37,002 nucleotides of DNA from Holophagaceae bacterium (GTDB lineage Bacteria > Acidobacteriota > Holophagae > Holophagales > Holophagaceae). Position numbers and translations under genes: made by a program. Shown here in pieces: positions 1-37,002 of this stretch. The stretch lies in assembly GCA_003165415.1 (NCBI GenBank), contig PLUC01000184.1:1-37002 (forward strand). Direction: 5' to 3'. Numbering within the stretch: the stretch's first letter is position 1; every line of letters begins with the position of its first letter. The notes under the pieces were generated by a model, which saw only the letters and a program-made list of their open reading frames with translations, had not been told where the DNA came from and did no database searches.

Positions 1-95
1 CCAATTTCCACTAAAAAGTTCCGCCGCGGGGCAAACTTGACTTCGGCCTCCCCCTCGTGGGCCTTTGGTTCCTGCGGACTCACGGTGACGGTCAT
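1..95 (-). CDS. start of an unrecognised protein, cut by the window edge
   Basis: An ATG at 93-95 on the minus strand opens a frame of 31 codons that runs off the left edge without a stop. It is preceded by a good ribosome binding site (GGAGG, five bases before the ATG). The visible residues begin MTVTVSPQEPKAHEGEAEVK and are hydrophilic, with no signal peptide. It lies 62 bases downstream of the GGDEF gene on the same strand, so it may be the last gene of the siaBCD-like operon. The family is not recognisable from so short a piece. Confidence 0.55.
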   Translation of the reverse strand, partial: MTVTVSPQEPKAHEGEAEVKFAPRRNFLVEI

Positions 96-157
96 TCCAC
101 CCTCCAGATTCAACCTCCCATGCCGGTGTGACAGTTCCGTCTCCCCGGAATGAATTC

Positions 158-994
158 TCACTGCCCGGCGTGCACCCGGTTGCGGCCGGCGTCCTTGGCT
201 CCGTACAGCAGGAGGTCCGCCCGGGCCATGAGGGCCTCGAAGCTCTCCCCTTCCCGGAGCTGGGCGACCCCGATGCTCACCGTGACCCGGAACGTGTCCA
301 GGGCGGCGTTCATCACGCATCGCTCCACCGCGCCGCGCATGCGCTCCGCCACTTCGCTGGCGTCGGCCAGGACCGTCTCCGGCAGCAGGACGGCGAACTC
401 CTCGCCGCCGGAGCGGCCGAGGGTGTCCATGGCCCGCAGGCAGGAGCTGCACGCCTGAACGAAGCGCACCAGGGTCTCGTCGCCCACCCCGTGGCCGTGG
501 CTGTCGTTCACCCGCTTGAAGTGGTCAATATCCAGGGCCAGCAGGCTCATCCCGCGCCGGTTGCGGGCTTCCCGCAGGCACTCGTACTCGCCAAGTTCCA
601 GCAGCCGGCGGCGGTTGTATGCGCCCGTCAGGGGATCGGTGGTGGCCAGGATGCGCAGTTCCACTTCCAGGGTCTTCCGGGTCTCCACCTCATGGGCCAG
701 TTCGGTGTTGAGGATGCGCAGGTGCCGAGTCTGCTCCTCTAGCAGTATGGACTTCTCCCGCAGTTCCTGGCCTATCATGCGAAGCTGCTCCTGTTGGCGG
801 TCCCCGGCCCGCATGAGCCGCTTCTGCTCACGCGCGCTCTGCTGGAAGGCCTGGAACAGATCCCGGGCGGTGGCCTGCAACCCCGGCAAATCCTCGGGGT
901 GCTCATCGAGGAAACAGGCCGCCCGTCGGAGCACCTCGTCCTCGTGGTCGAACAGCCCGAACACCTCAGATTTCAACAAGCTGGAAGTTGACAT
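158..994 (-). CDS. siaD: diguanylate cyclase (GGDEF), SiaD-like
   Basis: Probable cytoplasmic diguanylate cyclase making c-di-GMP from two GTP. With the start at 994 it is 278 residues: a mostly helical, coiled-coil-like N-terminal half (about 45-115) and a GGDEF domain from about 118 to the end. The active-site motif is GGEEF (196-200). The inhibitory I-site RxxD is present as RAMD, five residues before it, so product inhibition is expected. An in-frame ATG at 1021 exists, but 994 has a GGAG about ten bases upstream and gives a 29-base overlap with siaC, which suggests translational coupling. No membrane segment or sensor domain is visible. In Pseudomonas, SiaC binds and activates SiaD, and this gene order supports that role. 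Assignment to SiaD rests on context, because GGDEF domains are generic. Confidence 0.82.
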   Translation of the reverse strand: MSTSSLLKSEVFGLFDHEDEVLRRAACFLDEHPEDLPGLQATARDLFQAFQQSAREQKRLMRAGDRQQEQLRMIGQELREKSILLEEQTRHLRILNTELAHEVETRKTLEVELRILATTDPLTGAYNRRRLLELGEYECLREARNRRGMSLLALDIDHFKRVNDSHGHGVGDETLVRFVQACSSCLRAMDTLGRSGGEEFAVLLPETVLADASEVAERMRGAVERCVMNAALDTFRVTVSIGVAQLREGESFEALMARADLLLYGAKDAGRNRVHAGQ

Positions 995-1346
995 GCTCGA
1001 GCTCCATGGAGAAGTCCTCACCGAATTCGCGCATCACTTCGTCATCCTTCTGAAAGCACCAGCGCAGGGTCACCCGGGTCCCTGCCCGCACGGCGTTCTC
1101 CAGGATCTGGATCATGTTCATCAGCGCCTTGGCGCTGCTGGTGTTGAAATAGTCCAGCCGGAACTCCACCTGCAGTTCCTGCCCCCTGATGGCTTCGCAG
1201 TGCGCGCTCAGCCGCTTCAGGAGTGGACCGAAGAAGGCTGCCGGATCTTCGGGATACGCCTCGCCACGAAGCGAGAGGCGGTTCTCCAGGAAACGGAAAT
1301 CCACCTCCGGCGATCGTTCCATGGCGGGGATGAACATGTTTTCCAC
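966..1346 (-). CDS. siaC: SiaC-family regulatory phosphoprotein (DUF1987)
   Basis: Small (126 residues) single-domain protein of the DUF1987/SiaC family. In Pseudomonas aeruginosa, SiaC is phosphorylated on a threonine by SiaB. The unphosphorylated form stimulates the cyclase SiaD. The matching threonine is visible here at about residue 69 in the motif YFNTSS, followed by the characteristic AKALMNMI helix. The start is a GTG at 1346 with GGAGG five bases upstream; an ATG three codons later has a poorer spacing. It begins 14 bases after siaB and overlaps the GGDEF gene by 29 bases, so the three form one operon. No siaA-like phosphatase is in the window. Confidence 0.85.
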   Translation of the reverse strand: MENMFIPAMERSPEVDFRFLENRLSLRGEAYPEDPAAFFGPLLKRLSAHCEAIRGQELQVEFRLDYFNTSSAKALMNMIQILENAVRAGTRVTLRWCFQKDDEVMREFGEDFSMELEHVNFQLVEI

Positions 1347-1360
1347 GGGAACCTCCGGTA

Positions 1361-1912
1361 TCAGATGAAGACCTTCATGCAGTAGAAAGTGTTCAACTCG
1401 TCGATGTCCAGGAAGTCGTACTGGATCGGCTCGCTGGCCCGGCGCGCGATCTCGATGAGGCCCAGGCTCGCGCCCAGGCTGTCCGGATCCGGATCATTCC
1501 TGATCCGGTCCAGGTAGAAGGCCTTGATCCCTGCCGGGTCCAGATTGCGGATCTTCTCCAGGCGGGCCTGGAGCGGGAGGGCCTCCTCCCTGCGCATGAC
1601 GTTGCCGCAGACCACGAAGAAGCGCCCGGCTTCGCTGCCCACCGTGATCACGCCGGAACTGATGCGGTTGGCCTCCTGGCCGGCCTTGGCCAGGGTTTCC
1701 GCCGAGTAGCGGATGATGTTCTGGGCCTGCTCCACGAATACCGAGAAGACCCGCTTCATGGTGCAGACATCGGTATCATCCTGGGACATCTTCTTCTTCA
1801 AGGCATCCCCCAGGGCGAACAGAATGCCTTCGGAAATGAAACCATTGAAGGAGAAGATGATCCCCTGCTGGTTGCTCTCGAGCTTCATCCGGTGGTGGTC
1901 GGAAGCGAGCAT
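1361..1912 (-). CDS. siaB: SiaB-family protein kinase (DUF6272)
   Basis: A 183-residue protein matching the SiaB family, an unusual GHKL-like kinase that phosphorylates SiaC and so turns down c-di-GMP synthesis. Family-like features are the early segment GIIFSFNGFISEGI, the central helix VEQAQNIIRYSAE (N-box-like), and the glycine-containing segment DSLGASLGLIEIARRAS near the end. The start is placed at ATG 1912 because GGAG lies nine bases upstream; the ATG at 1888 has no such site. The frame stays open far upstream (to 2266), but that part overlaps the next gene's end and looks non-coding. First gene of the siaB-siaC-siaD unit; the 167 bases upstream should hold the promoter, though no clear box was found. 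Confidence 0.82.
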   Translation of the reverse strand: MLASDHHRMKLESNQQGIIFSFNGFISEGILFALGDALKKKMSQDDTDVCTMKRVFSVFVEQAQNIIRYSAETLAKAGQEANRISSGVITVGSEAGRFFVVCGNVMRREEALPLQARLEKIRNLDPAGIKAFYLDRIRNDPDPDSLGASLGLIEIARRASEPIQYDFLDIDELNTFYCMKVFI

Positions 1913-2079
1913 GCTTGGTGTCTCCGATGGCGCATGGGCGAATGGGGGGTGGCATCCTTCCCATTGGCTGAATTCGTTTGGAGGAGGCAGCCGGATGCTC
2001 TGCCTTGCCGCAGCCTCCAGACTAGGCAATCCCCATGACGATCCAGTGCCCTGAAGGTAACTTCGCGCCCGGGCCCCGC

Positions 2080-3375
2080 TCAGCCGGACGTCTTGTGCGA
2101 CCGGGCGCCGGCGCAGCGCCGGCCCCACTCCGCGCTGAACGGGTCGAAGGCGCCGAAGCGCGCCGGGTCGAAAGGCTTCAGGTCGAAATCCAGCCGGCTC
2201 CCGGTGATCATCTGGGCCAGCGCCCTGCCGACCCCGCCCGCCGTGGCGACCCCGCCGCCGCTGCATCCCGCCGCGGAGAACAGGCCCGCCGCTGCGGCCA
2301 GCGGCCCGACCGCGAGCATCCCGTCGGGCACATAGGTGGAGTATCCAGAGATATAGTGGGCGACCGCCAGTTCCGCGAAACCGGGCAGGAACCGCTGGAA
2401 GGCCGGAGCGCCCTCTTCCATGCTGGCCCAGCCGCCGGGGTCTCCGGCGACTTCATGCCCCCGGAGGTCGGCCGGGAGTTCCCGGGGATCCGCATGGACG
2501 CTCTGGGCTTCGCGGAAACCGAACAGCAGCCCTTCCCCTTCGGGCCGGGCGTAGGCCCTGGCATCCGGGAGGATCAGGAACGGCATGTCCGGCCGGAATC
2601 GCCGGTCCGGGGCCGTGATCCAGTAGTGGCTCCGGACCGGAGCCATGGGAATGGCGGCGCCGGCGGGCCAGGCCAGGAGGTTCGCCCAGGCGCCGGCCGC
2701 ATCCACCACCACCGGGCTGGCCAGCAGGCCCTTGGCGGTCCGTACCCCGCCCACCCGCTGCCGGTCCACCAGAATCTCCAGCACGGCGTGGTCTTCCAGG
2801 ATCCTCGCCCCCTTCCTGCGCGCGGACCTGGCGTAGGCAGAGGCGAGGGCATAGCCATCGATGAACGCATCCTCGGGCATGAAATACAGTTCTTCACCAC
2901 CTTCCAGGTGCAGCCAGCCGGCCCGCTCCAGGGCTTCGGGCGGTGAGAGCCGCAGAACCTTCTCGCCCTGGGCCGCGGCTTGGGCCATCAGCTCCCGGTT
3001 GGCCCGCAGCGCTGGTTCGGAGGTGCCCACATACAGGCTTCCGGTCCGCCGGACCCCCAGGTCCTCGCCGCCTTCCGCCTCCAGGGTGCGCAGATCCTCG
3101 TAGGTCTGCCGGACCAGGACCGCAAGGCAGGGCTGGAGCCGGGCCCGGGTGAGCAGACCTGCGGCGCGGCTGGTGGCGGCCTGGGCGATCCCCCGGCGTT
3201 CCAGCACCAGAGGCTTCATCCCCGCCTCGGCCAAGTGGTGGGCGATGGCGCAGCCCACCACGCCGGCGCCGATGATGATGGCGTCCGCCCCAGAAGGTCG
3301 CGTCACGACGAAGCCGGCGCTGGCGAGGGAACGGACAGAATGACCATGGCGCCCTCCGGTGATGGACACGTTCAT
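2080..3375 (-). CDS. FAD-dependent oxidoreductase, DAO family
   Basis: About 431 residues, with an N-terminal dinucleotide-binding motif IIIGAGVVGCAIAHHLAEAG near residues 33-52 and the following LVLERR strand, typical of the DAO superfamily (glycine/D-amino-acid/sarcosine oxidases, glycerol-3-phosphate dehydrogenases). A C-terminal flavin-contacting segment (AAGCSGGGVATAGGVGRALA) is also visible. These enzymes oxidise an amine or hydroxy group using FAD; the substrate cannot be told from sequence. The chosen ATG at 3375 follows GAGG; another ATG at 3426 would add 17 residues. It is divergent from the histidine kinase, with about 60 bases between them, so both promoters must be in or near that gap. 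It ends 167 bases before siaB. Confidence 0.8.
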   Translation of the reverse strand: MNVSITGGRHGHSVRSLASAGFVVTRPSGADAIIIGAGVVGCAIAHHLAEAGMKPLVLERRGIAQAATSRAAGLLTRARLQPCLAVLVRQTYEDLRTLEAEGGEDLGVRRTGSLYVGTSEPALRANRELMAQAAAQGEKVLRLSPPEALERAGWLHLEGGEELYFMPEDAFIDGYALASAYARSARRKGARILEDHAVLEILVDRQRVGGVRTAKGLLASPVVVDAAGAWANLLAWPAGAAIPMAPVRSHYWITAPDRRFRPDMPFLILPDARAYARPEGEGLLFGFREAQSVHADPRELPADLRGHEVAGDPGGWASMEEGAPAFQRFLPGFAELAVAHYISGYSTYVPDGMLAVGPLAAAAGLFSAAGCSGGGVATAGGVGRALAQMITGSRLDFDLKPFDPARFGAFDPFSAEWGRRCAGARSHKTSG

Positions 3376-3437
3376 GATACCTCGCCAGACCCAAGCCAGG
3401 CCTCGGTTTACGAGCCACCGGGGCAATCGTTACGCAG

Positions 3438-5525
3438 ATGTTACGGCCCGGTCCGCCCTTGTTTCCCCGCCTGGCCGAAGATGGTGTCATGCCGTCACCG
3501 CCGGAGTCCGAAACCTGTTCCCCCTTGGGCGCCAGGGACGTGACTGATCTGGCCGAACTGGTGGAGCACCGGGAATCCGTCCAGATCGGCCTGACCGTCG
3601 AGCAGGTCCACCGCGGCTTTCGCGACCACTCCCGCACGTTCGTGGCCGTGGTGGACAATGGCCGCTACGCAGGCCTGATCTCCCGCGCCCACCTGGGCGT
3701 CCTGCTGGGCACCCGCTACGGGTTCGCCCTGCACAGCGAGCATCCCATCCAGAACCACCTGCTCCCGGGCTGCCTGGTGGCCACCCCCGCCACGCCGCTG
3801 CTCGACCTGCTGGGGCAGGCCCTGTCCCGGGCCGGGGAGGCCTTCTACCAGGACGTGCCGCTGGTGGATCCGGAGGGCCGGTTCCTGGGGATCATCCCGG
3901 TCCCCGCCCTGGTCCGGGCCCAGTCGGCCCTGGTGGCCGAGCAGTTCCGCCTGGCCGAAGGCCAGCGGCAGGAGCTGCTGACCAAGAACCAGGAATCGTT
4001 CCGCAGCCTCCACCAGCTCCGGCAGTCCCAGGGACGCTACGAGACCCTGTTCCAGCACAGCCCCCTGGCGGTGGCCCTGCTCAATGCCGACGGCCGGATC
4101 GACACCTGCAACGAGCGGCTCCAGGCCATGTTCGAAGGCGATGGTGGGGCCATGCCCGACCTGGCCGGGCTGATGCCCCCCAAGCACCGCGAGGCCTTCG
4201 TGGACCTGCTGCGCCTGCACGAATCGGGCGCCCTGGCCTCCGGCAGCCACGCGGACGAGTTCCAGCTCCGCCTGCCCGCCGGCAGCGAGCGTTTGTTCAA
4301 GTTCCACACCTCCCTGGTCCGCGAGACCGGGCAGATCTGCACCATTCTCCAGGACATCACCGAACAGAGGGCGGTGGAGCGGCGCATGGCCCTCAGCGAC
4401 AAGACCGCGCTGTTCGAGTCCCTGGCGGGGGGGATCGCCCACGAGCTCAACAACACCCTTTCCCCGGTCCTGGGCTACGCGGAGCTGCTCACGGGGCGGC
4501 TGGAGGCCGCGGGCGACCAGGCCGCGCTGCTTAACTACTGCCAGATGATCACCAAGAGCGCCCAGGAATCCGTGCGGATCATCCGCCAGCTGCTCCAGCT
4601 CTCCCGGCCGGCCACCATGGAGCTGCGCCAGGTCGACCTGGGGGCGGTGCTGGACGAGGCGGTCTCGATCATGCGCTTCCGGCTGCGCTCCTCGGAGGCC
4701 AAGCTGGCGCTCCAGGTGCCCGAAGGGGTGCGGATCCTGGCCGACGCGGTGCAGATCAAGCAGGTGCTGATCAACCTCATGATCAACGCCATCGACGCCA
4801 TGGAGCACACCACTCGCAAGGACCTGCAGGTGCGGGTGGCGGTGCGGGGCGCCATGGCCGAACTCTCGGTCCAGGACACCGGCCACGGCATCCCTCCCGA
4901 GAAGCTCAACCGGATCTTCGACCCCTTCTTCACCACCAAGTCGGCGGAACGGGGCACCGGGCTCGGCCTCAGCGTCTGCCTGGGGATCGTGGGCCAGCAC
5001 CGGGGCGAGATCGCGGTGAGCAGCGTTCCCGGCGAGGGGACCGTGTTCACCGTCCTGCTCCCGCTGGCCCTCGGCCAGGAGCCGGCGGCCCCGGAGCCCG
5101 CCGGGTCCGCGCAGCGCCTGGAACCCGTCGCCGAGCTTGCGCAGCTTGCGCCGCGCCTGGAGGTGCTGGTCATCGATGACGAGGAGTACATCACCAGCCT
5201 GGTGCACGAACTGCTGAGGGCCCGGCTGGGCTGCCGGGTCGAGCAGGTCCATGACGGGCGGGAGGCCATCCAGCGGCTCGAGAGGGCCCATTTCGATCTG
5301 GTGATCACCGACATCCGCATGCCGGGCCTGGACGGGTTCGCCGTGCTCGGCTGGATCCGGGATTTCCGTCCCGCCCTCATGCCCAAGGTGCTGGTGATCA
5401 CCGGAGACAGCGGCAGCCTGCCCCAGGATCGGGAACTGCGCGCCCTTGGCGTCCCGGCCCTGCGCAAGCCGTTCACCTCCGATGAGCTGGTGGCCCAGTG
5501 CCGGGAGCTGATGACCGTGACCTGA
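3438..5525 (+). CDS. hybrid histidine kinase: CBS pair, PAS, HisKA, HATPase, receiver
   Basis: A 695-residue soluble sensor kinase (678 if the second ATG at 3489 is used; neither start has a clear ribosome site). The order is: a CBS-domain pair (about 30-165; FVAVVDNGRYAGLISRAHLG and VPLVDPEGRFLGIIPV repeats), a coiled linker, PAS (about 195-315, ending in the LQDITEQRAVE linker), HisKA with H335 in GGIAHELNNTLSPVLGY, and HATPase (N box NLMINAIDAME; G boxes DTGHGIP and GTGLGLSV). It ends in a receiver domain from about 575 with D625 (ITDIRMPG) and the conserved lysine of LRKPF. CBS pairs usually bind adenine nucleotides, so energy-state sensing is possible. No output gene lies beside it. Its last 53 bases overlap a convergent pstS relic. 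Confidence 0.88.
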   Translation: MLRPGPPLFPRLAEDGVMPSPPESETCSPLGARDVTDLAELVEHRESVQIGLTVEQVHRGFRDHSRTFVAVVDNGRYAGLISRAHLGVLLGTRYGFALHSEHPIQNHLLPGCLVATPATPLLDLLGQALSRAGEAFYQDVPLVDPEGRFLGIIPVPALVRAQSALVAEQFRLAEGQRQELLTKNQESFRSLHQLRQSQGRYETLFQHSPLAVALLNADGRIDTCNERLQAMFEGDGGAMPDLAGLMPPKHREAFVDLLRLHESGALASGSHADEFQLRLPAGSERLFKFHTSLVRETGQICTILQDITEQRAVERRMALSDKTALFESLAGGIAHELNNTLSPVLGYAELLTGRLEAAGDQAALLNYCQMITKSAQESVRIIRQLLQLSRPATMELRQVDLGAVLDEAVSIMRFRLRSSEAKLALQVPEGVRILADAVQIKQVLINLMINAIDAMEHTTRKDLQVRVAVRGAMAELSVQDTGHGIPPEKLNRIFDPFFTTKSAERGTGLGLSVCLGIVGQHRGEIAVSSVPGEGTVFTVLLPLALGQEPAAPEPAGSAQRLEPVAELAQLAPRLEVLVIDDEEYITSLVHELLRARLGCRVEQVHDGREAIQRLERAHFDLVITDIRMPGLDGFAVLGWIRDFRPALMPKVLVITGDSGSLPQDRELRALGVPALRKPFTSDELVAQCRELMTVT

Positions 5526-6180
5526 ACTTGGCGAGGTTGATACTGGCCAGGTCAGCGGGGAGCGGAATCGCCCCGAAGTTGGCTACATCGCTCTGTCCCT
5601 GGCGGGAGAGCACGAAGCGGAGGAACTCCTTGATCATGGGATCAGCGGCCTGGCCCGGCCGGACGTTCACGTAGATGTAAAGGAAGCGGGCCAGGGGGTA
5701 CTTGCCGTTGAGGATGTTCTCCACCGCGGGCAGGATCGGATCGATGGCGTGGAAATCCACGATGGGCACGGCCTTGACCATCCGCAGCGCGTGCTGGACC
5801 GGCCCGTAGGCGATGGCCGAGGCGTCCATGGCGGCAGCCTCCACCAGGGCGAACTGGTCAGGCACTTCCTTGACGACGGTCTTGAACTCGCCCTGTTTCA
5901 GCACGTGCTCCCGGAAGAAGGCCCGGGTCCCGGAGTTCTCGTCCCGACCGTAGGGCTGGATGGCCCGGGTGGCCCATTCCAGGGTCAGGCCCAATTCCCC
6001 CCAGGTGTCCAGCGCCCGGCCGTACCCGGCTTTCCGGTCCCTGGAGAAGATGGCGTCCACCTGCTCCAGGCCCAGCTTGGCGATGGGGTTGTTGGCGTTC
6101 ACGTAGACAGCCAGGGCGTCCATGGCCACCACGATCCGGGTGCCCAGGTCATTGAAATGCCGGAACTTCAGCTGCGCGAC
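5473..6180 (-). pseudogene. pstS: truncated PstS-like phosphate-binding protein
   Basis: This frame encodes the second two thirds of a phosphate ABC transporter substrate-binding protein. Homology-like sequence starts around RIVVAMDALAVYVNANNP and continues through YGRDENSGTRAFFREHVLK (the usual GRxxxSGT phosphate-site region) to IPLPADLASINLAKF. The signal peptide and first lobe (about 100 residues) are absent. The open frame extends upstream to 6444, but that part does not look like PstS and has no secretion signal. Normal family members end right after the INLAKF segment; here the frame continues 16 codons into the 3' end of the convergent histidine kinase, so the native stop also seems lost. 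Almost certainly a non-functional relic. Confidence 0.72.
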
Positions 6181-6909
6181 AACTGCAAGGGCCGGGTGCT
6201 TGGCCCCGACGGCGTCCTCCGGAGAGGGTTGGACCCGGCGTGGCCGGGTCTCAGGAGCCAGACCAGGACCTATTAGCGCGAGGTACTGGCGAACCACAGG
6301 CACATGAGAAAGGCCACGCAACCGCGCCATCCGGATGACAGTGCCGACTTCAGCTCCGTCGCGGCACTCGGCGGACGGCCATGACAGGTCAGGGGCATTC
6401 CCTTTCGGGGTGGACGACATGCTGCCTGATCCAACTAGGCCCAAAGGCCCCGACCCGCAGGAAAGGTATCTCCATGCCCAAGATTCCCGAGGAACCCCTC
6501 TGGCGAGTCAGGCGGTGCCTACCGTTGATCTTCCGGTCCAGTCAGCAACCTTCAACCCAAGAACGACCCTCATTCGTATTCATTCCGATGGATTCCGCGC
6601 CATCGAATTCGGTGCGGATCCAGCCATCACCTCCAGTTCCCGAAGGGTTTTGGGATCCTCCCCGGAGTATTTCGCCGTCCCAAAGGGATCGGGCATGAAG
6701 CGGGCCGTCGCCAGGGCGAATTGGGCCGGGTGAACCCCAGGGCCCGCGACCTGGGCCCATCGATCCCGCTTCAGGTATGCCATAGTCAGCCGGTCCCCTT
6801 GAGCCCGAGAAGATTTGCACCAAGCGATCATCAAGTTGTCGTTTCGTTTTCACATCCTGGAGTCTTCGCATTTGATAACCTTGCATTGAAATCCAACCAA
6901 GGAGGGATT
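6181..6909. other. degraded stretch with no convincing gene
   Basis: Between the PstS relic and the orphan gene several short overlapping frames exist on both strands, none with a good start or a recognisable domain. A minus-strand frame at 6580-6834 contains a protein-like run (ARFMPDPFGTAKYSGEDPKT) that could be a fragment of a lost gene, but I do not recognise it. The last 70 bases are AT-richer and probably hold the promoter of the gene at 6910. Confidence 0.4.
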
Positions 6910-7335
6910 ATGCCTATCACCCAAAAGCTCCTCGCTATGATCGATGGGGCAAAAAAGGAGAAGTTAGAAAAAATCAAAATTGAACAAAGAAAGGATAATG
7001 AAAAACTTGAAAAATCCCTCGCAGGATTGAAACAGATTTTGGTTCATGGCCTCGGAAATAAATTTTGGAAGGAGCTTGAGTATTCAGGCGCGACGATTGA
7101 AGTAGACCGCGAGAAATTAACGGCCAGTCTATTGTTGCCCGCGAATGACATCAATCTTCAGATAACCGCGAGCACGGATAGCGAGCACAAAGGAAAAGCG
7201 AAAGTGTTAATCACCGTTTACGAATCCAACAACCTCACTTTTTCGGCGAAGGCTGAATATGTCAGCGCCGATGAGGAGAGCGAAGGTTGTCTGAAAGAAT
7301 CTGTGCTGCTGGCCTTCAGTCACATGGAGGCATGA
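6910..7335 (+). CDS. small AT-rich orphan protein, function unknown
   Basis: A 141-residue protein that I do not recognise. The start is well supported: AAGGAGGG ends three bases before the ATG at 6910. The N-terminal third is lysine/glutamate-rich and strongly helical or coiled-coil (residues about 10-45, KKEKLEKIKIEQRKDNEKLE). The rest looks like an alpha/beta domain with alternating polar and hydrophobic strands (KAKVLITVYESNNLTFSAKA). There is no signal peptide, membrane segment or cysteine-rich motif. Base composition and codon use (AAA, GAA, AAT, ATT) differ sharply from every flanking gene, which points to recent transfer. It sits between a transporter relic and resolvase relics, fitting cargo of a decayed mobile element. 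Confidence 0.75.
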   Translation: MPITQKLLAMIDGAKKEKLEKIKIEQRKDNEKLEKSLAGLKQILVHGLGNKFWKELEYSGATIEVDREKLTASLLLPANDINLQITASTDSEHKGKAKVLITVYESNNLTFSAKAEYVSADEESEGCLKESVLLAFSHMEA

Positions 7336-7443
7336 TTTCAGGAACACCCCTGCCCCCATCGGATCGTCCGGCCGGGATTTTCCGCCTCCTCGCTGAATCG
7401 TGTGGGTAGGGCCTGCTGTTGATGGCTGGGGAGGGGGCGTTGT

Positions 7444-7463
7444 GGAAATCGTCCGCGATTTCC
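7444..7463. repeat. perfect 8-bp hairpin
   Basis: GGAAATCG (7444-7451) and CGATTTCC (7456-7463) are exact reverse complements around a four-base loop. No T-run follows on either strand, so a simple terminator is not indicated. It lies in the 273-base gap between the orphan gene and the resolvase relics, where I see no gene. Confidence 0.6.
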
Positions 7464-7608
7464 AACCGAAGGCCTGGGTGCGGGAAGGTCGCGGACCCGA
7501 AGGGCGAGCGAAGTCCGTTGCCGGGGTTGGAACTGTCTGGTGGCAATAGCCCTTCCATGGTCATGGACCCCGGCACACAGCCCGGCCCTGCGACCAGCCC
7601 ACAACCGA

Positions 7609-7824
7609 CTACTGAAGAAGCTTCTGCCCATCTTTTCGCAGAGACCCATCAGGGCCGACATGGCGGTACAGGGTCTGGTGGGCAACGCCGAGTTCCTTGC
7701 CCAGGACCCCGACGATGGTTTCGGGCTTCCCCATAGCGGCCTGGGCCAACCGGACCTTGCCGGCAGTCATCTTGAAGGGGGCACCGCCCTTGCGTCCCCG
7801 AGCCTGGGCAGACGCCAGTCCAGG
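7609..7824 (-). pseudogene. C-terminal helix-turn-helix tail of a second serine resolvase
   Basis: Read on the minus strand this piece encodes a typical Tn3-type resolvase tail: an ARGRKGGAPFKMTAGKVRLA linker, then GKPETIVGVLGKELGVAHQ and TLYRHVGPDGSLRKDGQKLL, ending in TAG at 7609-7611. The family normally carries this helix-turn-helix after a catalytic domain. Here no catalytic domain of the same subfamily precedes it. Instead it follows, in the same frame, the stop codon of another resolvase tail. It has no start codon of its own and is a relic. Confidence 0.72.
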
Positions 7825-8260
7825 TCAACCCACCCGCAAATATTGGTACAGGGTTTCCCGGCTGATGCCGAACTCCCGAGCGAGCACCGCCTTCTTCTCG
7901 CCCGCCAGAACTTTCGCCCGGAGCTGGTCGGCCTGGTCCTGGGTGAGGGACGGCTTCCTGCCCTTCTAGGCACCCCTGGCCTTGGCAATCGCGATGCCTT
8001 CCCGCTGGCGCTCCAGGATCATTGAACGCTCAAAGGCGGCAACGGCCCCGATGATGGACAGCATCATGGTGGCCATCGGGCTGTCTTCACCCGTGAAGGT
8101 CAGGGACTCCTTCTGGAATGTGACCTTGACGCCCTTGCCGGTTAAGTCGGTAACTAGGTGGAGCAGATCGGCTAGATTGCGGGCCAGACGGTCCATGGAG
8201 TGCACGAAGACTTCATCACCCTGGGCAAATCTCCTGAGGTGATCCCACAGTTGTTCTGAT
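7825..8260 (-). pseudogene. serine resolvase/invertase relic, broken by a nonsense codon
   Basis: Encodes most of a Tn3/Pin-type resolvase. Catalytic-domain sequence runs from QLWDHLRRFAQGDEVFVHSM through DRLARNLADLL and SLTFTGEDSPMATMMLS to ERQREGIAIAKARGA. A TAG at 7966-7968 interrupts it exactly where relatives read tyrosine in the ARGAYKGRK hinge. After the stop the same frame continues with KGRKPSLTQDQADQ and the DNA-binding tail REFGISRETLYQYLRVG, ending at TGA 7825-7827. The first ~60 residues with the catalytic serine are missing; upstream, to 8463, the frame is open but AT-rich and unrelated. The enzyme cannot be active. Confidence 0.78.
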
Positions 8261-8550
8261 CCGGAGCCTGGTCGCCCCGGCGATCGGGAGTGGCGGCACT
8301 GGTAGATCGGAATGCCTCCCCGGAAAGGGCACTGCGTTCCCATGCAGGATCTGCGCCGGCTAGGCCATTCAAGAGTAAGCCAAATACTATCATAGTTTAC
8401 ATTTGGAATTTTTTTCTCAAGTTCTTCATGGTGACGAACCAGATGGCGAAATTTCGACCTCATGTCTTTATTTCGACCTTCATTCTATTCTCGGGAATTC
8501 CCGATTTTTTTGAAGCTTGAGTTCAGGGTCATGCGCGGGGAGGCCTTCGG

Positions 8551-8691
8551 TCAGAACCGGGCGACACCGGAGGGAGGCGGCATGCGGTCAGCCGCGGCGG
8601 TATTTCGCCACGGCCATCGCGCCCGGGCCGCCTCCTGGGCCCAACCATCGATGTAAGAATTGAAATTACTATAAATAGTTTGAACGGTCAT
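8551..8691 (-). CDS. possible 46-residue ORF, doubtful
   Basis: An ATG at 8691 on the minus strand opens MTVQTIYSNFNSYIDGWAQE and continues to TGA at 8551-8553. The first 24 residues look protein-like; after that the adjacent frame gives a neater ending (AMAVAKYRRG then stop), hinting at a one-base shift or a decayed small gene. There is a weak AGGA about 13 bases before the ATG. The rest of 8464-8792 holds no gene that I can support. Confidence 0.22.
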   Translation of the reverse strand: MTVQTIYSNFNSYIDGWAQEAARARWPWRNTAAADRMPPPSGVARF

Positions 8692-8692
8692 C

Positions 8693-8709
8693 TTGGCATC
8701 GGTCCTGCC
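8693..8709 (+). promoter_or_regulatory. candidate sigma-54 promoter for the DUF3187/efflux-channel pair
   Basis: TTGGCATCGGTCCTGCC has the invariant GG (8695-8696) and GC (8707-8708) with exactly ten bases between them, and matches TGGCA of the -24 element; the -12 element is CTGC instead of TTGC. It lies 84 bases before the DUF3187 start, in the right direction. Upstream, ACTAT and ATAGT form a short inverted repeat (8668-8679). Two sigma-54 activators are encoded in the window, but a link is inference. Confidence 0.35.
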
Positions 8710-8792
8710 TCCTTCTGGCCGGCGTGAAGCGGAGGTGGTTCACGAGGCCATGCCACGACGAACTTTCCTAACCTAACATCCGGATCTGAATC

Positions 8793-9887
8793 ATGCGAGT
8801 TGCAGGGACCGTTCTGCTGACATTGACCCTGACCGTGGCCGCCCAGAGCCAGGAGCCAGGACACCTGGGGCCGGCCCCCACCCGGGACCAATTTCCCATA
8901 AATCTGGAGACGCTCACCTACGTACCGGCCCCGCCCGACGTCCTGCCGGCCGGCGCCTTCGAGGCGAATTTGCAGTGCGTGGAGGCCAACACCTTCGAGT
9001 TCTCTGACCTCATCAAGGATGCCCTGCAGCAAGGGAACCCATCCCAGCGCCTCAGCATCAGCCTGCCCCAGGCACAACAGTTTGCGGCGCAGAACCGGAA
9101 GGTCCCGTTAATTTTCTTCTTCCAAATGGAAACGACCCTGACCACCCTTCGGCTACGTGCGGGATTGGGGGATGGCCGGGAGGCCTGGGTCATGTTGCCC
9201 GTCCTCAGGTGGTCCGGCGGCTTCGAGGACGGCCTGATCGACTGGACCCACCAAACCTTCGGGTTCAACCAGACTGGTCGCAACTACATAGAACATAACC
9301 AGGTGCGGGTTGTCGTGATCCAGTATGGGAAGGTGACCGAATACTCCGACCACAGTGGCGGCTCAAGACTGCTGGATCCAGTGCTGGGACTCACCCAGAG
9401 CCTCTATGACAGTGGTGCCTGGTCCCTGGCCGCCAGCATCCAGGTGAAGCCGGCGGTGGTTCCCAGTCTGTACGATTCCCGCTCGGGGGTGGACTCGGGC
9501 CTCCAATTCACCAGCCGATGGACCCCCAACGCATCCATGGACACCTATTTCGGGATCGGTGGCGTGCACCGGCAATCCGGCAACCGCACGTTCAACGAAT
9601 ATGGATTCCGGGATCAGCTGGGGGCCCACGCGATGATCGAGGGTTGGCGCACCAGCGCCTGGCGCCCCTTCTTCCAGCTGGTTTATCTCACCGGAGCCAC
9701 GCGCTCCTCGCCAGGGCATAGCCTGAGCAAGTCCTCCCTTCAGCACGACCTGGGTGTCCATTGGGTATGCAAACCCAACCTGGTGTTCACCTTGCGCTAT
9801 ATGAACAACATCACCAACAACGAGAACACCGCGGACATGGCCCTGATCGTGGAGGGCACCTGGCGCTTTGGGAAGGGACGATCATGA
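8793..9887 (+). CDS. DUF3187-type outer-membrane protein
   Basis: A 364-residue exported protein. A short signal peptide (MRVAGTVLLTLTLTVAAQS) is followed by a mature region rich in alternating aromatic/hydrophobic strands (VMLPVLRWSGGFEDGLIDW; TDW/YFGIGGVH; RPFFQLVYLTGATRSS), ending in strand-like segments LVFTLRYMNN and EGTWRFGKGRS. It fits the DUF3187 family of predicted beta-barrels, whose function is unknown. The TGA overlaps the ATG of the efflux-channel gene (ATGA, four bases), so the two are translationally coupled and probably act together at the outer membrane. The ribosome site is weak. A sigma-54-like promoter candidate lies at 8693. Confidence 0.72.
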   Translation: MRVAGTVLLTLTLTVAAQSQEPGHLGPAPTRDQFPINLETLTYVPAPPDVLPAGAFEANLQCVEANTFEFSDLIKDALQQGNPSQRLSISLPQAQQFAAQNRKVPLIFFFQMETTLTTLRLRAGLGDGREAWVMLPVLRWSGGFEDGLIDWTHQTFGFNQTGRNYIEHNQVRVVVIQYGKVTEYSDHSGGSRLLDPVLGLTQSLYDSGAWSLAASIQVKPAVVPSLYDSRSGVDSGLQFTSRWTPNASMDTYFGIGGVHRQSGNRTFNEYGFRDQLGAHAMIEGWRTSAWRPFFQLVYLTGATRSSPGHSLSKSSLQHDLGVHWVCKPNLVFTLRYMNNITNNENTADMALIVEGTWRFGKGRS

Positions 9888-11404
9888 AGTACTTCATCGG
9901 TCTTCTTTCCCCAAATGTCCCGCCTGGAATTATTTGGGAGGACCCTTCGCGCCAGCGCCGGGCACCAAGGTTGTTGATCTTACCGGTGGTGGGCGCCCTG
10001 TTGGCGCAAACGGCCTGCCTGGTGGCCCCGAATGACACCGCCCCCAAGCCAGCGGGTGCACCGGTCAGTCTCACCGCTGGCCAGACGCCTTCGCAGGCTC
10101 CGGTCAGCTCCTCCGCTGCTGATGCTGCCAGCACCCATTGGTGGAGGACTCTGGATGATCCGGAACTTGAGCGTTTGTTTGAAAGAGCCGAGGCCCAGAA
10201 CCTGAGTCCGCGGGTCGCGGCCTCCCGGGTGCGCGCGTCCAGGGCGCGCTTGAGCATGGACCCAGGCGAACGCCATTCAAGCCCGAAGGGAACAGCGGCC
10301 CCGGCCGATTTCTGGCAGCAAGGGTTCGATGCCACCTGGGAGATTCCCCTGTTTGCCGTACAGGGGCGTCACGGGACCGCGACCGATCGGGCGGCGCCAG
10401 CCGATGAGCGGAACGATGCCATGGTTTCCCTGCTGGCAGAGGTGGCTCGGGATTACCTGGAACTGCGCATTCTGTGGCATCGATCCGGGCTCGCGATCGA
10501 CAACCTCGTCATTCAGGAGGGTGTTCTTGAGCTGACTAGCTCCCTTGCCCATCAGGGGTTGGCCACGGACATGGATTTCTCGCGGGCCCAGAACCAGTTG
10601 GAACTGACCAGGGCCCAGGTGACACCAATCCAAGACGGGATCGCCAAGCTCGAACATGCGATCGCCCTCCTGCTGGACCAGGACCCCGGCGCGCTTGCTG
10701 CCGAACTTGACAGGCATGGCCCGGTGCCCGCCGTTCCTTCCTTGATGGGACCCGGCTTGTCGTCCAATCTTCTTCGTTGTCGCGCGGATGTGCGCCGAGC
10801 AGAGCAATGGGTCAAAGCCACCAACGCCCGCACCGCCGCAGCCCTGGCCCATGACTACCCCAGGTTTACCCTTACCGGAAGCTTCCCATACGATTCGGCC
10901 AGGTTCTCGGCCGCCATCGCCGGCACTGGCCGATCCTTTCCCGGACGCCCTGGGGCCATTCGGGATCTATCTGATTTCAGCCAGACCGCCGCCTTGGCGG
11001 CCCATGAAATGGGAAACGAGCAACTGGCCCTTCTGGCCTACCAGTACACCCTCCTGTCGGCCTTGCGCGATGTGGAAGACGCTCTGACGGCCTTTCGCGA
11101 GGGGCAAGAGCATGACAGGAGCCTGGTCCAGGCCGTCGATCTGGCGAGCCAGGCACTCCAGGCTTCTCGCAGTCGGTACATGATGGGAACCATCAACTAC
11201 TTGGAGGTACTGGAAGCAGAGCGGCAACTGCTGTTGTCGCAGGATGGCCTGGCCCAATCCCGGCAGGCCGTCGCTTTGCATTTGGTGGCGCTCTATAAAG
11301 CGCTGGGTGGCGGTTGGGAGAATGGATCGCTTGGCAATGCGTTGGTTAACAATTGCTGGGCGAGATCTCGCATGGATCCTCCATTCCCCAAGCTGGACCC
11401 CTAG
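9884..11404 (+). CDS. RND-type outer-membrane efflux channel (NodT/OEP family), orphan
   Basis: About 506 residues from the ATG at 9884, which overlaps the stop of the DUF3187 gene. The N-terminus has a hydrophobic export segment (LLILPVVGALLAQTAC) with a possible but non-ideal lipobox cysteine. Family hallmarks are THWWRTLDDPELERLFERAE, then EVARDYLELRIL, LLRCRADVRRAEQWVKA, DYPRFTLTGSFPYDSARF, and the late LSALRDVEDALTAF and GTINYLEVLEAERQLL repeats. Such trimeric channels link RND or MFS pumps to the outside. No pump or adaptor gene accompanies it, so it must pair with components elsewhere, perhaps those at 21.9-27.4 kb. The stretch where relatives have the conserved GPxIxxPIFDGGRL reads differently (see findings), so function is uncertain. 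Confidence 0.82.
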   Translation: MKYFIGLLSPNVPPGIIWEDPSRQRRAPRLLILPVVGALLAQTACLVAPNDTAPKPAGAPVSLTAGQTPSQAPVSSSAADAASTHWWRTLDDPELERLFERAEAQNLSPRVAASRVRASRARLSMDPGERHSSPKGTAAPADFWQQGFDATWEIPLFAVQGRHGTATDRAAPADERNDAMVSLLAEVARDYLELRILWHRSGLAIDNLVIQEGVLELTSSLAHQGLATDMDFSRAQNQLELTRAQVTPIQDGIAKLEHAIALLLDQDPGALAAELDRHGPVPAVPSLMGPGLSSNLLRCRADVRRAEQWVKATNARTAAALAHDYPRFTLTGSFPYDSARFSAAIAGTGRSFPGRPGAIRDLSDFSQTAALAAHEMGNEQLALLAYQYTLLSALRDVEDALTAFREGQEHDRSLVQAVDLASQALQASRSRYMMGTINYLEVLEAERQLLLSQDGLAQSRQAVALHLVALYKALGGGWENGSLGNALVNNCWARSRMDPPFPKLDP

Positions 11405-11445
11405 AAGGCTGTCCAAGCCAATCATTCTTGTCATGGAGGTCAGAC

Positions 11446-12486
11446 ATGAAAGTTTCCATCATCGGCGCGGGCAACGTGGGGGCGACGGTGGCCTACACCC
11501 TGCTCGTGAAGGGCGGCTGCGACGCCATCAGCATCATCGACACCAACCAGGAAAAAGCCCTGGGCGAGGCCGAGGACCTGAGCCACGGAGTCTCTCTCTC
11601 CAAGAGCGTGGAGATCCGTGCCCAAGGCTATGAAGGGGTGCGGGACGCGGATGTGATCGTGGTGACGGCGGGCCGGAACCGGCGGCCGGGGGAGACCCGG
11701 CTGGACTTGGCCCGGGCCAACGTGGGAATCATGGAGGACATCGTCCGCTGCATGCAGCCCCACTACCAGGACGCCAAGGTCATCATGGTGAGCAACCCGG
11801 TGGATATCCTCACCGAAGTGGTGTTCCAGCGCATGGGCATCGCCAAGGAGCGGCTGATAGGGTCGGGCACCGTGCTGGACTCCTCCCGCTTCCGCTACCT
11901 GCTTGGTCGGGAATTCGCCATCGACCCGCGCAACGTCCACGCCTACGTCATCGGCGAACACGGGGATTCCGCCGTGCCGGTATGGAGCATGGCCAGCCTG
12001 GGACAGATCCCCGTCACCCAGTACGCCCCTGCCGGAAGACTTCCGCTGGGGCCCGGGGACCGCAAGCGCATCCAGGAAGCGGTGCAGAACGCGGGCAAGG
12101 CGGTGATCCAGCACAAGGGCGCCACCTACTACGCCATCGCCCTGTCCGTGTGCAGCATCCTCGAGGCCATCGCCGGCAATGAGCACAGCGTGCACACCGT
12201 TTCCTCCCACATCGATGATTTCCTGGGCATCCCCAAGGTCAGCCTGAGCCTGCCCGCAGTCATCGCCCGGGAAGGGATCCGCGAGCTCCTGCCCATCCAG
12301 TTGGATGCCCAGGAACAGGCCGGGCTGCGCCGCTCCGCGGACACGCTGAAGACTCTGCTGGCGGAGTTGGGCTACTTGCCGGAACCGCACCACCAGGTCG
12401 GCCTGGACGCTGCCGGTGAAGGAACAGCCCACCGGCACGCCGGCGACCCCCAGGTCGACGTCCTTGAATTCCAGGCCCTTGTATAG
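11446..12486 (+). CDS. ldh: L-lactate/malate dehydrogenase family enzyme
   Basis: NAD-dependent 2-hydroxyacid dehydrogenase, 346 residues. The start at 11446 has GGAGGT five bases upstream. Visible are the NAD motif GAGNVGATVAY, the acidic end of beta-2 (IIDTN), the mobile loop NRRPGETRLDL, VSNPVDILT, the substrate arginine in GTVLDSSRFRYLL, the catalytic histidine in GEHGDSAVPVWS, and KGATYYAIA. The loop residue that is glutamine in classic LDH (Q102) is arginine here, as in malate dehydrogenases, while the next part (PGETRLDL) is LDH-like, so substrate preference is open. Homology ends near LKTLLAELGY; the last ~30 residues (from PEPHHQVG) look unrelated, as if the native stop was lost. It lies 41 bases after the efflux channel but is functionally unrelated. 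Confidence 0.87.
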   Translation: MKVSIIGAGNVGATVAYTLLVKGGCDAISIIDTNQEKALGEAEDLSHGVSLSKSVEIRAQGYEGVRDADVIVVTAGRNRRPGETRLDLARANVGIMEDIVRCMQPHYQDAKVIMVSNPVDILTEVVFQRMGIAKERLIGSGTVLDSSRFRYLLGREFAIDPRNVHAYVIGEHGDSAVPVWSMASLGQIPVTQYAPAGRLPLGPGDRKRIQEAVQNAGKAVIQHKGATYYAIALSVCSILEAIAGNEHSVHTVSSHIDDFLGIPKVSLSLPAVIAREGIRELLPIQLDAQEQAGLRRSADTLKTLLAELGYLPEPHHQVGLDAAGEGTAHRHAGDPQVDVLEFQALV

Positions 12487-12549
12487 GACCTACACCCCCA
12501 GCCAACGGCTGGACTGCCGACCTTGCCTGGCCTCGGGCCCAGTCCTTGA

Positions 12550-13857
12550 TCAGAACTGGAATGGGTGCCCCACCATCATCTGCACCCCGGTCTGCTCCCG
12601 GGAGCGGGCGAAGTCGATCCGCGCCACCAGGCCCTTGGCCTGGAACCGCACGCCCAGCCCGGCATCCCACTTGAGGGCGCTGGACCACTGCCCGAACTGC
12701 CAGGCAGGGGCGACCCTGCCGGCCTCAGCGAAGGCCACCATCTGTACCCATTGGACGCCGATCCGCCGCTGGATCCAGGAGAAGCGCTCGAAGGGATTCC
12801 ATTCCGGAATGAGGCGGTACTCCACCGCCGCGCACGTGGCGGCCTTGTCGCTGAAGCGCTCGGCGGGGTAGCCGCGCAGGCGCCACAACCCGCCCAGCGT
12901 GGCTCCGGTGTAACCCGGGGGTCCATGGCTCACGGTGCCATCCGGGTTGGTTTCCCAGGTGGGCGAGTAGGCCGTCCAGAAGTCCAGGGCCAGCACCTGC
13001 TGGCGGATCCATGCGGGCCGTCCGAGGGGGTGGTACCAGTCGGCCTCTCCTTCCACCAAAGTCCAGGAGCCGGAGCTGCCGGCCTCGCCCCAGTCGCGCG
13101 AGACCCGGGCGCGCGTCGACCCGCCGCGGGCCGGGTTGTCCGGGTAGTCACGGTTGTCCCAGAAGATCGATCCGTCCAGGCCGCTGGTCCGGCGTGTGGA
13201 GTGAATACCGGCCCCTGTGCTGTCCACACGCAGGGAACGGTAGAACGGCTGCAGTTCCAGGAAGGTCTTGCCGCTCTTCAGGGGATTCCAGGAATCCCCG
13301 CCGGTGGCTCCGGAGACCGGCAGGCCGTTCACTAACCGGTACGGGCTGACGGCCTGCTCCCTGCCGTGCCCGATAGGAAGCAGGTATTTGAACCGCAACT
13401 GGGTGAAGATGTCCTGGCCGTTGCCGGTGATGTAGTTGTCCGAATGGGAATCATTGCTGCCGGCGCGTTCGTTAGGATAGGCCGGGTTCCCGTCCACGTA
13501 GGCGCGGTTGTCGGCGAAATAGCCCATCGAGACCCATGGATCCAGGAACAGGCGTTTGGTGCCGGGCATCCGGATGTCGCGACCCATGAAGAAGGCCATC
13601 ACCGATCCCTTGCTGCCGGCCATGATCGTGCCCAGCATCCGCGCCTGCGGCTGGGGACAGCCAAACCGGTAGGTGACGAAGCCCGCGGCGGCACCGAAGA
13701 ATTCGTTGTAGAAAGCGAAGGGTACGTTCACGACCTGGTCGCCGTCTGTAGCCACCGGAACCACCTGCGCCTCCTTGGCCGGCTCGGTGGCGGCGCGGGC
13801 GCAGGGAGCGCCCAGGAGCATGGCGACGAGTGGCGAGATTCGCATGACGGTATTCAT
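12550..13857 (-). CDS. Omp85-like outer-membrane barrel protein without POTRA domains
   Basis: 435 residues from the ATG at 13857 (AGAGGA seven bases upstream). The signal peptide is MNTVMRISPLVAMLLGAPCARA. The mature protein is a predicted beta-barrel of the surface-antigen/BamA C-terminal type. It has repeated aromatic strands (FFGAAAGFVTYRFG; LDGSIFWDNRDYPDNPARGG, the usual 'D-N-R-D' strand), the L6-like motif GGLWRLRGYPAERFSDKAA followed by AVEYRL, and a final strand ending in phenylalanine (VGHPFQF), the outer-membrane targeting signal. No POTRA repeats are present. Role unknown. It is 67 bases downstream of the MscS-type channel gene, same strand, so possibly in one transcript. Confidence 0.8.
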   Translation of the reverse strand: MNTVMRISPLVAMLLGAPCARAATEPAKEAQVVPVATDGDQVVNVPFAFYNEFFGAAAGFVTYRFGCPQPQARMLGTIMAGSKGSVMAFFMGRDIRMPGTKRLFLDPWVSMGYFADNRAYVDGNPAYPNERAGSNDSHSDNYITGNGQDIFTQLRFKYLLPIGHGREQAVSPYRLVNGLPVSGATGGDSWNPLKSGKTFLELQPFYRSLRVDSTGAGIHSTRRTSGLDGSIFWDNRDYPDNPARGGSTRARVSRDWGEAGSSGSWTLVEGEADWYHPLGRPAWIRQQVLALDFWTAYSPTWETNPDGTVSHGPPGYTGATLGGLWRLRGYPAERFSDKAATCAAVEYRLIPEWNPFERFSWIQRRIGVQWVQMVAFAEAGRVAPAWQFGQWSSALKWDAGLGVRFQAKGLVARIDFARSREQTGVQMMVGHPFQF

Positions 13858-13924
13858 CTTGTGTCCTCTCTGCAGGCGTGCGTGAACGGACATGCTAAAG
13901 GGCGCCAAGGCACGGGGCGGTGGA

Positions 13925-15338
13925 TCAGAGCCGGAACCAGCGCTTGATCTCCTCCCGCATCAAGTCCCGGCGGTTGGCCGTCCGGGGCGCCTCGGACATT
14001 CGCGCTGTCCTGGATTCCATCAGCTCGACCAGCCCCTCCACCAGATGGGGGGTGCCACGCAGGGCGCGCTCGAAGGCGGCCTTGGGCACCTCCACCAGTT
14101 CGCACGCTGTCGCCGCCACCACCGTGGCCCGGCGGGGGGCGCCGGTGAGCAGGGAGCCTTCGCCGAACCAGTCCCCGGGGCCCAGTTCCCCGACCACGTC
14201 CCAGAACAGCCCGGTGTAGGGATCCAAGCGCTCGACCACCTTCACCGCCTGCAGGGTGCCGGTCATGACCATGAACAGGGATTCGCCCGGATCCCCTTCC
14301 CGGATCACCCCCTCGCCCGGCTCGGCCCGGCGCAGGAACACGCCGGCCTTGAGCTCCGGGGCCAACTCCCGCGGCAACCCTAGGTGTTCCAGGATGTCCT
14401 CCACGGCCCCGTCCCGGAGCAGCACCGGGCTGGTCCGGGTGGGGGTGGCCCCGTGTGGGCCCAGCAGGGGCACTTCAAGACGAGTCAGCACGGTCTGGGT
14501 CAGGCGCACCGCCTGGAAGTTGGCGGCCCGGCCGTGGCGCCAGCCCAGGGCCCAGAACCGCAGTTCCAGCACCACCCCGCCCACGTCGAAACTGTGGGAC
14601 CTGACCTCAGGCTTGTGGTCGGGATGGTGGGGGATGCCTCCCAGGGCCTGCTCCAGGGCCGCCAGGGTGGCAGCCATGGCCTCGTGGGGGGCCACCACCA
14701 GCTTCAGGGTGCGCCGGTGCAGGCCGGAAGGGGCGTACAAATTGGTCACCACCGCCTGGGCCAGGATCCGGTTGGGAAAGATTGTGGTGTCGCCATTCTC
14801 GGTGATGATCTGGACGGTGCGCCAGGTCATGGTTTCCACCCGGCCGATGAAGGTCTCCTGGCCGCTGCCACCCCTCAGGTTGCCGGTGACCTCCACCCAG
14901 TCGTCCACACGGAACGCCGGAGCCAGGCTCATGGAGATGCCGGCGAACAGGTTGCCCAGGGTCTCCTGCATGGAGAGGCCCAACACCGCGGCGGCGATGG
15001 CGCCGGTGCTCATCAGGGTACCCAGGTCCACGCCCACCGACCGGTGCAGCAGGAACACCGCAGTGCCCAGGTACAGGGCCACCACCACCAGGTCCCGGGC
15101 AAAACCGGGGGTGGAGGTGCGCCAGTGGCTCAGCAGCGGGTCCAGCAACACGTAGGTGAAGACCCGGGTCCCCAGGTAGCAGCCCAGGGCCCAGAACATC
15201 AACTCGCGCGCGCACCAGCATGGGGTAGCGGTGCCCGTCGCCCAGCACCGAGACGGCCAGGGCCAACGCCGTCAGCAGCAGGCCGAGCGCCACCAACCGC
15301 CGCCATGGCCTGACCTGGGTCCTTAGATCCCTGAACAT
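13925..15338 (-). CDS. MscS-type channel with cyclic-nucleotide-binding domain, apparent frameshift near the N-terminus
   Basis: Mechanosensitive-type ion channel of the inner membrane fused to a regulatory CNMP domain. The intact frame (13925-15202, 425 residues) has two membrane segments, the MscS pore and beta domain (TGAIAAAVLGLSMQETLGNL; VDDWVEVTG; FPNRILAQAVVTNL), and a CNMP domain from about 305. That domain has GEGVIREGDPGESLFMVMTG and the phosphate-binding cassette WFGEGSLLTGAPRRATVVA. The natural start is probably ATG 15338, which begins a further membrane segment (VALGLLLTALALAVSVLG) in another frame. The frames join if one CG unit is added to the repeat at 15205-15213. As written, translation would need the ATG at 15199 (or TTG 15202) and lose that helix. 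Upstream (15339-15544) no gene or clear promoter was found. Confidence 0.78.
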
Positions 15339-15544
15339 GGCTGGACCCGTCCCACAGGAACCTTTTCCTGGCGCACTATTTCAGGTGATAGGGTCAGCAT
15401 ATGGCAATTCCATGCGATTTCGAGCAAGGGCAGCTCGATGGTGAAGGTTGTTCCTGACCCAGAGCACAAGTTAAATTAAATAAATAATTATGTGTCACGA
15501 ACCCCTTTCTGGGCGCCCAGGTGGCGAACTCCGGTGGCGAATTT

Positions 15545-17206
15545 TCACGAAGCCCATTCCTCGCCCAGAATCCCCAGCTTCTTCAATCGGGAGTTCAAGG
15601 TCGAGCGCTTCAGGCCAAGGCGCTCGGCGGCGCCCTCGGGGCCGCCTTTGACGCCCCGGCAATCCCGCAAGGCCTTCCGGATCTCCTCGCGTTCAACCTC
15701 CTTCAGGGACCGGGGAGAAGGAGGGGCCTCCCTCCCCTGGGGGCGCTTGAGGTCGGCGAGCGGGACATTCAATTCCGCGCCCTGGCTCAGGATGACCGAC
15801 CTTTCGATGATGTTCTGGAGTTCCCTGATGTTGCCGGGCCAGGACCAGGCGACCAGGCGTGCCATGGCCGAGGTCGGAATGTGTTCGATCCTGCGGTTCA
15901 GTTGCCTGGCGAATTTCTGGGTGAAGAAGGCAACGAGGCCCGGGATGTCCTCTTTCCTCTCCCGGAGCGGCGGAACCTGGATCGGGAAGACGCTGAGTCG
16001 GTAGAACAGGTCCTGCCGGAACCGGCCGTCCTCCACCATGGCTGACAACTGGTGGTGGGTGGCCGCGATGATCCTCACGTCCACCTTCTGGGTCACCGTG
16101 CTGCCCAGTCGCTCGAACTCCCGCTCCTGGATGGCCCGGAGCAGCTTGGGCTGAAGTTCCAGGGGCAGATCACCCACCTCGTCCAGAAAGAGCGTTCCCT
16201 GATGGGCCAGTTCGAAACGTCCCAGCTTCCGCTGGATGGCGCCCGTGAAGGCCCCGCGCTCGTGGCCAAAGAGTTCGCTCTCGACGAGCCCGAGGGGAAT
16301 GGCCGAGCAGTTGACCTTCACGAAGGGCCGATCCCGGCGCCGGCTTTGCTTCTGGATGGCCCTCGCCAGCAGTTCCTTGCCGGTTCCCGTTTCGCCCAGA
16401 AGCAGGACCGTGGCGTCTGAAGGCGCCACGGTCTTGATCTGCTCGAGGACGCGCATCAGCGCCGGACTCTTGCCGACAATCTCCCGGGTGGCGAAATCAC
16501 TTTCGACCTCCTCCTGGAGGAAGTGCTTCTCCTCGGCAAGTTTGTCCTTCAGGACTTGGAGATTCCGGTAGACCAGGGCATTGTCCAGGGCAATCGCGAA
16601 TTGGACACCGATCTGCCCTAGCAAGCGGCCTTCCTCCTGGGTGAAATGACTTTCTTCCAGGCTCCCGAAGCTGAGGCACCCCAGCAGTTCGCCCCTCGAG
16701 AGCAGGGGCACGCAACACAAGGACCGGATGCCCGCCGTTTGCAGCTGGTGCCGGCTCTGGGCATTGAGCCGCGCGATCCGCTCAGGGTCAAGGACGTCCA
16801 ACTGCCCGGTTCGAAAGGCCTGTTCCGTGGGCAGGCCCGCCAAAGGGCCCCGAAGGGGTTTGGGTAGCTCCCGTCCTTCCGGTCGGTGCAGGAATAGCAT
16901 GCATTCCGATTCGCCACCCGGTTCCAGGAGGCTCAGGCCCATGAATTCATGGCGGATCTCCTGCCAGAGTGCGTTGGACATGGCCTGGAACAAACGCTCC
17001 GGCTCCAGTTGGCTGGCCAGGAGATTGTTGAGCCGGAGGACCAGGGCCAGATGGTCCCGGTCCCGCTCGAGCTGCAGGTTGCGCGCCTTCTGCCCAGCCA
17101 GCAAGGCAAGGCGGTGTCTCGGGCCTTTGCCGGGACGCATCCTCCGGATTTCGGGTGCCCGGGTCGGGGTCGGAGACGCTTGGGGATCGGGGCGGAGTTC
17201 GCTCAT
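15545..17206 (-). CDS. sigma-54-dependent activator 1: GAF, AAA+, Fis-type HTH
   Basis: 553 residues from the ATG at 17206, chosen because it gives the same length and alignment as its paralogue at 27980-29641. In-frame alternatives at 17233 and 17275 exist and no start has a strong ribosome site. A coiled N-terminal segment and GAF domain (about 50-225) are followed by a helical linker and the AAA+ domain: Walker A GETGTGKE with K277, GAFTGA loop (317-322) that contacts sigma-54, Walker B TLFLDEVGDLP, and the WPGNIRELQN segment. The C-terminal Fis-type helix-turn-helix ends in RLGLKRSTLNSRLKKLGI. There is no receiver domain, so the signal is probably a small ligand of the GAF domain (FhlA/NorR logic). 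Targets unknown; the MscS gene 206 bases downstream has no recognisable sigma-54 promoter. Confidence 0.9.
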   Translation of the reverse strand: MSELRPDPQASPTPTRAPEIRRMRPGKGPRHRLALLAGQKARNLQLERDRDHLALVLRLNNLLASQLEPERLFQAMSNALWQEIRHEFMGLSLLEPGGESECMLFLHRPEGRELPKPLRGPLAGLPTEQAFRTGQLDVLDPERIARLNAQSRHQLQTAGIRSLCCVPLLSRGELLGCLSFGSLEESHFTQEEGRLLGQIGVQFAIALDNALVYRNLQVLKDKLAEEKHFLQEEVESDFATREIVGKSPALMRVLEQIKTVAPSDATVLLLGETGTGKELLARAIQKQSRRRDRPFVKVNCSAIPLGLVESELFGHERGAFTGAIQRKLGRFELAHQGTLFLDEVGDLPLELQPKLLRAIQEREFERLGSTVTQKVDVRIIAATHHQLSAMVEDGRFRQDLFYRLSVFPIQVPPLRERKEDIPGLVAFFTQKFARQLNRRIEHIPTSAMARLVAWSWPGNIRELQNIIERSVILSQGAELNVPLADLKRPQGREAPPSPRSLKEVEREEIRKALRDCRGVKGGPEGAAERLGLKRSTLNSRLKKLGILGEEWAS

Positions 17207-17296
17207 GGTTGTCCGAAGGGGGGCAAACCTCATTGCAACCGAACCGGGGATGGGGAGATTGGGGGCTAGATACATGACTTTCAACCTTTAACAGAT

Positions 17297-17371
17297 CTAA
17301 TTGAACACTGAAGGACTTACGGGTCTCGCGTCGTACAGGACTTGGCAGTGGCGTTCCAGGAGCGCCGTCAG
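17297..17371 (-). pseudogene. 25-codon relic of a second HD-GYP gene
   Basis: On the minus strand this reads LTALLERHCQVLYDARPVSP then SVFN and TAG (17297-17299). The complete HD-GYP gene at 20249-21166 ends LTELVERHRQVLYDAGPMSP then ASFN and stop. The match includes the last codons and continues at DNA level (both contain GCGTCGTACAGGAC), so this is the 3' end of a lost paralogue. It abuts the deleted receiver domain at 17368. Confidence 0.75.
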
Positions 17372-17556
17372 ACTTTCTGGGTGTCGAGCACCGCCCGGAG
17401 TTGCTTGGCGAAATCGGACAAGGTGAAGGGTTTCCGGATCATTTCATGGACCTGCTTGGCGAGCGCGAAGCCATCCATTCCGGGCATCGTCACATCGCTC
17501 AGTACCAAGCTGATCGCGTGTCGGCTGGCGGTTTCTAGCTTCATCGTTTCGTCCAT
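17368..17556 (-). pseudogene. receiver-domain fragment with internal deletion
   Basis: A 62-residue frame whose ATG (17554-17556) overlaps the 3' end of the patatin gene. It contains a response-regulator phosphorylation site (LVLSDVTMPGMDGFALAKQV) joined directly to the far end of a receiver domain (IRKPFTLSDFAKQLRAVLD, with the conserved lysine). The first ~40 residues and about 30-35 central residues, including the usual threonine strand, are missing. It cannot fold as a normal receiver. It may be the remnant of a hybrid kinase or regulator gene removed by deletion next to the HD-GYP relic. Confidence 0.7.
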
Positions 17557-20231
17557 AAGTCAAAGGGGGAAGTACCGATCAGGACACTGATCTGGTGGTC
17601 GTGGATGGTGTTCCCGCCGCCCATCGGTTTCGTCTGGATCGCCCCACCCGCCAGTTCGACGTAGAAGCTTTTCAGGACGCCCCGAACCACGAGCCCCTCG
17701 CCCTTCAGGCGCTGGCCTGAGTCCATGTGGTGGCAGTCGGGTGCAAGCCAGCCGGCGTCGAACCTGGGCTCGCATTGGATCGCGGCGCCGAAGATGGTGG
17801 TCAGGGTGAAGGGGAGCCCGACCCGCAGGATGCCGAAATTGGGGGCCAGGTAGGACGCGCTTGGGGTGCCGATGAAAGAATCCGGTCCGCCGACGATGAA
17901 CCATTGCTCCTGCGGCGCATCCTGCTGAACGCCCCATTCCGTGTCCAGGTCGAGCCCAGGGGCGAACATCCTGTCGCCGCCCTTCCAGAGCCGGCGCAGC
18001 CGCAGGTAGCCGGTCGTATAGGCGGGTTCCGCGCCGGCGGAGAAGCCCCGGGTGCCCGTGGCGCGGACCATGGCTCCTTCCGTGGGGATGGTGTGGGCGT
18101 CCAGGGAGTCCCATTCCAGCGCCAGGCGGCCGTAGTGCGCATGGGTCCCGGCCTGGTCCAGCCCGCCCACCGTCACGGTGCCTTCCTCCTCGCCCGCTTC
18201 CACCTGAAGCAGCCCGCGTTCCTCCATTCCGATGCGGACCTGGGCCCGGGCCCAGAAACATTCCTGCCTGAGCTTGTCCACCGGGAGCCAGGAACGCACC
18301 TCGAACCATTGCTTCGACATGGAAGCCCCAACCCCCAGCTCCAGGCGGGGCAGCTCGCCGCAAGGGCCGAGCAGCTGCCCCTGGAGGATGCTCTGGAGAT
18401 TGTCGACCGCACCGAAGAAATGGAAACGCGATCCCGATCCAAGGACATTGTTGACATTGGCATCCAGGCCGAGAAACGGGCCCCAGGTGCTCTCGTAGCC
18501 AAAATGCGGGGCCAGCGAGACGCTGGGCGCCGGCAGGGGATCCAGGCAGAGCGTCAGAGCGCCGTCCTCCTGGCGGAGGTCGGGATTCAGGCTGTCCAGG
18601 CCAAGGTTGGTGTCGGCCTGGGTGAGCCGCTCCTCCAGGACATCCGTCCGGACCGGGCCCTGCCGGACATCGGCGAGGGCGCGCTCCAGGCTGACCTGGG
18701 TGGCGGGATCCTGGCTGTGGATGCGTTGGATGCGCGGCTCCCGCACGCGCAAGCGCAGGGTTCCGTCGCCGTCGAACCCGCTGCCCTGGACGTCCAGGAT
18801 CGGCGCCTGGTGCAGGATCGCATCCACCAGCAGGCTTTCGATGACCTGGCTCCAGGCGCCTTCCTTGAACCTCTGCCCGGGCCCCAGCCCGTACTGGTGG
18901 ATGATCCGGTGCTCCAGGTCCTGGCGGACATAGGCCGGCCAATCCGCCGGCAGGTCCAGCTCCAGCTTGGTGATCCGCGGCGCGGGGCGCAGCACGAGGA
19001 CGGCTGGCCCGCCGGCCTCAGCCGGAAGTCGCACTTCCGCGTCGGTGATCGGCAGGTCGCGATAGGCCCGGCGCAGGATGCGGTAGAGATCCCGGTAGGC
19101 CACGCCCGCTGGCGGCGCCAGCGGCGCCAGCCAGGCCTTGGCTTCGGGAACTCCGTCCGCCTCCAGTTCCAGGGCGGAAGCCGCTTGCTCACGGGCGCGG
19201 GGACCGTACAGCAGATCCTCCAGGGCCACCCGGCGGGCCTCGAAAGCCTCGTGCCCCTCCCGGACCAAGGCATCGACCTGGTGATGGAAATCGAATTCCT
19301 TCGCTGAACCGACATCCGGGCGGATGATGAGATCGGCATCGGCCGCGCTGCGCGCTTCGGTCTGGGCCATGGCCAGATCCAGGGAGGCGTCCAGAAGCCG
19401 GGCGAGATCGTTTTTCAGCGCGGAATCCCACGGCCGTCCGATGGCTACGCCGACCTGGACCAGGCCGGGGAACTCGCGGCGGGAGACCCGCACCGGCAGG
19501 TTCTCGAATGGCCCGCCGTCCACGTACTGGTGGCCCTCGATCTCCACCGGCTCGAAAATGCCGGGAATGCAGGTGCTCGCCATGACCACGCTGACCAGGG
19601 AACCCCGGCGGAACACCGTGCCGCGTCCTTCGGTCAGATCGCTGGCGACAACCCGCAAGGGCATGCGCAGCCGATCGAAATCCCCCCCGGACAGCCAGGA
19701 TGCCCGCTCCAGCATGGGCAGCAGGGACGCCCGCACCTTCCTGCTGGTCATCCGCCCCGGGACCAGGTCGGGTTTGCCGTTCCGGAACACCAGCTGGAAC
19801 GGGGCGGAGTGCGCGATCTGGTCCTCGGAAAGGGACAACCCGCGCTCCCGCTGACGGTCATCCAGCGCGAGCCCGAAGTCCCGGCTCTTGAAAAGCCTGG
19901 TGATGCCTTCGGCCGAAAACCCGGAAGCGTAGAGGCCGCCCATGAGGCTTCCGGCGGAGGTCCCGACGATGGCATCCACCGGCAGGTTCTCCTCCTCGAG
20001 ACCTTGGAACACCCCGAGATGGGCCAGCCCTTTGGCGCTCCCTCCGCGCAGGGCGAGGGCCAAGCCCTTCTGCCCTTCCAGCCGGTACTCCGGGCGGAAC
20101 CGGAACTGGTAATCCGGATCGCGTTTCTGCAGGCGCAGCACGCCCGCGGCACCGGTGACCGCCTGCCCTTGCAGCGAGAGCCCGGCGAAAAGGGCGATGG
20201 GGAAGATCAGGGATCGCCAGTAAGGTCGCAT
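17541..20231 (-). CDS. patatin-like phospholipase with outer-membrane barrel (type Vd secretion, PlpD-like)
   Basis: An 896-residue exported protein. A signal peptide (LIFPIALFAGLSLQGQA) leads to a patatin lipase domain (about 55-330) with nucleophile S92 in GTSAG and the catalytic aspartate D238 in DGG. The oxyanion loop is RGGSAKG, a variant of the usual GGGxRG. A middle region (about 400-560) resembles POTRA-type folds. The C-terminal ~330 residues form a predicted Omp85-like barrel (LAPHFGYESTWGPFLGLDAN; RATGTRGFSAGAEPAYTTGY). This layout matches type Vd autotransporters such as Pseudomonas PlpD, in which the barrel delivers the lipase to or through the outer membrane. The protein ends DLWTKR rather than in an aromatic residue. 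It starts 17 bases after the HD-GYP gene, so probably the same transcript. Confidence 0.87.
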   Translation of the reverse strand: MRPYWRSLIFPIALFAGLSLQGQAVTGAAGVLRLQKRDPDYQFRFRPEYRLEGQKGLALALRGGSAKGLAHLGVFQGLEEENLPVDAIVGTSAGSLMGGLYASGFSAEGITRLFKSRDFGLALDDRQRERGLSLSEDQIAHSAPFQLVFRNGKPDLVPGRMTSRKVRASLLPMLERASWLSGGDFDRLRMPLRVVASDLTEGRGTVFRRGSLVSVVMASTCIPGIFEPVEIEGHQYVDGGPFENLPVRVSRREFPGLVQVGVAIGRPWDSALKNDLARLLDASLDLAMAQTEARSAADADLIIRPDVGSAKEFDFHHQVDALVREGHEAFEARRVALEDLLYGPRAREQAASALELEADGVPEAKAWLAPLAPPAGVAYRDLYRILRRAYRDLPITDAEVRLPAEAGGPAVLVLRPAPRITKLELDLPADWPAYVRQDLEHRIIHQYGLGPGQRFKEGAWSQVIESLLVDAILHQAPILDVQGSGFDGDGTLRLRVREPRIQRIHSQDPATQVSLERALADVRQGPVRTDVLEERLTQADTNLGLDSLNPDLRQEDGALTLCLDPLPAPSVSLAPHFGYESTWGPFLGLDANVNNVLGSGSRFHFFGAVDNLQSILQGQLLGPCGELPRLELGVGASMSKQWFEVRSWLPVDKLRQECFWARAQVRIGMEERGLLQVEAGEEEGTVTVGGLDQAGTHAHYGRLALEWDSLDAHTIPTEGAMVRATGTRGFSAGAEPAYTTGYLRLRRLWKGGDRMFAPGLDLDTEWGVQQDAPQEQWFIVGGPDSFIGTPSASYLAPNFGILRVGLPFTLTTIFGAAIQCEPRFDAGWLAPDCHHMDSGQRLKGEGLVVRGVLKSFYVELAGGAIQTKPMGGGNTIHDHQISVLIGTSPFDLWTKR

Positions 20232-20248
20232 GGTGCCACGCTCCCCTT

Positions 20249-21166
20249 TCAGTTGAACGACGCAGGGCTCATCGGCCCCGCGTCGTACAGGACCTGGCGA
20301 TGACGTTCCACCAGCTCCGTCAATAGGTCCTGCAGCTCGGCTTCGGTGGCGAGGTGGGTCGCAGCGTAGGCATCCCGGGCGATCCGGCAGAAGGCGGCCA
20401 CGATGTCAGGGTCGAACTGGCTGCCGGCCGCCCCTTGGATGACCGCCAAAGATTCCGCCAGCGACAGCGGCCTTTTGTAGGGACGTTCGCTCGTCAAGGC
20501 GTCGAACACATCGACGATGGCGAACAGCCTGGCTTCCAGAGGGATGGCGGTGCCCGTCAAACCCCGGGGATAGCCCCCTCCATCAAACCGCTCATGGTGG
20601 CCTTCGATGACGCCCCGGGCCAGCTGCAACCACTTCGAAGAACCGATGATCTTCAGACCCAGAGCCACATGGGTGCGCATCGAGGCCATTTCCTCCTCGG
20701 TCAGGGGCCCGGGCTTGAGGAGAATCGCATCCGAGATCCCGATCTTCCCCACGTCATGAAGGAACGCCCCCAGCAGCAACGCGCGCATGTCAAGGCGCGG
20801 ATCGCCCCAGGCCTCGGCCAGGCGGAAGGCGTACAGGGTGACCCGGAAGTTGTGCTCTCCCGTTCCGGAATCCCGCTGGGCGATCGCCGCCCCCATGACC
20901 GAGGCCAGTTCGAGGTTGCCGGTCACGACGTCGTCGGCGAACCGGAAGACCCGCCGGTAGAGGTTCACCAGAAGGGGATACAGGAATGCGGCGGTCGCCA
21001 GGCCTGAGGCCAGGGCGATCAGCGTCACCCGGCGGCCTACCCGCGGCCCCTGCAGTGCGCTGATTCTGCCGGTCGCGACCAGGTGCCCGCCGAGGGCGAC
21101 CAAGGCCGCGAGCAGACAACAGGCGATCAGAAGCCGCCACAGGAAGGCTTGATGATAGTGATTCAT
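20249..21166 (-). CDS. membrane-bound HD-GYP phosphodiesterase
   Basis: 305 residues with two N-terminal membrane helices (LLIACCLLAALVALGGHLV; TLIALASGLATAAFLYPLLV) and a cytoplasmic HD-GYP domain from about residue 85. Metal and catalytic residues are in place: H137-D138 in FLHDVGKIGI, then H190-H191 in EGHHERFDGGGYPRG, and the VDVFDALTSERPYK signature. The family hydrolyses c-di-GMP (some act on cGAMP). The region between the helices is too short for a periplasmic sensor domain. It starts one base after the TetR stop, and patatin follows after 17 bases. Placed in an efflux operon it may tie pump induction to lowered c-di-GMP, counteracting the cyclase at 158-994; that is inference. Confidence 0.9.
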   Translation of the reverse strand: MNHYHQAFLWRLLIACCLLAALVALGGHLVATGRISALQGPRVGRRVTLIALASGLATAAFLYPLLVNLYRRVFRFADDVVTGNLELASVMGAAIAQRDSGTGEHNFRVTLYAFRLAEAWGDPRLDMRALLLGAFLHDVGKIGISDAILLKPGPLTEEEMASMRTHVALGLKIIGSSKWLQLARGVIEGHHERFDGGGYPRGLTGTAIPLEARLFAIVDVFDALTSERPYKRPLSLAESLAVIQGAAGSQFDPDIVAAFCRIARDAYAATHLATEAELQDLLTELVERHRQVLYDAGPMSPASFN

Positions 21167-21167
21167 T

Positions 21168-21899
21168 TCATTCTTCCGGTGGAAAGGCGGACTGGGAGGG
21201 CCCCAGGCCCCGCAGAACGAAGTCCGTCAGGTGGTCGGCGAGGGATGCCAGGCTGGCCTCGGCGAACCCCGCTTTGCCGAAACTGGGCACCACACCCTTG
21301 TAGGTCAAGAAGAACAGGAGCTGGCCGTAGATGCCCATGCCGATGGCGAGGGCGGACCGGGCATCGAGGTCAGGACGGATGGCCTGGATGCAGTGGTTCA
21401 TGTAGTTGGCATGGGGGCGGGCGGCAGCCAGCACCAGGGTTTCCGTTTCCGGAACGGGAGCGGCCAGTTCCCGCAGGAAGAGCTTGATCAGGGCAAGGGT
21501 GAAGGCACCTTCTCCATCAGCGGGCGGGGGCGCCGGAAGGGTGAAGTGCAGGAAGGTCCGGATGGTCTCCCGGAGCGCGGCTTCGGCTCTCGGCCGGGTG
21601 TCAGGCTCCTCTTCGCCGGGAAGAGCTGGAAAGGAATCCACCAGAGATTCAACCTGGCGGCAGGCCAGGCTTACGGCCGCCTGGTGGATCCCTTCCTTCC
21701 CACCGAAGTGGTAGGAGATCAACGAACTGTTTTGGCCGGCCGCGCCGGCGATTTCCCGGATCCCCACGCCCTCGTGACCCTTCTTGGCAAACAGGAGGAT
21801 GGCGGCTTTGAGCAGCCGGGATTTCGCCTCACCCTCGCCCGCGGCAGTGCCCGGGATTCCAATCCCTTCTATTCCGGCGGTGTTGCTGACAGTGATCAT
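21168..21899 (-). CDS. TetR/AcrR-family repressor
   Basis: 243 residues from the ATG at 21899 (GAGGCGGAAATCC precedes it). The N-terminal DNA-binding domain is clear: SRLLKAAILLFAKKGHEGVG, IREIAGAAGQNSSLISYHF and GGKEGIHQAA, followed by a helical ligand domain with hydrophobic C-terminal helices (ALAIGMGIYGQLLFFLTYKG). The second-domain style resembles the CecR/DUF1956 type, often found beside RND or ABC efflux genes. It starts 11 bases after the stop of the RND-channel fusion and is followed after one base by HD-GYP, so it is inside the operon and may autoregulate it in response to a pump substrate. Confidence 0.88.
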   Translation of the reverse strand: MITVSNTAGIEGIGIPGTAAGEGEAKSRLLKAAILLFAKKGHEGVGIREIAGAAGQNSSLISYHFGGKEGIHQAAVSLACRQVESLVDSFPALPGEEEPDTRPRAEAALRETIRTFLHFTLPAPPPADGEGAFTLALIKLFLRELAAPVPETETLVLAAARPHANYMNHCIQAIRPDLDARSALAIGMGIYGQLLFFLTYKGVVPSFGKAGFAEASLASLADHLTDFVLRGLGPSQSAFPPEE

Positions 21900-21910
21900 G
21901 GATTTCCGCC

Positions 21911-24900
21911 TCAATGTCGGCCGAGCAGCTGATCAAGCTCGGCATAGGCCAGGTCAAGTCCCAGGCGGGCCGCGAGGAGGTCGGCCTGGGCCAACTTGGC
22001 GGTGGCTTGGGCTCCGGCTTGCTTCGCCTCGGAAATCGTGCCGGCCCGCAGCTGGTTTTCCGCCAGGCGCGCCTCCTCGGTCCTCAGTGCGCAGGCTTCT
22101 TCCGCGGCCTCGGCCTCGAGCCTGCAGGTCTCCACCTTGCGCATGAGCCTGCCTAGGTCGATCTCCACCCGCTGGCGGAGCCGGTGCTGGTTTTCCGAAG
22201 CCTGGTTCACCAGCGCTGAGCGCACGCTGACGACGTTTCTCTTGCGGCCCCCGTCGAAGATCTTCCAGGTCAGGGTGAGGCCGACCGTGGTGCTGTTCTG
22301 AGGAATGAAGGGAACTCCCTCCTCGTGGGTCTGGGCCGCGAAAGCGCTGACCTCCGGGATGAAGTCCGCCTTGGCCGCGCGCAGGGCGCTCCGGCTCTTT
22401 TCCGTGGTGGCGGCGGCCGAGGCCAGCTCCGGGTTTTCCTTCACGGCAACCTCCAGCAGCGCCTCCTGCGGGGCCAAGGGCATCGTGCGCGGGACGAAAG
22501 GAACCAGGTCCAGCGGCGTGCCCTGGGGAGTGTCGGTCAGGTCATCGAGTTCCGAGGTCAGGTCGGCCAGGGAAGCCTCGGCGGCGAGGCGCTTATGCCG
22601 ATTCTGGAGCAGCAGGGCGCGGCTGCCGGTCTGGACCACACCCAGGGCGTTGCCGGCCTTGACGGCCCGCTGGGCATCCTGGTCCTGGGCCTCGGCCGCC
22701 TGCACCCCGGCCTCGGAGGCTTCCATCTGGGCCTTGGCGATGAGCAGGCCGGCATAGACCTGGCGCGTCTTGTAGGCGATTTCCGCCTCCATTTTGCGCA
22801 GTTCCGCTTCCGCGGCCCGTTCCTCGGCGGAGGCCACCTCGTTGCCATGGTGGATCTTGGCCAGCTGGGAGAGCGGCTGGCTGACGGTCAGGCTCTGCAG
22901 GTAGAAGTCCTTCTTGCCCTGAGTGGTGTTCACATCCTGGCTCGGGAAGGGGCCCAGGCCGGGAACGATGCCCAGGGTTCCCGCCGGGATCTTGACGGTG
23001 GGGGACTCATTGCGATGGGTCAGGGCCGCGTCGGCTTCCAGCTGGGGAAAATAGTCGGCGCGAGCCACCCGGTGCCTGGCGCGGGCTTCCTCTACCTTGG
23101 CCCGGGCGATGCGGATGCCGGAGCTGTGCTGCACTGCGCTGGTCACGGCTTCTTCCAGGGTCATGGACCGCGGCGCCTCGGCCGCGCGCAGGGACGGGGC
23201 GGCCGCCAGGATGGCCAGGAGGGCCAGGACGGCGCCGGCGCCGGAGGTGCGGTTGCGCCCGCGGAAGACCAGGACGTAGATCACCGGGACCACCAGGAGC
23301 GTGAAGAACATCGAGAACACCAGACCCACCGCAAGGACGCTGGCGAGGGGGCTCCAGAGCTTCGAGCCCGACAGGATCATGGGCGTGACGCCCACGGCCG
23401 CGGCCATGGTGGTGAGGAAGATGGGACGGAGCCTGCGTTCGCCGGCCTGGCGCGCGGCGTCCTCCAGAGTGTTCCCCTCCCTCAGCTTCTCCTTGATGTA
23501 GTCGACGAGGATGATGGCATTGCGCACCACGATTCCGCAGAGGCTGATCATGCCCATGAAGGCGGTGAAGCCGAAGGAATTGCGGGTTATCAGCAGGCCC
23601 ACCACAACGCCCAGCAGCGACAGGGGAATGGAGGACATGACCACGAGGGGCTCAGTGAGGTTGCGGAACTGGAGCATGAGGATCAGGAAGATGGCGAGGA
23701 GACTGATGGAGAGCGCGACGACCATCTCGGGCAAGGTTTCGGCTTCATTGGCATGTTCCCCGCCCAGCTCGAACCGGAAGCCCGGCGGCAAGGGCAGCGC
23801 CTGGATCCTGGGCAGGACGTCCTTGAGGATCGCCGAGCCATAGACGCCGGGTGCGGGATAGGCGCGCACGGTGAGGGTCGGGACGCCGTTGCGACGGACG
23901 ATGCGGCTGGTCTGCCAGGCAGGCGCCATATTGGCGATGGCGCGGAGCGGGACACGGCCTTCCCCGACCGTGGAGTCCACGTAGGTGTCGCGGACATGGT
24001 CGAAGCTGGACCGATGCTCGGGATCGAGCCGAAGCACGATGTCGACGGCCCGGTCCCCCTCCCAGAAGGTGCTGATGGGGGCGCCGTCGAAGCCGCCGTT
24101 GAGCAGCTGCGAGACGCCTGCATGGGTCATGCCGAGCCGGTTGGCCAGCTCCGCGTTGATGTTGATGTCCGCCATCGGGCTGTCGTTGCGGTAATCGGTG
24201 TGCACGAAGCGTGCGCGGGAATCGGCCCGTAACAGGTCACCGACCTGCCCGCCAATGGCCTTGAGCTGGGTGATGTCGTCCCCGGAAACCCGGATCTCAA
24301 TCGGGGCTTCCATGGTGGCCCCCTGCTGCAGTTCCTGGACCAGGACCATGGCCTCCGGCGCCAGCCGCATGAGGCGGGTCTGAAGGTCGGCCACCAGTGC
24401 GGTGGTCGCCTTGACGCTGGTGGTATTGACGATGAATTGCGCGTAGGCCGAATCCGGCTGCTGGGGGTTTACGTTGTAGTAGAAGCGCGGAGAACTCTGC
24501 CCCACGAAACTGGCGAAGTGCTCGACCGTCTTGTCCGACCGGAGCTCATGTTCGATGCGTTTGACCACGGTGTCGGTGGCCTCGATGCGGCTGCCCTGGG
24601 GCATCCAGACATCGACCACGAACTGGTTCCGTTCGGCGTTGGGAAAGAACTGCTGGGGCACGTAGCGGAAGGCCCATGCGCCGGCCACGGTGCCGATAAC
24701 GCCCAGCCCCACGGCCAGAGCCGGTTTGGCCATGAAGAGACGTATGCCTTTCCGGTACGCCGCCTGGAGGGCGTCCAGGGGGCTGAATTTCTTGGCGCCT
24801 CCGGTGGGTTCCGCTACGTGGTCATGCAGCCCTTTCATGATGAAAGTGCGGCAAAGCAGCGGGGTCAGGAAGATCGCCACCAGGAAGGACACTGACAGGG

Positions 24901-26314
24901 CGACGGCCACGGTGATGGGCAGGGCCAGGATGAATTCCCCCGAGCTGCCGGAGATGATGATCAAGGGCAGGAAGGAGGCGATGATGGTGAGGGTGGCCGT
25001 CAGGACCGGGACCAGGACTTCCGAAGGGGCCTTCCAGGCCGCCTCCAGGCGCGGGACCTTGTGGTCCAGGAGTTCCACGTAGTTGTCGGCGATGACGATG
25101 GCGTCGTCCACCACGATTCCCAGGACCAGGATCAAGGCCGCGATGGACACCTGATGGAGCTGGATCCCGATGGCGTTCATCACCCCGAGGGTGGTCAGCA
25201 TCGTGGTGGGGATGGCCAGGGCCGCGATGATGGCGACCCGCATTGGCAGGAGCAGGATGGTCACCAGGATGACGCAGCCGATGGCGATGAGGAACTCGTG
25301 CCCCATGCCGGCGATGCGCTCCTCGACAACCTTGGGCTGGTTGGCGATGTAATCCATGTGCAGGTCCGGCGGAAGCAGGGGCCGCAGCCGTTCCAGGGCC
25401 TTGGACACCTTCTCCCCCATAACGACGATGTTGTTGCCCTTCTGCATTTCCACCGATATCAGCAAGGCCGGTTTGCCGTCGTAGCGGGTCATGAAGGTGG
25501 GGTCCTGGTAGCGGCGTTCGACCTGCGCCAGGTCGCCGATGTAGGTCGGCTGGCCCGCGGGCGAGAGCCCGACCATGGTCTTCCGGATCTCTTCCTCGGT
25601 ATTGAAGAGCCCCGTGGTGTGCAGGGGGACCTGCTCCGCGTCGGTGCGCAGGCTGCCCGCGCTCTGGACCACGTTCCGTTCGCCGAGGGCCCCGGCCACC
25701 TTCCGTGGATCGGTGAAGTACTGGCTCATGCGCTCCATGCTGCTGGTCACCCAGATCTGCTCGGTCTGGTTGCCGTAGACAGCGATCTTGCCCACTTCCG
25801 GCACGGTGCGCAGGGTGTCCTTGATCGTGTCCACGTAGTCCTGCAGCTCGCGGTAACCGTAGCGGTCGCCGCTCACCGCCACCAGCATGGCCACCGTGTC
25901 GCCAAAGTCGGAATCCACCACCGGGCCCTGCACCTGGGGCGGCAGTTCCGTCGCCTTCACCAGGAGCATCTCATTGCGGAGCTTGGCCCAGAAGACATCG
26001 GGGTTCTTGACGTTGTTCTCCAGTTCGACGTTGATGACCACCAGGCCCGGGCGGCTGGTGGAGTAGGTCTTGTTCTTGCGCACCTCCTGGAACTTGAAGA
26101 TGTGGGCTTCCAGGGTCTTGGTGACCTGCTTCTCCACCTGTTCGGAGGTGGCCCCGGGATAGGCCGCGGCGACGATGCCGGTGCGGATGGTGATGGCAGG
26201 GTCCTCGGTGCGGGGCATGCCCATGAGGGCCTTCAATCCCACCAGGACCGTCATGATGGCGATGATGGCCGTCAGGGTGGGATACCGCAGACAGGCCTTG
26301 ATGAGTCCGTTCAT
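21911..26314 (-). CDS. RND efflux permease fused in frame to a TolC-type outer-membrane channel
   Basis: One 1467-residue frame. Residues 1 to about 1020 are a full RND (HAE1-type) permease: first helix TLTAIIAIMTVLVGL, porter domains, proton-relay aspartates D403-D404 in LVLGIVVDDAIVIADNY, and last helices ending VVPVIYVLVF. A basic stretch (RGRNRTSG, 1018-1025), a hydrophobic run (AGAVLALLAILAAAPS) and a signal-peptidase-like site LRA/AEA (1042-1047) follow. From 1045 on there is a complete outer-membrane factor of about 423 residues (MTLEEAVTSAVQHSSGIRIA; TWKIFDGGRKRN; final AYAELDQLLGRH). No ATG or TTG lies between the last RND helix and the hydrophobic run; only in-frame GTG codons near 1008-1011, with poor ribosome sites, could start the channel separately. 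The adaptor gene ends two bases before its ATG (GAGAGGAAATAGAC upstream). Permease and channel are normally separate genes. Confidence 0.88.
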   Translation of the reverse strand: MNGLIKACLRYPTLTAIIAIMTVLVGLKALMGMPRTEDPAITIRTGIVAAAYPGATSEQVEKQVTKTLEAHIFKFQEVRKNKTYSTSRPGLVVINVELENNVKNPDVFWAKLRNEMLLVKATELPPQVQGPVVDSDFGDTVAMLVAVSGDRYGYRELQDYVDTIKDTLRTVPEVGKIAVYGNQTEQIWVTSSMERMSQYFTDPRKVAGALGERNVVQSAGSLRTDAEQVPLHTTGLFNTEEEIRKTMVGLSPAGQPTYIGDLAQVERRYQDPTFMTRYDGKPALLISVEMQKGNNIVVMGEKVSKALERLRPLLPPDLHMDYIANQPKVVEERIAGMGHEFLIAIGCVILVTILLLPMRVAIIAALAIPTTMLTTLGVMNAIGIQLHQVSIAALILVLGIVVDDAIVIADNYVELLDHKVPRLEAAWKAPSEVLVPVLTATLTIIASFLPLIIISGSSGEFILALPITVAVALSVSFLVAIFLTPLLCRTFIMKGLHDHVAEPTGGAKKFSPLDALQAAYRKGIRLFMAKPALAVGLGVIGTVAGAWAFRYVPQQFFPNAERNQFVVDVWMPQGSRIEATDTVVKRIEHELRSDKTVEHFASFVGQSSPRFYYNVNPQQPDSAYAQFIVNTTSVKATTALVADLQTRLMRLAPEAMVLVQELQQGATMEAPIEIRVSGDDITQLKAIGGQVGDLLRADSRARFVHTDYRNDSPMADININAELANRLGMTHAGVSQLLNGGFDGAPISTFWEGDRAVDIVLRLDPEHRSSFDHVRDTYVDSTVGEGRVPLRAIANMAPAWQTSRIVRRNGVPTLTVRAYPAPGVYGSAILKDVLPRIQALPLPPGFRFELGGEHANEAETLPEMVVALSISLLAIFLILMLQFRNLTEPLVVMSSIPLSLLGVVVGLLITRNSFGFTAFMGMISLCGIVVRNAIILVDYIKEKLREGNTLEDAARQAGERRLRPIFLTTMAAAVGVTPMILSGSKLWSPLASVLAVGLVFSMFFTLLVVPVIYVLVFRGRNRTSGAGAVLALLAILAAAPSLRAAEAPRSMTLEEAVTSAVQHSSGIRIARAKVEEARARHRVARADYFPQLEADAALTHRNESPTVKIPAGTLGIVPGLGPFPSQDVNTTQGKKDFYLQSLTVSQPLSQLAKIHHGNEVASAEERAAEAELRKMEAEIAYKTRQVYAGLLIAKAQMEASEAGVQAAEAQDQDAQRAVKAGNALGVVQTGSRALLLQNRHKRLAAEASLADLTSELDDLTDTPQGTPLDLVPFVPRTMPLAPQEALLEVAVKENPELASAAATTEKSRSALRAAKADFIPEVSAFAAQTHEEGVPFIPQNSTTVGLTLTWKIFDGGRKRNVVSVRSALVNQASENQHRLRQRVEIDLGRLMRKVETCRLEAEAAEEACALRTEEARLAENQLRAGTISEAKQAGAQATAKLAQADLLAARLGLDLAYAELDQLLGRH

Positions 26315-26316
26315 GT

Positions 26317-27399
26317 CTATTTCCTCTCCTGGGACAGTTCTGCGCCCATGCCGTTGCGCAGCATGTTCTGGCCGGCCACCACGATGGATTCCTGGCCCTG
26401 CAGCCCGGACCTGATCTGGACATTTCGTCCGTAGAAGGACCCGATTTCCACTCGTTTGCTATAGACCCTCTGCTGGTCGGGGAAGTACTGGAACACCAGG
26501 GGGGCGCCCTGGGGATCCCGCACGATGGCTTCGGCGGGCACTGTGAGCATGTCCAGGCGCTGCGACCCGGTGATGGAGACTTCGGCGACCATGCCGACCT
26601 TGAGCTCCCGTTGCGGATTGGCCACGCTGACGCGGGCCATGTAAGTGCGCGACGCGGGATCGGCGGAGATGTTCACCACCCGCACGCTGCCCTGGAAGGA
26701 TCGTCCGGGCCATGCCGGGATCGTGACGGTGGCCGATTGGCCCACCTTCACCAGCCTCATGTCGGTCTCGGGGATGCCGACGTTCACTTCGATGGGATCC
26801 ATCTGGGCGATTTCGAACACCGGCTGGCCCGCCCCCACCATGACCCCGGGTTCCATCATCCGGCGGGCGATGAAGCCGCTGATGGGCGCCTTGAGCTGGG
26901 CGTCGGCAAGGTTCCGGCGCGCGGCAGACTCGCCGGCCAGGGCCTGCTGCAGCTGCTCCCGGGAAGCGTCCCGGGCCGCGGTGAACTTGGCGAAATCGTT
27001 GGGGGCGAGGCTTTGGCTGTCGAACAGCTGCTTCATGCGGTCGTATTCCTGCTCGGCCTGGCGCGCCCCGGCACGGGCCGCCTCCACCTGGGCGTGGGCG
27101 GCCTCCAGGGCGTGGGTGAGGTTCTCCGCGTCCAGCGCAGCGATCAGCTGGCCCTGGCGGACCGGTTCGCCCTCCCGGGGGAGCACCTTCACCGCCCGCC
27201 CGGGAACCAGGAAGGCGACCATGGAGGAATTGCCGGGCGAGGTGAGCGTCCCGCTCACGGACACCCTTTCGAACTCCTGGACCTTCACAGGACGGGCGAC
27301 GACGACGGCGGCCTTGGGCTCGGGAAGGTGGCGGTCCGCCCCGTGACCGCAGGCCACGAGCGGCAGGAGGATCAGAGGTATGAGGGATTTAGTAGGCAT
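26317..27399 (-). CDS. RND periplasmic adaptor (membrane fusion protein), lipoprotein
   Basis: 360 residues. A lipoprotein signal with lipobox LVAC gives C17 as the acylated residue, so it is anchored to the inner membrane facing the periplasm. Domain order is as usual for HlyD/AcrA-type adaptors: a first lipoyl half (LVPGRAVKVLPREGEPVRQG), a coiled-coil hairpin (about 95-160, AHAQVEAARAGARQAEQEYD), a second lipoyl half (LKAPISGFIARRMMEPGVMV), a beta-barrel (QSATVTIPAWPGRSFQGSV) and a membrane-proximal domain. It bridges pump and channel. The start at 27399 has AGGG six bases upstream. It lies 102 bases after the STAS gene and two bases before the fused RND gene. It still has a separate adaptor role even though permease and channel are fused. 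Confidence 0.92.
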   Translation of the reverse strand: MPTKSLIPLILLPLVACGHGADRHLPEPKAAVVVARPVKVQEFERVSVSGTLTSPGNSSMVAFLVPGRAVKVLPREGEPVRQGQLIAALDAENLTHALEAAHAQVEAARAGARQAEQEYDRMKQLFDSQSLAPNDFAKFTAARDASREQLQQALAGESAARRNLADAQLKAPISGFIARRMMEPGVMVGAGQPVFEIAQMDPIEVNVGIPETDMRLVKVGQSATVTIPAWPGRSFQGSVRVVNISADPASRTYMARVSVANPQRELKVGMVAEVSITGSQRLDMLTVPAEAIVRDPQGAPLVFQYFPDQQRVYSKRVEIGSFYGRNVQIRSGLQGQESIVVAGQNMLRNGMGAELSQERK

Positions 27400-27501
27400 A
27401 GGAACCCTTATCCTTATGGAATGGGAGAGGCGGGAAGGCTGGGTTGGCTAACAGATGGGGTCGCTAGAGACCACTTTGATTGGCATCTTCGGTTGGAAGG
27501 T

Positions 27502-27798
27502 TCAAGGTTCGGCCGGGGGGGACTTCGGCGCGCGCAGATCCTCGATCACGCCGCGGATGTAGACCCTCGATCCGTGCAACTGGCAACCCGCCTGGAGAAA
27601 CAGAAACAGCAGGGACTTCCCATGCCCGTCCACGAAGGAAACGTCTTCCATATCGATCCGGATCCGGCGCGTGTCCTGGCCTTGCTCCTCGAAGGCGGTC
27701 CAGACCTTGGCGACCTCGTCGACCCAGGGCTGGACCAGCTTGCCTTCCAGGCGCAGGGTGATTCCGTCCGGCGAGGTTTCGGTGTGGATACGCAGCAT
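27502..27798 (-). CDS. STAS-domain protein
   Basis: A 98-residue single STAS domain (LRLEGKLVQPWVDEVAKVW; RIRIDMEDVSFVDGHGKSLL; HGSRVYIRGVIEDL). The start at 27798 has GGAGG five bases upstream. In anti-sigma-factor antagonists the loop reads D-S-x-G and the serine is phosphorylated. Here it is D-G-H-G, so regulation by serine phosphorylation is unlikely. It is the first gene after the sigma-54 promoter at 27831-27846, and the adaptor gene follows after 102 bases. It may be a non-phosphorylated partner-binding switch for the activator or the pump; its role is unknown. Confidence 0.8.
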   Translation of the reverse strand: MLRIHTETSPDGITLRLEGKLVQPWVDEVAKVWTAFEEQGQDTRRIRIDMEDVSFVDGHGKSLLFLFLQAGCQLHGSRVYIRGVIEDLRAPKSPPAEP

Positions 27799-27830
27799 GA
27801 GGAGCCTCCAATCAGGGCTCCCTCCTAAAG

Positions 27831-27846
27831 GCCAGCTTCGTGCCAA
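27831..27846 (-). promoter_or_regulatory. sigma-54 (-24/-12) promoter of the STAS-efflux operon
   Basis: Read on the minus strand, TTGGCACGAAGCTGGC matches the -24 element TGGCACG exactly. It has the invariant GG (27844-27843) and GC (27832-27831) ten bases apart, with TGGC instead of TTGC at -12. Transcription would begin near 27819, leaving a short leader that carries the GGAGG of the STAS gene. The activator gene lies directly upstream on the same strand. Confidence 0.72.
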
Positions 27847-27930
27847 TTTGTGGCGAGTATGGACAAAGGTTGGAAATGCGCAAGATATCTTATTTCTTAG
27901 CGACGCCTCGGCCGCCGCCAGCCTCCGGAT

Positions 27931-27971
27931 GTCTGTCCACATATGGACAGACTGCCCGTGGTTGGACAGAC
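27931..27971. promoter_or_regulatory. probable activator binding sites (inverted repeat plus extra half site)
   Basis: GTCTGTCCA (27931-27939) and TGGACAGAC (27944-27952) are exact reverse complements separated by CATA. A third copy of the half site, TGGACAGAC, lies at 27963-27971, and a weaker one (TGGACAAAG) at 27860-27868. The main repeat is about 85-120 bases upstream of the sigma-54 promoter, the usual distance for an enhancer-binding protein, and directly after the stop codon of activator 2. Confidence 0.65.
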
Positions 27972-27979
27972 CTCCGGAA

Positions 27980-29641
27980 TTACCGGGCCGGCCGGGAAAT
28001 GCCGAGCTTCTTCAAACGGTTGATCAAGGTCGTCCGCTTGATGCCCAGTCGCGCCGCGGCGCCCGAGGGGCCACTGAGGACCCATCGGCTTTGTTCCAGC
28101 ACCTGCAGGATGTGCTCGCGCTCCACGTCTTCCAGGGACTTGGCCGGTCCGGCGTCGCCCGGTTCCGGCGCACCCTGCAGTTCGGCGAGGGGCACCCTCA
28201 GTTCCGCCCCTGGGCTGAGGATGACGGACCGTTCCACCAGGTTCTGCAGTTCCCGGATATTGCCCGGCCAGGGCCAATGGACCAGGGCCTCCATGGTGGT
28301 GGTCGGGATGCGCTCGATCCGACGGCCCATGGCCAGGGCGAACTTCTGGGTGAAGTGCCGCACCAGCGAGGGGATGTCCTCTTTCCTTTCGCGCAGGGGG
28401 GGCACGCGGATGGGAAACACGTTGAAGCGGTAGAACAGGTCGCTGCGGAAGGAGCCTTCGGCCACCATCGCCGCCAGGTCCCGGTGGGTGGCGGCGATCA
28501 GGCGCACATCCACGTGAATGGTCCGGTTGCTTCCCAAGCGCTCGAATTCCCGCTCCTGGATGGCGCGCAGGAGCTTGGGCTGGAGCTCCAATGGCAGGTC
28601 ACCCACTTCGTCCAGGAACAGCGTGCCCTGGTGGGCCAGTTCGAACCGTCCGACCTTCTGCTGGATGGCGCCGGTGAATGCTCCGCGCTCGTGGCCGAAC
28701 AGCTCGCTCTCCAGCAATCCCAAGGGGATGGCTGAGCAGTTCAGCTTCACGAAGGTACGGGCCCGGCGCTGGCTCTGCTCGTGGATCGCGCGGGCCAGAA
28801 GCTCCTTGCCCGTGCCCGTGTCGCCCAGGAGCAGGACCGTGGCATCCGACGGGCCGACGATGGCGATCTGGTGCATCACGCGCTGCAAGGCCGGGCTGTC
28901 CCCGATGATCTGGTCGGTGGCGAAATCCCGCCGGACCTCTTCTTCCAGGTAGAGCTTCTCCTCCGCCAGCTTGTCCCGGAGCAGGCGGATCTCCTGGTAG
29001 GCCAGGGCATTGTCCAGGGCGATGGCGACCTGGATAGCCACCTGCTCCAGCAGGCGGATGATCTCGCCCTGGATGGGGCTTTCATCCCGGCTGCCCAGGG
29101 CGAGGACCCCAAGCGTCCTGCCAAGCGCAATCAGGGGCACGCAGTAGAGGGAGCGGATGCCTTCCCTTACAAATAGGTTCCGGAACTCCACGGATTCCAG
29201 GGCAGCGACGCGCTCCGGGCCGAGGAAATCGGTCCGGCCGGTCTGTATCGCCGTCCAACCTGGGGAGGACCGCACCGGCGACCGGATGTTCAAATGCTGG
29301 CGCCCCCGCCCCGGTTCCAACGGGTTATCCAGAAACCGGAGGCAGTCGACTTGGCCGTCCTCCTCAAGGACCGCGACGCCCAGGTAGTAGTGTTGAGTAT
29401 GCTCAAATAGTGCCGAGGAGACCGCTTCGAAAAGCTTCTGGGGTTCCAGTTGGTTGGCCAGCAGGTTGTTGATGCGGAGCACCAGGGATTGCAGGTCCCG
29501 TTCCCGTTCCAGCGTCAGAATCCGCCCGGCTTGGCGTGAAAGGGTCCGGATGCGCCGGCTCGCGCGGTAGCGCCCACCGCCCAGGAGCCGTCCCCTCGCA
29601 GGCTGGTCGGGCTTCATCGAATGTGCGGGTGGGGGGGACAT
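27980..29641 (-). CDS. sigma-54-dependent activator 2: GAF, AAA+, Fis-type HTH
   Basis: 553 residues. The start at 29641 is supported by GGAG six bases upstream; an ATG at 29617 and an upstream one at 29689 are less likely. Architecture equals that of activator 1: coiled N-terminus with LVLRINNLLANQLEPQKLFE, GAF domain (about 55-230, SLYCVPLIALGRTLGVLALG), coiled linker, AAA+ with Walker A GDTGTGKE (K279), GAFTGA (319-324), FLDEVGDLP, WPWPGNIRELQN, and C-terminal helix-turn-helix ending RLGIKRTTLINRLKKLGI. It lacks a receiver domain, so a ligand of the GAF domain is the likely signal. The adjacent downstream inverted repeats and sigma-54 promoter make it the natural activator of the STAS-efflux operon. 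Confidence 0.92.
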   Translation of the reverse strand: MSPPPAHSMKPDQPARGRLLGGGRYRASRRIRTLSRQAGRILTLERERDLQSLVLRINNLLANQLEPQKLFEAVSSALFEHTQHYYLGVAVLEEDGQVDCLRFLDNPLEPGRGRQHLNIRSPVRSSPGWTAIQTGRTDFLGPERVAALESVEFRNLFVREGIRSLYCVPLIALGRTLGVLALGSRDESPIQGEIIRLLEQVAIQVAIALDNALAYQEIRLLRDKLAEEKLYLEEEVRRDFATDQIIGDSPALQRVMHQIAIVGPSDATVLLLGDTGTGKELLARAIHEQSQRRARTFVKLNCSAIPLGLLESELFGHERGAFTGAIQQKVGRFELAHQGTLFLDEVGDLPLELQPKLLRAIQEREFERLGSNRTIHVDVRLIAATHRDLAAMVAEGSFRSDLFYRFNVFPIRVPPLRERKEDIPSLVRHFTQKFALAMGRRIERIPTTTMEALVHWPWPGNIRELQNLVERSVILSPGAELRVPLAELQGAPEPGDAGPAKSLEDVEREHILQVLEQSRWVLSGPSGAAARLGIKRTTLINRLKKLGISRPAR

Positions 29642-30224
29642 GAACTTCTCCGTGGATGCGGTCCTTGCCACTGCGAAGGCTGAATTCAAGGCGATGGAGG
29701 AAGACTCAGAAAGCCTTCGCCGCCTGGCTGGCCAGGAACGGATTTTAAACCCGCGGGTTGATGAAGAGTTTGGATTTTTGGGAGTTTCAAGGAGACCATG
29801 GCCAGCCTGTTCCGTTCCACCCGGAGCCGTGCCACGATGGGGAGGCGGCGGAGGCGGATGGCAAGCCTCTGGGCCTTCACCCGGCCGTGGTCCGGGCTTC
29901 GGGGCAGGATTGGGTGGGAGGGATCGTCGGCCATGACTGATTCCTGGTTTCTCGGTTTAACCCGCCCTGGCCCGCGACGATGAAGTTCAGGAGCCGGTGT
30001 TGGGGTCATGGGAAACCACCCGGTTGCCTCCTCTTCCCTCGGCCTGGTAAAGGGCCTAGTAGGTCTAGTATTAGGGTGTCTAGGCCGATTGGCCGTCTAT
30101 AAATATGGGGTCATCCGGCAAATCGTGGGGTGAAGGGGGGCTGCCCCAGGACCGATCTTGGCCATTCTGATGGCGTCCTGACGGCCCTATAGAAGGGTCG
30201 CCGCCAAGTGCCTTACCGTAGTGG
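29642..30224. other. intergenic stretch without a supportable gene
   Basis: Short frames occur on both strands around 29690-30009 (one minus-strand frame starts MADDPSHPILPRSPDHGRVK; one plus-strand frame has AAGGAG before the ATG at 29798) but none shows a domain or convincing codon bias. GGCCTAG and CTAGGCC near 30053-30092 form a loose inverted repeat. The stretch contains the promoter region of activator 2 and the border of the mobile-element remains. Confidence 0.4.
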
Positions 30225-30540
30225 TTACAAAATCAACACGGGACCTAAATCCCCGGCGGCATCTCGGAACGGGCTGAGAATTTTCTTCATGCTAGGCTCT
30301 AGCAGCCTGGAAGCGAAAAATCCGGGGATGCCGGAGCGCAAGGCATGGGCCACGACCAGCTCCAGAGGCGGAAGCCCAGGGTTCATGGTCCTGAGCCAAC
30401 TCCGGAAGGCGTGCCAGACCTCGGCGGTGTAGTTCAAGGAAAGATGCAGGAGCAGACCCTGGGCGATGCAGCCAACCTGGAGGTAGCGGTGGTAGGCGAG
30501 AACCTTCCTCCGGACGACCTCGCGGTAGGCGTCCGTGGCG
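30225..30540 (-). pseudogene. C-terminal fragment of a DDE-type transposase
   Basis: The minus-strand frame from about DAYREVVRRKVLAYHRYLQV through IAQGLLLHLSLNYTAEVWHA to FRSWLRTMNPGLPPLELVVA and ALRSGIPGFFASRLLEPS resembles the C-terminal end of a family of insertion-sequence transposases, in which this leucine-rich tail with the SWLRT motif follows the catalytic domain. The catalytic part is absent and no terminal inverted repeats were found. The exact IS family is not certain. Confidence 0.55.
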
Positions 30541-30579
30541 TGGTGCAGGTGCTGGTTCCCGCCCGGCCCAGGCCCATAC

Positions 30580-30799
30580 CTTCGGCCATCAGCCGGTCCG
30601 CCAGAACCTGTAGGTTTCCAGGGTTCCACGCAACCCCCCGCGGCTGGTGTCCCTCTGCTGTCAGGGTGGCGGCGATCCTACGGCCTCCGAGACCCGCCCG
30701 CCGCAGCGTCAGGATCCGGACCAGCACCGGGTGCTCCACGGGGTGAGGTTCGAGGTGAACGCCGTCAGCCGCAAGGCTGAACCAGCCGGTCCGGTTCCG
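30580..30799 (-). pseudogene. fragment of a large serine recombinase ('Recombinase' domain)
   Basis: Minus-strand sequence FSLAADGVHLEPHPVEHPVL followed by RILTLRRAGLGGRRIAATLT and AEGHQPRGVAWNPGNLQVLA matches the DNA-binding 'Recombinase' domain that follows the resolvase domain in serine recombinases (the PFGYR...L-x-x-H-P-x-E...G-x-S-x-R-x-I-A...L-N-x-x-G pattern). The catalytic domain is missing and the frame runs straight towards the transposase fragment, so the two relics form a mosaic. Confidence 0.55.
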
Positions 30800-30842
30800 C
30801 AGAGTCCGTTTCCCGGAACAGCCTCCACCCGAATGGTTTGCC

Positions 30843-31025
30843 GTGGATCTGCTTGAATCCTTGAACACGGCCGGACTCTCTCTTGAGGACCTCTGGCCCC
30901 GGCTCATCGAAGCCTTGCAAGACAGACGTCTGGATCCTGTCCGGCTGCGGGCCATGGCGGCTGAGTATTCGACAACTCCGCATCGGCACTTTATGGAACA
31001 GGCCATATCGGAGAGCGGGGTGTAA
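30843..31025 (+). pseudogene. unrecognised C-terminal-looking fragment
   Basis: A 60-codon frame opening with GTG and reading LLESLNTAGLSLEDLWPRLI, EALQDRRLDPVRLRAMAAEY and ending ISESGV. It is helix-rich, resembles the tail of AbiEi-like antitoxins in style, and has no ribosome site. Upstream the frame stays open a few codons and then dissolves into the recombinase relic. Probably the 3' end of a lost gene whose place was taken by the AbiE pair; I cannot name it. Confidence 0.35.
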
Positions 31026-31082
31026 ATACTGAAAGTCAAGGCATTTGTTCCGGTAATGAAAGCATAGTCCCAATTTTAAAAC

Positions 31083-31110
31083 GTCAAGTTTTTTTGCAAT
31101 AAAACTTGAC
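31083..31110. promoter_or_regulatory. perfect 10-bp inverted repeat upstream of abiEi, probable operator
   Basis: GTCAAGTTTT (31083-31092) and AAAACTTGAC (31101-31110) are exact reverse complements around an eight-base loop, 30 bases before the abiEi start, in an AT-rich island. The right arm overlaps TTGACA (31106-31111), a perfect -35 box in the plus direction, although no good -10 follows. AbiEi antitoxins of other AbiE systems bind inverted repeats in their own promoter, so this is the likely autoregulatory site. Confidence 0.6.
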
Positions 31111-31139
31111 ATCTAAGTTCTCCAAACCGATCCTGGGGC

Positions 31140-31889
31140 ATGATTGAGGCCGCTCCAACAGCGCAGAGTCCCCGCAGCACCGCTGCCCTGATCCGGCACC
31201 GGATCGAGGCCGGGGGGGAGCGATTATGGCGCATGGAGGACTTCCGAGAGCTTCCGTTCCAGGCTGTCGCCCAGGCGCTCTCCCGCCTTGCCAAATCCGG
31301 GGTGATCGAGCGACTCAGCAAGGGCGTCTACTACCGCGCCCGACCGACGGCACTGGGCAGAAGCCGCCCGAATCCGGCCAGCCTACAGAAGCTGGTTTCC
31401 CCCAGACAGAAGGTCTACCCGGCCGGACTCGCTGCGGCGAACCTTCTGGGGTTTACCACCCAGTCTGGACCGCAGTTGGAACTGGCCACCAGCGGGTTGA
31501 GCCTTCCCCGAAAACTGGTGGGCAACGAAGCCGTGATCCATACCCGGAGGCCTGAGGCATGGGCCGGGTTGACAGAAATTGAAGCGGCCCTGCTGGATTT
31601 TCTCCGGCGGGGAGGGCAGCTGACCGAGTTGCCACCGGAGGAAACGACACGCAAGGTGCTGGTGCTGCTCGCTGAGCCCGGGCGGTTTGAGCGCCTGCTG
31701 AAGGTTGCACGGACGGAACCCCCAAGGGTTCGCGCTATGCTGGGCGCTATCGGCGAAGAGCTTGGTATGGCTCCGCGGGGGCTTCGGCAATTGCGGGCCA
31801 CTCTGAACCCCATTTCCAGGTTCGCTTTCGGCGCCCTGCACGTCTTGCCGAACGCACGGATCTGGCAGGCCAAGGAATCATTCCCATGA
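31140..31889 (+). CDS. abiEi: AbiEi-type antitoxin/transcriptional repressor (DUF6088-like)
   Basis: 249 residues. The N-terminal part is a winged-helix domain (STAALIRHRIEAGGERLWRM; QAVAQALSRLAKSGVIERLS; KGVYYRARPTALGRSRPN). The C-terminal part (YPAGLAAANLLGFTTQSGPQ, LATSGLSLPRKLVG, LTEIEAALLDFLRRGG) is typical of antitoxins of type IV AbiE systems. The antitoxin represses its own operon and counteracts the toxin without binding it. The stop overlaps the toxin's ATG by four bases (ATGA), so the two are translationally coupled. The ribosome site is weak (CTGGGGC). GC content is nearer the genome than its AT-rich promoter. A perfect inverted repeat lies 30 bases upstream. Confidence 0.82.
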   Translation: MIEAAPTAQSPRSTAALIRHRIEAGGERLWRMEDFRELPFQAVAQALSRLAKSGVIERLSKGVYYRARPTALGRSRPNPASLQKLVSPRQKVYPAGLAAANLLGFTTQSGPQLELATSGLSLPRKLVGNEAVIHTRRPEAWAGLTEIEAALLDFLRRGGQLTELPPEETTRKVLVLLAEPGRFERLLKVARTEPPRVRAMLGAIGEELGMAPRGLRQLRATLNPISRFAFGALHVLPNARIWQAKESFP

Positions 31890-32734
31890 AGCTGTATGAA
31901 CACCCGGATTTCGAGCAGGCCATCCTCCAGGCCGCAGAACATTTCCGCGACCGCGGTCTGCGCCCGGCGATCATCGAAAAGGACTACTACGTCACCGAGA
32001 CCTTGCGCGTCGTGGCGATGACTCATGGCGACCATGTGATCTTCAAGGGCGGGACCAGCCTGTCGAAAGGGTGGGACCTGATCCAACGGTTTTCCGAGGA
32101 TGTGGATCTGTTCCTGGATCCACTCGCCTTCGAGCCGGTCCTGGGCAAGCGAGGCATCGACCGGGAATTGAAGAAGCTGCGGGATGCGGTGGCCCAGCAT
32201 CCTGGCCTGGCCTTGCTGGGAGGCGAGAGCCAGACCATTGGCGGTTTTGGTCGAACAGATCGGTTCTCCTATCGGCAAATGTTCGGCGCGGTGGGCGAGG
32301 TGGCCAATCGGGTTCTGCTCGAGGCCGGTGCCGCAAGTGGTCGGGAACCTACCGTGGTGGTGGAGCTTCGCTCTATCCTCAGCGAGTTTCTTGAGGCCAA
32401 GGGCGTTTCTCTGGGGGCTGAGGACGAAGGGCGATTCACCATGCGGCTGCTGCATTTTCGCCGGACCTTCGTCGAGAAGATGTTCGCCATTCACAGCAAG
32501 GTTGAACTGCTCAAACGGGACCACCGGGGCTTGGGCACCTACGCCCGCCATTACTACGACTTGTTCCAGTTGGCTGGCCGGGATGAAGTCCTGGATATGT
32601 TACGAAGCGACGAATATGTGGCCATCAAGAACGACTATGCCAGCCGCTTTCGGGCCGCGACCAGCCGGTCCTTGGGCGACCCGGAGCGCTTTAGTCCCTC
32701 CAGGGAATGGATCATCGAAAGGACATGCTTGTAG
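31886..32734 (+). CDS. abiEii: AbiEii nucleotidyltransferase toxin
   Basis: 282 residues of the AbiEii/AbiGii family, DNA-polymerase-beta-like nucleotidyltransferases that stop growth, best known for abortive phage infection and for modifying tRNA. The active-site motif FKGGTSLSKGWDLI (GGTS at 55-58) and the metal-binding acidic pair in FSEDVDLFLD (D72, D74) are intact. Later conserved parts are RRTFVEKMFAIHSKVELL and RHYYDLFQL. Relatives usually continue past the SPSREW position with a further helix pair; here the protein stops at IIERTCL, so the C-terminus may be slightly shortened. It is coupled to the antitoxin gene by a four-base overlap. It is followed after 120 bases by the convergent CoiA-like gene. 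Confidence 0.85.
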   Translation: MKLYEHPDFEQAILQAAEHFRDRGLRPAIIEKDYYVTETLRVVAMTHGDHVIFKGGTSLSKGWDLIQRFSEDVDLFLDPLAFEPVLGKRGIDRELKKLRDAVAQHPGLALLGGESQTIGGFGRTDRFSYRQMFGAVGEVANRVLLEAGAASGREPTVVVELRSILSEFLEAKGVSLGAEDEGRFTMRLLHFRRTFVEKMFAIHSKVELLKRDHRGLGTYARHYYDLFQLAGRDEVLDMLRSDEYVAIKNDYASRFRAATSRSLGDPERFSPSREWIIERTCL

Positions 32735-32853
32735 CCGTCGATGAAGATCTGTGCGGTGGTCGGGTCAAGGTGCATCGGGCGTCCAGAGAGGAATCTCAAA
32801 AAGCCATTAGATCATCCCGTGCGGTCCAGCCGCGACCTCCGCGTGCCGGGGGG

Positions 32854-33909
32854 CTAGCGGGCACAGGCTCGGCACATGCATTGGCCGGAATTCCCATAGC
32901 GGATCACCCAGTCCCGGGTCTGGCAGCCACAGATTCTGCAGGTATAGGTTGGTTCAATTGGGATGACGGCAGGGGGCGGCAGGGTTGGGAGAACCGGTGC
33001 CTGGGACAAGGCTGTGGTCTGGGGCACCGGCGCTGCCAAGGGCTCCCGCTTCGACACCAGCGCTGCCTTCGCAGCCAACCGGGCGGTGCGGTCCTTCTCG
33101 GCTTGCTTGGCCGCCCGAAGGGACTCCTGCCGTTGGGCTTCTTTCTGCCTGGCCGCTTCGAGGAGGGCCTTCAGGCGCTCGGCTTCCCCGGGGTGGACGA
33201 ATTCACCGGTGCTGGGCAGGATCCGCACTTCCTGCAGGGCGTGTTCCTGCAGGTCGGCGCGGTAGCCCTGGGGCGGATGGGCTGGGACCAGGCCGCGACA
33301 GGAGGTCAGGTGCCGCGTTGCCCCGTCCAGGTAGTGCAGGGACTGGGACAGGCCACCATAAAGTTCTCCATAGCTGGAGGGCCGCATGAGATCCCGTTCC
33401 GTGGTGCTTAGGATGAAGCCGCGGTGAAGGTCGGGGTCCGGGGTCAGCATCCTGGCGAGGAATACGTAGTGGGACAGGGCGCCCGCTTCCGCAAAGCCCT
33501 GGGCAAGTTGGTCACGGACTTCTGGTTTGAGCCCTGCGGTCACCAGCCACCAGGCCAAGGGTGGCTTGCCAGGCCGGTCTACCCAACAGTCCACTGGGCG
33601 GGGCAGGCCTGGGAGGACCTTCTCCAGTTGGACTGCGTCCGGGAACCGGACTCGCAGCCATCCGTAGAGGAGGGCCCGACACTCGATCAGTTCCATGGAC
33701 TCCTGGGCTTTGGGGCAGTGCTCCCGGGTGCGGTGGGCAAAGTGCCAAGTTCTTTCCGTGCCGGCCCGGACCAGCACGGGCTGGGCGCATACTTCGCAGA
33801 CAATCCGGTCCTCGCGCGCCTGGGCCCGCAGTGCTTCGGCCATGGCGAGGCCGTCCTCCCGCAGCAGGATCACTTGTTTGTGATCTTCCGTTCTGAGGGC
33901 GCTAAGCAT
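32854..33909 (-). CDS. CoiA-like protein with N- and C-terminal zinc-binding motifs
   Basis: 351 residues. The N-terminus carries the CoiA-type motif C38-x2-C41 followed by WHFAH (H56, H59), then a region corresponding to the restriction-endonuclease-like core (ESMELIECRALLYGWL; LEKVLPGLPRPVDCWVDRPG; PLAWWLVTAG). In nuclease members the last strand holds a glutamate (E-x-K/Q); here it is LAWWLVTAG, so the catalytic site looks incomplete. A charged coiled-coil (about 235-285) and a proline-rich linker lead to a C-terminal cysteine cluster (TCRICGCQ ... QCMCRAC), likely a zinc ribbon. CoiA proteins act on DNA in competence, but this one sits 102 bases downstream of the primase-helicase gene on the same strand and may serve it. 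Start has GGAGG. Confidence 0.7.
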   Translation of the reverse strand: MLSALRTEDHKQVILLREDGLAMAEALRAQAREDRIVCEVCAQPVLVRAGTERTWHFAHRTREHCPKAQESMELIECRALLYGWLRVRFPDAVQLEKVLPGLPRPVDCWVDRPGKPPLAWWLVTAGLKPEVRDQLAQGFAEAGALSHYVFLARMLTPDPDLHRGFILSTTERDLMRPSSYGELYGGLSQSLHYLDGATRHLTSCRGLVPAHPPQGYRADLQEHALQEVRILPSTGEFVHPGEAERLKALLEAARQKEAQRQESLRAAKQAEKDRTARLAAKAALVSKREPLAAPVPQTTALSQAPVLPTLPPPAVIPIEPTYTCRICGCQTRDWVIRYGNSGQCMCRACAR

Positions 33910-34011
33910 CCCCCGTCCTCCACGCCGATGATGTAATTGGTTCCGATCATAGGCTCTCGGCCAGGTTGCCTTCCACCGTTGTACTCAGGTTGCCTGGGTT
34001 GCAGAGGGAAC

Positions 34012-36483
34012 TTAAAAATCAGATTGGATGACGTCGCCTGCCGGGAAAAGGGGCATGCGCGCGCCCTCCTCCATGGTCTCATAGCCCATGGCCCGGTATC
34101 CCTTCATCCGCTTCTCGAACATCTTCCGGAAAACCGGCAGGGAATCGTCCAGGTAGTCGTAGATCCGGACCTCGCACTTGCCGGGGTGCTCGCGGTGCAG
34201 GCGCCCCGCGTACTGAATGAGGGTGCCCTTCCAGGCGATGGGCATGGCCATGAAAAGAGTGTCCAGGCGAGGATCGTCAAAGCCTTCCCCGATATAGCGT
34301 CCGGTGGCGAGGATGAGGCGGGGCTCATCAGGGGGCACCTGGCCCAGACGCTCCAGAGCCGCCCTGCGGAGCTTTGCGGAGACGCCTCCGTGGAGAACCA
34401 CCACATGCCGAGCGGCATCCCGCAGGCCTCCGGCCAGCAGGTCCAGGTGCTCCCTGCGTTCCGTGAGGACGATGGGGCTTCGGCCTTCCTCAAGGGTTCT
34501 CCGGACATCTCGGATGATCAGGTCGTTCCGGAAGGGATCCGCCACCAGTGCGCCATAGAGATCCTGGATGGTCCCCTGGCCATTAAACCGGGTTTCCCGG
34601 ACGACGAGGCGGCTGGTGAAGGCCGGCTCCTCGCCCCCGGAGCCTCTCCGGGCCTGGAACCGCACGGGGCCGCACTGGAAATGCAGAAGACGCGGAAGAC
34701 CGTCCCGACGATAGGGTGTGGCGGTCAGGCCCAGGACATGCTTGGCTCGGACCTCCCGCATCACGCGCTCGAAATTGAGGGCCGGGGCATGGTGGCATTC
34801 GTCGATAATCACTTGTCCATACTGGCCCACCAGATCACTGACACCCTCGCGGGAGGCCAGGCTCTGGATCATGGCTACATCGATGCACCCCGTCGCTTTC
34901 TGTCTGCCGCCGCCGATCTGTCCCACTTCCTTGGCGCCGAGCCCCAGGAAGCGCTGAAGCTGGGAACGCCACTGGTCCAGGAGGGGTTTGCGGTGCACGA
35001 GCACCAGCGTGTTCACCCCCCGAAGGGCCGCCATATAGGCCCCCAACACGGTCTTTCCGGAACCGGGCGGAGCGACGAAGATCCCCAGGTCGAAGGGCTG
35101 CATGGCCTCTACAGCCTGCTGCTGCATGGCGGTGAGTCGGCCCTGGAATGTCCATTCGACGGGAGTCCCGGGGTTCCGCTGCTCTTCCACCACCAGCCTG
35201 CTGCCCAGATCGGCCAGGAGCGCCTCCAAGTCCTCCCGGCAGCCTCGGGGCAGAGCGAGGTGCTGGTCGTGTTCCTCCGCTGAGCAGATGATTCGGGGAG
35301 TGTCCCAGGTGGAAAAACGCATGCCCTGCTTCTTGTAGAACTCCGGGTTCTGGAAGGCCGCCAGCCGCTTGAGTTCGGCCAAGAGCGCAGAGGGCAGTCC
35401 AGCCTTCTCCACGAAGATCTGCTTGGCGAGGATGGCCCGGACGGTGTCGGGAACCGTCCCCACGATCCTGGGCCTCCTGGCCTTCCCCGAGGGGGGACGC
35501 TCCCAGGGAGTCGCTTCCAACCCGTCTTCCAGGGGATCCATACGAACACCAAGGATACGGCCCTGGTGGGAGGCTGTCCCAACCAGGCGCTCGACCTCGT
35601 CGGGGTCCATTCGGCGCTGAGCGGCCAGGATACTCCATGGATCCGGCCACGGTTCCAGAGCTTCGTTGAGGAAAAGGGTATTGCCCTTGGCGCGGCAAGT
35701 CAGCTGGAGGGGAAGGGCGATGAGGTTTCCGAAGCCGCCCTCGGGCATGTTGTCCTGGTTCGGGAACAGGCGATCGTAGGAGGTCATCTTCAGCTGGGGG
35801 CGGCGGTCCATGGTCTCCGTAAGGAGGAGGCAGCCCAGCTTCCGGGCGGTGGCCGCGGGGATGGGAGCGCTGAAGAAGATCCACAGGTGGGCGCCGTTGC
35901 CTGAACGGCTGCGCTCAACGAGGGCCGGTACCGCCAGCTCCCGGCAGGTGTCCAGGACAGCCCGGACATCCTCCCGCCACCCGTCCTTGTCGAAATCGGC
36001 CGCCAGGAACCAGCACGTTTCGTCCTTGAGCATGGCGTAGACCCCGAGGGTATGACGTCCCTGCAGATGGTCCAGGATCGCCTGGTCGTCCAAGGGGGCG
36101 AAGCTGCGGTTCGGGCACTCCCCGCACTTGACCCTTGGCCAATCGCAGAGGATCCGGTTCTTCTCGTTGACACACACTGGCTTGTAGCCATGGAGGACCT
36201 TGCCGTTCTTGTCCTTCTTTTTCGGGTTTTCCCAGTAACGCGGGTAGACGTCTTCCCGGCCTCTAAAGAGGCTGCGGAACAGGGCCACCTTCGCATCCCG
36301 GCTCGCAGGCCCAGGTGTGGGCTCAGGCAGGTCTTCGGCTGGAGTAAGCGCTACGATTGTAGCTTTCAGCCTGAGGATCTCCTGCTGGGTGGCCTCGACC
36401 TGGCGGATCTCGTCTGCAAGCCTCGCTTCTAGGGCTTTCAGACAGTTGCACAAATCGACACGATCCGGGGGGTACGTCTCCAT
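34012..36483 (-). CDS. primase-helicase of the TOTE conflict-system type
   Basis: 823 residues. A coiled-coil N-terminus (12-45) precedes an archaeo-eukaryotic-type primase domain (about 65-290): four cysteines C104, C113, C120, C123 (zinc), the catalytic DFD (163-165) in FLAADFDKDGW, and the histidine motif SGNGAHLWIFF (H199). A middle region leads to a superfamily 2 helicase (about 445-800). Its motifs are Walker A APPGSGKT (K477), DECH (561-564), LTATPYRRDG and the arginine-finger motif QYAGRLHREH. Proteins with this primase-helicase fusion are classed as TOTE conflict systems, thought to act in defence or mobile-element conflict. The start at 36483 lacks a ribosome site nearby (AAGGAG is 20 bases away), and an in-frame TAG excludes any earlier ATG. 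The CoiA-like gene follows on the same strand. Confidence 0.85.
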   Translation of the reverse strand: METYPPDRVDLCNCLKALEARLADEIRQVEATQQEILRLKATIVALTPAEDLPEPTPGPASRDAKVALFRSLFRGREDVYPRYWENPKKKDKNGKVLHGYKPVCVNEKNRILCDWPRVKCGECPNRSFAPLDDQAILDHLQGRHTLGVYAMLKDETCWFLAADFDKDGWREDVRAVLDTCRELAVPALVERSRSGNGAHLWIFFSAPIPAATARKLGCLLLTETMDRRPQLKMTSYDRLFPNQDNMPEGGFGNLIALPLQLTCRAKGNTLFLNEALEPWPDPWSILAAQRRMDPDEVERLVGTASHQGRILGVRMDPLEDGLEATPWERPPSGKARRPRIVGTVPDTVRAILAKQIFVEKAGLPSALLAELKRLAAFQNPEFYKKQGMRFSTWDTPRIICSAEEHDQHLALPRGCREDLEALLADLGSRLVVEEQRNPGTPVEWTFQGRLTAMQQQAVEAMQPFDLGIFVAPPGSGKTVLGAYMAALRGVNTLVLVHRKPLLDQWRSQLQRFLGLGAKEVGQIGGGRQKATGCIDVAMIQSLASREGVSDLVGQYGQVIIDECHHAPALNFERVMREVRAKHVLGLTATPYRRDGLPRLLHFQCGPVRFQARRGSGGEEPAFTSRLVVRETRFNGQGTIQDLYGALVADPFRNDLIIRDVRRTLEEGRSPIVLTERREHLDLLAGGLRDAARHVVVLHGGVSAKLRRAALERLGQVPPDEPRLILATGRYIGEGFDDPRLDTLFMAMPIAWKGTLIQYAGRLHREHPGKCEVRIYDYLDDSLPVFRKMFEKRMKGYRAMGYETMEEGARMPLFPAGDVIQSDF

Positions 36484-36914
36484 GATTCCATGGTGCGCCT
36501 ATCTCTCCTTTTTGGCTCCATCTGCCCATGTGAACTGAATGAACGGAAGGGCCATCGATACTCAGGTCGTCAATGAAGTTTTACGCGCGGATTACGCACA
36601 GGGCACTACTCGAATCATTACCTCGGGCATTCCGGGGTGCTTGCTGTGCAGGGGCCCTGGCCTACTGGGGATGGCACTCTGAGGCGATGGTTATGGCTAT
36701 GAAGGGCGTATCCAGGCGAGATTTTCTCGAGCCTTGAAAGGGATAGTAGTCACAATACTTACAACCACTTTTGAGCATTCGTGTCTCTGGCCAACTGCCT
36801 TCAAATCGAGTTGTACCTTCTCCGTGATAGCGCTTCAACTTGGGAGGAGATGTCCCGTATCGTCAGGCGGTTTTGAGGACCACGACCCTCTCATTGATGG
36901 CTAATCCCACAACG
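36484..36914. other. intergenic stretch with no gene seen
   Basis: About 430 bases without a supportable frame on either strand and with base composition lower in GC than the genes. It must hold the promoter of the primase-helicase gene. A second copy of TCAGGCGGTTT occurs at 36863-36873, identical to part of the terminator arm at 36937-36947. Confidence 0.5.
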
Positions 36915-36947
36915 AAACCGCCTGAAGTTATTGGCTTCAGGCGGTTT
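36915..36947 (-). terminator. 13-bp stem hairpin directly after tRNA-Ala
   Basis: AAACCGCCTGAAG (36915-36927) and CTTCAGGCGGTTT (36935-36947) are perfect reverse complements with a seven-base loop. On the minus strand the stem ends in TTT and is followed by CGTTG, three bases after the CCA of the tRNA, so it is a natural terminator of the tRNA transcript. The stem is symmetrical and would also stop transcription from the left. Confidence 0.8.
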
Positions 36948-36950
36948 GTT

Positions 36951-37002
36951 TGGTGGAGCTGAACAGGATCGAACTGTCGACCTCCTCATTGCGAACGAGG
37001 CG
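36951..37002 (-). tRNA. tRNA-Ala (anticodon CGC), 3' part only
   Basis: Read on the minus strand, the segment shows an anticodon arm CCTCG-TTCGCAA-TGAGG (loop with CGC at positions 34-36, reading GCG codons), a variable region AGGTC, a T arm with ACAG/CTGT around TTCGATC, and the acceptor strand AGCTCCA followed by an encoded CCA at 36951-36953. One anticodon stem pair is a G-T wobble. The 5' half lies beyond the window. tRNA 3' ends are common integration sites, and the neighbouring 7 kb are rich in mobile and defence genes. Confidence 0.85.

Follow-up and report, generated by a model that had tools for sequence, protein, structure and literature searches.

Several described systems come close to the locus presented here. 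FbcH, the cytochrome b/c1 precursor of Bradyrhizobium, holds two subunits of a membrane complex in one chain, and these are separated through an internal signal sequence. Fusions of RND pumps to OEP channels are present in protein databases for the CusA/CzcA type. Among natural fusions of tripartite-pump parts, passages of PMC4446572 cite adaptor-adaptor fusions, e.g. DSY0927, as a clue to stoichiometry; according to the same passages, OMFs are trimers, AcrB and CusA are trimers as well, and 3:6:3 models of the assembly dominate. MexJK-OprM/OpmH and TriABC-OpmH are among the pumps listed in passages of PMC8277102. We found no fusion of an RND pump with a channel described in titles and abstract openings of open-licence literature, among the matches listed, and the passages of PMC8277102, PMC4446572, PMC7558416 and PMC9629497 make no mention of one.

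The locus resembles pumps of the MexJK/TriABC type in its nearest solved permeases, in the adaptor gene upstream and in the OMF fold of its channel, but their channel is separate and here it is fused to the pump. It shares with DSY0927 the natural fusion of tripartite-pump parts; DSY0927, however, joins two adaptor copies instead of pump and channel, and the passages of PMC4446572 mention no internal export signal for it. The FbcH precursor serves a respiratory complex in one membrane, whereas the second product of our gene would be destined for the outer membrane. All parts are known, and it is their pump-channel arrangement that is unusual and apparently little described in the literature searched.

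We analysed a stretch of 37,002 nucleotides (hereafter the window), which is contig PLUC01000184.1 of a Holophagaceae bacterium (assembly GCA_003165415.1; 4.84 Mb, 273 contigs). Its features of interest are collected in Table 1. According to the reading of open frames, the fused gene starts with ATG at 26314 and stops with TGA at 21911-21913. A sequence-only reading had placed a complete HAE1 permease and a complete TolC-type channel in this one frame. Pfam agrees as to both halves, since ACR_tran is matched nearly completely (profile positions 2-1020 of 1021) and OEP is matched as two stretches, the better of which ends at residue 1465 (152.7 bits for the protein), with no stop in the 1467 residues. 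The RND permease therefore stands, while HAE1 is a loose label for it: the pump scores well under the NCBIfam curated cut-offs for HAE1 and the named multidrug RND subfamilies (best 512 versus 1250; TIGR00915 420.8, cut-off 940.35), and is below that of the heavy-metal RND model TIGR00914 as well (341.8, cut-off 701.45). As the channel half scores 97.6 with TIGR01844, a subfamily model of the TolC family with a cut-off of 225.15, by its profile matches it is an OEP protein outside that subfamily. Residues D403 and D404, which we take from their position in AcrB to be the paired aspartates of the TM4 proton relay, are invariant in all 12 aligned rows. Among the best 60 of 83 matches to solved sequences, the closest permeases are MexK (9xwg, 20yy) and that of 6vej, presumably TriC. 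None of these 60 exceeds 1069 residues, so none joins a pump to a channel.

Table 1. Fused gene, its parts and its direct neighbours (window positions; residues are those of the fused protein)
Feature	Position	Strand	Details
Whole open frame: RND permease, predicted internal signal peptide, outer-membrane channel	21911..26314	-	1467 aa, stop-free
RND permease domain (ACR_tran), residues 5-1016	23267..26302	-	Pfam 621.8 bits
Basic lead (n-region) after last pump helix, FRGRNRTSGAG, residues 1017-1027	23234..23266	-	net charge +3
Hydrophobic core, residues 1028-1039	23198..23233	-	12-aa Kyte-Doolittle mean 2.89
c-region with predicted signal peptidase I site LRA/AE after A1044	23183..23197	-	site rule made for this analysis
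Mature outer-membrane channel (TolC/OEP type, predicted), residues 1045-1467	21914..23182	-	Pfam OEP, fold match
Periplasmic adaptor (RND_mfp), directly upstream	26317..27399	-	TIGR01730 239.3 bits, above cut-off 94.9
TetR-type regulator, directly downstream	21168..21914	-	PF00440 and CecR_C

The adaptor gene ends two bases upstream of the fused frame. Of 53 related loci, 48 have an adaptor beside the permease, namely 45 of the 48 fused loci and three of the five split ones. The TetR gene is no fixed part of the locus, because a TetR match is present in just 5 of the 53. Two similar activators of the GAF and sigma-54 type (15545-17284 and 27980-29689, both minus strand) flank the region of patatin, HD, TetR and pump genes. 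Elsewhere in the window, a 547-residue frame (9761-11404, plus strand) beside a DUF3187 gene gives a second, weak OEP match of 30.6 bits to the C-terminal half of the profile only. Adjacent AbiEi and AbiEii matches (31140-32734, plus strand) form a phage-defence pair of toxin-antitoxin type. Near this pair lies a gene whose 823-residue product combines a primase domain of TOTE type with a ResIII/DEAD helicase (34012-36483, minus strand), and the two may possibly make up a small defence region.

A search for homologues recovered the same fusion within the family and beyond it. Among the matches listed for 77 family genomes, counting that of the window (G000), a full fusion without a stop was present in 12: in G000, at 70-74% identity in G015, G064, G014, G061, G018, G050, G004, G019 and G067, and at 55-56% in G051 and G069. 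Further copies are cut by contig ends (G062, G063) or frameshifted early in the channel (G034). In Geothrix fuzhouensis (G008; L024/L132) the front of the gene is gone, with other sequence taking over at about residue 915, and the remainder is still open. Whole or damaged, a close copy occurs in 16 of the 77 genomes among the matches listed, a patchy distribution; the next matches listed are pumps at only 24-29% identity. A phylum-wide draw of 396 genomes contained 108 with a match at the chosen threshold, and 29 new loci (L039-L067) were examined. Both halves of the window type stood in one frame in 11 of these 29, nine of which come from genomes of the family scan (these include L047 and L049, both damaged, and L045, cut by a contig end) and two from new ones (G156, G233).

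Named genomes yielded 71 loci. Both halves share one frame in 55 of them (some are contig-cut, and L132 is truncated), five have two genes (all from Bacteroidota: L113, L118, L126, L127, L135) and 11 show a pump only, owing to a contig end, a broken copy or a remote match. The one-frame loci belong to Acidobacteriota, Geobacteraceae and other Thermodesulfobacteriota, Deferribacterota (L099, L111, L122, L125) and one Nitrospirae bin (L075); those of other phyla are about 50-62% identical to the window protein over the best segment, and its close kin in named genomes include Geothrix and other Holophagaceae. The labels of two further bins, Deltaproteobacteria (L068) and Bacillota (L093), are probably wrong, since the length of the contig and the place of the match indicate that their loci are on contigs of the family genomes G061 and G062. 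Out of at least 5000 matching plasmid records, three cover at least 80% of the query, and each of these is a one-frame fusion (L160, L161, L162). They are large plasmids of Gemmatirosa kalamazoonensis (Gemmatimonadota) and of two Persicobacter (Bacteroidota), and one Persicobacter RefSeq record names its fused gene of 4404 bases 'efflux RND transporter permease subunit'. A two-gene layout as a rule for Bacteroidota consequently fails: it holds in five loci and is broken by the two fused Persicobacter plasmids. Five nearby Acidobacteriota loci also keep pump and channel as two genes, the channel being confirmed by Pfam in two (L139, L143) and represented in the other three by a similar frame behind the pump.

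The junction between the two halves deserves closest attention. The basic stretch, the hydrophobic run and the LRA/AEA site that the sequence-only reading had pointed out were all located at residues 1017-1047 (window 23266-23174), in the order FRGRNRTSGAG, AVLALLAILAAA and PSLRA/AEA, where the slash marks the predicted cut; the site here is LRA and not AxA. For comparison, 68 one-frame loci were reduced to 61 distinct junctions, the three plasmid copies not counted. The 68 include the frameshifted G034 copy (L047, channel start only), the 5´-truncated L049 and L132 and the contig-cut L045/L093, L074, L095, L097 and L101; L153 and L157 were dropped, since the pump-end motif missed the end of their pump. 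Because the loci are related and several were entered twice, as genome and as named record, the following counts do not represent independent events.

A 12-residue hydrophobic core is present in all 61 junctions (Kyte-Doolittle mean at least 1.96). In the pump-only control, 14 of 26 rows had sufficient tail for scoring. Of these, 12 remain under 1.0, and the two exceptions (L108, L053) are fusions themselves, one cut by a contig end and one of another type. Net charge between pump profile and core is at least +1 in 60 of 61 junctions and at least +2 in 57. The cleavage site was called by a rule built for this analysis and not by a trained signal-peptide predictor; the best site has alanine at -1 in 57 of 61 junctions and reads AxA in 43, with ASA/EP, ASA/EQ, AHA/ET and AFA/ET as usual endings. 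Weaker sites are those of L068, L074 (LMS/AE), L088 (AAG/QL) and L124 (ARG/ES). Plain AxA, present in 44 of 61 versus 33.3 +/- 3.4 in shuffled junctions (maximum 45), is in modest excess only, and this is a weak test because the sequence is rich in alanine. The motif [AV]xA/[EDQ], in turn, occurs in 39 of 61 versus 5.9 +/- 2.3 (1000 shuffles, maximum 14). The distance from the site to the channel profile has a median of 5 residues and a range of 2-21 over the 61 junctions.

Identity within the linker is about 0.23, versus 0.78 over the last 30 pump residues. In 12 non-overlapping pairs of relatives, pN/pS is highest in the linker (0.52), compared with 0.09 in the final 38 codons of the pump and 0.22 in the first 38 of the channel. 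Differences are distributed over the three codon positions as 70/50/105. Such divergence and such ratios would be expected of a signal peptide that is translated and loosely constrained. Read in its own frame, the linker is free of stops in all 61 junctions; the other frames are open in 26 and 42 (forward) and in 34, 56 and 24 (reverse) of the 61. Openness alone is a modest signal since the sequence is G+C-rich, and conservation at the protein level is the stronger one. By prediction, the junction has the features of a signal peptidase I substrate: a basic lead, a core and small residues at -3 and -1.

Similar junctions are found in fusions of other types. In Acidobacteriota (L145-L152, L154-L156) and in Dyadobacter (L159), inspection by eye located a hydrophobic segment and a small-x-small site before the channel, and Pfam matched RND and OEP in all 12 fusions scanned (L144-L148, L150-L152, L154-L156, L159; L149 was not among them). 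Several of L145-L152 have long basic leads and sites resembling AFA/Q or AWA/Q. The Dyadobacter gene (1959-6350, minus strand, 1463 aa) is a heavy-metal RND-OEP fusion of the CusA/CzcA type and shows the same order, its segment ending in VQA/QD by eye. Its pump is nevertheless of a different RND class than that of the window, with 1177.3 bits for TIGR00914, above the cut-off of 701.45. Together with the conservation of the junction, these fusions lend good support to the internal export signal that the sequence-only reading had suggested.

We consider it quite probable that the gene encodes a polyprotein which signal peptidase I cleaves at an internal signal peptide, so that pump and channel are supplied 1:1. 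RND pumps insert with their C-terminus in the cytoplasm, and the pump half would do so here as well. The basic lead and the hydrophobic core would next act as an internal signal peptide and feed into the Sec route, so that the channel is exported. Signal peptidase I would cut after about residue 1044, leaving a short thirteenth membrane segment on the pump and a free channel on its way to the outer membrane. The adaptor gene and the fused gene would thereby provide the whole tripartite pump from two genes, and a 1:1 supply of pump and channel would suit the 3:6:3 assembly.

The fusion could alternatively exist in DNA only, the channel being translated on its own from a start codon that lies in frame within the pump gene. 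An ATG, GTG or TTG in frame lies near the junction in 59 of 61 loci, an ATG in 18. In at least eight (L044, L077, L088, L099, L111, L122, L124, L125) an ATG directly precedes the basic lead, so a separate start there would yield a plausible signal peptide. On the other hand, in 29 of 61 loci the stretch from the pump-profile end to the core contains no start codon, and no stop has arisen in any linker. A loose set of motifs finds a Shine-Dalgarno-like match in 25 of 61 junctions and in 36 of 38 pump starts. The strict Shine-Dalgarno core stands before 4 of 166 candidate codons (in 4 of 61 loci), versus 32 of 35 pump ATGs, and none of these four loci is among the eight with ATG before the lead. 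This control of pump starts covers 35 of the 61 loci; 21 have no ATG in the stretch, and L009 (the window), L018, L045, L049 and L101 were left out. In the window, the GTG codons proposed earlier as weak separate starts correspond to V1008 and V1011, both inside the last pump helix, and no AGGA, GGAG, GAGG or AAGG was found upstream of V1011 or, by eye, of V1008. Internal initiation is improbable in general, though it may be at work in the loci with an ATG directly before the lead.

The proposal that the two parts stay tethered across both membranes, with the core retained as a thirteenth membrane helix of one uncut chain, can be judged with a structure model of residues 976-1467 (36 aligned sequences; pLDDT 85.5, pTM 0.70). 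The modelled basic lead is mostly a non-helical loop after the last pump helix, partly with pLDDT below 50, the core forms a separate short helix (residues 1027-1037), and residues 1039-1044 are again below 50. The channel is modelled as a complete OMF, with long helices of 73 and 72 residues besides two beta hairpins. It aligns with PDB chains of TolC, OprM and CusC along about 420-450 columns, at a TM-score of about 0.6 (E about 1e-16 to 1e-15). In some OMFs the terminal elements form an equatorial domain, halfway up the periplasmic part (passages of PMC4446572). From the short helix to the first channel elements, the model leaves about 11-15 residues. Some 50 Å of chain would hardly reach such an equatorial domain past the periplasmic part of the pump, as far as can be estimated without coordinates, so an uncut chain could hardly extend as far as the assembled channel. 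Open frames in all 61 junctions and some weak cleavage sites agree with a permanent tether, but it would give no obvious reason for the enrichment of [AV]xA/[EDQ], and we regard it as improbable. Release by signal peptidase appears to be the likeliest outcome.

An error of sequencing or assembly, or decay of the gene as in the frameshifted G034 copy and the shortened one of Geothrix fuzhouensis, has practically no chance as a general explanation, because the same frame is kept intact at 55-74% identity in many separate assemblies, the single-contig genomes G018 and G067 included, and RefSeq annotates the 4404-base fused gene of Persicobacter.

How could a polyprotein with an internal signal peptide have arisen? 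Our trees were quick ones without bootstrap or mixture model, and the first carried a long-branch warning that included L144. It comprised 80 pumps; the truncated L049 was left out of the trees, and L057, L058, L060 and L061 were labelled split from the end of the pump frame alone. In this tree, 60 fused pumps of the window type form one clade (SH-aLRT 98), with five split Bacteroidota and five split Acidobacteriota outside it. The fused label requires at least three changes, and at least four once the three plasmid copies are added. In the latter tree, Gemmatirosa clusters with the fused clade (weak support, 70), and the two Persicobacter group with split Bacteroidota (support 45; 85 for the wider split group). 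The fused L144 is placed among split Acidobacteriota on a long branch. Given the four or more changes of label and the position of Persicobacter and L144 among split pumps, there was probably more than one gain, or loss, of the fusion. In those split relatives whose channel genes were read (L113, L118, L126, L127, L135, L139, L143), the channel begins with an ordinary signal peptide. The simplest history would be that the stop of the pump gene was lost and the signal peptide of the channel kept.

A more far-reaching conjecture, which we rate as unlikely, is that fusion through an internal signal peptide represents a widespread solution for building trans-envelope pumps, one that has evolved repeatedly. 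The nascent pump would bring its channel along into the periplasm, and if cleavage is delayed, channel trimers may be kept beside the pump trimer until assembly, so that the tether would be a step of assembly in addition to a means of 1:1 supply.

Taken together, commonly studied RND pumps are assembled from separately made parts, whereas a conserved polyprotein would fix the ratio of pump to channel genetically. It would also offer a clean system for measuring processing, the timing of cleavage and assembly. Finally, there is a warning for annotation: a gene named as a permease subunit alone may yield two mature proteins in two membranes.
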